IMG/VR virus record: IMGVR_UViG_3300042549_003898
Coordinates: 1-42,961 of that record
From: a virus
Reading direction: 5' to 3' (one strand)
Length of the DNA stretch: 42,961 nucleotides
Shown here: positions 1 to 42,961 of the stretch, piece by piece
How positions within the stretch are numbered: position 1 is the stretch's first letter
Layout of the letters: each line of letters starts with the position of its first letter
Notes under the pieces: generated by a model
Database searches by the model: none
What the model was told of the DNA's origin: nothing
What the model saw: the letters and a program-made list of their open reading frames with translations, nothing else
Made by a program: the position numbers and the translations under genes

Positions 1-2
1 TA

Positions 3-26
3 GCTAAGTCGCTAAGTCGCTAAGTC
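3..26. repeat. three tandem 8-bp iterons (GCTAAGTC)
   Basis: GCTAAGTC occurs three times head to tail with an exact 8-bp period at 3-10, 11-18 and 19-26, duplicated at 42837-42860. In reverse complement the unit is GACTTAGC, one base from the GACTTAGT units in front of the repressor/primase operon (2594-2617). More degenerate 8-bp-phased pairs flank it at 76-91, 42646-42661 and 42781-42796. This is probably a protein-binding array of a replication origin. Confidence 0.75.
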
Positions 27-38
27 GCTCATTTTCTA

Positions 39-104
39 TTTATAAATCAATGAGTTGCGAAATAGTGACGCATTAACTAACTCGTTAAGTCATTGATTTA
101 TAAA
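39..104. repeat. 15-bp perfect inverted repeat
   Basis: The arm TTTATAAATCAATGA (39-53) is perfectly complementary to TCATTGATTTATAAA (90-104), separated by 36 bases. A shorter alternative pairing GAGTT/AACTC (52-56/79-83) overlaps it. The intervening segment holds two degenerate 8-bp units (76-91). It may be a cruciform or a bidirectional protein-binding element of the candidate origin. It could form in RNA too, but no gene faces it closely. Confidence 0.75.
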
Positions 105-120
105 GAAACTGTTTTTAGCG

Positions 121-150
121 CAAAAAAAGGGCGCTAAATGCGCCCTTGAT
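121..150 (-). terminator. Rho-independent terminator of the primase operon
   Basis: On the minus strand an 8-bp stem (127-134 with 140-147, five-base loop) is followed by seven T residues (bases 122-128 on plus). It lies just beyond the stop codon of the primase-helicase gene and seals that transcript before the origin-like region. Confidence 0.85.
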
Positions 151-164
151 ATAGTTGGTTGTGG

Positions 165-2408
165 TTATTTGGTTAGCCGATATTTTTTAACCTCTTTCTT
201 GTTTGTTGGGTTGGTTGTTATCATTTCCTCAACCGCCCCAGCTTGCACCATCGCTGAAAGTATCTGCTCAACCTGTTCCCGCTTGTGTGGCCTGCAGCGG
301 TTAACTAAAACGCCCATTGTTTCGGCATGGTCAACGCTGATAAGGTTTTGTATCTTGGCGGCAATGCTGTTACCTGGATCTTCTTTTTCAGCCATGTTTG
401 AGAATGCCAGTTTCATTTTGCGTTCAATATCAGCCTTGGCTAATGCGTAAGCCCATCGGACGTGCTCAACCGTTCTGACGCGCTCTGGAATGGCTAGAAT
501 CAAACTAATCTTTGCGGCAAGCTCATAGCCGCGTCTTGGAATTGCTTCAAGCCCTGTGGTTCCTCGCGCATCCTCTGCCATCTTCCAGAAAGCATGGTAA
601 ACATCATCAAGGGCGTTCAATGCCTCATCTGTGCTTGTGATGCGAGTTTTGTCTCCATAGTATTCAACTCGGTCTGGTTTTTCTGTGCTACCTGGTGAAT
701 ACAGATTCGCAAGCGTTGCCTGTATGCCAATAGGTAATGGCTGGCGCTTGAACTTTTCTTTTCTCTTTGGGTTGCTGTCTTGATCTTCAAATATCAGCGC
801 CCGACTAATAAAGCCGTTTGTGGCCTGCTCAAAATCCACTAGGTCGTTAAAGGTTACTGGAGTAGTCCATCCTATGATTGAAAGAAATGGGCGCTCCAAG
901 CCGCTGTCTATATTGTCCAAAGCATGTTTAATTTGCTCTGATCGTCTTAGCTGCTTTCCGCCTTTATCGCGTCCTTCATCAATCATTTTCATAACTGCTG
1001 CAAGTTCTGACTGTAGCTCCTTTCTCAGATCGTCTTTAACGTCACCAGATACGAGCATGAAACCGTTTGCTTTGCTGTAGGCTGACATTACCAAGCCTAT
1101 GACGCCCTCAAGATATGCAGCGCCACCGCGAGCAGTGGCAGACTTTATTTTTCTGAGAACCAAACCCAGTTCATCGATTGCATAATAGGCGGCTTGGTGC
1201 CTGACTAAGTTTCTGATAATTTCCTGCTCTGACTTGATGCCGCCATGGACAGCGCCAGAAACACCAGCAGCGCGCAAGCACTCTGCAAACGCTTGCTGAA
1301 TGGCTTCCTTACCAGTGGACGAGCTGGCAACACAGAAAGAAAATAGGTTTGTGCTAAATCCGTCTTTATCGTCTGTATTTCTAAGTCCAGCAATACAGCC
1401 AACAGCAGACAATGCAGCAGCAACTGCCATTGATTCACGAGGATAAAGGCATTGGTTGTTGATCCATTGCGTTAGCTGGCCAACAAAGCCAGGTGGTCGC
1501 TTTAAGTCTATACCGCTAATGTCTAGCGGGTTTGATTCATCATCAAAATTTGATTCATCAGGAGTGAAAGTTACAGACTCCACATATCCGTTATCTTCTG
1601 CAAAATGCTTTAGAGTTCCGAAAGTAACCGGATTTGACGACTTACCAAAGCTATGCCAGTGCCTTTCTAATTGGTGGATACCTGGATACTTGCTGCCGTT
1701 TTTGCTCCAATCGTTCCAGACGTCGAATCCGTCACCGTTTAAGGTTTGGTGGATAGCCATACCGCATGTGATCCACATATCATAACCACAGTCTGGGCTG
1801 ACAAACGAAAGGATGGTATTAACGTCAGCTATAGTTACATCCATGTAAGAGCCTGAAACGCTTGCTCTATACGTGTCTGGGCGTTTTAGCAGGTCAATCA
1901 ATACTTGAGGCGCTTCTTTTACATCATCTGGAGAGCCTTTTTTTACTTCATAATAACTGCCTGACGCATGCAAGCTTCCTGAGCCAACTACAAAGCCGCT
2001 TGATTTAAAATCAATGCCAGGATATTGGCTCAACTTTGAAACAATCGATACACCTTCAGGGGCTTTGAAGTAGATATGCAAACCGCCGCCGCCAGTTTTT
2101 ACTACAAAGCCGCTATCAGCCTCATAGTCATAAGCCATGGCTTTATAAGACTCAAAACCTCCATTGCGTGGGTCAATGTCGATAATAATATAACCGGACA
2201 CCAAGACCCCAAAGCCAGTGCTGAAGTTACCCATCGCTTCCATAACATCAAGCTGATCTTCAGACCATTCTGGCGTGTACTGCCAATTGCTGGCACATGG
2301 CTTTTTATACTTCTGCTCTGGTGGTAACTCGCTTCCGTCATGGTCGGTTGCACCGAGCAGGCCGAACACCCTAAACCCAGCGTCGATGTAATCGTATTGG
2401 TTAGCCAT
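165..2408 (-). CDS. Prim-Pol / DUF3987 primase-helicase
   Basis: This is probably the phage replication primase fused to a helicase-like ATPase, 747 aa. Residues about 5-175 look like a bifunctional primase/polymerase (Prim-Pol) domain: the metal-binding IDID at 76-79, GGGGLHIYF around 106-114 and a GSG-loop with His at 142-147. Residues about 195-275 resemble a primase C-terminal (PriCT-2) domain. From about 300 a DUF3987-type ATPase follows, with a P-loop-like ASSSTGKE at 361-368 and an acidic Walker B YAIDELG at 409-415. The start ATG overlaps the stop of the upstream HTH gene by 8 bases, so the two are probably translationally coupled. A terminator follows, then the candidate origin. No other replicative polymerase is seen, so elongation probably relies on the host. 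Confidence 0.85.
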   Translation of the reverse strand: MANQYDYIDAGFRVFGLLGATDHDGSELPPEQKYKKPCASNWQYTPEWSEDQLDVMEAMGNFSTGFGVLVSGYIIIDIDPRNGGFESYKAMAYDYEADSGFVVKTGGGGLHIYFKAPEGVSIVSKLSQYPGIDFKSSGFVVGSGSLHASGSYYEVKKGSPDDVKEAPQVLIDLLKRPDTYRASVSGSYMDVTIADVNTILSFVSPDCGYDMWITCGMAIHQTLNGDGFDVWNDWSKNGSKYPGIHQLERHWHSFGKSSNPVTFGTLKHFAEDNGYVESVTFTPDESNFDDESNPLDISGIDLKRPPGFVGQLTQWINNQCLYPRESMAVAAALSAVGCIAGLRNTDDKDGFSTNLFSFCVASSSTGKEAIQQAFAECLRAAGVSGAVHGGIKSEQEIIRNLVRHQAAYYAIDELGLVLRKIKSATARGGAAYLEGVIGLVMSAYSKANGFMLVSGDVKDDLRKELQSELAAVMKMIDEGRDKGGKQLRRSEQIKHALDNIDSGLERPFLSIIGWTTPVTFNDLVDFEQATNGFISRALIFEDQDSNPKRKEKFKRQPLPIGIQATLANLYSPGSTEKPDRVEYYGDKTRITSTDEALNALDDVYHAFWKMAEDARGTTGLEAIPRRGYELAAKISLILAIPERVRTVEHVRWAYALAKADIERKMKLAFSNMAEKEDPGNSIAAKIQNLISVDHAETMGVLVNRCRPHKREQVEQILSAMVQAGAVEEMITTNPTNKKEVKKYRLTK

Positions 2409-2580
2409 TTGCTTTCCCTTCTAAATAATCGCTGATTGTTTTTATCGTTGAGTAAGATGGAGCTTTTGCTTTTCCGTTTCTGATGTTTGAAAGCGTCTGC
2501 CTACTTAGGCCAGTTCTGTCAGCGACAACCTCCAGATTTCTATCCTTTAACATCTCTTTTATTTGTTCAATGGTTAGCAT
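2401..2580 (-). CDS. small HTH (Cro/XRE-type) DNA-binding protein
   Basis: 59 aa. The N-terminal half reads as a Cro/XRE helix-turn-helix: VVADRTGLSRQTLSNIRNG (residues 18-36) has the spacing of helix 2, turn and recognition helix 3. It sits first in the minus-strand operon with the primase and overlaps the primase start. Its own upstream region (2594-2617) has three tandem 8-bp repeats, a plausible operator for this protein. It may repress both its own operon and the divergent recombination operon. Assigning it as the repressor is inference; a Cro-like or replication-control role is equally possible. Without an integrase, lysogeny is not indicated. Confidence 0.8.
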   Translation of the reverse strand: MLTIEQIKEMLKDRNLEVVADRTGLSRQTLSNIRNGKAKAPSYSTIKTISDYLEGKANG

Positions 2581-2593
2581 TTTCTAAAACCTC

Positions 2594-2617
2594 GACTTAG
2601 TGAGTTAGTGACTTAGT
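2594..2617. promoter_or_regulatory. three tandem 8-bp operator repeats
   Basis: GACTTAGT, GAGTTAGT and GACTTAGT follow one another with an exact 8-bp period, 14 bases upstream of the HTH gene start. They lie downstream of its likely promoter (-10-like TATATA about 2624-2629 on minus). The unit matches the iterons at the window ends (GACTTAGC in reverse complement), so one protein may bind both places. Confidence 0.7.
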
Positions 2618-2671
2618 GAGTACACTATATACGAATGCGAGTACGGCCGTAAACAAATTCGTAAAAAAATA

Positions 2672-2701
2672 CTTGACGATGTTTTTTTGTAGTGTATATT
2701 T
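2672..2701 (+). promoter_or_regulatory. sigma70-like promoter of the recombination operon
   Basis: TTGACG and TATATT are separated by 16 bases, with transcription towards the Sak4-like gene at 2737. A strong Shine-Dalgarno (AGGAGG) follows, seven bases before its ATG. The promoter is divergent from the repressor/primase operon. Confidence 0.65.
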
Positions 2702-2736
2702 GATTTCGTTGAGAGGGAAAAAATAGGAGGACAATC

Positions 2737-3498
2737 ATGTCGCTACTGTCAACAATTAGCAAACCGCAAGACCGTTCAGTTATCGTCACCATCATCGGTG
2801 ATTCTGGTTTAGGCAAAACAACATTAGCCGCAACTTTTCCAAAGCCTATCATTATTAGAGCAGAAGATGGCTTGCAAGCCATCAAGTCTGAATCTCGTCC
2901 TGATGCGTTCCCGCTTTTAAATAAGGTGGATGCGCTGTGGGATCAGCTTAAAGCGCTTGTTACTGAACAGCATGAATATCAAACCGTTGTGATTGACTCT
3001 GTAACTGCTCTTGAGCGCCTGTTTACTCAGCATGTTATCGATAGTGATCCGAAGCAACCTCGCAGCATCAACCAAGCTCTTGGTGGTTATGGCGCAGGTT
3101 TGGCGGCTGTTGCCACAATGCACCAAAGAGTCCGTAAGGCTTGCGGAGTATTAAACGAGCGCAAAAACATGCACGTTGTTTTCGTAGCTCATGCCGATAC
3201 TGAAACAATTGAGCTTCCAGACCAAGATGCTTACACCCGCTATAACTTGCGCCTTGGCAAAAAGTCTGTTGCGCCTTATGTCGATGATTCTGACGTTGTT
3301 GGCTTCTTAAAGCTGCAAACATACACCATGGGCGATGGTGAGCGTAAAAAGGCGATCAGCGATGGTAGCCGCTTGTTAGTAACATACGCCACAGCGTCAA
3401 ATGTTAGTAAAAACCGTTTCGGTATTACTGACGACCTGCCAGTTGAAATTGGCAAAAACCCATTAGCTTCAATCATTCCATCTTTAAAAGCGGAGTAA
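2737..3498 (+). CDS. Sak4-like RecA-fold recombination ATPase
   Basis: 253 aa. The protein starts with a P-loop ATPase core: Walker A GDSGLGKT at 21-28 and Walker B VVIDS at 84-88, with a later VVFVAHAD segment typical of phage AAA_24/Sak4 ATPases. Family members act as single-strand annealing or RecA-like recombinases with a partner SSB. Here the next gene is SSB-like and the one after is a YqaJ exonuclease, which together form a classic phage recombination cassette. It is first in the operon with an AGGAGG ribosome-binding site. Family assignment rests on motifs and context. Confidence 0.85.
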   Translation: MSLLSTISKPQDRSVIVTIIGDSGLGKTTLAATFPKPIIIRAEDGLQAIKSESRPDAFPLLNKVDALWDQLKALVTEQHEYQTVVIDSVTALERLFTQHVIDSDPKQPRSINQALGGYGAGLAAVATMHQRVRKACGVLNERKNMHVVFVAHADTETIELPDQDAYTRYNLRLGKKSVAPYVDDSDVVGFLKLQTYTMGDGERKKAISDGSRLLVTYATASNVSKNRFGITDDLPVEIGKNPLASIIPSLKAE

Positions 3499-3505
3499 TA
3501 CCATT

Positions 3506-4021
3506 ATGTCATTTTTCAAATTATCAGAAGGCCAACTGAACACAAACGGCAGCTTCCAGGTATCTCAAGACATCGAACCAATGCCAAAAGACACTCAATT
3601 AAAAGCGTGTATCGATGAAGTTAAATGGGATGAATATCAGGGCGACCGTTATATCAGCGCTCGCTGGCAGGTGTTGGCTCCGAAACAATTCGCTAACCGT
3701 AAGATTTTTCAAAAAATCAAGGTTGAAGAAGGTGATGTAAAAAAACGCGACAAAGCTATCCAAATGCTGGCAGCGATTGACGCTAACTGTGGCGGAAAAC
3801 TAATGTCAGCAGGTGTTGAGCCAACTGATGCACTGATGCAGAAAAACTTACTGATGAAGCCAATGGTACTGCTTCTTGATGTTTGGGACATGAACGGCAA
3901 GAAAGGAAACTGGATCAAAGCTGTTTCAGGTAGCGGGAAAGCAGAAGAAGCAGTTGCAGCGCCTAAGCCTGAACCAAAGCCAGCGCCAGTTGATGATTTT
4001 GACGACGACATTTTTCAATAA
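3506..4021 (+). CDS. single-stranded DNA-binding-like protein (DUF669-like)
   Basis: 171 aa. An N-terminal beta-rich body (about 1-130) is followed by an Ala/Pro/Lys linker (142-160) and ends in the acidic tail DDFDDDIFQ. That tail mimics the acidic tip of bacterial SSB, which recruits partner proteins. Placement between a Sak4-like ATPase and YqaJ exonuclease supports a role in strand-annealing recombination and replication. It does not show an obvious canonical OB-fold SSB signature by eye, so the DUF669-type label is a best guess. Confidence 0.75.
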   Translation: MSFFKLSEGQLNTNGSFQVSQDIEPMPKDTQLKACIDEVKWDEYQGDRYISARWQVLAPKQFANRKIFQKIKVEEGDVKKRDKAIQMLAAIDANCGGKLMSAGVEPTDALMQKNLLMKPMVLLLDVWDMNGKKGNWIKAVSGSGKAEEAVAAPKPEPKPAPVDDFDDDIFQ

Positions 4022-4029
4022 TTAATTAA

Positions 4030-4047
4030 GGCGGCAGAAATGCCGCC
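4030..4047 (+). other. stable GAAA-tetraloop hairpin between genes
   Basis: GGCGGCA (4030-4036) pairs perfectly with TGCCGCC (4041-4047) around a GAAA tetraloop. No T tract follows, so it is not a simple terminator. It lies in the 44-base gap between the SSB-like and exonuclease genes, where it could protect the upstream mRNA or lower expression of the distal genes. Confidence 0.6.
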
Positions 4048-4065
4048 ACTCCTGGAGTGATTGAA

Positions 4066-4920
4066 ATGCAGCAATTGAGCAAAGAATGGTTTGAAGCCCG
4101 CAAAGGTCGAGTTACTGGCAGCGTTGTTGGCGCGGTGCTTGGCCTGTCACCATGGATGAAGAAAGATGATGTGATGCGATCAATGGTTCGCTCCGCTCTT
4201 GGTGCTGAATCTGAGTTTAATGGAAATATCGCAACAGAGTACGGCCAGCGAAACGAAGAAGGAGCGGTATTTGATTTCGAGCTAAAAACCGGATTATCTG
4301 TGGAAAAGTGTGGCTTTTTTCAATACGGTGAAAAGTTCGGCGCAAGTCCTGACGGCTTGGTTGGCGATGATGCAATCCTTGAGGTTAAATGTCCTTTCGG
4401 ATTGCGCGATAAAGAGCAGCCAGAATTTAAAACAGCAGACGAGCAGCCGCACTATAAAGCTCAAATGATGTTTGAAATGCTGTGCAGCGGAAGAACAAAA
4501 GCGTATTTCTATCAGTGGTGCCCGGCTGGTGACTACTTAGAAACAATTGACTTTGATCCGCTATGGATTGAACAAAATATGCCAGCGCTTGATTCTTTTT
4601 ATAGCGAATACCTAGCAGAGTTAAAAGCCCCTGAAAAGCACTTGTCGCCACTTGTCGCAACTGTTGAGGCAAAGAGCGCAGCAGATGCTTACAAAGCAGC
4701 TAAGGCGCACATGGAGCTTGCAGAAAGCAATTTAGAAGCGGCAAAGGCTAGACTGATTGAAATTGCCAGCGGCAACAAGTCAAACATTAGCGGCTTGCTG
4801 GTTTATCCAGTGAAACGTGATGGTTCTATCAGTTATGCCAAGGTAGTAAAAGATCATTTGGCTGGTGTTGATCTTGAACCGTATCGCGGCAAGTCTGTTG
4901 AGTATTGGAGCGTCAAGTAA
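4066..4920 (+). CDS. YqaJ-family (lambda Exo-like) exonuclease
   Basis: 284 aa. The family motifs are in order: RKGRVTGS at 12-19, the metal-binding ASPDG at 93-97 and LEVKCP at 105-110 (Asp96, Glu106, Lys108). These match the PD-(D/E)xK core of YqaJ/lambda exonuclease, which resects double-strand ends to give 3' tails for annealing. The region from about 195 is helical with a likely coiled coil. The ATG at 4066 was chosen because GGAG lies eight bases upstream; a GTG at 4057 is in frame but overlaps that site. The stop TAA shares a base with the helicase ATG. Confidence 0.9.
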   Translation: MQQLSKEWFEARKGRVTGSVVGAVLGLSPWMKKDDVMRSMVRSALGAESEFNGNIATEYGQRNEEGAVFDFELKTGLSVEKCGFFQYGEKFGASPDGLVGDDAILEVKCPFGLRDKEQPEFKTADEQPHYKAQMMFEMLCSGRTKAYFYQWCPAGDYLETIDFDPLWIEQNMPALDSFYSEYLAELKAPEKHLSPLVATVEAKSAADAYKAAKAHMELAESNLEAAKARLIEIASGNKSNISGLLVYPVKRDGSISYAKVVKDHLAGVDLEPYRGKSVEYWSVK

Positions 4921-6758
4921 TGGCATTGCGCGACTACCAACAAGCGGCATTTGATGCCGCTAAGGACTGGATACAGTCAAGCAAAGAAAGCTGCGTAATA
5001 GAGGCCGCTACCGGAGCGGGTAAAAGCCACATAATCGCAGCAATGGCGGAGTGGCTAAATGAAAAGACAGGCAAAAAAGTATTATGCCTTGCTCCATCTG
5101 CCGAGCTTGTGCAGCAAAATCACGAAAAGTTTTTGCAAACTGGAACGCCAGCTTCTATTTACTGCGCCAGCATTAGCAAATCATTGCGGCATGATGTTGT
5201 TTTTGCTAGTCCAAAAACAGTTATAAATGCAATGGGTGCATTTTGCGATCAGTTCGTCGCCGTCATTGTTGATGAGTGCCATGGCATAACTCCAACGATT
5301 AAAAAGATTATTGCAGACCTGAAAGATAAGCAGAAAAACCTGCGCGTTATCGGGTTGTCTGCTACACCTTACCGCCTGAATGATGGATTTATTTATCGTT
5401 ATGGTGAGGATAGCCAGCCAGTACCAGAGGATAAAACTCGGGAGCCATACTTTCACCAACTGATTTACCGCATAACAGCACACGAACTAATTGAGCGCGG
5501 ATTTTTGACAAAGCCATCAGTAGGTGTGGTTGGCGCTGATTGTTACGAAACAGACGGTTTGCAGCTTAACAAAATGGGAAACTTTGACGCGAAGCAGGTT
5601 GAGCAAACATTTGAAGGCCAAGGAAGGTTAACAAGTGCAATCGTTGCTGATTTTGTGTCATTGTCTGCTGGTCGTCGCGGCGTGATTGTTTTCGCTGCCA
5701 CTGTTCAGCATGCCAAAGAAATAATGGAAAGCCTGCCGGCAGAGAACAGCCGGATAATCCATGGAAAAACTAAACCAAAAGAGCGTGATCAAATAATCAA
5801 AGACTACAAAGCTATGCGGTTTAAATACCTGGTTAACGTGTCAGTGCTAACAACAGGTTTTGACGCGCCACACGTTGATGTAGTGGTAGTAATGCGCGCA
5901 ACAGAGTCAGTTAGTTTGATGCAGCAGATTTTCGGTCGCGGCTTGCGCTTGTTTGATAATAAAAAAGACTGCTTGATTTTAGATTACGCTGGAAACATTG
6001 AGCGCCACTGTCCTAGTGGTGACATATTTAATCCAGACATTAAAGCAGCGTATAAGTCTGAAGGAAAAGTTCAGCTAGAAGTTCACTGCCCGTTATGCCA
6101 AAGCATGAATATTTTCAGCGCAAGGCCGAACCCTGATAATTTTGAAATATCAGCAGACGGATATTTTTTAGACCTAGCAGGCAAAAAAATAATAGATGTT
6201 GAAACTGAAAAAGAAATGCCAGCGCATTATGGTCGCCGCTGCTTTGGTCAGGTTATAAGCGGTAAAAACTCAAGCCGGTGCGATTACAGATGGAGTTTAA
6301 AAGAGTGTCCAGACTGTGGGCATGAAAACGATATTGCAGCCAGATATTGCGAATCATGCAAAAGTGAGCTTGTTGACCCTAACACTAAGCTGGTTCTTGA
6401 GTTTAAACGCATGAAGTCAGATCCGCATATTTTAAGCACTGATAAAGTATTATCCTGGCGTTGCCAAGAATGGCAGTCAAAGAGCGGAAACACAACGCTA
6501 AGAGTTGACTACACAACAGAATATGCGACTTTCGCAGCATGGTACTCGCCAAGCGGAAAGAGTCAGAGAAAACTGTGGGAGTGGTCTGATTTATGCCAAT
6601 CTGTATTTGGAGAACAAAAGGCCACAATCCAAGAATTTATGGATGGCGTAGATGGATTCTCAGCAGACATGCCGAAAACTGTAACTGCTAAAAAGAATCG
6701 TGATAGTGGCTTCTATGAGATTTTTGGACATAACAAGCCAGAGGACAAGCAGCCATGA
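4920..6758 (+). CDS. SF2 DEAD/DEAH-type helicase with zinc-binding C-terminus
   Basis: 612 aa. All core superfamily 2 motifs are visible: Walker A ATGAGKS at 30-36, DECH at 118-121, SAT at 147-149, TTGFDAP at 311-317 and QIFGRGLR at 336-343. After the two RecA-like domains come several CxxC pairs (CPLC, CPDC, CESC), suggesting zinc ribbons. A further C-terminal domain covers about the last 130 residues. It probably unwinds recombination or replication intermediates. Start chosen at the TAATG overlap with the exonuclease; the next gene starts at an ATGA overlap, so the operon is tightly coupled. Confidence 0.9.
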   Translation: MALRDYQQAAFDAAKDWIQSSKESCVIEAATGAGKSHIIAAMAEWLNEKTGKKVLCLAPSAELVQQNHEKFLQTGTPASIYCASISKSLRHDVVFASPKTVINAMGAFCDQFVAVIVDECHGITPTIKKIIADLKDKQKNLRVIGLSATPYRLNDGFIYRYGEDSQPVPEDKTREPYFHQLIYRITAHELIERGFLTKPSVGVVGADCYETDGLQLNKMGNFDAKQVEQTFEGQGRLTSAIVADFVSLSAGRRGVIVFAATVQHAKEIMESLPAENSRIIHGKTKPKERDQIIKDYKAMRFKYLVNVSVLTTGFDAPHVDVVVVMRATESVSLMQQIFGRGLRLFDNKKDCLILDYAGNIERHCPSGDIFNPDIKAAYKSEGKVQLEVHCPLCQSMNIFSARPNPDNFEISADGYFLDLAGKKIIDVETEKEMPAHYGRRCFGQVISGKNSSRCDYRWSLKECPDCGHENDIAARYCESCKSELVDPNTKLVLEFKRMKSDPHILSTDKVLSWRCQEWQSKSGNTTLRVDYTTEYATFAAWYSPSGKSQRKLWEWSDLCQSVFGEQKATIQEFMDGVDGFSADMPKTVTAKKNRDSGFYEIFGHNKPEDKQP

Positions 6759-7156
6759 TTTTCCCTGACTTCTTGCCAGTTTACGGCGACCAAAAATACC
6801 GCAATAAAAAATGTCCTGTTGAAAGTGCCGAGCAGATCACTTTTTTCAATACGCTGCGCCGAGAATATCCAGAGTTGGCTATTATCGCCATACACCCGCG
6901 CAACGAGGGAAAGCGCACTGTTCAGCAGGCGCAACGACAAAAGGCTGAAGGAATGACTCCAGGCGCTAGCGACATTGTGATCCCATGCTCAGTTCCATTT
7001 GTTTGTGAGTTGAAGCGACAAGACCATACACTTTGTCATTGGGAGCCAAACCAGCTTGAGTATTTAGAAACAGCGAAAAAACATGGCGCTTTTGTTTGTG
7101 TTGCGCTAGGTTATGAAGCCGCACTGGAGGCACTAAAAGTATGGATTGGGAATTAA
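6755..7156 (+). CDS. VRR-NUC domain nuclease
   Basis: 133 aa, about the size of a stand-alone VRR-NUC domain. Family landmarks are seen: an N-terminal E-x-x-Q helix (ESAEQITFF), HPRNEG, GMTPGASDI, the catalytic-type CELKR and a later Gln in EPNQLEYL. This is the arrangement of PD-(D/E)xK VRR-NUC enzymes, which cut branched or flap DNA. Phage stand-alone forms commonly sit beside helicases, as here. It overlaps both neighbours. Confidence 0.85.
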   Translation: MIFPDFLPVYGDQKYRNKKCPVESAEQITFFNTLRREYPELAIIAIHPRNEGKRTVQQAQRQKAEGMTPGASDIVIPCSVPFVCELKRQDHTLCHWEPNQLEYLETAKKHGAFVCVALGYEAALEALKVWIGN

Positions 7157-7386
7157 TAAAGCGGCATGCTTACCAACTTGATGCCGTATTAAAAAAACAG
7201 AAACAACCTAGCGAAGTGGGTCCAGAGATAGGCCACATGATGCTAGTTTGGTGCTACTGCGATGCTAGATGGCTGGCGGATTTGCCAGCAGAAGAACGCA
7301 AGGAAGGACTTGAGAAAGTGCATGAGCTATTCCGAGATGATGTAAAGGATATGGCTAAACTTATATTGAAGGGAGAAATACCGTGA
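7141..7386 (+). CDS. hypothetical protein, 81 aa
   Basis: It begins inside the end of the VRR-NUC gene (16-base overlap) with GGAGG about 10 bases upstream of the ATG. The product is mostly helical and charged, with no recognised domain. Its stop overlaps the GTG start of the next small gene. Confidence 0.7.
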   Translation: MDWELIKRHAYQLDAVLKKQKQPSEVGPEIGHMMLVWCYCDARWLADLPAEERKEGLEKVHELFRDDVKDMAKLILKGEIP

Positions 7387-7514
7387 AATCTTTTAAGATA
7401 ACCATGCCTTGTGGTAGGGCTTTTACAATGATCACAGAAGAACCAGCCGCCAACATTGCAGCGGCTATTTTGGAAAGGTTTATGATTTTTCCTGTTTTGA
7501 TTAAGGAGCTTTGA
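7383..7514 (+). CDS. hypothetical small protein, 43 aa, GTG start
   Basis: GTG start in a GTGA overlap with the preceding stop, ending one base before the next gene's ATG. It fills the gap exactly, which supports it being translated. The product is an uncharacterised peptide with a hydrophobic C-terminal third. AAGGAG near its end serves the following gene. Confidence 0.6.
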   Translation: MKSFKITMPCGRAFTMITEEPAANIAAAILERFMIFPVLIKEL

Positions 7515-7515
7515 G

Positions 7516-8067
7516 ATGGAAATAGATTGGAGTAAGGCGCCAGCGTCTGCGGAGTTTTATGCTTGTGGTAATTTTTACTGGCATGGCAGTAATGGGTTAA
7601 TTGTGTTCATAACCTCAGCTATTGCTGGCAGCGGAGTCTATGAAAAATCAATGTACAGCAAAGAAGAGCTTATGCAGAAAGGCGACTACACCGAGCGCCC
7701 AAAAGAATGGCCAGCCGAGCAGCGAATAGATATCATTGCGACTAATGGCGGAGATGGCGAGCATTACAGCCAGCCACCAAAAACATCCGCAGAATACCTC
7801 TCTGAATGCCTCAGAGTGCAAACCGATCGCGGCAAGCAATACGATGCTAGCGGTACAGGTGAAAGGAGCTTTGCAGCGGCGGCGGCTGCGTTTAATGCGG
7901 CAACTGGCAAATCGTTAACTGGCTCTGATGTTTGCTTGCTGCTGTCGATGGTGAAGCTTGTGAGGCAATACAGCTCACCGGATAGATTGCACCAGGATAG
8001 CTTGCTTGATGGTGTTAGTTATATGAGCTTGTGGGCGGAGGAGTTGACCAAGGAGTTATGCGAATGA
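7516..8067 (+). CDS. DUF6378-domain protein (MazG-like fold suspected)
   Basis: 183 aa. Residues 1-85 are unfamiliar. The C-terminal half (about 88-183) matches the feel of phage DUF6378 proteins: a helix with RGKQYD, then F..AAAAFNAATGKSLTGSDVCLLLSMVKLVRQ and a C-terminal WAEEL. It may bind or hydrolyse nucleotides, but no catalytic residue set can be assigned by eye. AAGGAG lies upstream of its ATG. It overlaps the methyltransferase start by four bases. Confidence 0.65.
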   Translation: MEIDWSKAPASAEFYACGNFYWHGSNGLIVFITSAIAGSGVYEKSMYSKEELMQKGDYTERPKEWPAEQRIDIIATNGGDGEHYSQPPKTSAEYLSECLRVQTDRGKQYDASGTGERSFAAAAAAFNAATGKSLTGSDVCLLLSMVKLVRQYSSPDRLHQDSLLDGVSYMSLWAEELTKELCE

Positions 8068-8732
8068 AGGATATAAAAACAGAAAGCCTATGGCTAATGA
8101 ATGGCGATTGCTTGGAGCGAATGAAAGAGATTCCGGACGGTTCAGTCGATATGATTTTAACAGACCCGCCTTATGGTATGGATTTAACGCCACAGCGAAA
8201 GTCTGGGAAATTTCATGGGGTGAAAATAAAAAACGACGAGACGCTATCGTGGTCTGATGATTTTTTTCAAGAGTGCCTTAGAGTTCTCCCAAAAAATTCA
8301 GCAGCTTTTATTTTCTGCTCGCATCATTGCGTCTCTGAGTTTATAAGCTCTGCAAAATTGGCTGGATTTGAGGTTAAAAACCTTCTTGTATGGAACAAGG
8401 GGCATTTTGGCATGGGTGGGAATTGGCGTCCTGTTCATGAGCTAATATTGCTTTTAACCAAAGGTAGATTCGTTACCAAATCGAACAGCCTAAAAACAAT
8501 ACTTGATTTTAAAAAAGTTCATCATAGCAAAGCTGTTCATCCAACAGAAAAGCCAATTGACTTATTGCGCCATCTCATTGAGCAAGCCGATTATGAGCCG
8601 CAGAAAATACTTGACCCATTTATGGGAAGCGGCACTACAGGGGTCGCAGCCAAAAACCTAAACCGCAAGTTCATCGGCATTGAGTTGGATGATGGTTATT
8701 TTGAGATTGCTAAAGGGCGCATTCTGCCATGA
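8064..8732 (+). CDS. beta-class DNA N6-adenine methyltransferase
   Basis: 222 aa. Catalytic motif IV TDPPYG (33-38) precedes the AdoMet-binding motif I DPFMGSGTTG (184-193), the order of beta-class amino-methyltransferases; DPPY favours N6-adenine. It probably methylates phage DNA to evade host restriction; the specificity cannot be read. No cognate endonuclease gene is adjacent. The ATG at 8064 was preferred because AAGGAG ends eight bases before it; earlier in-frame ATGs (8031, 8058) are too far from or too close to a ribosome-binding site. Confidence 0.9.
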   Translation: MKDIKTESLWLMNGDCLERMKEIPDGSVDMILTDPPYGMDLTPQRKSGKFHGVKIKNDETLSWSDDFFQECLRVLPKNSAAFIFCSHHCVSEFISSAKLAGFEVKNLLVWNKGHFGMGGNWRPVHELILLLTKGRFVTKSNSLKTILDFKKVHHSKAVHPTEKPIDLLRHLIEQADYEPQKILDPFMGSGTTGVAAKNLNRKFIGIELDDGYFEIAKGRILP

Positions 8733-8878
8733 CCCACCAACCAAAAGGCAGCATGTGCATGTCATGCGCCAAGAAGAAAGACGATTGCAGCAAGTTGCCA
8801 TTCGACAAAATGCGAGCCTATGAGCGTATCGGCGATGTTGTGATTGTGATTTGTAGTGAGTTTAAGAAACCCGCTTAG
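8729..8878 (+). CDS. small Cys-rich protein, 49 aa
   Basis: Starts in an ATGA overlap with the methyltransferase stop. The product has CMSC near residue 10, a third Cys at 20 and a fourth near residue 42, so it could hold a metal. Its stop codon lies in the loop of the operon terminator. No family recognised. Confidence 0.65.
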   Translation: MTHQPKGSMCMSCAKKKDDCSKLPFDKMRAYERIGDVVIVICSEFKKPA

Positions 8879-8889
8879 GCGGGTTTTTT
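8867..8889 (+). terminator. Rho-independent terminator of the recombination operon
   Basis: AACCCGC (8868-8874) pairs with GCGGGTT (8879-8885) around TTAG, and the T run 8884-8889 follows. It ends the plus-strand unit that began near 2700. Confidence 0.9.
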
Positions 8890-8930
8890 GTGGCTGTGAA
8901 AAAATAATTGGAAATAATCAAATAAACAGC

Positions 8931-8959
8931 TTGCATAGTACAGTTCATTGACCTATATT
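8931..8959 (+). promoter_or_regulatory. sigma70-like promoter of the second plus-strand operon
   Basis: TTGCAT (8931-8936) and TATATT (8954-8959) are exactly 17 bases apart. They lie between the operon terminator at 8867-8889 and the first gene at 9007. Confidence 0.7.
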
Positions 8960-9006
8960 AATCACATGAGCAGCGGCAATGGTGTCGCGCAAGGCGGAGA
9001 TGGAAA

Positions 9007-9225
9007 ATGACTAACGCAACTACTAATAACAACCTGCAAGGCCCATCAGATGTTTACAGTCAAATGCTTGAGGTGGTAAGCAAAAAACGCGGGTTCGTTT
9101 CAGTATCAAAAAAACATTTAAAATCAATTAACGTGTCATGGTCTTTTGTTGAAAAGTCAGCTGAAATTCTTGGCTTGCAAATACTTCGTCACGGTAACTT
9201 TGGTTACGAAATCTGCCGCAAATAA
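9007..9225 (+). CDS. hypothetical protein, 72 aa
   Basis: First gene of the operon from the 8931 promoter, with GGAG nine to ten bases before the ATG. The short Asn/Thr-rich N-terminus leads into a helical body that could be a winged or simple HTH (VSKKHLKSINVSWSFVEKS). No firm family. It is followed by a UUCG-tetraloop hairpin. Confidence 0.65.
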   Translation: MTNATTNNNLQGPSDVYSQMLEVVSKKRGFVSVSKKHLKSINVSWSFVEKSAEILGLQILRHGNFGYEICRK

Positions 9226-9232
9226 CAACCAA

Positions 9233-9248
9233 GCGCCCTTCGGGGCGC
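9233..9248 (+). other. UUCG-tetraloop hairpin
   Basis: GCGCCC (9233-9238) pairs perfectly with GGGCGC (9243-9248) around TTCG, a very stable RNA fold. No T tract follows. It sits eight bases beyond the stop at 9225 and 18 bases before the next ATG, so it may stabilise the upstream mRNA or reduce read-through. Confidence 0.6.
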
Positions 9249-9265
9249 AGCCAACCGGAGCAAAA

Positions 9266-9610
9266 ATGAAAATCCAAGAAATAGCCAAAGCCCACGGCAT
9301 TACCGAAAGCGCCGTGAAGAAGTGGTCTAAACCAAAACGCCAACAAGCCATCCGCCTACTATCAGCCGGAGTCAACCCGCAGATTATGGAGCTTGTTGGT
9401 GAAGTGCAGCGGCTTTGTTATGCGGCTAGCTGCGTGTTAGGTGAAACGGTTGTTTTCGCTTACTACTACGACAAGGCGCTTGGCGGTCATTTTAATGTGC
9501 ATTATTTTAAGAATGACATCAACCGCTTCGATGTGCAGAAGCATTGCAAAATGACGCAATTAAACCTAGTCATTGCCACAAGCGAGCTAGAAAAAATCAT
9601 TAACGGTTAA
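9266..9610 (+). CDS. HTH-domain protein, 114 aa
   Basis: The N-terminus reads as a helix-turn-helix (EIAKAHGITESAVKKWSK, residues 5-22). A helical and beta segment of unknown role follows (FAYYYDKALGG). It is probably a small phage DNA-binding regulator. The ATG at 9266 has GGAG about seven bases upstream, just after the tetraloop hairpin. Confidence 0.7.
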   Translation: MKIQEIAKAHGITESAVKKWSKPKRQQAIRLLSAGVNPQIMELVGEVQRLCYAASCVLGETVVFAYYYDKALGGHFNVHYFKNDINRFDVQKHCKMTQLNLVIATSELEKIING

Positions 9611-9645
9611 GCCGAGCAGAGCAGTGCGGCCTTCACGGAGGCTTT

Positions 9646-9855
9646 ATGAACTACATTGATTACACACACCAAAGAACACGCAAGGACGAACTTATGAAAA
9701 ACGAAACACCATTAATCGACTACGCAACGCACCGCCGCACAGATGAAATCGGCGAGCGTCAAGATGGCGCGGGGGCAATTGGCTGGCTGGCTGTTGCGGT
9801 TGTGTGCTGGATTGTTGTGTTGGTTATGGCTGCTAAAGCGGGGTATTTTGCATGA
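9646..9855 (+). CDS. small single-pass membrane protein, 69 aa
   Basis: GGAGG lies before the ATG. A charged N-terminal 40 residues are followed by one strong hydrophobic segment (about 46-65, WLAVAVVCWIVVLVMA) near the C-terminus. An internal ATG at 9694 also has AAGGA upstream, so a shorter form is possible. Function unknown. Confidence 0.65.
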   Translation: MNYIDYTHQRTRKDELMKNETPLIDYATHRRTDEIGERQDGAGAIGWLAVAVVCWIVVLVMAAKAGYFA

Positions 9856-10274
9856 GTCGGGTTGTTAAGTTTCGGGCATTCGACCCAAAAAACGGCATGA
9901 TTGAGCCGTACAGCGTTAGAAATGGCAAGGCGTGGGTTATAAAGCCTTGCCGCAATGATAGCCCTGAAGTCAGAGTTGATGGCGTTAACTATTACTGTAA
10001 TTGGGATATTGATATTCCGACCGATTTTCCCTTAATGCAATTTACCGGCCTTTTAGACGTGAATGGCGTTGAAGTGTATGAGGCTGACGTCATCAAGGGT
10101 TTGCTGGTGGATAAGCGCGGAGAAAGATTTGAGTTTATCGGCTCTGTATTTTACCAAGAATACGAGTTTTGTGTAGAAACAGATTTGCACTCATGGCCAG
10201 TTGCCGCTTGGCATTGTGTAGAGAAGCCTGTTGTCATCGGAAATATTTATCAGCATCCGGAGCCATTAAAATGA
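9852..10274 (+). CDS. YopX family protein
   Basis: 140 aa. Recognised from the N-terminal KFRAFD, the central MQFTGLLDVNGVEVYEADVI and the C-terminal VIGNIYQHPE, all characteristic of the phage YopX family. The fold is known but the molecular role is not established; such genes are common in phage early accessory regions. The start overlaps the previous stop (ATGA) and its stop overlaps the next ATG. Confidence 0.9.
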   Translation: MSRVVKFRAFDPKNGMIEPYSVRNGKAWVIKPCRNDSPEVRVDGVNYYCNWDIDIPTDFPLMQFTGLLDVNGVEVYEADVIKGLLVDKRGERFEFIGSVFYQEYEFCVETDLHSWPVAAWHCVEKPVVIGNIYQHPEPLK

Positions 10275-10483
10275 AAAACCTAATCAACAACCGCAAAGCC
10301 ATCTTGCAAGCAACAAGCCGATTAGAGCTTTACAGTCTGAGCCAAGACGTTTGCAAGGAGGGAGGTTTCCGCTACAACGAAAGCGCCAGTTATTCCGACA
10401 ATGCCAGGAATGCAGACCTGCAATCGAAACATGGTGTGGCTGATTGCTTGCGGTTATGTGACCAAAGGAGTAAGTCGTTGTGA
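10271..10483 (+). CDS. hypothetical protein, 70 aa
   Basis: ATG in an ATGA overlap with the YopX stop. The product is hydrophilic, with Cys residues at several positions and no recognised domain. Its stop overlaps the GTG start of the next gene. Reality is supported by the exact chaining of starts and stops. Confidence 0.6.
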   Translation: MKNLINNRKAILQATSRLELYSLSQDVCKEGGFRYNESASYSDNARNADLQSKHGVADCLRLCDQRSKSL

Positions 10484-10653
10484 TTAACAAAGAAGCAGTG
10501 TTTGCCTACAAACCAAAGCCAGTCCTGATTCGCATACGCAAGACGCAGAAAGAGGTTGCAGCAAGGCCATGCAGTAACGGGTTCAGCTTGGTCAATGGCG
10601 ACTTCATTCACCACAAACATGCCGAAGTTGTTCGGATAATGGATGAGTCATGA
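10480..10653 (+). CDS. hypothetical protein, 57 aa, GTG start
   Basis: GTG start in a GTGA overlap, with AAAGGAG ten bases upstream. A small basic protein with no recognised family. It ends in an ATGA overlap with the next gene. Confidence 0.6.
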   Translation: MINKEAVFAYKPKPVLIRIRKTQKEVAARPCSNGFSLVNGDFIHHKHAEVVRIMDES

Positions 10654-10751
10654 GCAACCTAACCGGCTTCATCCTATTCCTAGCAGTAATCGCCATCACC
10701 ATTGGTGCCGCATACCTGCTTAGTAAAATCTTGGAGGTTTATGATGCGTAG
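10650..10751 (+). CDS. 33-aa single-pass membrane peptide
   Basis: ATG in an ATGA overlap. Nearly the whole peptide is one hydrophobic helix (GFILFLAVIAITIGAAYLL, residues 6-24) with a short charged tail. It could be a small membrane effector. No lysis gene lies next to it, since the lysis cassette is at 13390-14673 on the other strand. Confidence 0.55.
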   Translation: MSNLTGFILFLAVIAITIGAAYLLSKILEVYDA

Positions 10752-10869
10752 CAACTACTGGTTAACACGCCAACAGCAGCGCAGAGCATACCGGCTGCAT
10801 CTGTTCAAGGCTTATGCACCGCTGGTTGCGGTGTTGCTGCTAACCGTGGTGATTGTATGCCTAGGCTAG
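10744..10869 (+). CDS. 41-aa membrane peptide with basic N-terminus
   Basis: GGAGG lies six bases before the ATG at 10744; an ATG at 10741 is too close. Basic N-terminus (RQQQRRAYR), then one hydrophobic helix (about 25-40). Its end overlaps the next gene by 13 bases. With the preceding 33-aa peptide it forms a pair of tiny membrane proteins. Confidence 0.5.
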   Translation: MRSNYWLTRQQQRRAYRLHLFKAYAPLVAVLLLTVVIVCLG

Positions 10870-11159
10870 AAATGCCGTCCTTAGCTGATTGCGTAGCGCT
10901 AAGAAGTCGAATCATTGAGCTAGAGCATGAAGTTGCAAGGCTGAAAAGGCTGCAACTAACAAAAGACAGCATGATAGAAAAGCTCCGCAGAAAGTGCGGA
11001 GTTAAACCCAGAATATCAAAAACACAAGTTATGGAAATGGTGATGGCAGGGGCGAGTGCTTCTGAAATCATTGAAAAAATTGGATGCTCGAAAAGCTCCA
11101 TTGTCAGAGCTAAGGGCGAGTTGAGGGCTGCTGGATATGAACTACAAAACAAACGATGA
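10857..11159 (+). CDS. coiled-coil plus HTH regulator candidate, 100 aa
   Basis: Residues about 15-45 form a heptad-rich helix (RSRIIELEHEVARLKRLQ) and 50-95 look like an HTH (VMEMVMAGASASEIIEKIG, then CSKSSIVRAKGEL). This suggests a dimeric DNA-binding protein. It overlaps the following HTH gene by 23 bases. These are the last two genes of the operon, a position that would suit activators of the minus-strand late genes; that role is inference. Confidence 0.7.
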   Translation: MPRLEMPSLADCVALRSRIIELEHEVARLKRLQLTKDSMIEKLRRKCGVKPRISKTQVMEMVMAGASASEIIEKIGCSKSSIVRAKGELRAAGYELQNKR

Positions 11160-11553
11160 CATGCTGATTTGCGAGTTGGCAAAAACAGGAATGAAAGCTT
11201 ACGTTATTGCATCTAAGTTTGAGATAACGACAGCTTCGGTTTACGACATTGTAAGTAAAAACGGCGGTTATGTTGAGGCTAAGAAAGGACGCACAAAAGC
11301 AATCAGAAAGCTGATATTGCAAGGCTTAACCACTGACGAAATCATGAATAAGGTGGACGCCTGCCGCATTATGATTAATCAGGTAAGGTATAAAATGGGT
11401 TCGGCTAAACCGCGCAATAGGCCGGAAACAAGCATGGCAGAGCGCTATAAAATGGTCGTGTCGCTAGTATCGGACGGCATGACAGTAACAGAAGCCTGCC
11501 GCAATGTCAGGCTTTCTAGTCGTGATTATGTGAAGATGAAAGCCCTCGCGTGA
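11137..11553 (+). CDS. multi-HTH protein, 138 aa, possible late-gene regulator
   Basis: Contains two or three helix-turn-helix-like segments: MLICELAKTGMKAYVIASKF with EITTASVYDIV (8-40), LILQGLTTDEIMNKVDA (59-75) and LVSDGMTVTEACRNV (111-125). Iterated HTH units resemble terminase-small or RNA-polymerase-partner proteins, but no family is certain. The gene ends inside the operon terminator, whose 3' stem begins at 11552. Confidence 0.7.
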   Translation: MNYKTNDDMLICELAKTGMKAYVIASKFEITTASVYDIVSKNGGYVEAKKGRTKAIRKLILQGLTTDEIMNKVDACRIMINQVRYKMGSAKPRNRPETSMAERYKMVVSLVSDGMTVTEACRNVRLSSRDYVKMKALA

Positions 11554-11565
11554 GGGCTTTTTTTT
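11539..11565 (+). terminator. Rho-independent terminator of the second plus-strand operon
   Basis: AAAGCCCTC (11539-11547) pairs with GAGGGCTTT (11552-11560) around GCGT, followed by T residues to 11565. It separates the converging plus-strand operon and the minus-strand late block. Confidence 0.92.
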
Positions 11566-11566
11566 G

Positions 11567-11794
11567 TTATGGCTGCATAAGTGAGGACAGCTCAGCTTCT
11601 GTTGCGTTCTCGTACTCTGGAACGCCATCGTCGTTGGCTGTTTTGCACTGGTTATCTTCAAAAACCATAACCAAATAACCGTCAACGCTAGGGCCGCGCT
11701 TTATTCGCAGAACCCTGCCGCTTTCTGTCGTGTGTTCTGCGTACTCGCCATGCCATGCGCAGCATGTTCTTTGCCAGTTGATTGATTCGATCAT
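11567..11794 (-). CDS. hypothetical protein, 75 aa
   Basis: Last gene of the minus-strand late block, coupled by an ATGA overlap to the deacetylase tailspike gene. Hydrophilic with three Cys residues and no signal peptide. It may be a tailspike accessory or folding partner by position only. Confidence 0.6.
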   Translation of the reverse strand: MIESINWQRTCCAWHGEYAEHTTESGRVLRIKRGPSVDGYLVMVFEDNQCKTANDDGVPEYENATEAELSSLMQP

Positions 11795-13386
11795 TGCTTA
11801 ACTCCGTAATAAAGTTGGGTAAAGTTGCACATCTCGACTTCGCCAGCCAATTCTTTTTCTCGCATGTATTCGCAAATCTTGACAAACGAGCTTGCATACA
11901 TCAACAGTGGGTCACCAGTTAGCCCCTCGCCTGTGCTATCGTCACCAACCGTTGTGATGCCATGCCAGAACGGAAATATTGCGCAACCGTATGCGATAGC
12001 TAAGTCAACAAACTCTTGCATTTTGCTGAACTTCTGCCATCCGATAACATCTGACTTTGTTCCGCTAGTGATTCTCGCAAACGCTGGGTTGGTGCCGCTA
12101 CCCCAGTCAACGCTACCAATTTCTGTGGTTTCGTCAAGTCCCCATGCGGTAACATAGCTGCACTGATGGACTGTGTTGCGCTGCATCTTAAAGCCCAAGT
12201 CTCTCAGCACTTTTGCCACAAACTTGTTACTTTTTGAGCCTGGAGCGGCATAAAATTCATTGCCACGAACAGCGCCCATTTGAGCATACCATGCTTGAAC
12301 GCCAAGCATTTCGTATTTCAATTTGCCAGCGCCCATTAGCGTCATGTCTTTGTGATTCAGAGTGTGGTTTATAATATCCCACCCCTCGCTGCTAGGTATC
12401 ATTACTTGATCGCTAAAAAAACCACTCATGTTGGAGACAATTTCCGAGCCGGTGGTGTGAACTCGGAAAGGTATTGCAACATAGCCTTTCCATCCGTAAT
12501 TCTTGAAAAGAGGAAGCGCGATTTCGTTCAGGTTCGGCCCTGCGTCACAGCCAAAAACAATCTGTGTTTTCGAATCAAAATCAGTCATGATGCTGTCAAA
12601 ATACAGCTTGTGATTTAAACCGTTTGCTATGTCAATAGATAAGAATGTTAATTGATTGTCCTTGATATTGTTGAACGCACCTGTTCCGAATGCTGTGAAC
12701 GAAAAGCCGTTGAACTGCGTTTCAGAAACACCTGAGGCCGGAACGTATGCTTGCGGATTTCGCATAACGAACGTAAGGAAATTCCAGCCTTGCCTTACTG
12801 CTGTTGACGTCCATCCAAATATACCAGAGTTAGCTTCACTAACTGCTACAGGGTTTGTGCTGAAATTAACGTTAATACTGATATTTGTCGTTACGCTAGC
12901 GGCTGGCAAATCCACATAAACCCATAAACCAAACTTGCCGTTTAGGTTTTTAGTGATGATGTTTGTGCTTGGTGAGCTTAAAACTATGCGCGAAGTTGTA
13001 TTAACGGCAGGCTCAACAAGTAGCATTTCTGGCTGTGTTCTTGGCGTTACGCCTGTCACGTTCCCGCTGGCATCATAGCCAGTAAAGCCTTGAGTCACTG
13101 CTGGCGATCCAGTGCTAGCAGTCCATAAGTCACTGCCGAATGTAGCGACAACCCTGCCAGCCTTTTTTACCACTCTTGTTATTGCTATAGGCTGCTCTTG
13201 GTATAGCTCTGAGTTTACCGCTGGTACGCTTACGCCATCAATCAACCCATTAACCGCAGCAGCCAAATCCCCGTAACCAGCAGGAGCGCCAGCCGTATTT
13301 GGTAAATCTTTTAAAATAATCTCATCAGAAACCAAGCGAGGTATCTGAGTGTAATTCTTGCCATTAATGCGTGTTTTTGTGGTCAT
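11791..13386 (-). CDS. tailspike with polysaccharide deacetylase-like domain
   Basis: 531 aa. Residues 4-16 (KTRINGKNYTQIP) match the N-terminus of the protein at 29989-30579, suggesting a common virion-attachment tag. Residues about 90-270 are beta-rich, like a carbohydrate-binding sandwich. From about 275 a NodB/CE4-like deacetylase is read: VFGCDAG (277-283) at the motif-1 position, the metal-binding HTLNH (341-345), APGS (381-384) at motif 3 and FWHG (473-476) near the end. Motif 1 lacks the usual DD pair. It probably deacetylates host surface polysaccharide during adsorption. It lies downstream of the lysis cassette, where receptor-binding genes are often exchanged. Confidence 0.8.
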   Translation of the reverse strand: MTTKTRINGKNYTQIPRLVSDEIILKDLPNTAGAPAGYGDLAAAVNGLIDGVSVPAVNSELYQEQPIAITRVVKKAGRVVATFGSDLWTASTGSPAVTQGFTGYDASGNVTGVTPRTQPEMLLVEPAVNTTSRIVLSSPSTNIITKNLNGKFGLWVYVDLPAASVTTNISINVNFSTNPVAVSEANSGIFGWTSTAVRQGWNFLTFVMRNPQAYVPASGVSETQFNGFSFTAFGTGAFNNIKDNQLTFLSIDIANGLNHKLYFDSIMTDFDSKTQIVFGCDAGPNLNEIALPLFKNYGWKGYVAIPFRVHTTGSEIVSNMSGFFSDQVMIPSSEGWDIINHTLNHKDMTLMGAGKLKYEMLGVQAWYAQMGAVRGNEFYAAPGSKSNKFVAKVLRDLGFKMQRNTVHQCSYVTAWGLDETTEIGSVDWGSGTNPAFARITSGTKSDVIGWQKFSKMQEFVDLAIAYGCAIFPFWHGITTVGDDSTGEGLTGDPLLMYASSFVKICEYMREKELAGEVEMCNFTQLYYGVKQ

Positions 13387-13389
13387 AGC

Positions 13390-13491
13390 TTAACCCTTAT
13401 CGCGCAAGCGCTGCGCGTATCGTCTAGCGTTAATCAGCGCTTGTTTAGCTGACAGTGGAGTTTGAGCGTTATCTCTTAGTTTGCTTGACAT
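13390..13491 (-). CDS. small basic protein, 33 aa
   Basis: ATG at 13491 overlaps the end of the Rz-like gene by 23 bases, and its stop lies three bases before the tailspike start. The product is short and basic (NARRYAQRLRDKG tail). No family recognised; coding status is inferred from the tight packing. Confidence 0.45.
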   Translation of the reverse strand: MSSKLRDNAQTPLSAKQALINARRYAQRLRDKG

Positions 13492-13978
13492 GAGGCACCT
13501 GTAAAGCTTGATATTCGTTGTTACAGTTTATCACTGCTTGCCTGTTTCTGTCAGCATAATCAGCCAAAGCTCCCGCTGCTTCGTCAGCCCGTTCAAGCAC
13601 GTTGACAAGCACAAGTCTATCGGTTGCGGCGTTTGCGCTGTTGCCGATAGCGGAGGGATGATTAATGGCACCGGCTTTGTGTCTGGCAATTTCGTCGCGC
13701 AGCCGCTTGCTAGTGTCAGCAGCAGCAATCCTGTCAGCTTCAAACTTGTCTTGCATATCTTTTGCGACTTGATAAGCATGTTGCAACTCCGCGTTTAGTT
13801 TCTGTTGTTTCTGGTGCGCTTCGGCATATATCTGCGTTTGTGCTTTTGCATCAACCGCATCCCGCTCAACCCACTTGGCCTGCCAATGGTTATGCGTAAC
13901 CTGATGGCCAGCATAGCCAGCGACCACCACAACGACTAGCGCTATGGCTGCCTTTATTTGCCAGTTAATCATCATCAC
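13469..13978 (-). CDS. Rz: Rz-like inner-membrane spanin (DUF2514-like)
   Basis: 169 aa. An N-terminal signal-anchor (residues about 7-24, IKAAIALVVVVVAGYAGH) precedes a long Gln/Lys/Asp-rich periplasmic coiled coil (about 30-100), the plan of inner-membrane spanins. A second reading frame inside it encodes an Rz1-like lipoprotein. It overlaps the holin stop. Three adjacent ATGs (13978, 13975, 13972) are possible starts. The pair fuses inner and outer membranes in the last lysis step. Confidence 0.85.
   Translation of the reverse strand: MMMINWQIKAAIALVVVVVAGYAGHQVTHNHWQAKWVERDAVDAKAQTQIYAEAHQKQQKLNAELQHAYQVAKDMQDKFEADRIAAADTSKRLRDEIARHKAGAINHPSAIGNSANAATDRLVLVNVLERADEAAGALADYADRNRQAVINCNNEYQALQVPHVKQTKR
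13531..13779 (-). CDS. Rz1: Rz1-like outer-membrane spanin lipoprotein nested in Rz
   Basis: 82 aa, wholly inside the Rz gene in another frame. The signal sequence ends in the lipobox LASGC (Cys27), followed by a Pro-rich stretch (KLPDTKPVPLIIPPL), both typical of o-spanins. GGAG lies seven bases before the ATG. It would be lipidated and tethered to the outer membrane, binding the Rz C-terminus. The region past about residue 60 is longer than in lambda Rz1. Confidence 0.85.
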   Translation of the reverse strand: MLIKSQKICKTSLKLTGLLLLTLASGCATKLPDTKPVPLIIPPLSATAQTPQPIDLCLSTCLNGLTKQRELWLIMLTETGKQ

Positions 13979-14219
13979 GAATGTTGCTCCTGTGCAGTGA
14001 GTCTACGCCTTTCCATATGGCGGCGATAAGAGCCGCAGCGATAGCACCAAAGGCCATGGCCGCTTGTGTGGCGTCCAACACCTTCAGAGCATCAACAATG
14101 CGCCACAGAAGTAACTGCGAGCTTACAATCAAGCCCACAGGAACAATACGCATCTGTCTAAGCGTCACGTGTATAGGCTGATTAAAGATGAACCCAAACA
14201 TTTTTTCAAAGGCGCCCAT
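13965..14219 (-). CDS. holin candidate, two transmembrane segments
   Basis: 84 aa with two hydrophobic helices (about 26-44 and 52-70) and a charged C-terminus (DSLHRSNIRDDD), the plan of class II holins. It sits between endolysin and spanin genes with overlaps on both sides. It would form inner-membrane lesions that release or activate the endolysin. The topology is inferred from hydrophobicity only. Confidence 0.8.
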   Translation of the reverse strand: MGAFEKMFGFIFNQPIHVTLRQMRIVPVGLIVSSQLLLWRIVDALKVLDATQAAMAFGAIAAALIAAIWKGVDSLHRSNIRDDD

Positions 14220-14673
14220 CTTGCCATGCCCTGTAATCTCTAAGATATTCTTCAGGCGCTGCCTCGCCGACCCTGTTCCAGTATTTCCGGCAATAAGCCG
14301 CCATTGCTTCCGGCGTTTTTGGTAGTGGGTTTCTGTCCATCAGCAAGTAATGGCGAGCAACCCAAATAGAATAGCGGTCGTTGCCCTCTAGCAAGTTAAA
14401 GTCTTCTTTAATGCCGTAGCGCTTAGCTCTTGCTCGTATCGTGTCTGCGTTATCCCACACTGAGTTATGCGTGACCTCCTCAATGCCAAACAAGCCTCTA
14501 GCCTTACCCTTCGGTACCAGCTTGCCATCCTCTAGGATTAACTGCCGCCGATGCTTGCCGCCAAGTGATTCGTGTGCCGCAATCATCGCTAGCAGCTCAA
14601 CGCAGTGGTCAGAGTGCAAGCCCCAATCTAGCAAGGCTTCAGTGCACAAGGCTTTAAACTCTGAGTGCTTCAT
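14206..14673 (-). CDS. endolysin, lytic transglycosylase-like
   Basis: 155 aa. Helical, with a probable catalytic Glu35 in IAAHESLGG and a GKARGLFGIEEVTHN segment (57-70) that matches the G-L-F-Q-I type second motif of SLT/goose-type muramidases. No signal peptide, so it depends on the adjacent holin. It probably cleaves peptidoglycan glycan strands. The family is inferred from two motifs and context. Confidence 0.8.
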   Translation of the reverse strand: MKHSEFKALCTEALLDWGLHSDHCVELLAMIAAHESLGGKHRRQLILEDGKLVPKGKARGLFGIEEVTHNSVWDNADTIRARAKRYGIKEDFNLLEGNDRYSIWVARHYLLMDRNPLPKTPEAMAAYCRKYWNRVGEAAPEEYLRDYRAWQDGRL

Positions 14674-15032
14674 TTGCGCTTAATTCCAACGCCGTCAGCG
14701 TCATCAACAAGCTGCTTGTTTGACGGCTTGATGACCCACTGTATCCATTCCCAGCCGCCAGCCGGTTCTGATTCAATCGGAGCTACGCTACCTCCGAATC
14801 GCTGCCGGAGCGTGTTGTTAATCTTATCCAAAAATTCCGCAAGCGTGACCTGAGCTGTTTTAGTAGTAAAGCCACTTTGTAATACATGCGGTCTGTCATA
14901 CTTGTTTTCTCCAATGCCTTTTTCAATTAGAAAACTTAGACTTTGCTCTTCATCGTCATACGTCAGCCAGACTTTCAAGCCTTGCCGCATCGTCATGTTA
15001 TCTTTACCAACCACAGGGTTAAATGCACTCAT
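14670..15032 (-). CDS. hypothetical protein, 120 aa
   Basis: Coupled by ATGA overlap to the endolysin gene and preceded by the 52-aa gene with a two-base gap. Mixed alpha/beta composition with Trp-rich segment GGWEWIQWVI (about 92-101). No recognised domain. Its place between tail fibre and lysis genes suggests a tail-fibre accessory role, by position only. Confidence 0.65.
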   Translation of the reverse strand: MSAFNPVVGKDNMTMRQGLKVWLTYDDEEQSLSFLIEKGIGENKYDRPHVLQSGFTTKTAQVTLAEFLDKINNTLRQRFGGSVAPIESEPAGGWEWIQWVIKPSNKQLVDDADGVGIKRK

Positions 15033-15034
15033 GA

Positions 15035-15193
15035 TTAATCCTCAGTTTTTGGCAGCCTGTAAAAGCCGCCGTCATAGTAATAGTCGCCGATTGAAGCCGT
15101 ATCTGATTCAATCCAATTCGGTGCAATCGCTGATTCAGCAACAGCCACGTTAACGACTCGCCCATCAACCACAATAGCATAGCGTTTAATCAT
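15035..15193 (-). CDS. small tail-fibre-associated protein, 52 aa
   Basis: ATG in an ATGA overlap with the glycine-rich fibre stop. Begins MIKRYAIVVDGRVVNVAVA and carries a GDYYYDGGFYRLP segment, the style of short proteins found next to phage tail fibre genes. It probably associates with fibre assembly; the function is not established. Confidence 0.6.
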   Translation of the reverse strand: MIKRYAIVVDGRVVNVAVAESAIAPNWIESDTASIGDYYYDGGFYRLPKTED

Positions 15194-15882
15194 AAAAATT
15201 CATCCCATTCGATAATCATTTTACCTGAGCCGCCAGTGCCTGAACCGGTTGAGCCGTAGCCTGAGCCAGCCCCAGAGTTTACAGCAGCAGCAGCAGACGC
15301 GCCTGCTGAGGCATCAGTGCCGCTACCAAACAGCCCGCAAGCACCGCCAGTGCCAGTAAGCGTTGACTGACCGCAAACATTGCCATTTACAGTGTCCGCC
15401 ATTACGGAGCCGGAATAAATAGGCGCAGAACTAGCAGCGCCAGTTATCATGCCTTTTGTCGGTCGAATACCAAAACCTGACAACAGATATTCGACCAAGT
15501 TTGAGATTGTGGTCGAACCGCTAATGATAAAATGCTGGCCGCCACTGCCGCCACGAAGCGTTAGCAGTGAGCCGAAAGATGTGTTGCCGCCAGCGTTGCC
15601 GTTGTTGTTTGTCACTCCAGCGCCTCCAGCGCCAATAGTTACAAGATTTGTTGAGCTTGGAGCTACAATGACTGGCGATTTTTCACAGTAAGCGCCACCA
15701 TAGCCGCCAGTTCCTCCGCCGCTACCAGCAGCCCCGCTGCCACCACCCGCACAACCAGTAATCCAAACAGTATTGCCAGCCAAGTTAACCGGAGCCGTCC
15801 AGTTTTGGCTAGAATTAATAACGATGGATTTTTTAACAACAACACTGCCGCCAACGATGGCGTTTAATGAAACATCAGGCAT
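15190..15882 (-). CDS. glycine-rich tail adhesin candidate
   Basis: 230 aa. Long Gly/Ala/Ser-rich repeats run from about residue 45 to the end (GGGSGAAGSGGGTGGYGGAY; GAGSGYGSTGSGTGGSG), ending in the strand MIIEWDEFL. Such polyglycine sheets occur in distal phage adhesins of the gp38 and glycine-rich-domain kind. It probably contributes to receptor recognition. It directly overlaps the 288-aa fibre gene upstream, so the two may form one fibre. Confidence 0.7.
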   Translation of the reverse strand: MPDVSLNAIVGGSVVVKKSIVINSSQNWTAPVNLAGNTVWITGCAGGGSGAAGSGGGTGGYGGAYCEKSPVIVAPSSTNLVTIGAGGAGVTNNNGNAGGNTSFGSLLTLRGGSGGQHFIISGSTTISNLVEYLLSGFGIRPTKGMITGAASSAPIYSGSVMADTVNGNVCGQSTLTGTGGACGLFGSGTDASAGASAAAAVNSGAGSGYGSTGSGTGGSGKMIIEWDEFL

Positions 15883-16748
15883 TACAGCACCTCTAATAAG
15901 TTAGTGCCGCGACACACAGCAACGAGCGTGCGTCCGACTGGTATTAATATTCTATCGCCAGCAGCAGCAGAACCGCGCGACCCTGTAGCTGTAAACGTAC
16001 CGGTTAGCAGCCCAACAAGTTGAGTTGAGTTTGTGTTGTTATGTACAACAATGGTTTCGTTTGCAGCAAGTGCTGGCAAGGTTACATCAGCAGCAGCGCC
16101 TGTTGCCGACACAAGATAAGACTTGTTAGCTAGCGCTGAGAATGATGCGGTTTTGCTAATCCACTTATCATCAACTGCTGGCTCCCACCACACAGAATCA
16201 ATCTGCGGCGTGTTGCCGATGTTAGCGGCTTGCCTCGACTTCCACAGGTTGCCGGTTAAGTCCTGAACAACCTTGCCAGCTGGATAGGTGATGGTAGCGT
16301 TGTAGAAACCAATAAACGCAACTCGCTCCCACGATGACGGCGAGCTAACTGGGTTGTTGTTTAAGTTGGACGGCAGCAACGACTTGTACAGGTTGCCGTC
16401 AGAGCCAGTAACTACGTTTATGATGCCGTATGTAACGCCAGCCTGCCACACCGTGAAAGCGTTTCGACTGCCTGCCCCATCAGCGCCAGCTGGGTCTTTC
16501 TCCCAAATCAGGTTGCCGCTAGAGTCTCGCAGCACTTCCTTATAGGTGCCATCCGTAAACACATCAACAGACAGAAAGCCGCCAGCATCCAGCGGCACAG
16601 GGTTCGGCGCTGGAGTTTGAAAGTCATCATCTAGATAAACATTCTTTGGTGTGGTCGTGCCTGTTTCGTAAAAATACAGACTGCCGCCAGATAGCGGCAA
16701 GCCTAGCGCGTTTAGAAATTGGAATTGTGGTGGTATGAATCTTGGCAT
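15882..16748 (-). CDS. tail fibre with head-binding-like N-terminus and carbohydrate-binding-like repeats
   Basis: 288 aa. Residues 1-85 (PLSGGSLYFYETGTTTPKNV, DAGGFLSVDVFTDGTYKEVL) match the N-terminal domain common in phage fibres and spikes that attaches to the virion. Two following units of about 45 residues share W/F..G..Y..G..V....GNLYKS/GNLWKS with a late W, like small chitin-type carbohydrate-binding modules. The C-terminus is beta-rich. Probably the proximal part of a receptor-binding fibre. Confidence 0.75.
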   Translation of the reverse strand: MPRFIPPQFQFLNALGLPLSGGSLYFYETGTTTPKNVYLDDDFQTPAPNPVPLDAGGFLSVDVFTDGTYKEVLRDSSGNLIWEKDPAGADGAGSRNAFTVWQAGVTYGIINVVTGSDGNLYKSLLPSNLNNNPVSSPSSWERVAFIGFYNATITYPAGKVVQDLTGNLWKSRQAANIGNTPQIDSVWWEPAVDDKWISKTASFSALANKSYLVSATGAAADVTLPALAANETIVVHNNTNSTQLVGLLTGTFTATGSRGSAAAGDRILIPVGRTLVAVCRGTNLLEVL

Positions 16749-16819
16749 TATTTCTTGCCCTCAAAAAAGCCCGTTGCCGCCAGTAGGCAAATGAATATTG
16801 CAAATCCTGTAATGGTCAT
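16748..16819 (-). CDS. 23-aa hydrophobic peptide
   Basis: ATG at 16819 sits in an ATGA overlap with the ejection-protein stop, and its stop forms TAATG with the fibre gene. The peptide is mostly one hydrophobic segment (FAIFICLLAATGFF) ending GKK. The exact coupling on both sides supports translation; it may simply carry ribosomes to the next gene. Confidence 0.5.
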   Translation of the reverse strand: MTITGFAIFICLLAATGFFEGKK

Positions 16820-18642
16820 TTCTCATTCTCCACCACGTTTAAAGCTCTATCAACTCGTTTTTTGATAGCTCTATCTTTAACCTTATCTCGTGCAAACTTT
16901 AGCACAGATACGAATGGCCCACCATAAGCACCCATCTCAAGCGCGGCAAGAATTGCGGTTGACGTGTTACTTGTATTCACGGTGCCAGGCTGTGAGATTA
17001 AAATATCTTTCGCCACGTCATTAAGCAGCCTGACTTGCTCGGCACCTTTAGCGCCAAACAAATTTACCATCTTACCGTTTTTATCCAGCGAGCTGACAAT
17101 CCTATTTAGTCCAGCAGCTGAAACAATCGGGTTACCGTTTTGGTCGCGCTGCATGTTCTTGGTTGCTTCATCTCTAATCTGTCGCAGGGTTGCGGCTTGT
17201 ATTTCCTTCCATGCCGCCATACCTTCTTGCCCTTGCGTTTGCAGTGTCTTTCTCACAGCCTTTAAATCATCAACGCTGCCGCCAAACACTGCTTTATTTA
17301 CGATGTTCTCAGTTGCGATTTTGCGATCATCTGAGCCGCGCTTTTTGCCAATAATGTCACGAATGATGCCGATATTTTCATACTGATTAGCGTATTGCCT
17401 GCGGAGTGTTCGCGCCCTGCGGTATGCGTCTCCGCCAGCTGATTCGGTTACACCGTCAATAATGTTCTTCATCTCTGACGCGATACGCAAATCGTTTGGA
17501 TCATTATCCTTGGCGAACTTGTTGATGGTCTGCCGCAGCTTTTCAGCTTGACCTAGCGATAGCTCGCCAAGTTGCAGCGTTCCATCATCAAGCCTTCCGG
17601 AGCCAACTCCTTGCACTTCAAGCTCATCAGCAATTGTTTTCATGATTGGTGCCGATGTTCTGCCAGCTCTGTTTTCGTTCAGGTATTGAGCAAGCGGCGA
17701 CAGGTTGATTGGCGACGACATTTCACCGGCTTTTTCTGCATCTTTATATGCTTGGCGGATGCGAACCTTATCGCCAGCTGCCCGAGTACGGATAGCGCTA
17801 TCAACCAGCCTGCCGGTTTCCATCATGTAGTTTGTATCCGGAAGGTCTGTACCAGTCGAATCAATGAAAGCATCCAAGTTTTGCTGCAATTGCAGGTTTT
17901 GCTCTGCGTATCGTTTGCGGATTGGCTCGCCTACTTCATTGTCTTTCGCGGTTTCCCGCTCGAATCGTTGCTGCTCAAAATCCTTGCCTGCCTGCCCTCT
18001 GGTGAGTTGGATTGGTACTGGTAATTCTTTAGCTTGCTGCAACCTAACTTGCTCAATTGGCACTTCAGCAGCGCCAACAGATAATCCGCCCATAGCCCTA
18101 GGTTGAGCTTGCGGCAGGCTTGCGCCTCTAGCTGTTGCAGCCAGTGATTGACCTGCACCAGCAAGCTGCGTTGGTGTAAATCCAGCAATGACAGGCGGAA
18201 GCGTGCCGGTAACGTCAGCGATTGCGCCGACAGCTTCTTGACCTGCCTTTGTGCGAGGCGAATACGTTAAATCAGCAGCGCTTTGCTCTGCCAGTTGCTT
18301 GGCTTGCTCTGCTGAGAAATCACCAAAAGCCTGATTAGCCAATCCGCGCACGGCACCGACGCCATAACCTAAAGCGCCAGTTGTTGCGCCGGTTGCCATT
18401 GTCGCGCCAGCTTCTAATCCGCCAAGCAGCTTTTCGCCAATGGTAGATTCTGGCTGCTGAGCTGGCTGCTGATTCATGTCTGCGTAAGTTGTTTGCGAGC
18501 CGGTGCCAACTGGTATCATGTTGTTTTGTTGCGGCTGCTGCGCCCGCAACTCTTTAATCTTATTGGCAAACAGCTGAGCGGCTTCTTTGTCGCCCTTGTT
18601 GTGCGCCTGAATTAATGCGGCTTTTAACTTTTCCTCTGTCAT
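16816..18642 (-). CDS. DNA ejection (internal virion) protein, gp16-like by position
   Basis: 608 aa. Low-complexity helical N-terminus (Gln-rich 33-66), a Gly/Ala-rich stretch (about 70-110) that could insert in a membrane, then long charged helices. No enzymatic motif is seen. It is the third of three consecutive large Ala/Gln/Gly-rich genes after the gp14-like gene, matching the P22 order 7-20-16 of ejected proteins that form the trans-envelope DNA channel. Assignment is by synteny and composition. Confidence 0.7.
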   Translation of the reverse strand: MTEEKLKAALIQAHNKGDKEAAQLFANKIKELRAQQPQQNNMIPVGTGSQTTYADMNQQPAQQPESTIGEKLLGGLEAGATMATGATTGALGYGVGAVRGLANQAFGDFSAEQAKQLAEQSAADLTYSPRTKAGQEAVGAIADVTGTLPPVIAGFTPTQLAGAGQSLAATARGASLPQAQPRAMGGLSVGAAEVPIEQVRLQQAKELPVPIQLTRGQAGKDFEQQRFERETAKDNEVGEPIRKRYAEQNLQLQQNLDAFIDSTGTDLPDTNYMMETGRLVDSAIRTRAAGDKVRIRQAYKDAEKAGEMSSPINLSPLAQYLNENRAGRTSAPIMKTIADELEVQGVGSGRLDDGTLQLGELSLGQAEKLRQTINKFAKDNDPNDLRIASEMKNIIDGVTESAGGDAYRRARTLRRQYANQYENIGIIRDIIGKKRGSDDRKIATENIVNKAVFGGSVDDLKAVRKTLQTQGQEGMAAWKEIQAATLRQIRDEATKNMQRDQNGNPIVSAAGLNRIVSSLDKNGKMVNLFGAKGAEQVRLLNDVAKDILISQPGTVNTSNTSTAILAALEMGAYGGPFVSVLKFARDKVKDRAIKKRVDRALNVVENEK

Positions 18643-19871
18643 AAGCCGTATTCCTTCAGAATGTCGGATTCGTTACGCGCTGCTGGTGTTTGCTGCTGGG
18701 CTGGAGCCTGCTTACCACCAATCGACTTTTCAAGCTTCTGTGAAATGTCAGACAGCCTAGCTCTTACCGCTTGCTCTGAGCCTTTAATGCCTTTCTCTGA
18801 CACGTTTAGGCCGGAAGACAAATCTCGCAACATCTTAATGTCTGTTTCTGACAGTACGCCGCTCATCAACTTTAAATTGTCAGCCGTTAGCAATGCCAGC
18901 AGCTGGTTGGCTTGGTTGATGATGTCTTGTGATTCTGGGTTGAATGTAGGCGTCATTGCGGCAATGCCTGTCACGCTGCCAAGGTTTGCATTGTTAGCGA
19001 GAGACTTGGTTAGCGCTAGAGCCTCTTGACTTGCCTGCATAGCCTTCTGCTTTTGCGTCTCAGCGTCTGCAATCGTTTGCTGACCTTTGGCCACTGCTTG
19101 CTGCTCTTGCTGCAGCTGCGCACCACCGGTAGCGGTCTGCTCAACAGCGCCAATCTTTGCAGCTTCACGAGCGCCGAGAATTGGGTTAAGACCCTGCTCC
19201 ATGCTCAATCTAGCCTCGCCAGCGCCAGCGCCACGAGCGAATGAGCCTGAGTATGGGTCAATGTTTCGCTTAATTAATTCCGCCCGCTTAGTGTCGCCAG
19301 CTGCCAAGGCTTGGTCGTATAGAGACAAGTTTTGACCAAGCGCTGTACTGCCTTGCATCTGACTAGGGTCATCAGGGAACACGCCAGCAGTGCGAAGCGT
19401 CTTAACCAATCCAGTTAAAGCATCCGCTCGCTGTGCGCCTTGCAAGTTTTTGATGCCCTGCAACGATTCAAATATGCCATCTGATTGACCCTTAAACACG
19501 TTTGAAGCTTCATCAATCAGCTTGTCCTGCACTTTAGGGTTGTCCTGCATGATAGCGCCAAGCATTGGCATGGCTGCTGTTTGCAGCTTTTGCATGCCGT
19601 ATTTCTGCTTGAGCATGTCCATTTCTTGCGCTTGAGCATCTAGCTGCTGACTACCCTGCTTGAGGTTCATCAACTGCTGAGCCGCCGCAGGGTCTTGCGC
19701 CATTAGCTGCTGAATGACTGCGTTTGCATCTTCACCTGCATTGATGCGAGCTTGGGCGTCTTGCAAGGCGGATTTGCTGCGCGACTGATTAATCATGCCG
19801 CCAAGCGCTTGACCTGCACGTAAGCCACCTTCAAATGATCGGCCTGTAATTGGGATTGATGGATCAAGCAT
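18639..19871 (-). CDS. DNA ejection protein, gp20-like by position
   Basis: 410 aa. Rich in Ala and Gln with extended helices (coiled-coil potential about 225-280). Overlaps both neighbours by 4-8 bases. Second of the three ejection-type genes. Composition and order resemble P22 gp20. No catalytic motif. Confidence 0.7.
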   Translation of the reverse strand: MLDPSIPITGRSFEGGLRAGQALGGMINQSRSKSALQDAQARINAGEDANAVIQQLMAQDPAAAQQLMNLKQGSQQLDAQAQEMDMLKQKYGMQKLQTAAMPMLGAIMQDNPKVQDKLIDEASNVFKGQSDGIFESLQGIKNLQGAQRADALTGLVKTLRTAGVFPDDPSQMQGSTALGQNLSLYDQALAAGDTKRAELIKRNIDPYSGSFARGAGAGEARLSMEQGLNPILGAREAAKIGAVEQTATGGAQLQQEQQAVAKGQQTIADAETQKQKAMQASQEALALTKSLANNANLGSVTGIAAMTPTFNPESQDIINQANQLLALLTADNLKLMSGVLSETDIKMLRDLSSGLNVSEKGIKGSEQAVRARLSDISQKLEKSIGGKQAPAQQQTPAARNESDILKEYGL

Positions 19872-21972
19872 GTGCCACCTCTTCAGATAGTTTCAGATAG
19901 TCTACCTTTAAGTAGCCGTTTTCGCTATGTACGCAATCAGGGAATTTTTCCTGAACCTCTTGAGCGATAACGCCGACAGATGCGGCACCACGTAAATTCT
20001 CTGGAATTGCTTCAATGTGTTTCCATGTCCACGTAAACAAGCCAACGGCACCATCAGCAATCTTGGTGATATTGTCTTTTAATCGCTCATCAGAAAACAT
20101 GCCGCCTGTTGCGCCCATAGACACCAGCCCAGCAAGTGTGCCGATGCCCTCTCTAGCGCCAGCAGCCTTCCCAACAGTGCCAGCCGCCTGCGCGTTACCA
20201 ATCTGCGTTTGCAGGTTAGCCTGATTAGAGCCTTGTCCGGTGGCTAAGTTGGCCAACAGCGTAGCTATTTGATTCTGCTGATTCGCGCCAGTAGTTGCGC
20301 CGCCGGTCAGTAACTGCATCAGTTGCGATGCGGTGCCAGAGTCTAAGCCTGCAAGCATTTGACCTAAATTCAGCTGATTGCCTGACAGTTGGCCGGTGGT
20401 TGCATTGGTTTGATTCGCAACGTCTCGACCCGCTTGACTGCGTAGACCAGATAGGTTTTGACCCATGCCGCCAATTGCGTTACCGATGTTTTGGCCGGTG
20501 CCGAATTGACCTTGTGCGATGTTGTTGCCGGTTTGACCAATAGCGCCTGACTCTAGCTGTCCAAGACCTGAGCGCAAGCCTGAGATATCTTGACCAGCCT
20601 GATTCAGCAGTCCGGCGCCAAACTGGCCAGCTTGTGTTGATAAGCCTGACATTTGACTACCAAGCTGACCCATCTGGCTAGCTTGTTGCCCGTACAGCTG
20701 ACCCTGCTGACCAGCCATCTGCGAAGTGATACCGGCGCCGACAGTGCCAGCCTGTTGCTGAAAGCCTGCTTGATTGGTTGACGCTTCCTGACCGCGCCCA
20801 GCCAGCGACCGTAAGTTTTCAAGCTGCTGTTGCTGCTGCTGAGCTGCTACGCCAATGCCTCTATCTTGTAGTGATGCAAGCGTTGAGCCTCCGCGCAAAC
20901 CGCCAGTTGCAGCGGCTTGGCGAGTAACGGCTTTTTCGCCCTGTTCGCGCAAGAACTTTTGACCAGGTGATTCGATGAATTGATTGATTGCCTGCTGCTG
21001 AGCTGCGCCACCCATTGCGCCGGATAGTGCCGCCTCTTGACCTAAAGCCTGCTGCCCTGTTTGAGCGTATGGATTAAGCGTGTTGACAGCTTGACCCGTG
21101 AATTGGTCGATGCGACCTAGTGCGCGATTCTCGCCCTGCTGCAATGCGTTAACGCCTTGACCGATAGAGCTTTGCACTTGCCCCATGGTGTTTTGCAAGT
21201 CTTGGCGACCTTGACCAAAGCCTTGGCTTGCCGCACCTAACGCCTGCGCACCGTATTGGTTGATTGCCTGCTCTGCGCCACCAAAGCCGCCACGCAAGGC
21301 TCCCAGCTGATTACCTAGCGCGTTTTGCATTGTGTTGGTGGCTTGGTTTAGACCGGTGCCGTATGCGTTAATTTGACCGCCGAGACCTTGTTGTAACGCC
21401 TGCTCAGCGCCAGCCAAGCCAATGCCTGACGTGTCAACATTCGATTGATACGGCTGAGCTTGCGGCATGACAGAAGGCGTCAGACCTTGCTGTTGCGGCA
21501 TCACTGCTGGCGTCATAACTCCGCCGCCTACGTTTGGCTGGCTAAGCGCTTTAGGCTGCGAGCCAACGCCAAACGGCATATCTTCTTGCGTCATGGTTGG
21601 TGTTTGTGCGCCCAGCGGCATGCCGATAGCCGGTCTTGCTCTAAGCCCTGTCATTTGTTGCATTTGCTGTGGTCTCCCGAGTAAAGCCGACATAGCCGCA
21701 TCGTTGCCGCCTTGGATAATTTGGTTAGAGTTGCCGAAAGCCTGATTCAGAATGTCAGCAGATGATGCCTTGCCCTGTCCGATAACGCCCGCCGCCTGTT
21801 GATAGGCTTGCATGATGTTGCCGTATTGTGGCCCCATTAAGTCCATGATGGACTTTCGCGCATCGTCGTAATATTGCTGCGTGATGGCCTGCGCTTCTTT
21901 GCCTGCTGCCACCTGCTGTTTGGCTGCGTTTTTCTCCGCACCGCCAAGGAATGTATCTTTAACCCAACCCAT
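19864..21972 (-). CDS. Gly/Gln-rich ejection-type protein with C-terminal S74 chaperone domain
   Basis: 702 aa. Residues 1-620 are extremely rich in Gln, Gly, Ala and Ser, with repeated AGQQGQLYGQQ-like units. The last 76 residues form a Peptidase_S74-type intramolecular chaperone: SDERLK at 627-632 keeps the Ser and the Lys five residues later used in endosialidase self-cleavage, followed by GVIAQEVQEKFP and YLKVDYLKL. S74 domains normally trimerise beta-helical fibres, so one on a gp7-position protein is odd. The ATG at 21972 was chosen for AGAGGTG just upstream; an earlier ATG at 21996 lies deep in the previous gene. Also possible: a fibre rather than an ejected protein. Confidence 0.7.
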   Translation of the reverse strand: MGWVKDTFLGGAEKNAAKQQVAAGKEAQAITQQYYDDARKSIMDLMGPQYGNIMQAYQQAAGVIGQGKASSADILNQAFGNSNQIIQGGNDAAMSALLGRPQQMQQMTGLRARPAIGMPLGAQTPTMTQEDMPFGVGSQPKALSQPNVGGGVMTPAVMPQQQGLTPSVMPQAQPYQSNVDTSGIGLAGAEQALQQGLGGQINAYGTGLNQATNTMQNALGNQLGALRGGFGGAEQAINQYGAQALGAASQGFGQGRQDLQNTMGQVQSSIGQGVNALQQGENRALGRIDQFTGQAVNTLNPYAQTGQQALGQEAALSGAMGGAAQQQAINQFIESPGQKFLREQGEKAVTRQAAATGGLRGGSTLASLQDRGIGVAAQQQQQQLENLRSLAGRGQEASTNQAGFQQQAGTVGAGITSQMAGQQGQLYGQQASQMGQLGSQMSGLSTQAGQFGAGLLNQAGQDISGLRSGLGQLESGAIGQTGNNIAQGQFGTGQNIGNAIGGMGQNLSGLRSQAGRDVANQTNATTGQLSGNQLNLGQMLAGLDSGTASQLMQLLTGGATTGANQQNQIATLLANLATGQGSNQANLQTQIGNAQAAGTVGKAAGAREGIGTLAGLVSMGATGGMFSDERLKDNITKIADGAVGLFTWTWKHIEAIPENLRGAASVGVIAQEVQEKFPDCVHSENGYLKVDYLKLSEEVAHA

Positions 21973-22435
21973 GCAACACCTCTGCTTTGGTTGCACCTAA
22001 ATACAGCTGGTCTATCAGCTGCCCTTGGTGCAAATAACTTAGTCTATTAATGCCCTCTAGCCTGAACCCGAAAGCCTCTGAGAAGGCGATCACATTCGGA
22101 TAGCAAATTGGTATAAGGGCGGTAAGTTTTTCAGCCTGCGAAAAGGTCTCGAAAAAGTATTTCAAGATTGCTTTTGCTATGTCTCTGGAGTGCGGTCTCT
22201 TGGCCGGTAGAACATGCGCGTGTATGTCAAATACTGCCGCGCCTTGTCGATTGAATATGAATACAGCTGCCAGCTCGCTATCAACGTCACATGCAATAAA
22301 TGCTGTTGCGTTTACATCAACGTCAATATTTTGACAGTCAGCCTCTGTAATTGTTTTCAGTATATCAGGCTGCGTAAGAACTGACAAAATTTCGTCAGTA
22401 TCAAACGTCCTGCGAGCAGCTATAGCAGCAACCAT
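21959..22435 (-). CDS. GNAT-like protein, gp14-like by position
   Basis: 158 aa. The middle (VFDIHAHVLPAKRPHSRDIAKAILKYFFE, about 68-96) reads like beta4-beta5 and helix 3 of a GNAT acetyltransferase, and the end (ANVIAF-type segment, FGFRLEG) like its C-terminal half. P22 gp14-type proteins (DUF2824) sit at this point before the ejection genes and have this fold. Whether it acetylates anything is unknown; a head or tail assembly role is inferred. Confidence 0.7.
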   Translation of the reverse strand: MVAAIAARRTFDTDEILSVLTQPDILKTITEADCQNIDVDVNATAFIACDVDSELAAVFIFNRQGAAVFDIHAHVLPAKRPHSRDIAKAILKYFFETFSQAEKLTALIPICYPNVIAFSEAFGFRLEGINRLSYLHQGQLIDQLYLGATKAEVLHGLG

Positions 22436-22668
22436 CCGGCAGTGTCTCCCTGTGGCGTGCGCTTAATCCAGACGTCATTCGTCAAAATATTGACGTACAT
22501 AGTCAGCCTGACGGCATCAATAACGCCAACCGGCGAACCTTCACCCTCGATGCCATTCAGCAGGCTAGATACGGTTTGCATCCAGTTATAGAACTCGTCG
22601 TTCGGCTTACCATCCTGCTGAATGTACGGGCTGTTTCTATTTGGCGGTATCGACTTTTTATTTGACAT
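22420..22668 (-). CDS. small virion-associated protein, 82 aa
   Basis: Begins MSNKKSIPPNRNSPYIQ and has a central helix (FYNWMQTVSSLLNGIEG) followed by beta strands. An in-frame ATG at 22686 would add six residues. It occupies the place of the P22 gp26 needle gene but is far too short and lacks needle heptads, so it is not assigned as one. Overlaps both neighbours. Confidence 0.6.
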   Translation of the reverse strand: MSNKKSIPPNRNSPYIQQDGKPNDEFYNWMQTVSSLLNGIEGEGSPVGVIDAVRLTMYVNILTNDVWIKRTPQGDTAGWLLL

Positions 22669-24112
22669 ATTCACCCACCAATCCAATCATCGAGCATTGA
22701 ACCTTGTCCGACATTTCAAACTTAAACATGCGGGAATTAAGGCTGCGCCCGAGCGAGTACCAAGTGACCTGCTGACTGTACTGACCAATGGTGCCGATGC
22801 TGCGAGGCGATTCAAAGCTCCATGTATAGCCGCCATCGTCGCTGTATGACATTCTGATTTGCGGGTCTGGCGTGCTGCTGTCGCCTTGACCAGGATTAAC
22901 TAGCGCCTCGATTTTGCGCCAGAATAATGGGCCAGAAGCCTCTTTGAATGGGCCAGCTACACCGGTGCGCCGGATGTTGTTACCATACTCAGAAAAGTAA
23001 GTTGTACGCATGTCTCCAATGGAGCCGCCTTCAGAGTCGCCAACAAGATAGCGCCCATAAGCCTGACAGATGCAGTTGACGCGCCAACGCTGCTTGTTAT
23101 CAAGTCCAAACGATTTGCGCTCATGCCATACGCTAGAGCCCTTAAGCTTTGATGCCAGAGCATCATAAACAAACGACATGCCCTTGAGATTTAAGCACCA
23201 GAAAATAGCGCCGTCTTGCGAGTACGAAAGCGCGAAAGCATCTCGCAGCTCAGTCGGGCTTGTGCGCTGCAATACTGCGTCGATAGCGCCGTTGCTGATG
23301 CGAGCAAAGCCGTTTCCGTCAAAGGCGTATACAGATGGCTGACCGCCAACGTCCTGCCCGAGAAAGGCGAACGTAGAGCCAAAGTTAGCCACTGAGTATT
23401 TGGCAATGCAGCCGATACTAACAACGTAGCTACGCTGAAATGGGAACTGCAAGCCACCCGAGTTGGCATAGACCTCTGTAGTGGTTTGCCCCATCAGAAA
23501 TAGCTTTCCGCCGAATGCGTGATTGGTGACTAAGCCGTCAGGGTCTGATTCAGCTTCTGTAAAGTCCAACCCGTCATACGTTAACCCGTCATTTAATGCT
23601 GAGTTAAACGCTGTGCGCTGGTCTTTGCCAACATGCACAAAATAGCCGTCGATATACTTCACTTTGACTGATGGCCCAAGGTCGTTATATGCAGCAGATG
23701 TTATCTGCGTGAGTGTGCTGGTGGCGATGTTGTACACGTAGCCGACCGATGCAGGAACAACGATACAGATTTGGTCGCCATTGGTATCAATGCTAACAAG
23801 CCCAACACCGTTGATGGCGCCGAGGTCGGTAACACTCAAAACTTCATTGCCTAGCGGGTCAAAGCTTTGATTCAGCCTGTACAGCTTCTTGCCATTGACG
23901 AAATACGGAATACCATCAACAACAATTCCGCCACGGTTTGGCTCGTCGTCTCCAGTGTTGAATAGCTCAACCAATCCTGGAGTCGGCAACCACTGCGATT
24001 CAGTCAGCGCGTTAGTTTCTGGGATATAAACATACCAATTAACCAGCTCTTGGCTGGCTATTGGTTTAATTGGTGATTCGTACCAGCCTGAGTTTATCGG
24101 CAAATAAGGCAT
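22658..24112 (-). CDS. tail hub / DNA-stabilisation protein, P22 gp10-like
   Basis: 484 aa, close to P22 gp10 (472). The start MPYLPINSGWYESPIKPIAS with QELVNWYVYIPE resembles packaged-DNA stabilisation proteins, and the body is beta-rich (propeller-like) with repeated GNGF/DGNxF turns. It follows the gp4-like gene as in P22. It would close the portal and build the tail tube base. Assignment by length, N-terminus and order. Confidence 0.75.
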   Translation of the reverse strand: MPYLPINSGWYESPIKPIASQELVNWYVYIPETNALTESQWLPTPGLVELFNTGDDEPNRGGIVVDGIPYFVNGKKLYRLNQSFDPLGNEVLSVTDLGAINGVGLVSIDTNGDQICIVVPASVGYVYNIATSTLTQITSAAYNDLGPSVKVKYIDGYFVHVGKDQRTAFNSALNDGLTYDGLDFTEAESDPDGLVTNHAFGGKLFLMGQTTTEVYANSGGLQFPFQRSYVVSIGCIAKYSVANFGSTFAFLGQDVGGQPSVYAFDGNGFARISNGAIDAVLQRTSPTELRDAFALSYSQDGAIFWCLNLKGMSFVYDALASKLKGSSVWHERKSFGLDNKQRWRVNCICQAYGRYLVGDSEGGSIGDMRTTYFSEYGNNIRRTGVAGPFKEASGPLFWRKIEALVNPGQGDSSTPDPQIRMSYSDDGGYTWSFESPRSIGTIGQYSQQVTWYSLGRSLNSRMFKFEMSDKVQCSMIGLVGEYVK

Positions 24113-25029
24113 TAGTACCTCGATATTTCAATTACTACGCCGTCGCCATCGTTATCAAACGCAAGCGCGGAGGCTAGATACTCGTCGGCTTTCAGCTTAA
24201 TTGCCGACTGTCTCGCAGCGTCAACCATGTATTCGTCGGATAATGACACCGCCAATAGATAAGACAAAGCCAGCAGCCATTCGTCTGGAAAATCTACATT
24301 GTCGATATTTGTTTCGTTGACGATAAACGGACGCTGAGCAGTGAAGCGTAAGACGTTTTTGTCAGAATAAGGCGTTGGCCATAGGTACATTTTGCCGACA
24401 GGTATTTGTGGATCGTAATACCAATTAGACGCGCTGCCCTGCGTCAGCTTAACCGGCTGGTCAAAGTAAGTGTCACGACTCATGCGCTCAACTGGAACTT
24501 CTGAGCTGGTCGTAGAAATGGCAAACTGAGCGTTGCGAACTCTAAGCGCTCGCTGTGCTACGTCAAAAAACGAGTAAACTAAATTACCTGAATTTGCGTT
24601 AGCTGGCAGCGGTGACTGCAAAGTGATGACATTGCCAGCTGGTGCGCCATTAACGACTGTATAAAACGAATTTCCGTCATTGTCGAATACCGCAACGGAG
24701 TCGCCGCTTTGAATGCCAGCAGCGCTATTAACGGTAACTGCTGAAGCTCCGGCGAGCGCATTGGCGCCCAATGACAGAACCTTTAAATATTCCTGCGTTG
24801 TGATGTAGGTCGCGCCTGCGCCCATCTCGTAAGACGGCACGCCTTTCTTGCACAGTACAATACACAAGTCTTCTAACCACAAGTGATTGTATTCAGTGGC
24901 AATCCATGCGGTAACATAGTTCAGCCCCTCAAACGCATAGTTGCGGTCACTAGCGCTTAATGGCTGGTTTTTATCGACCACTCCGAGCACTCTAAGCGCT
25001 TTGTTGATGATTGCAAGAGCCGTAGCCAT
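24112..25029 (-). CDS. head-tail adaptor, P22 gp4-like
   Basis: 305 aa. The N-terminal region ALAIINKALRVLGVV and YVTAWIATEYNHLWLEDLC is typical of gp4/gp6-like connector proteins that bind under the portal. A beta-rich insertion (about 70-160) makes it longer than P22 gp4 (about 166). TAATG overlap with the gp10-like gene. It probably recruits the hub to the portal. Confidence 0.7.
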   Translation of the reverse strand: MATALAIINKALRVLGVVDKNQPLSASDRNYAFEGLNYVTAWIATEYNHLWLEDLCIVLCKKGVPSYEMGAGATYITTQEYLKVLSLGANALAGASAVTVNSAAGIQSGDSVAVFDNDGNSFYTVVNGAPAGNVITLQSPLPANANSGNLVYSFFDVAQRALRVRNAQFAISTTSSEVPVERMSRDTYFDQPVKLTQGSASNWYYDPQIPVGKMYLWPTPYSDKNVLRFTAQRPFIVNETNIDNVDFPDEWLLALSYLLAVSLSDEYMVDAARQSAIKLKADEYLASALAFDNDGDGVVIEISRY

Positions 25030-25289
25030 TAAAGTTCATCTCCTGAAGTTGGAGTATAAAAGCGTAAATCATCATCGTTTTCAGACTCAGGTCGCGCATC
25101 TTTTACCGCCTGCCGGTCAACATAGCCGCGAATGTTTAGTTGTGGGTGTTTCGGGTCGTAGCACTCGCCGCATGCAAGTAGATTATTCCATTGCATCATA
25201 CAGTCTGAGCGCTTGTAGACAAGCCCGCAGACGTCACAACGGACATTGTGATCGCCTGCAATATAAACCGTCCGCCCTGATGCAGTCAT
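25029..25289 (-). CDS. small zinc-ribbon-like protein, 86 aa
   Basis: Two Cys pairs (CDVC at 18-21, CGEC at about 40-43) with a further Cys between fit a zinc ribbon. Small proteins of this type recur just before the gp4-like gene in podoviruses. Role unknown. It starts at the stop of the 94-aa gene and ends at the ATG of the gp4-like gene. Confidence 0.7.
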   Translation of the reverse strand: MTASGRTVYIAGDHNVRCDVCGLVYKRSDCMMQWNNLLACGECYDPKHPQLNIRGYVDRQAVKDARPESENDDDLRFYTPTSGDEL

Positions 25290-25573
25290 TAGAACTGCTC
25301 AACGATGTTGACTTTGCCTGTACCTGTACCGCTAAACTCAAGCGCAGTGACCGGCTGATTGACCTCGCCGACAGCGTTGGCGACTAAGCTTAACGCACCT
25401 GCCGCTGGGTCTGAATAAGTCACGGCTTCACGCTGGATAGCGCCAGCCGTAACCTTGACAACCAGCGCAGCATCGGTAAGGTTTTGGATTGTGTAACAGT
25501 CAACGCTTGCGCGGTGATTCGTTGGGTACACAACAGCCGCAGCCGTTGGTTTTGTAATGCTACGCTGAGCCAT
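25289..25573 (-). CDS. hypothetical virion protein, 94 aa
   Basis: Beta-rich throughout (AAVVYPTNHRASVDCYTIQN, LVVKVTAGAI). No charged helices. Possibly a decoration or neck-associated protein given its place between the 149-aa protein and the zinc-ribbon gene. Confidence 0.6.
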   Translation of the reverse strand: MAQRSITKPTAAAVVYPTNHRASVDCYTIQNLTDAALVVKVTAGAIQREAVTYSDPAAGALSLVANAVGEVNQPVTALEFSGTGTGKVNIVEQF

Positions 25574-25584
25574 GATTCAACCCC

Positions 25585-26034
25585 TTATAACACGTTAGAG
25601 CAGATTGCAGTAACAACAGCTGTGCCGACGAATTGCGCGAAGTCAGCGCCAGCTAGGGTGTAAGTAAACTTGTTGTTTGTGCTGTTTAACGTGATAGCTG
25701 GAAAAAGTGGAGTGCCAACAGCGCCAACTGCCGCAACTGATGTTGCGCCTAAGATGTTAGCTGGTGCGCCACCGATGCCGACTGTCAGCGTTTTAGTTGC
25801 TGCTGCCGCTTCTGCTGTGGTCACGTCGATGTAAGCAGAGATAACCTGGATTGATTTGGTGCCAGCTTCGATGTTAGTAGTTTGCAGCGCACCAGAAGCT
25901 ACCCGAGTTAGCGGGATTTCAAACGTCTTGATAAACGTGTCGCGGGTGTTTACTGAGTTAGTGGCTTTATCTTTTTCTTGAAAGCCGCCCTCAAGGGAAA
26001 TGTTTGTAAAACGAGTCTGACGATAACGTGCCAT
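25585..26034 (-). CDS. hypothetical virion protein, 149 aa
   Basis: Begins MARYRQTRFTNISLEGG and continues as an Ala/Thr/Val-rich beta protein, typical of a small head decoration or tail-associated protein. GAGG lies before the ATG. It is first after the repeat-marked promoter at 26085-26122, which implies that this promoter leads the tail and ejection gene set. Confidence 0.6.
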   Translation of the reverse strand: MARYRQTRFTNISLEGGFQEKDKATNSVNTRDTFIKTFEIPLTRVASGALQTTNIEAGTKSIQVISAYIDVTTAEAAAATKTLTVGIGGAPANILGATSVAAVGAVGTPLFPAITLNSTNNKFTYTLAGADFAQFVGTAVVTAICSNVL

Positions 26035-26084
26035 GATGTGACCTCACTAGGTTAGCAGAGCGGGATTGCTCCAAAGTCTTACCT

Positions 26085-26122
26085 AGTGTAAACCGTCAAT
26101 CTTTTGGCGTCAATTTATTGGC
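26085..26122 (-). promoter_or_regulatory. late promoter with GCCAATAAATTGAC repeats
   Basis: On the minus strand an exact GCCAATAAATTGAC (26109-26122) is followed directly by a degenerate copy, GCCAAAAGATTGAC. The -35 TTGACG (26108-26113) and -10 TACACT (26085-26090) are 17 bases apart. The same 14-mer occurs twice at 34131-34161 in front of another late transcript. Confidence 0.65.
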
Positions 26123-26123
26123 T

Positions 26124-26402
26124 CTATTCTCGGCCTTTGTTTTTAATTTTAAAATAAACATCAACAGCGTTCTTCACCAAGAATGATATGCCGCCAGCTA
26201 TTGACACGACAGCAGCCCAATCAGATAGATGCCACATATCAGGTTGTGCAATCCTGCTAGCTGTATCAGTAGCCGCACCAAGAGTAACGCCGGCACTTAT
26301 GGATATTGCGCCAAACCAGTTGATGCCCTTGTGCAGCAGAATGTTGCCATGCTCACTAACCGCCATCAGAATACCTGTCAGAAGATGTTTTAGTCCTGTC
26401 AT
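26124..26402 (-). CDS. membrane protein, holin-like, 92 aa
   Basis: Two hydrophobic segments (about 28-46 and 62-80) with a charged C-terminus (KIKNKGRE). The size suits a holin, but the lysis cassette with its own holin candidate is 12 kb away. It could be a second holin, an antiholin or a membrane protein for another purpose. It overlaps the 45-aa gene upstream by 47 bases; an internal ATG (residue 13) would remove most of that. Confidence 0.55.
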   Translation of the reverse strand: MTGLKHLLTGILMAVSEHGNILLHKGINWFGAISISAGVTLGAATDTASRIAQPDMWHLSDWAAVVSIAGGISFLVKNAVDVYFKIKNKGRE

Positions 26403-26493
26403 TTTTGAACCTAGTTACGACATAATTTATGCAATTGTAAATTAAATAGGCAACTAACGCCAGAGCTACGGCTGGCACGATTAAATCCTTCAT
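26356..26493 (-). CDS. 45-aa single-pass membrane protein in an overlapping frame
   Basis: AGGAGG lies nine bases before ATG 26493, the best ribosome-binding site in this cluster. One transmembrane helix (about 4-26) is followed by a basic/polar tail (RFKNDRTKTSSDRYSDGG). The first 83 bases overlap the end of the 149-aa membrane gene in a different frame. No lipobox, so it is not an Rz1. Confidence 0.55.
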   Translation of the reverse strand: MKDLIVPAVALALVAYLIYNCINYVVTRFKNDRTKTSSDRYSDGG

Positions 26494-26860
26494 GCAGCCG
26501 CCCTCCTGACAGCAAAGATAACAGCACGTAAAAATCCACCGCGCCAATTAAATAACCGAATGAAGTATAAAACATTGTCTCGGTTTGCGGAAATAGAAAC
26601 GCATCAAAGGCGCAAAGCCAGTATAGGCAGCCGGTGACCAGCAGCGCCTGACGGATATTGTATGAAAGCTTGATATAAACCGTTGCGTTAACTGAGTAGA
26701 TGGCTCCAGCGCACAGGCAGAACCAAAAGTCGGTCTCGGTGAATTTAAATGCCAGCTCGCCAAGCAGCATGAACGCCAGAACAGCAATTGCCTGGCGATT
26801 AATAAAAGAAGCCGCAACGAGTGCGGCAATCTTCATCATGTCTAGTGTTTCAGCGCTCAT
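26411..26860 (-). CDS. multi-pass membrane protein, 149 aa
   Basis: Four hydrophobic stretches (about 8-32, 44-62, 70-88, 96-116) suggest a polytopic inner-membrane protein. Starts in an ATGA overlap with the 23-aa Lys-rich gene. Its last third overlaps the next gene in another frame. With its neighbours it forms a membrane-protein island inside the tail gene block; function unknown. Confidence 0.55.
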   Translation of the reverse strand: MSAETLDMMKIAALVAASFINRQAIAVLAFMLLGELAFKFTETDFWFCLCAGAIYSVNATVYIKLSYNIRQALLVTGCLYWLCAFDAFLFPQTETMFYTSFGYLIGAVDFYVLLSLLSGGRLHEGFNRASRSSGVSCLFNLQLHKLCRN

Positions 26861-26928
26861 TTGGCTTTTTGCGGCTTCTTGTCGCTTTTTTCACTTTTGC
26901 TGCGAGGCTTTTGCTTGTTCTGTGCCAT
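26857..26928 (-). CDS. 23-aa Lys/Gln-rich peptide
   Basis: AAGGAG lies six bases before the ATG and the stop overlaps the next ATG. The product is almost all Lys, Gln, Ser, Asp and Pro, with no hydrophobic core. Its strong ribosome-binding site and coupling suggest a leader peptide for the membrane gene that follows. Confidence 0.5.
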   Translation of the reverse strand: MAQNKQKPRSKSEKSDKKPQKAK

Positions 26929-26964
26929 GAATTACTCCTTATGTTGGCGGTTTAGTTTAGCGCA

Positions 26965-27840
26965 TTAATCGGGTAATTTCAAAAAGCCTTTGTCGTAAAG
27001 TGCATTGAAGCAATCTTCGACTGTGCCATAAGCCGTCTTATGCACTTTGATGGCAGCATCAACAACCTTCTGGCGCTCGGCTTTGGCTTTTCGGTCGTGG
27101 TCTAGTGGGCGGAATAAAACATTTTGAATCGCCTGCTTTTCTTTGTGGCTGCATTGATTGGTGACGCAAATGATTTCACCGTGAATAAAATCAATGGTGC
27201 AGCGCTTCCAGCTTGCTTTTGTCGGCTTCGGCGGCATCCACTCACACTCAACGCCAACAGGCGGCAACCGCAAAGACTTTTGTGTTTCATAGCAATACCA
27301 GCCCGACTCACCACCAGAACCGCCACCAATATCATTGATAAAGCCGCCACCGCCGAAACCTGTCGCAACTACTTTATATTCTGGAGTAGGCACATTCCAA
27401 GTTATAACCTCGGAAGGTTTAGGCGCTACGGCAACCAAATAGCTCGTATCCGCTGGCTTGTGGCGTTGGTCGGTGATTTTGAATTTAACACAAACATTCC
27501 AGCTCCATTTTGCCAACTCAGCATCTGATAGCTGACCAATTTTATACAGCTTCGATTCTACACTTACAACAACATCATCCGCCAACTCTGGCCGCTTGCC
27601 GTCAGTGGCATATTCGATTCCCCAACGATAACCATTGACATAGCCAAGCTCTTTGGCTCGTTGTTGGAATTGCTCGGCAGAGCCAACAATCCATCCGCGA
27701 TTAGATTCAAAATTGCAGACGCAAACATTTTTATCTGCCATGAAGATGTCACCATCTTTTGCAGGGGATTTTAGCGCTTCAGGTAGCCGCCCGTTAAGCT
27801 CAATAATTACGTCATCTAGAGTTTTCATTTTCATTTTCAT
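26965..27840 (-). CDS. hypothetical protein, 291 aa
   Basis: Starts MKMKMK; the first ATG is kept although three alternate Met codons exist. It contains a Gly-rich middle (GFGGGGFINDIGGGSGGESG, about 155-174) and Cys/Trp-rich segments, with conserved-looking GWYCYETQ and ECEWMPP. Similar proteins are seen in enteric phages without known function. It has its own palindrome-bearing promoter (27867-27894), unlike its neighbours. Confidence 0.65.
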   Translation of the reverse strand: MKMKMKTLDDVIIELNGRLPEALKSPAKDGDIFMADKNVCVCNFESNRGWIVGSAEQFQQRAKELGYVNGYRWGIEYATDGKRPELADDVVVSVESKLYKIGQLSDAELAKWSWNVCVKFKITDQRHKPADTSYLVAVAPKPSEVITWNVPTPEYKVVATGFGGGGFINDIGGGSGGESGWYCYETQKSLRLPPVGVECEWMPPKPTKASWKRCTIDFIHGEIICVTNQCSHKEKQAIQNVLFRPLDHDRKAKAERQKVVDAAIKVHKTAYGTVEDCFNALYDKGFLKLPD

Positions 27841-27866
27841 TCATCCAATCAGTTAATCGAAATCCA

Positions 27867-27894
27867 AATATAGCATAACTAATTATGCAGTCAA
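27867..27894 (-). promoter_or_regulatory. promoter with 16-bp palindromic operator in the spacer
   Basis: TTGACT (27889-27894), then the near-perfect palindrome GCATAATTAGTTATGC (27873-27888), then TATATT (27867-27872) read on minus. The palindrome fills the whole 16-base spacer, so a bound dimer would block RNA polymerase. Nearly the same element lies at 42596-42623. It drives the 291-aa gene. Confidence 0.7.
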
Positions 27895-27903
27895 CTAGCG
27901 CAC

Positions 27904-27932
27904 AAAAGAAAAAGCCACCCGCTAAGGTGGCC
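27904..27932 (-). terminator. Rho-independent terminator (minus)
   Basis: GCCACC (27914-27919) pairs with GGTGGC (27926-27931), followed on minus by TTTTTCTTTT. It ends whatever is transcribed from the 27933-28213 region, which holds no standard gene. Confidence 0.8.
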
Positions 27933-28213
27933 GTTCTCGCTGATTCGTCGTCGCAAGTATCAGCCACTTGCGGAAATAGGGAAACCGGTATCAGCAATCA
28001 GTGCGCCAAGGAAGTAAAACGCACCGCAAAAAAATACCGTAAACCTATGACTGCGCACAATTTCAAACACGTTAGGCACTGCTGCGGTTGGAGACCGCTG
28101 CTCTAGCTTTTCAGCTCGTGTTATCTGCCATTGTGGCCAAGCGTTGGAAGGTGCGCAGCGTGACTCCTGTCGTGCTGCTTTATTAGATTAGTTCAGTTGG
28201 TTTGATTTGGCAA
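27933..28213 (-). ncRNA. possible structured RNA in an otherwise gene-free island
   Basis: The 27841-28241 stretch has no credible gene. Between two minus-strand terminators lies about 280 bases with a 7-bp hairpin (CGCAAGT/ACTTGCG, about 27953-27973) and a 75-codon open frame (27960-28187, minus) that has no ATG and no ribosome-binding site. Its residues (RSHRFTVFF, FLGALIADTGFPISASG) look familiar from stray hypothetical proteins of gammaproteobacteria. That pattern suggests a conserved RNA or repeat rather than a protein gene. No good promoter was found. Confidence 0.35.
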
Positions 28214-28238
28214 TAAAAAAGGCGACCGAAGCCGCCTA
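28214..28238 (-). terminator. Rho-independent terminator of the collar-fibre transcript
   Basis: A 7-bp stem (28220-28226/28231-28237) around a UUCG loop is followed on minus by six T residues. It lies three bases beyond the stop of the 454-aa fibre gene. Confidence 0.88.
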
Positions 28239-28241
28239 GTG

Positions 28242-29606
28242 TTACAAGCCTAGGTAAATGAATTTGCCAAAGGCTATGTATGGTGGGAGATGTGTTGTTT
28301 GTGTGACATTGCCATTCAGGCTTGTAGTTGTATAACCGTGAGTGTGGTTTGCGTTTTGTGAATTAGATGTCTTAGTAGGTACGTCGATGGTGACAAGGTG
28401 GTTGTGCAAAGTGCTTAGGCCATCAATATCTCTGTCTGGGGAGCTTAAAGCGGCATACGACTGGTCAGAACCAGCCATTGTACTACCATTGTCACGGAAC
28501 ACTGAGCTTGTGCTTGCAAATGCAAAGGTGTGTGGTCTTCCGCTCGATGTGGCATAGTCAGAAGCAGTAACCTCTGAGATAGTGTAAGCGTTAGTGGTGT
28601 GAGTGTGACCATTAGATTCGGTACCAGTGTTACCGGTTAACGTAAAGTTAGGCAATGCAGAACGCGCTATGGTTAATGAACCCGCTGATTGACCCACAAA
28701 CACCGCAGAACCATCAGCACCCATTGCCAGCTTACCAACGGTATCTGGAAGGTATGACAAACCACTACCTAAAGAGCTTGCAGCAGCCTGTTGAGTGGGT
28801 GTAAGGGAAGACACTGGGCGTCCATCCATTAACAACCATCCGTTATGATCATCTTTCCTGTAGGCTTCTTTTATATCACCAATCTCATGCGTGCCGACCA
28901 CAGCATCCGTAAACGTCCGGCTAGTTGTTCTACGCCAAGGAGCTGCCGCTGTGACGCCAGGACGGCACTGCATAAGCGCTCCGGTATCTTTGCGGATAAT
29001 GCGGGTTGCAATGGAGTCACCTGCTCGAACGTCTAGCGGGTACTCAAACGGAATCGACAGCAATGCACCCGCGGTCCATGACGGTATTTCTACGCGAGCA
29101 ATCTCGACGTTCCCTGCTGTAAATTCTACGACCCACGTACCACCCGCGGCGGCGGTGTCGGCAGGCATCACCTCAATCTTAGTAAAGCTCAGGCTAGCCG
29201 CAGGCGTAAAACTCACGGCATACGGTATTGGTGTACCAGCGGGGACGAGTGCGCCGTTAGGCTCCGCGACAGCCTGCGCGGCAAACTTCCGAGATGATGG
29301 CTCGATAATTATCGTGCCGTCAGTGCTTTGACCCTGCCACAAGGGGAAGAACGCCAGTCCGGTAAACTCATTCTTAAATACTACGTTTTGACCGGCAGAA
29401 CCTATGCTGTGAACGCTCCCAAGGTGGAAAGACCCGACGCCGGTAGTTAAGGCTGTTTTAAACCATGATCCGTCCGAGTTTTGCTCGGCAATCTTCTCTG
29501 TACCCTTCCAAAGCTCAAGTGCGCCGTTTGACTGGTTTAATTTGTATTCGTAACCATCCGGTAGCGCACCAGCACCGCCGCCTACCCCGCCTGAAATTAA
29601 AGACAT
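28242..29606 (-). CDS. tail fibre with phage tail-collar-like C-terminus
   Basis: 454 aa. Residues about 1-240 are beta-rich. From about 243 a collar-type domain is read: GDIKEAYRKDDHNGWLLMDG, LPDTVGKLAMGADGS and the late LPPYIAFGKFIYL. Several HxH motifs (GHTHTT, NHTHGY) resemble the metal-binding shafts of trimeric fibre tips such as T4 gp12 and gp37 and the T5 L-shaped fibre. A likely receptor-binding or short fibre protein. It is placed between head genes and the gp4-like connector genes, away from the other fibres, and ends its own transcript with a terminator. Confidence 0.75.
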   Translation of the reverse strand: MSLISGGVGGGAGALPDGYEYKLNQSNGALELWKGTEKIAEQNSDGSWFKTALTTGVGSFHLGSVHSIGSAGQNVVFKNEFTGLAFFPLWQGQSTDGTIIIEPSSRKFAAQAVAEPNGALVPAGTPIPYAVSFTPAASLSFTKIEVMPADTAAAGGTWVVEFTAGNVEIARVEIPSWTAGALLSIPFEYPLDVRAGDSIATRIIRKDTGALMQCRPGVTAAAPWRRTTSRTFTDAVVGTHEIGDIKEAYRKDDHNGWLLMDGRPVSSLTPTQQAAASSLGSGLSYLPDTVGKLAMGADGSAVFVGQSAGSLTIARSALPNFTLTGNTGTESNGHTHTTNAYTISEVTASDYATSSGRPHTFAFASTSSVFRDNGSTMAGSDQSYAALSSPDRDIDGLSTLHNHLVTIDVPTKTSNSQNANHTHGYTTTSLNGNVTQTTHLPPYIAFGKFIYLGL

Positions 29607-29614
29607 AAAACCCC

Positions 29615-29845
29615 CTAAACTAAATCATACTGAGCGCCACCAGTTGGCGTGATGCGGATAGTTGCGTTGCCGCATGTAAGCACAAAGCCGCCGTCTGATG
29701 ATTTGCTGTCAGTCTGAACCCATAAGTTTGTGTCTTTATCTAGCAAAGCCTCAACGGTTACGCTGCCGCCATTGGCTTTTAGAATCAGAGTCCTTTGGCT
29801 GTGCGCTGGCATTGTTGGTGGAAATGTCGTCTGCGTGGTAAACAT
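29615..29845 (-). CDS. hypothetical protein, 76 aa
   Basis: Short beta-rich protein (LILKANGGSVTVEALLD, FVLTCGNATIRITPTGG) directly upstream of the collar-fibre gene and downstream of the structured spacer. Possibly a fibre or head accessory. No family recognised. Confidence 0.6.
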   Translation of the reverse strand: MFTTQTTFPPTMPAHSQRTLILKANGGSVTVEALLDKDTNLWVQTDSKSSDGGFVLTCGNATIRITPTGGAQYDLV

Positions 29846-29850
29846 AATAA

Positions 29851-29870
29851 GCCCTCAAGTTAAGTTGAGG
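29851..29870 (-). other. hairpin just upstream of the 76-aa gene
   Basis: CCTCAA (29853-29858) and TTGAGG (29865-29870) pair around six bases in the leader of the 76-aa gene, about eight bases before its ATG. It could mask the start region. No T tract, so it is not a clear terminator. Confidence 0.5.
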
Positions 29871-29875
29871 CTCTA

Positions 29876-29933
29876 GAGGATGGAAAGGCCGTGAGATTCC
29901 CGACATCCATATCGGGAGGCCATCCTCACGGCC
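29876..29933. repeat. interlocking inverted repeats, pseudoknot-like
   Basis: GAGGATGG (29876-29883) is complementary to CCATCCTC (29920-29927), and GGCCGTGAG (29887-29895) to CTCACGGCC (29925-29933). The pairs interleave (1-2-1'-2'), and a third hairpin, TCCCGA/TCGGGA (29898-29903/29912-29917), lies inside. Either the two helices compete or, trimmed to 6 and 8 bp, they coexist as a pseudoknot. It fills the 143-base gap between the 196-aa and 76-aa genes. Confidence 0.75.
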
Positions 29934-29988
29934 ACTTACATTATGAATTATGCCGATTAAAAGCGCAATTTAAGTTACTGGCGCACTT

Positions 29989-30579
29989 CTATTTATAATA
30001 AAAATCATTGTTTGTGTAAACGCTAAGCTGTGCAGATGGCGCAGGGGTCAAGCCATAAGCCTGAAGCGCCGCGCTCGGTATTGATGGTACAAGGTCGCCA
30101 AAGTCGGAGCCTGTCGAGCTTCTGGCAAACATAGAGCGAAGCTTTATGCCGGTTGGCAGTGTTAATGATGAGAAGTCAAAGAAAACGTCTTGCTGGTTGG
30201 CGTTCTCTAGTCGAATCTCGATTGTGTTACCAAGGATTTGCCATGACGCGCCGCCATTCGAACTTAGCTCAACCCAAAAGAAAAGGCTAGATGTGCCAGA
30301 AGCACCAGACCTAGCGGCGCGAAGCCTGCTTTTAAATAGGAATGGACCGCCCTTTAAGATGGTTAGCGTGCCGTTAGCGTCAACTGATAACAATCCGCCA
30401 GGCGATGTTCGTGCTGCCCCGTATTTAACTTGCTTTGGCGTGTCAATTGGTGAGCCTGACTGTGTGGTCTGGTCAACAAATGAATCGTATAGATTTGAGC
30501 CAGCAGACTCATTAATGAGCTTGCCGACAATCAGCGTTGGTATTTGGGTATAATTTATGCCGTTAATCCGAGTCTTCAT
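29989..30579 (-). CDS. virion protein sharing the tailspike N-terminal tag
   Basis: 196 aa. Its N-terminus, KTRINGINYTQIP, matches the deacetylase tailspike (KTRINGKNYTQIP), after which the sequences diverge. The rest is beta-rich (LFFWVELSSNGGASWQILG; VFFDFSSLTLPTGIKL). A GTG at 30591 would add four residues; ATG 30579 is preferred. It lies right after the coat gene and its terminator. It may be a head fibre, a tail decoration or a second adhesin docking to the same site as the spike. Confidence 0.65.
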   Translation of the reverse strand: MKTRINGINYTQIPTLIVGKLINESAGSNLYDSFVDQTTQSGSPIDTPKQVKYGAARTSPGGLLSVDANGTLTILKGGPFLFKSRLRAARSGASGTSSLFFWVELSSNGGASWQILGNTIEIRLENANQQDVFFDFSSLTLPTGIKLRSMFARSSTGSDFGDLVPSIPSAALQAYGLTPAPSAQLSVYTNNDFYYK

Positions 30580-30593
30580 AACACCACCCACAT

Positions 30594-30620
30594 AAAAGAA
30601 AAGAGCGGCCGAAGCCGCTC
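30594..30620 (-). terminator. Rho-independent terminator after the coat gene
   Basis: GAGCGGC (30603-30609) pairs with GCCGCTC (30614-30620) around a UUCG loop (minus), followed by TTTTCTTTT. It lies seven bases after the coat stop and may reduce read-through from the highly expressed head genes. Confidence 0.9.
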
Positions 30621-30627
30621 ATTGGTG

Positions 30628-31548
30628 TTACGCAGTACCAGCAGAGCCGTACAAACCACGCGGGTCTGACCAGCCAAAGCTATAACGCTCAGATGCCTTG
30701 AAGCGAGCATTGCCTGACAGAAACGCATTGTCTTCGCCAAACGCGATAGCGCGACGAACAAAGTGTTTCATGCCGTCCGGCACGTCAGTCTTAATGAACC
30801 AAGCATCGTTTGAAGTCAAGTAGTTGTTCACTACAACCTCAGAGATTAAGCCCATAGACCGCACAGCGTTGATGGCGTTGTTGGCTGTGTCGTTTTGCAG
30901 CGTAGATTTTAAGATGCGGTGAGCATCGAACTGTAACGCAACAGGAACAACAAGCTTTTCAGCGCTTAACATCATACGCGTGCCGCGTGAGTCAGTCGCT
31001 AAGCCGATTTGAATTAACAAATCTTCCAATGACGCTTCTGACAAGTCAGCTGCAACAGTTAACACGTTGCTAAACGTGCCGCCTGATGGGCCGCTCGGGT
31101 GAGCGTTTGACAGCAACGCTTGACCATCACCATCTGGCATCGTGAACGCGCCGTTGAACGCGCGGTTGTAGATATTCGCTGCAATCACTTCTTTAGTGAT
31201 TTTCATCGAGTAGCCCAACATACGCGCTTTCTTGTTCATTAAGCCGTACAGCTCATCTTCCAAAGCTTCTTGAGTTACAACGAAGCCTTTAGCCACTGTG
31301 TAGTGGTTATACTTCGGTGCGTAACCTTGCTGGAAGTCATCAAACGCAACGTCTGAGCCTTCTGGCTTGATTGACGCCAAGCCCATGCCCTCAACCATCT
31401 GGTCGATTTCGAAGGCTTTGCGCGAGCTTTCAGTGTCGAAAAGCTTGGTATATTGGTCTGCATAACGCTTATATTCGTGACCAAATGTAGTGTTTAGACC
31501 TTCTTGGAGAAGGCGTGGAATATTACCACGAGTAATAGTACCGGCCAT
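30628..31548 (-). CDS. major capsid protein (HK97-fold)
   Basis: 306 aa. Helical start MAGTITRGNIPRLLQEGLNTTFGHEYKRY, then VAFDDFQQGYAPKYNHYTVAKGFVVTQEALEDELY (E-loop and spine-helix region) and an axial-domain segment FVRRAIAFGEDNAF with a C-terminal GWSDPRGLYG. This is the pattern of Mu gpT-like HK97-fold major head proteins without an N-terminal delta domain. The separate scaffold gene fits. It lies downstream of scaffold and GroES-like genes and is followed by a terminator. Confidence 0.85.
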   Translation of the reverse strand: MAGTITRGNIPRLLQEGLNTTFGHEYKRYADQYTKLFDTESSRKAFEIDQMVEGMGLASIKPEGSDVAFDDFQQGYAPKYNHYTVAKGFVVTQEALEDELYGLMNKKARMLGYSMKITKEVIAANIYNRAFNGAFTMPDGDGQALLSNAHPSGPSGGTFSNVLTVAADLSEASLEDLLIQIGLATDSRGTRMMLSAEKLVVPVALQFDAHRILKSTLQNDTANNAINAVRSMGLISEVVVNNYLTSNDAWFIKTDVPDGMKHFVRRAIAFGEDNAFLSGNARFKASERYSFGWSDPRGLYGSAGTA

Positions 31549-31551
31549 ATG

Positions 31552-32097
31552 TTATACCCCCGTGGCTGTTTGGTTGTTGATTGACACTAAAGCCACGTTA
31601 CCAATTACGCCAGCAGCGTCAGGTAATAAAGCTTGTACGCGATATTGCAGTGTGGCAGTGGTGGCTTTGCCGGTAGCATTTACGCCTTGCGTAGATACGG
31701 ACATGCCGCCAATGCGAGTTGATGCGGTGTACGTGCCATCTACGTTTAAGCCAACGTCAGCTGCCACCAATGGGCCATTAGCTACAGGAGCCAAGAACCA
31801 CAGCGCTGGGTCAGTGTGAACGTAAACATATCCAGCTGAGCCAGCAGGCAAGCCGGTGTTTGATAAGTTTTCGCCAGCAACCTGATACTCAACGGACGCG
31901 ATAACGCCAGCGATTTGCTGAGCGGTTGCGGTAACAGCATCAACAGCGGCAACGCCTTCAGTGTCAGCTGAGCCGGTCAAGCGAACTTGGTCGCCTGGTG
32001 CTAAAAATGTGGCATGTGCAGAAGCAACAAAGAAGCGGCGGACTTTACCGGCGTTTTCTGCTGTGCTATTGCCTGCCGTATTAACGGAAAAAGCCAT
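31552..32097 (-). CDS. head decoration-like protein, 181 aa
   Basis: Three bases upstream of the coat gene. Ala/Val/Thr-rich beta protein with small conserved-looking turns (PGDQVRLTGSADTEGV; GLPAGSAGYVYVHTDP). Genes directly before HK97-fold coat genes often encode capsid decoration proteins, so that is the working call. No enzymatic motif. Confidence 0.65.
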   Translation of the reverse strand: MAFSVNTAGNSTAENAGKVRRFFVASAHATFLAPGDQVRLTGSADTEGVAAVDAVTATAQQIAGVIASVEYQVAGENLSNTGLPAGSAGYVYVHTDPALWFLAPVANGPLVAADVGLNVDGTYTASTRIGGMSVSTQGVNATGKATTATLQYRVQALLPDAAGVIGNVALVSINNQTATGV

Positions 32098-32182
32098 AGT
32101 GTAACCCTCGAATTAGGTGATTAAAGTTTGATTTTGCACTGCGCCAATGAAGCGAAAGTCGCTCGGCTGTGCTGGTCGGTCT

Positions 32183-32614
32183 TTAGATGCCCATATCCAA
32201 GGTCGCGATTCGGTCTCGGTCTCTGCCGTCTTCGCCTTTTGGTATATAGTCAGGCAGTGAGCCATTGACGTTAACGGTTTGGACTTTCTCGCCAATTTGT
32301 TCGTTAACTTTTCGCTGACCTGCCTCGAAGTCTTGCTGACGCAAATCATTTGGAATTCGCATCATAATTAGTTTGCCGCCGTGTCCTTCTTTAAACACAT
32401 TAGCCCCCTGAGAGTCTTGCACATATTCATACCCTGCGTCAAGTGCTTGTTGCACTCGGCCTGGCTTGTTTACGTCGAAGAAGTAGTGAAAGTAATTTGG
32501 ATCTAGCCCGCTATACGTCCGAATCGTAGCCGCCATTGATACGCGCCCTTGGCGTTCTGGGCGCTGCTCTAAATCTTTAGATAGTGGCGCATCTGCGCTG
32601 CGTGGTCTGCTCAT
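32183..32614 (-). CDS. hypothetical protein, 143 aa
   Basis: Lies between scaffold and decoration-like genes. Basic N-terminus, then ATIRTYSGLDPNYFHYFFDVNKPGRV and an RIPNDLRQQDFEAGQRK segment. Not recognised; probably a head morphogenesis factor by position. An 85-base gap follows without a convincing gene. Confidence 0.65.
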   Translation of the reverse strand: MSRPRSADAPLSKDLEQRPERQGRVSMAATIRTYSGLDPNYFHYFFDVNKPGRVQQALDAGYEYVQDSQGANVFKEGHGGKLIMMRIPNDLRQQDFEAGQRKVNEQIGEKVQTVNVNGSLPDYIPKGEDGRDRDRIATLDMGI

Positions 32615-32618
32615 GGTA

Positions 32619-33533
32619 TTACCCTCTTGAATTCTTGACTGCTTTTAGAAAAGCTTTCTTGTCGCCTTTAAACATCATATCGCCGAATGAATTCCACTCG
32701 GACAACTCCGACTTGCTCAAGTCAGTCCACGTCAAGTCGCCGGACACTTTGCCAGATGGCTTGCTGTCGGTGATTGCTGGCTTGTCGCGATTTGGGTTGA
32801 CTGGCGCTTTTGGTGGGAACTTCTGCGCAATCTCACCTTGCAAATACTCAAGGCGCTGATTGACGGTCATGTTTGGCGTTGCGAGTAATTGCGCGTATAG
32901 ATTCTGCGCAAACACTGCTTTGCCGTACTCTGGGCTTGTCGGGTCTTTGACATTAATCCATGGGTTTTCACGCTCGAACTGCGCTTCAACTGCCAGCTCA
33001 TCCTCTGATGGCCCTTGCTGCTGTGGCTGCTGAATCTGCTGTTGCAAGTTCATCTGGCTGATTGCGTTATTGGTCAGCGCCTGCTCGGCTTTCTGTACGC
33101 CATCCCAATCACCATACTGAACAGCGTTGCGCTTGGCTTCCATTAGCTCGGCGTTTTGCTGCTGCAACTGCTGGATTTGCATTTGCGCTTGCGCTTGCAC
33201 GTACTTCTTGACGTTATCAACATCAGCTTTGAACGTCTTTTGCAGCGCTTCAAACTCACGCGCCTTGCTGATTAACGTGCCTTTTTCGTTGAAGTGCTTA
33301 GCGCTTACCCACTCGTCAGGGTCTTTGCCTTGCGCCACCCATTCAGCCTTAGACGTCCAGCCGCGTTGCGAAGCTTTCGCTTCTTCTTCGTTAACTTCTG
33401 GCTTAGCTTCTGGCTCGGGCGTTACATCTTCAGCGACCGGCTCAGGCGTATTGTCAACAACCTCAACCGGCTCAGGCTCTGCACTAAACACAGAGTTAAA
33501 CGCATCCTCGTTAAAATGCACTTCATCAGTCAT
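32619..33533 (-). CDS. capsid scaffold protein candidate
   Basis: 304 aa. Very acidic Pro/Glu N-terminus (about 15-55), a central Gln-rich coiled coil (about 95-165) and a short basic C-terminus ending FLKAVKNSRG, where coat proteins typically bind scaffold. Position directly before the head genes agrees. It overlaps the GroES-like gene by eight bases. No protease motif is seen. Confidence 0.75.
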   Translation of the reverse strand: MTDEVHFNEDAFNSVFSAEPEPVEVVDNTPEPVAEDVTPEPEAKPEVNEEEAKASQRGWTSKAEWVAQGKDPDEWVSAKHFNEKGTLISKAREFEALQKTFKADVDNVKKYVQAQAQMQIQQLQQQNAELMEAKRNAVQYGDWDGVQKAEQALTNNAISQMNLQQQIQQPQQQGPSEDELAVEAQFERENPWINVKDPTSPEYGKAVFAQNLYAQLLATPNMTVNQRLEYLQGEIAQKFPPKAPVNPNRDKPAITDSKPSGKVSGDLTWTDLSKSELSEWNSFGDMMFKGDKKAFLKAVKNSRG

Positions 33534-33849
33534 TGGACACCACCGCTATGATTTTCTGGTCTGTTACTAGGCGCAGCTTGGTATCTTTACCTGCTGACAC
33601 TGGGCGCTTACCGTCATACGTGGCAAACTCTACTTTGTCGCCCACTTTGACACCCCATTCTTCGGCTGAGTTACAGCCGCATTGAAGCCCTTTGAATGCG
33701 CGTGGTCCAATATCAACTACTGTGCCGATGCACTGCGCTTCTTCGAGCCGCTTTTCGTCTTTTTGGCTGGCCATGATGATGCCGCCTTCTGACTTTAGCG
33801 TGACTTCTTCAGTCTCGATAAGGACGTAATATCCTGTGGCTTTAATCAT
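33526..33849 (-). CDS. phage-encoded GroES-like co-chaperonin
   Basis: 107 aa. The sequence reads across the whole GroES fold: N-terminal strand YYVLIETEEV, mobile loop TLKSEGGIIMAS (17-28) that parallels GroES TKSAGGIVLTGS, GTVVDIGPR (42-50), VKVGDKVEFATYDG (67-80) and C-terminal KIIAVV (99-104). The loop keeps the Gly-Gly-Ile-hydrophobic tip that docks into GroEL. Like T4 gp31 it probably caps host GroEL to fold the coat protein; here it sits just before scaffold and coat. Three Cys (40, 57, 59) around an extra loop are not in bacterial GroES. Gene order and motif make this call strong. Confidence 0.88.
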   Translation of the reverse strand: MIKATGYYVLIETEEVTLKSEGGIIMASQKDEKRLEEAQCIGTVVDIGPRAFKGLQCGCNSAEEWGVKVGDKVEFATYDGKRPVSAGKDTKLRLVTDQKIIAVVSND

Positions 33850-34084
33850 TGGTTTTTCCCTCTACTCCATAGGATAAGAAAAGCTCGTAGTCAAAGATTG
33901 GCTTTTGAATACCATTCATTCGGGCTTGATAATACTCTGCTGCAATTTCTTTTTTGAGTCGCTGAGTGATGGGGTGATTGTTCCAAAGCTGGAACTCGTC
34001 GGGCGTGGGCGTGTAGGATTCTACTTCTTCTTTGGCTTTAGAGATTGCCCTCTCGATGCCAAGTATATCATGCGTCTCTTGCAT
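33842..34084 (-). CDS. hypothetical protein, 80 aa
   Basis: ATG at 34084 was chosen because the promoter elements lie at 34124-34152; an in-frame TTG at 34135 would overlap them. Helical and charged (GIERAISKAKEEVESYTP). First gene of the head transcript and overlaps the co-chaperonin gene by eight bases. Function unknown. Confidence 0.6.
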   Translation of the reverse strand: MQETHDILGIERAISKAKEEVESYTPTPDEFQLWNNHPITQRLKKEIAAEYYQARMNGIQKPIFDYELFLSYGVEGKTND

Positions 34085-34123
34085 GGTTGTTGCTCTCAGT
34101 TGTGGATAAAGTCTCTGCGGATA

Positions 34124-34161
34124 ATTGTGCGTCAATTTATTGGCGGTGTCAATTTATTGGC
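34124..34161 (-). promoter_or_regulatory. late promoter with two GCCAATAAATTGAC repeats
   Basis: On minus two exact 14-mers (34148-34161 and 34131-34144) are three bases apart. -35 TTGACA (34147-34152) and -10 CACAAT (34124-34129) are 17 bases apart and straddle the second copy. It drives the head transcript starting with the 80-aa gene. The same 14-mer marks the 26085-26122 promoter. Confidence 0.65.
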
Positions 34162-34176
34162 GTCAAATCTTTGTTG

Positions 34177-34205
34177 TTGCGGGGCTTGTAGGGTGGTGCT
34201 ATGTT
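34177..34205 (+). promoter_or_regulatory. extended -10 promoter for the reverse-oriented gene
   Basis: TTGCGG (34177-34182) and TATGTT (34200-34205) are 17 bases apart, with a TGC extension before the -10. It faces the plus-strand gene at 34232 and is divergent from the late promoter 34124-34161. Confidence 0.5.
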
Positions 34206-34231
34206 TGGTTTTTGGTCAATTGGAGATTCAA

Positions 34232-34549
34232 GTGAACAACAACTACGATGTTTACATGTGCCGCCCAGACAAACGCCCAACACTAACAGTTGAGCGACTT
34301 AAAGAGTTTATGAATCCAGAGCAAGGAACATGGAGCGAATGGGTGGATGTTTATTCCGCAATGCGCAAGGCGGAGGAGCGTGGCTATAAAGTGCCGTATG
34401 ACATGCTTGCCCAATATGATGCTGATTTTGATGCCCCACAAAGAGGTATCTCCGAGCTTTCGGCCGACTTGCTGACTGCTATTGAAAAGCTTGACTCTGA
34501 CAAAAAAGAAAAGCCCTCATGGTTAAAGGGCTTGATTCCTTGGCTGTAA
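34232..34549 (+). CDS. lone plus-strand gene in the late block (moron-like)
   Basis: 105 aa, GTG start with GGAG seven bases upstream and a private promoter. The hydrophilic product has a helical core (VERLKEFMNPEQGTWSEWVDVYSAMRKAEERG). It is the only opposite-strand gene in 27 kb of morphogenesis genes, converges on the portal gene one base away and carries that gene's terminator inside its 3' end. These traits suit an autonomously expressed accessory gene. No family recognised. Confidence 0.65.
   Translation: MNNNYDVYMCRPDKRPTLTVERLKEFMNPEQGTWSEWVDVYSAMRKAEERGYKVPYDMLAQYDADFDAPQRGISELSADLLTAIEKLDSDKKEKPSWLKGLIPWL
34502..34533 (-). terminator. terminator of the TerS-TerL-portal transcript, inside the convergent gene
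   Basis: AAGCCCT (34511-34517) pairs with AGGGCTT (34527-34533), and on minus TTCTTTTTT follows. It lies within the last codons of the plus-strand gene 34232-34549. Confidence 0.75.
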
Positions 34550-34550
34550 T

Positions 34551-36686
34551 CTACCGCGCACCCTCTGGCACAGCGCCAATAGTTACATCAACTTGAGGCG
34601 CTCCAATCTGTTCAGCCTCCTGGTAAGTCTTGTAAGTCTGCGCCACCTTCAGATTCTCATCAGCTTCGATGCGCTGCGCTTCTGCGTCAAGTCTCGCGGC
34701 TTCCAAGCTCAATCGACCGTCTTGGTCTTGAGCCTTGAGTGCAAGCTCTGCGGATTTCTGCTCTACCTTCTGCTGCTCGAGTTGCAGCATTGCCATCTTG
34801 ACTTCGAGCTGCTGTTTCAATAGCTCGTTGTTTTGCTGTTGCAGCTGGGCGTTCATCTGCTCCATCTGCATGCGCTCTTGCTCCATGGCGATTAACTGCG
34901 GGTCTGATTGACCTTCAGGATAGAGCTTGTCTAGCATCTCAGGGATGCCGATAGCGTCAAGCGCCTCAGATACCAACGCCTTAACTTGACCGCCTGACGC
35001 TTGGATCACTGGCATCAGCTCCATCAACACTTGAGTAGACTGCATCTTTTGCATCATGCTTGATTTGGCCGCTTCAGCAGTTGGCTCGATGTCATAACCT
35101 GCGCGGGTAAAGTCTTGCTGATAGTCAGCTTGCGGGTTATCCAGCACTTCTTGATATGTCACAGGGTCCGTGTACTTGGCGTTCAGGTCGAACATCTTGC
35201 GGAATTCGTCGGACATGCTGCGAAGAATGCGGCTAATCAGTGTGGTGGTTGGCATCATCTTTTCCTGAAGCAAGCCAAGTGTAGTTGCCGCTGGCGCGTT
35301 AGGTGCAATCGTGCCTTCCATGTTGATGATTGACGTTAGGTTGCGAGCTTCTGCCTTTGCTTGCTCGTTCAGTGTAATCAATGACGCTGACGGCTCTTTA
35401 AATGGGTAAGGCATAATGCCGGTTTGCATTGTCTGGGCGTCAACACCGGTTTGCACAAACTTACCTGGCGATACGCGGAAAGGCGACTTATTGTTGCGGA
35501 ACTCCTTCGATACAAAGCCGCCACCCATGTTCGCCAAGCTACCACTGTCAATCGTTTGGTTTGACGTCGTGTTGATAAGCTCAAGATATCCGGTTAGTAA
35601 GTGGCAATAACCCCAGTTCAGGAATGTGCCGTCAGGCGCAACGATAAAGCCGTATTTGGTAACCATGTTCACTGGCTTAATCTTGACTACCTTCAGCATG
35701 CCAAGCGCTTTTGATTGCAGCTGCTCAAGCGCTCCAGCGATAACCTCTGTCGGGTCTTGACCTTCCATTGTCACAGTGATTTCTTGACTGGCTGCTTGGA
35801 TGGCTTGATTCATAGCCTTATCCAGTGACGCAACCACACCATCAGCGAGCTTAACCATGATGGATGACCGGTCGAACCTTGCAACGATACGAGCGACCTT
35901 TTGCGATTGTGTATGAACCGTCACAATGTACGGCTCTGCAATGCCATCATCGTCAAGGTCAAGCATGCAGTGTTGCTCCAGGAATTCATCCTCGCTGGAC
36001 TGGTCTTTATCGTCAGCGTCAATATCTGCAATCTCGTTATCGTCCATTGCGTAGTCTTGGTCGAGCCAAATACCCGCAGCGATGCGCTCGTTAACTTCAG
36101 CCTCACAATAAACCTTGCATTCAGTGAAGCGAGTCAGAGCAGACATTGAGCGTTCATTCTGATTGACGGCAAAGTTGGGGTAGAAGATTGGCAGTGATAC
36201 GTTTTTGCCCTCTGTCGGGTCGAAGAATGTTTTTTTGAAGAAGCAACCAACAGCAGCTAATGCGTATAATGCTTGCTCTTGTTCAGCTCTCCACTCTGGC
36301 ATCTCGTAGTTAAACTGCCAGTTCATGAACTGCGAGACACGACTCATGCGAGCTTGTTTCTCTGGCGTTTCTACACCTTCAATGCAGCCCTTAACTAGCT
36401 TTTTGCCGCCAAGGATTTCAGTTGATGCGCGGTCGCCGAAGCTGATAACAGCCTCGTAAATCATCGGGCTCTTGTAATTGCTAGCACCCTCCCACGGATA
36501 GCTCTTGCTTTCCATGGCAGGCTTAGCGACTTTCATGCCCTTATCGACCATCTTCGACCATTCACTCATGGAGTCGCGGTCTTCGCCGTATTCCTCGACG
36601 ACCTTATTGGCAATCTCGGTTAGTTTTTCTTCTGATAAATCCGCTGCAATGTTCGGATTGTCTATATAGGAAAGCAGCTCTTTCAT
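34551..36686 (-). CDS. portal protein (P22-like type)
   Basis: 711 aa, similar in length to P22 gp1 (725). Seen: SYPWEGASNYKSPMI near residue 62-76, WRAEQEQALYALAAVGCFFKKTFFD, a Gln/Met-rich helical C-terminus (about 610-690) like the barrel of P22-type portals, and long helices between. It forms the dodecameric DNA entry channel and headful gauge. It follows TerL by 39 bases and is ended by the terminator at 34502-34533. Confidence 0.85.
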   Translation of the reverse strand: MKELLSYIDNPNIAADLSEEKLTEIANKVVEEYGEDRDSMSEWSKMVDKGMKVAKPAMESKSYPWEGASNYKSPMIYEAVISFGDRASTEILGGKKLVKGCIEGVETPEKQARMSRVSQFMNWQFNYEMPEWRAEQEQALYALAAVGCFFKKTFFDPTEGKNVSLPIFYPNFAVNQNERSMSALTRFTECKVYCEAEVNERIAAGIWLDQDYAMDDNEIADIDADDKDQSSEDEFLEQHCMLDLDDDGIAEPYIVTVHTQSQKVARIVARFDRSSIMVKLADGVVASLDKAMNQAIQAASQEITVTMEGQDPTEVIAGALEQLQSKALGMLKVVKIKPVNMVTKYGFIVAPDGTFLNWGYCHLLTGYLELINTTSNQTIDSGSLANMGGGFVSKEFRNNKSPFRVSPGKFVQTGVDAQTMQTGIMPYPFKEPSASLITLNEQAKAEARNLTSIINMEGTIAPNAPAATTLGLLQEKMMPTTTLISRILRSMSDEFRKMFDLNAKYTDPVTYQEVLDNPQADYQQDFTRAGYDIEPTAEAAKSSMMQKMQSTQVLMELMPVIQASGGQVKALVSEALDAIGIPEMLDKLYPEGQSDPQLIAMEQERMQMEQMNAQLQQQNNELLKQQLEVKMAMLQLEQQKVEQKSAELALKAQDQDGRLSLEAARLDAEAQRIEADENLKVAQTYKTYQEAEQIGAPQVDVTIGAVPEGAR

Positions 36687-36725
36687 TTGTCAAGCCCTTA
36701 GTAGTTTTGGTTAGTATAAACTCAA

Positions 36726-38420
36726 TTAGTAACCTAGGCTACCCGTCTTGTTGTGGTGGTTGCGGTCTTCATAATAATCAAAGTCATCATGCAGTTCAGG
36801 CGCCTCTAACGCCATCATCACAGCGTCGGCGATGTTTGGGCTAGATATTCCTAGCTTCTTCATGTCCTCTTTGCTCATCATCTGAATCATTCCTGATGAG
36901 TTGTGTTTCTTCGGTATGCGGCAAACCTCTGAGCGAAGTTTTTGCAGCTGCTTGATATTTGAACTAAAACTGATTAAGTCGTCAGGGTCTGACATTTCGC
37001 CAAACATGACTGCGCGGTAAGTCTTATAGCAGCGGTCGCGCAAATTCCAGTAATTCTGTGCGCGTTTGTTCTTGAATGTTTCTTTGTTGGTTTTTATCTT
37101 GGCGGTGTAGTTAACTTCTCCACGGCTTTCGTGTGGCGGCTGGTATGGCTTGTCAGGGTCTGACGCTGACCCCGAACCCCTGAATTGCTTAACATGAATT
37201 TGTTTACCCTGAAACCACTGACTGAACTGTCTTTGCAAGCCTACGCCCATACCGTCACAGTCCCACGTAAACAAGTCAACGCCGTAGCCGATTGCCATCT
37301 CTGCCGCTTCATCTGCTGAGCTGTTAATGTCTGGCTGGTCAATCTCTCCAGCTGCAAAAAACACTGAGCCATAGCGACCAGCGTAGCCTTTGGCGTCTGG
37401 GCCGGTGTCGGCAGGGTCAAAAGAAAACACCTTGCTGCCTCTCGGAGTTATTCCAAGCTTCTTGTGTGCGTCAACGCAAGCGTCAAACCATTCAGGCAGA
37501 ATGATTGAGCCGTCTACGCTGTCGTTGTACTTCCCAATCCAGATATGGTCGTACAGTGCGCGAGGCTTGTTTCTGTAGTCGTATAAGCGCTCTTGCTCAA
37601 GCCCTGAATCTGCATACCACGGGTTATCATCGTAGTTAACTCGAATGATTAGGTGTAAATCATCTTCCGCCCACCCTTTACGCTCTAGCTCCGCTTCAAA
37701 CGGTTTAAGGAATCGCTTGCTGAATGAATCTTCACTTGATGAAGGGTTGGCAATAAAAATCATCTGAACGCTATTAAGCGCTTCAATGTCTTTGTTTTCG
37801 TCTGATTCTTTCTCGACAATGAACTTTTCAGGCAAGCCAGCTTTTGCTTTGTTTCGCGCTGTCGGCGTTAATGCGGTTAATGATTCTTCAGAAATGAACT
37901 GCGCTTCTTCAACGATAAACCTCCGAAAGCCTTGCGCTGATTTGATTGATGACGGATTACGCGCCAAACCTTTAAACCTGAACCCGCCCTCGCCGTGGTT
38001 GATTTCGTTGTTTAGCACCTCAAAGCCTGACAACCCTATTCGGTCAACCTCATCCTTGATTGTGCTATGCATCGACTCGCTGATAGAGTTTTGAAACTCC
38101 CGCAAGCAATACACTTTATCTGCAAAGTCTTTTACTCCGGCAAGTGCAATGTCAACCACCTGGATTGATTTACCTGAACCCCTGCCGCCGTATATAACAA
38201 CAAAGCGCTTTTGTGTATAAAGCACTGGCTCAAGCACTTTGGCTATGTAGATTTGCGGCTTGTCGTTAACTTCTTTCCACTGCGAGCCACTGCGCTTAAC
38301 GCACTTGAGCAACCCTTCGTTAGGGCAGACAATGCCAAACACTGTTGATTTGTCCAGTTGGCGTCTACGCTCTTTTTCCTGGAGCAAAAGCAGTAGCTGC
38401 TCTTTTTGTGCTCTATTCAT
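36726..38420 (-). CDS. terL: terminase large subunit
   Basis: 564 aa. ATPase: Walker A GGRGSGKS (78-85) and Walker B FIVEEAQ (168-174) with adjacent catalytic Glu. Nuclease domain: FSFDPADTG (332-340), FTWDCDG (384-390) and a C-terminal ADAVMMALE acidic site, the three-Asp RNase H-like pattern. Family looks like Terminase_3 (PBSX/P22 gp2-like). It cuts and packages DNA, probably by headful, which fits the circular assembly. The start overlaps the TerS stop by four bases. Confidence 0.95.
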   Translation of the reverse strand: MNRAQKEQLLLLLQEKERRRQLDKSTVFGIVCPNEGLLKCVKRSGSQWKEVNDKPQIYIAKVLEPVLYTQKRFVVIYGGRGSGKSIQVVDIALAGVKDFADKVYCLREFQNSISESMHSTIKDEVDRIGLSGFEVLNNEINHGEGGFRFKGLARNPSSIKSAQGFRRFIVEEAQFISEESLTALTPTARNKAKAGLPEKFIVEKESDENKDIEALNSVQMIFIANPSSSEDSFSKRFLKPFEAELERKGWAEDDLHLIIRVNYDDNPWYADSGLEQERLYDYRNKPRALYDHIWIGKYNDSVDGSIILPEWFDACVDAHKKLGITPRGSKVFSFDPADTGPDAKGYAGRYGSVFFAAGEIDQPDINSSADEAAEMAIGYGVDLFTWDCDGMGVGLQRQFSQWFQGKQIHVKQFRGSGSASDPDKPYQPPHESRGEVNYTAKIKTNKETFKNKRAQNYWNLRDRCYKTYRAVMFGEMSDPDDLISFSSNIKQLQKLRSEVCRIPKKHNSSGMIQMMSKEDMKKLGISSPNIADAVMMALEAPELHDDFDYYEDRNHHNKTGSLGY

Positions 38421-38803
38421 CGACTAGACAGCTCTGCGATTTTCTTTTCTAGGTCTTCATCAGATAGCTTGTTGATGTCGATCGAACCTGAATGCTGTAT
38501 CTCTTGCTTTTCGCGCCATTCATCTGGAGCCATGTTTTTAAGGCCAAATATGCAAAGCGTAGCGTTGCCGCCACCTTCAACCGCATTTAGTCGGCTTATT
38601 TTCTCCCACCAAGTAGCGCATTTTGACTTGGCAATCTTTACGGCTTCCGAAAACTCTGGGTTGGCAGACATCCACTCGTTAACTGTTGAGCGCGAGCAGT
38701 CTACTGATGCAGCAAAGGAAGTGAGGCTTGCGCCCTCTGACATGTGAGCAATGACCTGCTCACAATATTCTGGCTTGTAACTTGTTGGTCTACCACCTGC
38801 CAT
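38417..38803 (-). CDS. terS: terminase small subunit
   Basis: 128 aa. Starts MAGGRPTSYKPEYCEQVIAH, then an HTH-like segment SLTSFAASVDCSRSTVNEWM (26-45), a helical middle and a charged C-terminus. This is the GRPT-KY type DNA-packaging small subunit, which recognises the pac site and feeds DNA to TerL. Directly upstream of terL. The pac site itself was not located. Confidence 0.9.
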   Translation of the reverse strand: MAGGRPTSYKPEYCEQVIAHMSEGASLTSFAASVDCSRSTVNEWMSANPEFSEAVKIAKSKCATWWEKISRLNAVEGGGNATLCIFGLKNMAPDEWREKQEIQHSGSIDINKLSDEDLEKKIAELSSR

Positions 38804-38836
38804 CTCTCGGCACTCCTATTTGATTCTCTGTGTTTG

Positions 38837-38864
38837 AGTATAACCCATCTGCTGGAAATGAAAA
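38837..38864 (-). promoter_or_regulatory. weak promoter candidate for the packaging genes
   Basis: On minus TTTTCA lies 16 bases before TATACT (-10, 38837-38842), between the upstream terminator and TerS. The -35 is poor, so an activator or read-through may be needed. It lacks the GCCAATAAATTGAC repeat. Confidence 0.35.
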
Positions 38865-38884
38865 AGCCGCTTGTTAGGCGGCTA
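38857..38884 (-). terminator. terminator between accessory and packaging genes
   Basis: AGCCGC (38865-38870) pairs with GCGGCT (38878-38883), followed on minus by TTTTTCATTT. It ends the small-gene transcript from 40785. Confidence 0.85.
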
Positions 38885-38888
38885 GTTG

Positions 38889-39209
38889 CTAATGAGTTAC
38901 AGGGTTAAAAACTACCGGAAACCATCTTGGTGATTTATACGCTTTGACCTCTTTAGCAATATCCATAAAAGTCTCAAAGCCATCAAGCTGATAAACTAAC
39001 CTTGTTGATGGCGTCATCTTTATTGCGTTTTCATTCACAAGCTCTTGCAGAGCTTTTCCCGCTTCGGCAGATAGCCTAATCCAGAAAAACATATTAGTTT
39101 CAGGCGTACCCCACGCGTTATCGCCAAAGAAGCCATCAATATTCTGCTCAAGCTCGTAAAACGACACTGATTTTCTTTTTTGGATAAATTTTAATATTTC
39201 TTGTTTCAT
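38889..39209 (-). CDS. hypothetical phage protein, 106 aa
   Basis: Helical N-terminus resembling a winged-helix (EILKFIQKRKSVSFYELEQN), then FFWIRLSAEAGKALQELV and a C-terminal SPRWFPVVFNPV. Widespread phage-type accessory protein without known function. Start in an ATGA overlap with the previous stop; followed by a terminator. Confidence 0.65.
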   Translation of the reverse strand: MKQEILKFIQKRKSVSFYELEQNIDGFFGDNAWGTPETNMFFWIRLSAEAGKALQELVNENAIKMTPSTRLVYQLDGFETFMDIAKEVKAYKSPRWFPVVFNPVTH

Positions 39210-39418
39210 TCGTATCGCACCCCTACTTCGTCGAGCGCATCTTCAACATCTGCAAGCGTAACCACATGCCCACACTCATCTCCAGCACCTTCAGGCAACT
39301 TAACCACCAGCGACTGGCGGGATGCTTGCCAGCATTCAGCAAGCAGCGCTTTTGTATGCGCCCCGCAATATTCACTATCCGGTTGGTTCTTAAACCAATT
39401 TTCAAAGTCTGTCTTCAT
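39206..39418 (-). CDS. hypothetical phage protein, 70 aa
   Basis: GGAG lies seven bases before ATG 39418. The sequence MKTDFENWFKNQPDSEYCG with ALLAECWQASRQS is a common small phage accessory type; the role is unknown. ATGA overlaps at both ends. Confidence 0.65.
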   Translation of the reverse strand: MKTDFENWFKNQPDSEYCGAHTKALLAECWQASRQSLVVKLPEGAGDECGHVVTLADVEDALDEVGVRYE

Positions 39419-39552
39419 TCTTTGCTCCAAATTGCTGCTTGTCTGAGTTCTTCTGTAAAATCCAGAACTCGAATGAAGTCAGCGAGCCTCAGATTATGCG
39501 TGTTTACGCATATAGCTCTATCGGTGTTTGCTTGTTTGATCCTGATTTTCAT
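39415..39552 (-). CDS. hypothetical protein, 45 aa
   Basis: ATG 39552 to a stop overlapping the next ATG. It starts inside the end of the 66-aa gene (35-base overlap). Basic N-terminus, then LRLADFIRVLDFTEEL helix. Coding is inferred from the coupled ends. Confidence 0.5.
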   Translation of the reverse strand: MKIRIKQANTDRAICVNTHNLRLADFIRVLDFTEELRQAAIWSKE

Positions 39553-39718
39553 TCTTTGCCGCCTTGCCGGATAGCTGATTTTTAGCTATTTCTTTAGATA
39601 TTTCGTACTGCTCTTGTATGTGCTGCGGAGTTAAATCGGTAAATTTTCGTGCCGGTATGCTGCCGAACGCTTCTTGCATAGCTTTTATATCTTCTTCAGA
39701 TTGAGCCTGTTTTTTCAT
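39518..39718 (-). CDS. hypothetical protein, 66 aa
   Basis: ATG in a TGATG overlap with the previous stop. Hydrophilic and helical, Lys/Gln/Glu-rich (EEDIKAMQEAFG, EQYEISKEIAKNQL). No family recognised. Confidence 0.55.
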   Translation of the reverse strand: MKKQAQSEEDIKAMQEAFGSIPARKFTDLTPQHIQEQYEISKEIAKNQLSGKAAKNENQDQTSKHR

Positions 39719-39999
39719 CAAACCACCTCCTGGCGGATGCGCTCGGCATATTGGTCGGCTATCTTTTTGTGGTATTCAAGATTCACCTCACCAAAACTGT
39801 TATTGAGGCAACTTAAATATGCAGCCCGACCAGCTTCTGCCTTCACCTGCACCAAGCAGGCTGCTGGTGTTAAGCGCAGCGCTTGTTTGGCTTGCAGCTG
39901 GTACACATACGCCTTGTCGGACGTGGTTTCCTGTATGTCTGTTAGTTTCTCACGCAGCACCTCAATCTGCGCTTGCAATTCTTCATAAGTAGGTTTCAT
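39718..39999 (-). CDS. coiled-coil protein, 93 aa
   Basis: The N-terminal 25 residues form a heptad helix (YEELQAQIEVLREKLTDIQE). A Leu/Ala-rich middle and AERIRQEVV end follow. Small phage accessory protein; the role is unknown. GGAG upstream, overlap with the next gene's stop. Confidence 0.6.
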   Translation of the reverse strand: MKPTYEELQAQIEVLREKLTDIQETTSDKAYVYQLQAKQALRLTPAACLVQVKAEAGRAAYLSCLNNSFGEVNLEYHKKIADQYAERIRQEVV

Positions 40000-40169
40000 A
40001 AATTCTCCAATTCATTAATCCGCGCCACTCCAACACAAACCACGTAAAACAGGCAGGGCTTGTTCTTGTGCCAGTTGGTGAGTGTTTGTAATGACGTGCC
40101 GGTATTGTCTGTAATCTGTTTTAGACTCTTGCAGCCTAGTTGTTTGGCTTTTTGGCTTGCTGTTGTCAT
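39996..40169 (-). CDS. small HTH-like phage protein, 57 aa
   Basis: ATG in an ATGA overlap. SLKQITDNTGTSLQTLTNWH (residues 15-34) reads as a helix-turn-helix, as in many small phage proteins containing SLQTLxNWH. Possibly a minor transcription factor. Confidence 0.6.
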   Translation of the reverse strand: MTTASQKAKQLGCKSLKQITDNTGTSLQTLTNWHKNKPCLFYVVCVGVARINELENL

Positions 40170-40516
40170 AACTCAGGCTCCTTGAGGGCTTCTGCTGCAT
40201 CAAGCCCAGTAATTGAATAGGCGCTTCTTGCAAGTCCTTCAGCGTCAACACTATATCCCATAGCAACTTGACCGACTGCCGCGTTGTAAATCATTTCTAG
40301 CAGCTCTCGCCTTTGTCCTCGAAGCGCCAAAATCTCAGCCCGTAAATCTGCGTTTGATTTTTCAATCGCTCTTTCGCTTGGTGACTTTTCGCATTTGGCT
40401 CGCAACCATCCATGCAGCTTAGCGTTTTCGGCATCAGCTAGCCGATACATGCGATATGCTGCAACTGCTGCCCGCTCCGAATCTTGATAACTTATTCTCC
40501 ATGCGCTGTAGTTCAT
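40166..40516 (-). CDS. hypothetical protein, 116 aa (Ead/Ea22-like)
   Basis: Central helix with ERAIEKSNADLRAEILALRGQ and the C-terminal LLEMIYNAAVGQVAMGYSVDAEGLARSAYSITGL, a segment seen in lambdoid Ead/Ea22-type accessory proteins. Role unknown. ATGA overlaps at both ends. Confidence 0.6.
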   Translation of the reverse strand: MNYSAWRISYQDSERAAVAAYRMYRLADAENAKLHGWLRAKCEKSPSERAIEKSNADLRAEILALRGQRRELLEMIYNAAVGQVAMGYSVDAEGLARSAYSITGLDAAEALKEPEL

Positions 40517-40785
40517 TGTTCACCCCTTGCCTTTGCAAGCATTCTGTCAATTTCTCTATGTCTTGCGATGCTTAATCCACCTTCAATTTGCAGATTTGCA
40601 AGCAGCTTGTACATATCAGGTGCCGCTGCAATTAGGTCTGAATTAGCAAATGACTCCGGCGTGTTGCAGTTTGACAGCTCATCATTTAGCGACTCAAATT
40701 GCGCAATCAGGCGCTCGCTTTTATCAACAATCATCCAGTCGCCTTTTGCTGACCAAGGCGCTGGTGTAAAGTTAGTTTTCTTCAT
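40513..40785 (-). CDS. conserved phage accessory protein, 90 aa
   Basis: MKKTNFTPAPWSAKGDWMIVD and ANSDLIAAAPDMYKLLANLQ are hallmarks of a widespread phage family of unknown function. The promoter 40825-40853 lies 40 bases upstream. GGAG before the ATG. It overlaps the 116-aa gene. Confidence 0.75.
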   Translation of the reverse strand: MKKTNFTPAPWSAKGDWMIVDKSERLIAQFESLNDELSNCNTPESFANSDLIAAAPDMYKLLANLQIEGGLSIARHREIDRMLAKARGEQ

Positions 40786-40824
40786 TTTCCTATCTCCGGT
40801 TGGTTGTGTCGTCTCAATGAGATA

Positions 40825-40853
40825 AATATACTCTCACCTGACAATACTGTCAA
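40825..40853 (-). promoter_or_regulatory. strong sigma70 promoter with inverted repeat
   Basis: TTGACA (40848-40853) and TATATT (40825-40830) are 17 bases apart on minus; both are consensus or one base off. TGACA-GTAT-TGTCA forms 5-bp arms overlapping the -35, a possible operator. It drives the run of small genes to the terminator at 38857. Confidence 0.8.
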
Positions 40854-40863
40854 ACTATTTTAT

Positions 40864-41085
40864 TCATTCAGATAAAAATAATTTCTCAGTCAAGCTGATA
40901 ATCCTCTGCCTCTCACTAGGACTAGCCGCAATCAAATCTAGGCAAGCCATTTTAGTATGCGGGTCTTGCGCCTGTGTCATCATCCTTGCAGCCGTTTGGA
41001 TGATTGCCGCTTGCTGTGGGCGCTTGTCGGCGATTGCTAAGCGGCGTGCAAGCGCTATGTTTAGCGCTTCGGTGTTGGTTGTCAT
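40864..41085 (-). CDS. hypothetical protein, 73 aa
   Basis: Helical (TEALNIALARRLAIADKRPQ, CLDLIAASPSERQRIISL). Starts in an ATGA overlap with the methyltransferase-like gene. Last gene of the rightmost operon before the promoter gap. Confidence 0.6.
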   Translation of the reverse strand: MTTNTEALNIALARRLAIADKRPQQAAIIQTAARMMTQAQDPHTKMACLDLIAASPSERQRIISLTEKLFLSE

Positions 41086-41726
41086 TTATCCGCTCCGTAC
41101 ATCTCAAAAACAGCCCTTGCAAAACCACGAGGCGTTGCGCTTCTAAAGTTCGCCCTATCTGGACCAGGTGGCGCTTTATGAATCCTGTCATCAGGCGAGC
41201 CTAGCGACTTATTAATAAACGCAGGCGGCAACACAAAACCACCGCCCGACCATAAGCAGGTTTTTTTTGTGTAGTTATCATCCGTGCAGTATCCGGTGTA
41301 ATCGCAAGGATTGAATGACCATTGCGGCTTGCTAAATATTGAGCTGAATACGCTTACCGGATTTTCAAAGAACCAAGGGCAACCGCAAAGCTCACCAATA
41401 GTTCGACATTGTTCAGCAACCAGCGCTGCTTTAGCCTGGAAAAACTTGTCTTGCTCTGCCTTGGCTGCAAACCATCGTGACCCACTCACCGCCACGTCAG
41501 TGCATGGCGGGAAACCAGCAACAAACACAACTTTTTCAGTTCGCATAATTTCGCCAATGCGCGGCATCGCATCAAGCATTGTTTTATTAATCCGCTCAAC
41601 CTTGCCGTCATCTGTGTGCGCCTGGTGCTGTGGGTCAACCATAACAACTCGATAGCCAGCATCAACCCAATCAGCGCCCATTGCATCGGTCAGGTTGCAT
41701 AGCAGCAATACGGTTCCTTTGCTCAT
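41082..41726 (-). CDS. C5-cytosine methyltransferase-like protein
   Basis: 214 aa. Motif I-like GTVLLLCNLTDAMG (4-17), AGYRVVMVD, motif IV FPPCTDVAVSG with the catalytic-type Cys75, and a motif-VI-like FENP (120-123; ENV is usual). A late YTKKTCLWSGGGFVLPP completes a phage family annotated as DNA cytosine methylases. It lacks a clear target-recognition domain and motif VIII, so activity and specificity are unsure. Start 41726 chosen at an ATGA overlap. The second methyltransferase in the genome. Confidence 0.75.
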   Translation of the reverse strand: MSKGTVLLLCNLTDAMGADWVDAGYRVVMVDPQHQAHTDDGKVERINKTMLDAMPRIGEIMRTEKVVFVAGFPPCTDVAVSGSRWFAAKAEQDKFFQAKAALVAEQCRTIGELCGCPWFFENPVSVFSSIFSKPQWSFNPCDYTGYCTDDNYTKKTCLWSGGGFVLPPAFINKSLGSPDDRIHKAPPGPDRANFRSATPRGFARAVFEMYGADK

Positions 41727-42013
41727 TCCTGGCACCCTTGCAATCTCTGAGTAGCCAAAGACTCAGCATGCCTGGTCAGCCAATCATTCGCGTACTGGCG
41801 CAAGATAGCACCGCAATCGGCGCCTGTTTTAAACGCCTCAGAAATCGCTGTGGTGCATTTTTCATCGAAGCTGCTGTCTAGCTCTATTTCATCCAGATAG
41901 TCGCTTAGAATCAATCCTGCGCGTATTTGAGCTGCAAGAGCAGCTATCTTTGCGTCCTGCTCTGCTTTTTGCTCGGCTGCTAGGTCTGTTTGTTTCCAAT
42001 CATCGTAAGCCAT
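41723..42013 (-). CDS. hypothetical protein, 96 aa
   Basis: Charged helical N-terminus (AAEQKAEQDAKIAALAAQIR), then SFDEKCTTAISEAFKTGADCG and WLTRHAESLATQ. Phage accessory type, no known function. Its stop overlaps the methyltransferase-like start. Confidence 0.6.
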   Translation of the reverse strand: MAYDDWKQTDLAAEQKAEQDAKIAALAAQIRAGLILSDYLDEIELDSSFDEKCTTAISEAFKTGADCGAILRQYANDWLTRHAESLATQRLQGCQE

Positions 42014-42014
42014 A

Positions 42015-42173
42015 TTATGCCTCGTTCAATCTAAAATACCCTTTCGGGCAAATAAACAACTCACCATTCTTCCGCATACGCTGCGCTATCTCGCGTGAAT
42101 TTGGTCGCAAGTCGCTTAGCTTCACAAAGCCATTGCGGATGTCTTGTTTTAGTTTGTAGAGCAATCCGGTCAT
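42015..42173 (-). CDS. hypothetical protein, 52 aa
   Basis: ATG 42173 in an ATGA overlap with the HTH gene. MTGLLYKLKQDIRNGFV with LSDLRPNSREIAQRMRKNG resembles a small wHTH-like phage protein. An in-frame ATG at 42212 lies inside the HTH gene and is less likely. Confidence 0.55.
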   Translation of the reverse strand: MTGLLYKLKQDIRNGFVKLSDLRPNSREIAQRMRKNGELFICPKGYFRLNEA

Positions 42174-42373
42174 TTCTTTCTCCCAAATTCTTCCAAAAAG
42201 TTCATTAACCATTCAATACTGAAAAGCTCGCTTTGGTTCCCAGCTAACGACGTGATTCGCTGTCTGCTCACTCCAACTTTGTCTGCCGCCTGCTGATGGG
42301 TTAACCCCCTATCAATGATGAGCTGTTGTGCTTCTGCCATTAGGTCTTGTTTTAGCTGTTGGGCTTTGTTCAT
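42170..42373 (-). CDS. HTH (XRE-like) regulator, 67 aa
   Basis: DRGLTHQQAADKVGVSRQRITSLAGN (residues about 21-46) is a clear helix-turn-helix, and FSIEWLMNFLEEFGRKK matches the C-terminal helix of HigA-like/XRE domains. Start 42373 chosen at the ATGA overlap. As the second gene behind the palindromic promoter (42596-42623) it is a good candidate for the protein that binds that palindrome; that is inference. No toxin partner is apparent. Confidence 0.75.
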   Translation of the reverse strand: MNKAQQLKQDLMAEAQQLIIDRGLTHQQAADKVGVSRQRITSLAGNQSELFSIEWLMNFLEEFGRKK

Positions 42374-42549
42374 TGTTGCTCCGGTGCTGGTATTTGATTT
42401 GCTGTAAAGTCGGTTAATTTTGCATCTCGCCATTTTAACCTGCTCATTCCGCCATGCGGCATGTCTTCGTAATAGCTGACTTCAACTTGCAGAATTAATT
42501 TACCAAACAAGCTAGTTCTGTACCTTGTCTTTCCTGTTGCTTTTTCCAT
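42370..42549 (-). CDS. hypothetical protein, 59 aa
   Basis: AAGGAG lies seven bases before the ATG. The stop overlaps the HTH gene start. The basic N-terminus (KATGKTRYRTS) is followed by beta strands (LFGKLILQVEVSYY). No family recognised. First gene of the rightmost minus-strand operon. Confidence 0.65.
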   Translation of the reverse strand: MEKATGKTRYRTSLFGKLILQVEVSYYEDMPHGGMSRLKWRDAKLTDFTANQIPAPEQQ

Positions 42550-42595
42550 TCCTTCACTCCTTCTACGTTCGGCGTTGTGCCGTGTTGGTGATTCA

Positions 42596-42623
42596 AATAT
42601 AGCATAATTAATTATGCTTGCAA
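42596..42623 (-). promoter_or_regulatory. promoter with perfect 16-bp palindromic operator
   Basis: TTGCAA (42618-42623), the perfect palindrome GCATAATTAATTATGC (42602-42617) and TATATT (42596-42601) read on minus. The palindrome exactly fills the 16-base spacer. It matches 27867-27894 at 15 of 16 palindrome positions and in the flanking -10. It drives the rightmost accessory operon. Confidence 0.75.
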
Positions 42624-42780
42624 TAGTTTTTGTGCATGAATTTGCGACTTAGCGAGATAGTGGGAAATAGCAAAACAAAACTAAGTACTTTTTCCTTGTA
42701 AATCAATGAATTAGAGAGATAGATATATATCTTTATATTTATATTTATAAATACATAAAAATAACGTCTATATCTAGATT

Positions 42781-42796
42781 ACTAAGTAACTAAGAC
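42781..42796. repeat. degenerate 8-bp iteron pair
   Basis: ACTAAGTA (42781-42788) and ACTAAGAC (42789-42796) follow the 8-bp phase and share CTAAG with the triple repeat 41 bases further on. They sit between the AT-rich stretch and the perfect repeats. Confidence 0.5.
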
Positions 42797-42834
42797 GATA
42801 TAAGAAACTCCATTAATCTATCTGTTTATCTACC

Positions 42835-42961
42835 TAGCTAAGTCGCTAAGTCGCTAAGTCGCTCATTTTCTATTTATAAATCAATGAGTTGCGAAATAGT
42901 GACGCATTAACTAACTCGTTAAGTCATTGATTTATAAAGAAACTGTTTTTAGCGCAAAAAA
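42835..42961. repeat. 127-bp terminal direct repeat, right copy
   Basis: Identical to bases 1-127. See the left copy: the two ends overlap, so the genome should be read as circular with base 42834 followed by base 1. Confidence 0.95.

Follow-up and report, generated by a model that had tools for sequence, protein, structure and literature searches.

A short N-terminal peptide shared by otherwise unrelated proteins of P22-like phages: a probable virion-docking module

Background

This locus raises the question of why two proteins of one phage, with bodies that differ, should begin with almost the same peptide. The stretch of DNA analyzed here (hereafter the window) is 42,961 nucleotides long and corresponds to an entire IMG/VR virus record. 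A first-pass annotation had described the pair as unrelated virion proteins, one of them a tailspike, sharing 13 N-terminal residues, and had proposed that these residues form a docking tag allowing spikes to be swapped. Our main finding is that the peptide is an N-terminal module placed in front of many kinds of body within one phage lineage, and that it probably serves to dock adhesins and enzymes on the virion.

Results

Two proteins of the window with one N-terminal peptide

As with every window gene given with coordinates below, both genes lie on the minus strand, and the plus-strand translations at the two loci are full of stops. P0001 (196 aa; 29989-30579), which has the gene for the major coat protein (PF25209; 30628..31548) directly upstream, has its ATG at 30579 and begins MKTRINGINYTQIP; an alternative GTG 12 bases upstream of this ATG would give 200 aa. 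Its N-terminal tag, residues 1-22 (MKTRINGINYTQIPTLIVGKLI), occupies 30514..30579, and its body, residues 40-196, occupies 29989..30462 and, counted in the 200-aa reading, matches phrog_3614 (a family with unassigned function) from residue 42 on. P0002 (531 aa; 11791-13386), located after lysis genes that were named from the sequence by eye, begins MTTKTRINGKNYTQIP, its start reading MTTKTRINGKNYTQIPRLVSDEI. Its N-terminal module, residues 1-50 (13237..13386), is common to other spikes until about codon 50; its body, residues 51-531 (11791..13236), combines a middle region without known fold and a polysaccharide deacetylase domain, PF01522, at residues 281-401 (12184-12546; E 1.7e-7). In the profile search this domain scored 31.6 bits, above the cut-off of 23.1, and P0002 is on this basis a putative polysaccharide deacetylase.

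The tag pattern has exactly two matches in the whole record. The two proteins agree at 12 of 13 aligned residues, their genes at only 4 of the 13 codons, so the likeness is no recent DNA copy and has been kept at the protein level. When the 45-aa N-termini of 59 non-overlapping ORFs of the window were compared (1,711 pairs), P0001 and P0002 formed the top-scoring pair, at 72 with a runner-up at 39, and the highest score among 100,000 shuffled pairs was 56. A tag profile built without the window rows recovered both among 553 ORFs of nine genomes (P0002, E 7e-18; P0001, E 1.1e-8). The near-identity reported by the first-pass annotation is thus real, and its 13 residues proved too short a measure: related proteins share about 22 residues in the P0001 type and about 50 in large spikes. 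The two bodies indeed differ (phrog_3614 versus PF01522), whereas 'virion protein' and 'tailspike' are presumptive labels for both.

An N-terminal module on diverse bodies

Searches of IMG/VR and of whole records identified 10 distinct tagged proteins and one near-copy, on seven distinct contigs. The position of the tag, the window's two proteins included, is N-terminal in 11 of 11, and the bodies behind it fall into seven or more unrelated families: a deacetylase, two GDSL types, a pectate lyase, another hydrolase and two small knobs. The tag therefore does stand at the N-termini of spike or fiber genes in other phages, as the earlier proposal would have it. G006 encodes a tagged GDSL protein after an Rz-like gene and a tagged pectate-lyase-like protein after the gene for a 94-aa protein; G007 encodes a tagged 485-aa protein (phrog_16653, hydrolase; phrog_32409, tail fiber) after the homologue of that 94-aa gene, and a tagged 203-aa protein (phrog_8270) whose gene is flanked by those for the gp4-like and gp10-like proteins. 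G011 has a tagged GDSL protein after Rz, and G003 a tagged P0001-type protein of which the short contig G004 holds the near-copy. L057 carries another GDSL type, whose body matches phrog_9703 ('head decoration'), and L055 a truncated tagged ORF with a different body. Tagged genes occupy four genomic places. Their bodies match PF01522, PF13472, PF12708 and phrog_16653/32409, all receptor-binding or polysaccharide-modifying types; for the two small knobs, such a function is predicted.

The consensus of the tag is K-x-R-[IF]-x-G-x-N-[YH]-[TS]-Q-[ILV]-P, with M1, R6, N11, Q14 and P16 invariant in eight aligned tags, and the long module continues in its second half with LPxTAGAPxGYGDLxxAVNxLI. A 24-column profile retrieved exactly eight of the 553 ORFs at E ≤3e-13, the next being at E 0.43, in a nine-genome search that covered 40,000 bases each of G006 and of a Melvirus record (W01). 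Family-profile matches to tagged proteins nearly all start past residue 42 or so. Two exceptions start earlier: in the G006 pectate-lyase-like protein, phrog_13144 matches from residue 21, and in the near-copy (L005) phrog_3614 does so from residue 35.

Two tagged proteins per phage were found in three of the genomes examined, and in each they form the top N-terminal pair: 72 versus 39 in the window, 144 versus 38 in G006, and 118 versus 52 in G007. Only one tagged protein was seen in G003. The two tags of G006 (KTRINGKNYTQIP and KVRFAGVNHTQLP) clearly differ, the tags within the window pair and within the G007 pair being closer to each other, and tag subtypes are independent of genomic site.

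Outside these phages, nothing related to the 51-aa module turned up among 50,697 records of isolated phages (a single row came back, a microvirus with an E of 6). Of the stretches picked up from 84,980 bacterial and archaeal genomes, 33 with the tag pattern and 52 with P0002, none was confirmed. The sole other exact matches in the IMG/VR pattern scan, an internal KTTINGVYYTQIP in one unrelated protein on L011 and L012, were rejected as chance look-alikes, and a look-alike on L018 was likewise set aside. The start of the window's 149-aa protein (QTRFNN) weakly resembles the tag; with the profile reaching E 1.3 at best, for one homologue, this likeness was dropped. No convincing shared adhesin N-terminus was found within G001, G002, G005, H6/1, RIO-1 or, over its full length, W01, and the top N-terminal pair of CPP1m is formed by two small ORFs that lie away from its structural genes.

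Bodies exchanged behind a constant tag

DNA comparison of tagged genes in register reveals where the likeness stops. The modules of G011 and L057 are identical at 149 of 150 bases and the sequences are about random beyond; for the G006 pectate lyase and L055 the figure is 137/150, and for P0002 and the G006 GDSL gene 129/150, each followed by random identity. Identity thus collapses at the module end in the in-register pairs compared (P0001 and P0002, out of register in DNA, were compared by codons instead). These borders indicate that bodies have been exchanged between related phages with the peptide retained.

The distribution of the P0001 body points in the same direction. This body is present in seven further records (G002 and G004 included, their bodies being the same as those of G001 and G003, respectively). 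Identities are 81% between the window and G001, 85% between G003 and G005, and 65% between the window and G003. Among these carriers, the tag occurs only in the window and G003/G004, and four other N-termini are found elsewhere. In a tree of six bodies, the tagged ones were united in 0 of 200 bootstrap trees; the grouping of the window with G001 had supports of 94 and 97, two inner branches stayed open and two rows were long. As the tag is in the window and G003 while their closest bodies lie elsewhere, the body tree conflicts with the tag. H6/1, RIO-1 and CPP1m encode homologues of the second knob, the 203-aa body of G007; their alignment starts at about residue 34-53, and they begin with other N-termini. 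The RIO-1 homologue lies among tail genes. The part of the first-pass proposal that concerns swapping is thus supported, by DNA borders and discordant body trees; docking is a probable reading. On sequence grounds, the tag stays with its phage lineage, and the bodies behind it are traded.

A model of P0001 (AF2, four sequences) had a mean pLDDT of 55.8, with the tag below 50. Structure comparison of this weak model returned mostly TNF/C1q jelly-rolls, at Z scores of 6.3-7.4, below the caution line of Z 8, and with rmsd values of mostly about 3 Å across 105-120 residues; the CBD of the short tail fiber of cyanophage A-1(L) was also matched (Z 7.4). Our best guess from this low-confidence model is that the P0001 body is a trimeric TNF/C1q-type knob.

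The tagged lineage and its candidate sockets

The tagged genomes have in common, at 35-96% identity, the portal, coat and cement proteins, the 149-aa (25585..26034) and 94-aa (25289..25573) proteins, gp4-like and gp10-like tail proteins and a 288-aa protein (the head region is absent from G011, which is partial). The untagged carriers of the P0001 body (G001, G002, G005 and W01) are without nearly all of these, with one exception, a match of G005 to the 288-aa protein at 28% over 109 aa. Shared in tagged genomes and lacking in untagged carriers, these proteins place the tag in one virion lineage, P22-like phages with short tails whose members here come from metagenomic contigs. In G006, G007 and L055, the gene immediately before a tagged spike gene encodes a homologue of the 94-aa protein.

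The 288-aa protein (15882..16748) is a candidate socket. It has a P22-type tailspike head-binding domain at residues 8-89 (PDB 9vyg, E 4e-10; 7eeq, E 1e-7), is conserved across at least its first 193 residues or so in the tagged lineage, and may be an adapter at the usual spike site. A PDB search with the region following this domain gave no match, and the AF2 model of the protein was too poor for structure search or to reveal a docking domain. No docking partner similar to T4 gp10 was found, the head-binding domain being the only part to match the PDB; with so poor a model, this absence is no evidence. Alternative candidate sockets, both conserved in the tagged lineage, are the tail protein at 24112..25029, which we take from its position and conservation to be gp4-like, and the gp10-like protein at 22658..24112 (PF11134; phrog_578, head closure).

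The lineage does not use the tag everywhere. G003 and G015 belong to it and have main spikes that share a different start (MPISKLTSLPFPPP), so that G003 combines one tagged knob with one untagged spike, and the tag was absent from the 29.7-kb fragment G015, as it was from G012-G014 (4-8 kb). Long spikes of G003 (37246-39417, that is, L036 17246-19417) and L076 (11079-13046) share the N-terminus MPISKLTSLPFPPPAVPPFSASGQGLVASVNQLID, a candidate second anchor in the tagged lineage.

Neighboring genes and gene pool

Several genes near the tagged pair and its candidate sockets deserve description. The ejection-type protein at 19864-21996 carries at its end (residues 635-689) a Peptidase_S74 chaperone domain, a type typical of tail spikes; the annotation of H6/1 gp17 is alike. 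Between the tail-closure and ejection genes, all tagged genomes have an acetyltransferase-like gene (GNAT by eye; 21959-22435 in the window), and H6/1 gp15 (pfam11039) is at the equivalent place. Right after the P0001 region comes a 454-aa protein with a tail-collar-like end, again by eye (28242-29606), for which eight compared genomes gave no homologue. Adjoining P0001 is a 76-aa protein (29615-29845; phrog_8454); a weak homologue adjoins the P0001 body in G005 (L006), and the two may therefore travel together. Phages that have the P0001 body in common but are otherwise unrelated also share a protein family of about 200 aa that by eye resembles homing endonucleases (L002, 11649-12254; L006, 2532-3113; G003, 7853-8434), a hint of a common gene pool. 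In L063 (4913-6052), an unrelated phage, a collagen-like protein of 379 aa has a P0001-type knob for its C-terminal tip, and its gene is flanked by portal-like and protease-like genes.

Discussion

A probable docking module

The modularity of the peptide, its N-terminal position, the swap borders and its association with the virion lineage rather than with the body all emerge from the sequence comparisons, and the reading that best suits them is that the peptide is probably a virion-docking module for adhesins and enzymes. Proteins of these kinds that are devoid of a large anchor would start with a plug of 22-50 residues, and we infer that this plug binds one conserved virion protein of the lineage. 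The likeliest socket would be at the tail, either the 288-aa protein with its head-binding domain or the gp4/gp10-like collar. Recombination would replace the bodies, keeping the plug and changing everything downstream. As two proteins of one phage bear the same plug, mounting on equivalent sites is probable, and mixed occupancy would follow. Counting against docking are the other N-terminus on the main spike in both G003 and G015, the lack of tag in G015 and the single tagged protein of G003, as well as some P0001-body relatives in head-gene clusters, the 'head decoration' match of the L057 body, the low pLDDT of the tag, and the poor model of the 288-aa protein together with the missing PDB match for its later part. 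A universal tag rule is contradicted, as the main spike of some relatives uses another N-terminus.

Other readings explain part of the data. The module might be a folding or trimerization nucleus that starts the spike trimer without a virion partner: the bodies are all of kinds that one would expect to form trimers, the LPxTAGAPxGYGDLxxAVNxLI half could nucleate one, and a comparable stretch, GxGLVASVNQLI, occurs in the other N-terminus used by G003/G015. This is improbable, since the same bodies exist without the module in other phages, P0001-type proteins have only its first 22 or so residues, and tag presence tracks the virion backbone, not the body. Less probable still is that the shared start is a functionless relic of recombination or a DNA hot spot. 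Exchange borders do coincide with the module end, and recent pairs are near-identical in DNA, but the disparity between residues and codons in the window bespeaks constraint at the protein level, and the window's two copies stand in different genomic contexts.

Two further readings are variants of docking, and their probabilities overlap with that of docking itself. Tagged proteins could be head fibers that dock on the coat or cement protein. The P0001 gene adjoins the coat gene, its body occurs in head-gene clusters of the siphophage-like G005 and of L063 (there on a collagen-like stalk), and the L057 body has its 'head decoration' match, which together make a head site possible; we nevertheless find it rather unlikely, because tagged genes also lie between the gp4-like and gp10-like tail genes and after lysis genes, the RIO-1 homologue of the second knob is among tail genes, and depolymerase-type bodies are typical of tails. 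Alternatively, tag subtypes could mark two distinct sockets, as the divergent tags of G006 and the K1-5/SP6 case, with two peptides for a single adapter, would suggest. We hold this to be doubtful, though a more serious candidate than the head site: the tag pairs of the window and G007 are closer, and the subtypes ignore genomic site.

Docking at shared virion sites can be extended to a tentative proposal, which we think possible but short of likely: the lineage-specific plug would be a standard mount, by which a short-tailed phage places chemically unrelated enzymes and knobs on one set of equivalent sites, giving mixed adhesins per particle or burst, and making any new body usable through some 22-50 residues. 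If so, unrelated adhesins would join one virion, the mount being inherited with the phage and the tip traded, and the tag would offer a sequence handle for adhesins missed by family models; both small knobs were previously proteins of unknown function. It would then become testable whether two different spikes bearing one plug occupy common sites within a particle.

Comparison with known systems

Domain shuffling in receptor-binding proteins (RBPs) is documented in general (PMC10684548), and mass spectrometry detected an abundant GDSL lipase, unseen by cryo-EM, in Peru-2 virions (PMC13320782), so such enzymes can be virion parts. Among the papers listed in our mainly open-access literature search, we met no direct precedent for a phage with two spikes that begin alike; a small sample in which KTRING was not found alongside tailspikes carries little weight. 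At the sequence level, P0002, the P0001 family and the module had no PDB match, in the same library that finds the 288-aa domain, and the P22-type head-binding domain, borne in the window by the 288-aa protein, was not detected in P0001 or P0002. The P0001 body and the G007 203-aa body belong to PHROG 3614 and PHROG 8270, and the outside relatives examined in these families have other N-termini.

The closest likeness is to short anchoring peptides. According to the relevant passages of Latka et al. 2019 (PMC6872550), second RBPs of KP32-like and KP34-like Klebsiella phages bear short conserved N-terminal peptides (29 residues in the KP32 type, the heptapeptide MALxxLV in the KP34 type), which are conserved while the enzymatic body varies, are thought to dock on a tail protein, and differ for each phage group. 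As in those phages, a short peptide at the extreme N-terminus is kept here over differing bodies; unlike them, the peptide has its own sequence, occurs on two proteins of one phage, counts small knobs among its bodies and has carriers at four genomic places. The sequence comparison was with the KP34 consensus as printed, which does not fit the tag. In K1-5, K1E and SP6, as presented there and in PMC6966330, gp46 and gp47 are mounted on the adapter gp37, the K1-5 peptides being of 7 and 11 residues (PMC6872550). Those phages, like ours with its two putative ones, have two RBPs without a large anchor of their own and with short N-terminal peptides; in the published descriptions the two peptides are different, whereas here they are the same. 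By analogy, the plug would work like the KP32, KP34, K1-5 and SP6 anchors, and what is new is its own sequence and the presence of the same plug twice in one phage.

Follow-up and report, generated by a model that had tools for sequence, protein, structure and literature searches.

Several described systems resemble the arrangement analysed here. At Pant of phage P22, the Arc operator is a dyad lying between the -10 and -35 elements of a phage promoter, where it blocks RNA polymerase. The present locus has a dyad in the same position, but Arc is a ribbon-helix-helix protein whereas the candidate regulator here is a helix-turn-helix (HTH) protein. XRE/Cro-type autorepressors, including HigA-type antitoxins (HTH_37, PF13744), likewise combine a small, operon-encoded HTH protein with a 16-18 bp palindrome in the operon promoter, and the HigA-type lineage autorepresses. 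The locus departs from these in that a toxin gene is absent alongside, two target promoters are situated 15 kb apart, and binding is putative. MerR-type operators are also palindromes centred in the spacer, but MerR promoters have spacers of 19-20 bp, and at 16 bp the spacers of both promoters considered here are too short; a MerR-like activation by twisting therefore does not fit and was rejected. Finally, phage morons are accessory genes, exchanged between unrelated phages, that bring a sigma-70 promoter and an upstream terminator of their own. They are mostly described in temperate phages, while the phage analysed here yielded no PF00589-family integrase, and the present case further differs in that two units carry the same operator-like palindrome.

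The phage is represented by a complete virus record of 42,961 bases, the whole of which was analysed (the window). A 127-bp direct terminal repeat (1-127 and 42835-42961) indicates a circularly closed or redundant assembly, and the map is therefore probably circular. PHROG matches comprise structural functions (terminase, portal, head, tail and DNA-ejection proteins) and replication and recombination functions (primase, Sak4-like protein, SSB, RecE-like exonuclease and helicase). A spanin and a GroES-like co-chaperonin (33526-33849; phrog_3188, E 6.6e-14) are also encoded. Judged by terminase, the closest named phages (44-53% identity) are Pseudomonas phage AH02 and phages of Aeromonas and Vibrio.

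An initial annotation had proposed that two distant promoters share a 16-bp palindrome located between the -35 and -10 elements, and this was borne out at both sites. Promoter A (42596-42623, minus strand) consists of a -35 element TTGCAA (42623-42618), a spacer made up of palindrome A, GCATAATTAATTATGC (42602-42617), as candidate operator, and a -10 element TATATT (42601-42596), which is an extended -10 with TGC. Promoter B (27867-27894, minus strand) has the -35 element TTGACT, palindrome B (27873-27888; GCATAATTAGTTATGC on the minus strand) as its spacer, and the -10 element TATATT. Both promoters, as well as the terminator-like hairpin described below, were located by a consensus scan. The spacer is 16 bp in each and is filled exactly by the 16-mer, and both sites share the context TTGNNN 5' and TATATTTGRAT 3' of it. 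Taking in one more base on each side, the last of the -35 and the first of the -10, turns site A into a perfect 18-bp palindrome, AGCATAATTAATTATGCT; in site B, one central pair is mismatched. A search of the window for further copies, as the annotation had suggested, yielded none with up to two mismatches; looser matches (three mismatches) occur only at 19268 and 29938, both outside such a promoter frame. With an order-2 Markov model, the expected number of exact occurrences of either 16-mer in the window is 4.4e-5. Pairs of 16-bp near-palindromes, identical at 15 or more of 16 positions and more than 1 kb apart, arose in 10 of 1000 simulations, in which the pairs were free to lie inside or outside promoter spacers; in 3 of 400, two or more promoter-like elements arose whose spacers were near-palindromic, whatever their sequence. 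Given these low frequencies, the combination of two palindromes in promoter spacers is not plausibly due to chance. Because TTATGC, the right arm, joins with TATATT to give an extended -10 (TGN-TATATT), promoter function could account for it; the left arm, GCATAA, is the one part without such an explanation and constitutes the informative half of the site.

Equivalent promoters recur in other phage records. L004 carries the operon-type promoter with a site identical to palindrome A, and L003, L006 and L008 carry counterparts of promoter B. These four were first found by a pattern search of IMG/VR, and their perfect arms are partly a matter of ascertainment. All have TTG, GCATAA, TTATGC and TATATT, but they differ in the latter half of the -35 and in the four central bases (TTAA, TTAG or TTCG across the relatives). 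Two other pattern hits were rejected, one as situated inside an apparent coding stretch (L005) and one, in the jumbo phage L009, for its divergent right arm. A palindrome-blind search with the leader sequence CACCAACACGGCACAACGC returned only L004 and L016, with the site exact in the former and partly degenerate in the latter (TTGACC-GCATAAAAACTTGTGC-TATATT, one arm intact and the right arm altered to TTGTGC). L016 is a different type of phage: visual inspection of its translated frames pointed to NinB/NinG-like proteins and a DnaB-like helicase. Homology between L016 and the window sets in exactly where the palindrome begins, spans the leader and then continues in a 67-aa HTH gene, the product of which is 99% identical. 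Among named phages, DNA similarity to the promoter regions was restricted to a terminator match (Pectobacterium phages) and a weak leader match (Klebsiella phages, E 0.5), and a literature search on the palindrome gave no relevant paper.

Promoter A drives an accessory operon. Its 5' leader, GAATCACCAACACGGCACAACGCCGAACGTAGAAGGAGTGAAGGA (42550-42595, minus strand, as are all genes of the operon), recurs in L004 and L016, yet each of the three records has another gene in first place. In the window this first gene encodes a 59-aa protein of unassigned function (42370-42549), and is followed by the 67-aa HTH_37 (XRE-type) protein (42170-42373; PF13744), a 65-aa protein (42015-42212) with a 75% identical counterpart in L007/L016, a 96-aa protein of unassigned function (41723-42013), to which a similar frame comes next in L016, and a DNA methyltransferase-like protein (41082-41735; phrog_757). 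Alternatively, both promoters might be copies of one mobile, constitutive element that arrived with accessory cassettes, having a common origin and no dedicated regulator. The conservation of promoter and leader before different first genes, the homology border of L016 exactly at the palindrome, the terminator that sets the B unit apart and the extended -10 in the right arm would all agree with this. It does not account for the left arm, which lacks a promoter role and yet is kept in seven of seven promoters (a count partly subject to ascertainment) despite variation in -35 and centre, nor for a related promoter, in L112, that is apparently complete without it, and we consider a constitutive element unlikely.

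This last promoter belongs to a relative of the 291-aa gene that is controlled by promoter B. The homologous L010/L112 promoter, TTGACA-AGTGGCGCTTATGTGA-TACATT, has a 16-bp spacer without the left arm, and the 67-aa HTH protein was not found in its 38-kb record. In two further 291-aa relatives, L110 and L116, TGGTCNGACCA lies upstream of GGTGCTATATT, and the window palindrome is absent. Among 49 related records, the site is present in four short ones and the HTH gene in one (L016), while the long records have neither. The short site-bearing records are fragments of 5.7-11.9 kb, none of which spans the operon, so that the counts of co-occurrence with the HTH gene rest on the other records. Since the long records with 291-aa relatives and no HTH gene also lack the palindrome, it looks like an operator added onto a sigma-70 promoter. 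In the related phage G006 (L011 record, 40,829 bp), five TGGTCNGACCA palindromes occur at 3269, 8312, 8839, 12718 and 36643, four of which precede a -10-like box by about 16-20 bp; one is inside a promoter spacer (TTGCTT-AGTGGTCTGACCAGCGG-TATACT). This set is a parallel multi-promoter element with a different sequence.

The most likely interpretation is a phage regulon of two promoters under an XRE-type autorepressor that the phage itself encodes. At about even odds (roughly 0.5), we infer that a homodimeric DNA-binding protein, likeliest the 67-aa HTH_37 protein, has GCATAA-N4-TTATGC as its operator and would repress, rather than activate, both the accessory operon and the 291-aa gene. The homodimer would bind in the -35/-10 spacer of the two sigma-70 promoters and cover the face needed by RNA polymerase, thus repressing the operon (from 42549 leftwards) as well as the 291-aa gene. 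The 67-aa protein would in this way act on its own promoter by negative feedback, and shut off the 291-aa gene in parallel. The centres of the half-sites are 10 bp apart, i.e. one helical turn, which matches the expectation for an XRE-type HTH dimer. Against a cutoff of 27 bits, the PF13744 profile scores 35.1 bits for the 87-aa frame (42170-42433) that contains the 67-aa protein. The structure model of this protein, of modest quality (pLDDT 73, pTM 0.49), has four helices, and a Foldseek search with it gave nothing significant. Relatives of the protein occur in Pakpunavirus and Kuravirus phages, and plasmid relatives adjoin HigB/RelE-type toxins. In the window no HigB/RelE toxin gene was found beside the HTH gene, and the neighbouring 59-aa and 65-aa proteins are without a family match.

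Purely by linkage, the 67-aa protein is the best candidate autorepressor. The palindrome overlaps the promoter of the operon that encodes it; the promoter is present in both HTH-encoding records, which represent two unrelated phages, one with a degenerate site, and the site is absent from the long relatives that lack the HTH gene. The palindromes upstream of its relatives are inconsistent, being long in three of six regions, the window included. The initial annotation had proposed both a shared dimer site at which RNA polymerase would be excluded and autoregulation by this protein. The first fits the sequence and comparative data, and the second agrees with the linkage to the promoter in two unrelated phages, but the main misfit, a changed right arm in L016 despite a 99% identical HTH protein, argues against a firm assignment. 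If the interpretation is right, this uncultured phage group offers a small regulon that can be tested directly, along with a hint as to how accessory genes dispersed among structural ones are silenced or timed. Control of this type is standard for phages and the surprise is modest. A further, rather speculative extension is that regulator and operator travel as a pair, the HTH cassette moving between unrelated phages while the operator also comes to front other accessory genes, the 291-aa family among them; a single small repressor would then serve a growing set of genes, and relatives would use other palindromes alike (TGGTCNGACCA in G006). Mobility of the site together with its regulator between unrelated phages would, if true, be the more interesting part.

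The initial annotation had also named a 59-aa HTH protein as an alternative regulator. This is encoded at 2401-2580 (minus strand) and is to be kept apart from the equally long protein at the head of the operon (42370-42549), for which no HTH match was found. It is a clear Cro/C1-type HTH protein, and an operator belonging to it, or to another HTH protein of the phage, would be conceivable. However, L004 keeps an identical site with an unrelated 79-aa regulator in the position of this gene, and the gene adjoins three repeats of its own, GACTTAGTGAGT (2594-2621), that are unlike the palindrome. The 59-aa protein probably has another target on these two grounds; it was rejected as the regulator, and we regard this assignment as very improbable. 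A 34-bp imperfect dyad, TACGAATGCGAGTACGG/CCGTAAACAAATTCGTA, is situated between divergent early promoters at 2630-2663. The GACTTAGTGAGT repeats have an 8-bp period, as do further repeats, TCGCTAAG, in AT-rich intergenic DNA around the terminal repeat (42636-42961 and 1-91); both sets may be origin iterons or operators.

The palindrome could instead be the operator of a transcription factor of the host, exploited by the phage to time or silence its accessory genes. This phage group does contain palindromes that may be of a host type: the TGGTCNGACCA set of G006 resembles the GntR/FadR-type consensus. The exact promoter pattern had no match in the genomes of 84,980 species, and a relaxed pattern gave three scattered hits (Bacillota, Clostridia and Chloroflexi records) that were judged to be due to chance or unrelated. 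The combination of promoter and palindrome is thus absent from the gammaproteobacterial genomes of the collection, in scans that require the exact promoter geometry, which argues against a host regulator, as does the presence of an HTH gene in the cassette itself. Control by a host factor is accordingly doubtful, and the phage-encoded 67-aa protein is preferred.

The second unit of the putative regulon consists of the 291-aa gene (26965-27840, minus strand), which is phrog_3483-like and of unassigned function. Besides the predicted promoter of its own, a rho-independent-terminator-like hairpin (27913-27932, minus strand) lies immediately upstream of promoter B and would set the unit apart, as in a possible moron. 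The noncoding stretch just upstream of this promoter also contains a covarying structured RNA of 80-90 nt (28138-28051, minus strand), which is not a tRNA and matches no Rfam family at gathering score. Copies are present in L008 (2479-2558), L026 (2933-3012), L011 (3297-3376), L003 (6684-6770), L006 (492-572), L010 (3721-3801) and L029 (11384-11464), the last of which was picked up by the model from outside its training set. The structure comprises three helices with 96% of cells paired, and seven pairs are changed on both sides, amounting to 19 such cells as compared to a mean of 7.6 in shuffles and at most 3 in slid controls.

Follow-up and report, generated by a model that had tools for sequence, protein, structure and literature searches.

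Which sequence starts the replication of a phage, and which of its proteins reads that sequence? The window analysed here, a stretch of 42,961 nucleotides, raises both questions, as short tandem repeats with an 8-bp period lie behind a primase gene and again in front of the operon that contains it. The window comes from a tailed phage, and the repeats probably mark the start point of DNA replication. The initial annotation described the repeats behind the primase gene as an iteron-type candidate origin and proposed that one protein, perhaps the 59-aa HTH product of the operon, binds both arrays.

Repeat arrays at two loci of the window

The first 127 bases (1-127) are an exact copy of 42835-42961. 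The window is a circular phage contig, probably with a genome that is circular or circularly permuted; the overlap length fits an assembly with k=127 and is probably a k-mer overlap of the assembly, and the unit genome after its removal is 42,834 bp. Because of this terminal overlap, the repeats at 3-26, annotated as identical to those at 42837-42860, are the same array and not another one. The candidate origin region spans the contig joint, from 42640 to about 127. In the sense of the primase gene, it is located 3' of the stop codon and of a terminator-like hairpin standing between gene and origin, and before a leftward operon. Its parts are as follows.

42623-42596: extended -10 promoter-like site of the leftward operon
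42646-42661, minus strand: distal iteron pair GACTTAGC/GAGATAGT in inverted orientation, beyond the AT-rich centre
42732-42753: AT-only stretch, located where the 100-bp windows of the profiled region are richest in AT (19-24% GC)
42781-42796, plus strand: degenerate iteron pair ACTAAGTA/ACTAAGAC
42837-42860, plus strand: core iteron array, GCTAAGTC x3 with an exact 8-bp period (the same as 3-26 through the terminal overlap)
39-104: inverted repeat, arms 39-56 and 87-104, 30 nt apart
76-91 (the same as 42910-42925), plus strand: degenerate iteron pair ACTAACTC/GTTAAGTC, which overlaps the inverted repeat in its 3' part
121-147, minus strand: terminator-like hairpin with a T run, read from sequence (hairpin arms 127-134 and 140-147)

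Clustered short repeats of fixed spacing thus adjoin the proposed initiator gene, and AT-rich DNA lies between or beside them, both being characters of an iteron-type origin. The AT-only stretch is a candidate unwinding element, and the inverted repeat is possibly a stem-loop of the origin.

The second locus is the promoter of the HTH/primase operon, where the array adjoins the -10 on its downstream side.

165-2408, minus strand: 747-aa PrimPol + PriCT_2 + DUF3987 primase-helicase (phrog_3022)
168-377, minus strand: primase residues 678-747, predicted winged helix
168-239, minus strand: wing, primase residues 724-747
2401-2580, minus strand: 59-aa Cro/C1-type HTH gene (phrog_18104)
2594-2617, minus strand: promoter array GACTTAGT/GAGTTAGT/GACTTAGT, 8-bp period, in the orientation opposite to the origin array
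2624-2653, minus strand: sigma-70-like promoter TTTACG-18-TATAGT of the HTH/primase operon, a consensus match only

The origin and promoter arrays have a common core in opposite orientations. All the annotated repeat units (42837-42860, 76-91, 42781-42796, 42646-42661 and 2594-2617) and the AT-only stretch were recovered in place, with two corrections of detail: the inverted repeat is present but measures 18 bp at 94% complementarity instead of 15 bp, and the three promoter copies do keep the 8-bp period, but only two of them are identical and the other carries a mismatch.

Period-8 tandems scoring at least 14/16 occur at two places only in the window, 3' of the primase gene and in the HTH/primase promoter, and one of the two sites scores 16/16. 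Among 200 dinucleotide shuffles, 4 had even one site of at least 14/16 and none had a 16/16 site. The matches cluster as well: 6 distinct positions carry 8-bp-phased pairs of CTAAGTC with at most one mismatch (shuffle mean 0.08), each of them within one of the two loci and none elsewhere. Since lone CTAAGTC 7-mers are also present elsewhere (at 1381 and 12000), the signal is the clustering and the phase, not the word. The cumulative GC skew, suggested as a check near 42640-110, has its minimum at about 2.5-3 kb, at the divergent promoters; it tracks gene direction and therefore speaks neither for nor against the origin.

Neither an exact search for GCTAAGTC x3 among viral contigs nor a megablast comparison of the window with phage records gave a match, and no close DNA relative was found; within these two collections, the unit is private to this phage. 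The window also holds two DNA methyltransferase genes, at 8031-8732 (plus strand) and 41082-41735 (minus strand), assigned to phrog_67 and phrog_757.

Arrays and promoters among the primase relatives

Relatives of the primase are plentiful, and 77 loci (window included) were left after near-duplicate removal. Isolated relatives include Pseudoalteromonas phage H103 and Pseudomonas phage Torfinnsbu. An excess at periods 4, 8 and 9-12 in the autocorrelation over all loci was too broad to serve by itself, and tandem scans for exact and near-exact repeats, with controls, were run instead. Among the 72 representatives with enough downstream sequence, it turned out that 18 carry a period-8 array in the region up to 420 nt 3' of the primase; the counts for other periods were 0-6, and for period 8 the coding control gave 0. 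The unit varies among phages, such as GCTAAGTC in the window, ACAAAGCA in Torfinnsbu, and GTATAAGT, ATAGCAAG and others elsewhere. Many loci have inverted clusters on either side of AT-rich DNA, at about 40-140 and 270-350 nt past the stop codon, an arrangement that supports the annotated candidate origin. From these comparisons, the region just 3' of the primase is well supported as an iteron-type candidate origin, in which the position and often the period are kept and the unit is changed. The words CTAT and ACTA are enriched over shuffles in the 3' regions of the relatives; a common CTA-type core across the units is suggested, as an observation and not a proven motif. As a separate feature, a Fur-box-like palindrome around GAATGATTATCATT is located 251-284 nt after the primase stop at 9 of the 77 loci (L005, L006, L030, L035, L044, L057, L070, L072 and L083).

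At the promoter side, only the window and Torfinnsbu have a period-8 array among the representatives. Torfinnsbu contains ACAAAGCA x3 at the corresponding promoter place, with no HTH gene in the slot, and the same unit again downstream of its primase. Its relatives L205 and L206, which are also HTH-less, have phased primase-promoter repeats that weakly resemble their own origin repeats (p 0.02-0.1), and the L206 promoter also matches the origin of the window, two points that weigh against the sharing. The promoter array is rare (the window and the Torfinnsbu group) and suggests autoregulation by the initiator as the simplest reading. The proposal of one protein for both arrays is plausible in this light, as matching promoter and origin repeats are found clearly in Torfinnsbu and weakly in L205 and L206.

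The protein that follows the iterons

The first candidate is the 59-aa HTH protein, which by binding both arrays would combine repression of the operon with replication control. Its gene adjoins the promoter array, and operator binding is common among proteins of this kind. However, the iterons dissociate from the HTH among the relatives. Depending on the relative, the slot before the primase contains no HTH gene or one of at least three unrelated types, and Torfinnsbu has both arrays without an HTH gene there. L076 and L089 have identical HTHs and different iterons, and the iterons also differ between L070 and L083, whose HTHs are 2 differences apart; conversely, L089 and L086 share their iterons although their HTHs differ, and in L078 and L082 the HTHs are even unrelated while the iterons agree. 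This part of the annotated proposal therefore had to be given up: it is highly improbable that the HTH protein binds both arrays, and this protein, not likely an iteron reader, is probably a regulator of the HTH/primase operon. Between otherwise similar phages (L016-L096), the small HTH gene was seen to be swapped for unrelated HTH types.

It is the C-terminus of the primase that changes together with the iterons. For these comparisons, repeated 6-mers served to score how similar the iterons are, and independent pairs were hand-picked. L076 and L089, with different iterons, differ at 3/673 primase residues outside the C-terminus and 9/73 inside, and L089 and L086, with the same iterons, at 41/673 outside and 1/73 inside. 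Over four switched-iteron clades, 38/287 differences fall in residues 675-747 versus 49/2717 elsewhere (OR 8.3, p 1.7e-17), and over 11 same-iteron pairs the counts are 21/796 versus 304/7443 (OR 0.64). For instance, L194 and L195 share their iterons, with 75/684 residues differing in the N-part and 0/74 in the C-part. The C-terminal switch positions are mostly within the wing.

Pfam assigned Prim-Pol (AEP) and PriCT_2 to the primase and no TOPRIM-type primase domain, and only DUF3987 to its helicase part, with no DUF927 or D5_N/Primase_Cterm. AlphaFold2 on the C-terminal fragment predicted a confident winged helix at 678-747 (mean pLDDT 93). The fold matches are winged-helix DNA-binding proteins of a generic kind, and we therefore name no particular relative, P4 alpha included, for the C-terminus; searching the PDB by sequence with the primase yielded no relative either. 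From the co-change, we infer iteron binding by the C-terminal winged helix. The comparisons suggest that the repeats are read by this domain and not by the 59-aa HTH, it being the better candidate of the two, and that wing and iteron are a lock-and-key pair changing together from phage to phage.

The same association could arise if C-terminus and origin changed together only as an adjacent recombining block, the origin repeats being read by something else. The two are only the terminator of about 50 nt apart, and because of this adjacency co-transfer by recombination contributes to the association. In clade A, however, the terminator and the AT-rich centre stay homologous and alignable while the iterons on both arms change together, so block linkage alone is disfavoured; besides, four clades have their differences concentrated in the winged helix, and origin switches lacking a C-terminal switch were seen only at loci with an extra winged-helix ORF. 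We therefore regard the block as an unlikely explanation.

These extra ORFs, which lie between primase and origin and end in a primase-type winged helix, were found in L047, L077/L080, L084/L165, L205 and L206 (in the last two, the winged helix was recognised by eye). In L077, L080, L084, L165, L205 and L206 they are 143-180 aa long and directly 3' of the primase gene; their N-termini are unlike each other between groups, with no family match for those searched. Genuine exceptions to the wing/iteron pairing are L077/L080 and L165, in which a primase wing of the ATAGT type goes with a CCAATGTAGG origin; unlike most concordant cases, they contain such a free ORF; L084 has one too, yet is concordant. 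In L047 (7343-7918, the same contig as L187), the ORF encodes 191 aa with the primase-type winged helix at the C-terminus and a weak T5orf172/GIY-YIG match at the N-terminus (E 9e-4 and 0.025), which makes it a candidate origin-directed nuclease like ICP1 Odn. A search for more copies of this fusion returned the same contig only. L041/L047 was considered as a further exception (same C-terminus, different 'origin') and rejected, as the difference is the extra ORF and the same ACATGTCAG-type repeats follow past it.

Finally, the arrays might be bound by another phage or host DNA-binding protein and mark co-regulated promoters instead of an origin. The region 42640-127 also functions as promoter region for the leftward operon, which has the extended -10-like site listed above, and this operon contains an HTH_37-type gene, whose product (42170-42433) would be an example of such a protein; Torfinnsbu has an 'HTH DNA binding protein' gene similarly placed. 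Against this, the first post-origin gene in clade A (compared by eye) is common to phages with different iterons and different among phages with the same iterons, an initiator gene followed by inverted arrays that flank AT-rich DNA is a typical origin arrangement, and the iterons track the primase C-terminus. We give this explanation a low probability.

Proposed initiation mechanism and known systems

The reading that we consider likely is that 42640-127 is the origin, that the upstream PrimPol-helicase binds its CTAAGTC-type iterons by the C-terminal winged helix, and that the promoter array is autoregulatory. The 747-aa protein, proposed from sequence as the initiator, would assemble on the inverted clusters, open the AT-rich centre and prime replication. 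Within the winged helix, the conserved part may recognise the common CTA-like core, and the variable wing the changeable remainder of the unit. Through the second array, downstream of the HTH/primase -10, the initiator would repress its own operon; initiator self-repression is known from other iteron replicons.

This assigns a candidate origin and initiator to the widespread phage primase family PrimPol-PriCT_2-DUF3987, for which we found no described origin in the literature except the BIP-1 stem-loop proposal. The natural swap pairs, near-identical save for a few wing residues and the iterons, could allow the recognition code of a replication initiator to be read directly. More tentatively, and with considerable doubt, the family might keep its origin layout and initiator and alter the identity of its origins by way of the wing and of the variable portion of the CTA-type iteron, the turnover being driven by free winged-helix genes next to the origin, among them a nuclease fusion that would cut rival origins.

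A precedent is given by SaPI Rep and SCC Cch2, whose C-terminal domain binds iterons located 3' of the gene that encodes each protein, and SaPI5 Rep also has a primase domain (PMC7581432). Like these self-loading initiator helicases (SaPI Rep and SCCmec Cch2), the window has a candidate short-iteron origin directly downstream of the proposed initiator gene (PMC7581432). Unlike these proteins of staphylococcal islands with DUF927 or D5/Primase_Cterm, the phage protein combines PrimPol, PriCT_2 and DUF3987.

In pRN1, an origin 3' of the PrimPol gene has been shown and is essential, and for the Bordetella phage BIP-1/BPP-1 an origin at the same 3' position was proposed by the authors, as a stem-loop for BIP-1 (PMC4234260). 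The window resembles them in its operon of small repressor and PrimPol-helicase, its predicted C-terminal winged helix and its candidate origin at the 3' side, and BIP-1 also shares PriCT_2 with the window primase (PMC4234260). The pRN1 and BIP-1 origins were described as a large stem-loop, with no iterons at the site (PMC4234260). In the window, the iterons are the main element and the inverted repeat is smaller: there is one, of 18 bp with a 30-nt loop.

Phage P4 has two repeat loci, ori and crr. P4 alpha is a primase-helicase whose C-terminal winged helix binds origin repeats (PMC4234260). The window likewise has a primase-helicase with a predicted C-terminal winged helix and two repeat loci, but the second locus is at a promoter, and since the primase domain is PrimPol rather than TOPRIM, the protein is not of the P4 alpha type.

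In V. cholerae PLE, the DNA-binding domain of the initiator RepA and the origin co-vary as a module, and ICP1 Odn, an initiator-like DNA-binding domain fused to a T5orf172 nuclease, may drive PLE origin swaps (PMC8263062). The L047 protein, encoded next to the origin, joins a T5orf172/GIY-YIG-like part to a winged helix of the primase type and in this is similar to Odn (PMC8263062). The domain is RepA_N in PLE/Odn and a primase winged helix here, and the putative L047 fusion, outside the window, has the reverse domain order. The presence of such a nuclease fusion next to one origin suggests a conflict between phages that is fought over replication origins, as in ICP1/PLE.
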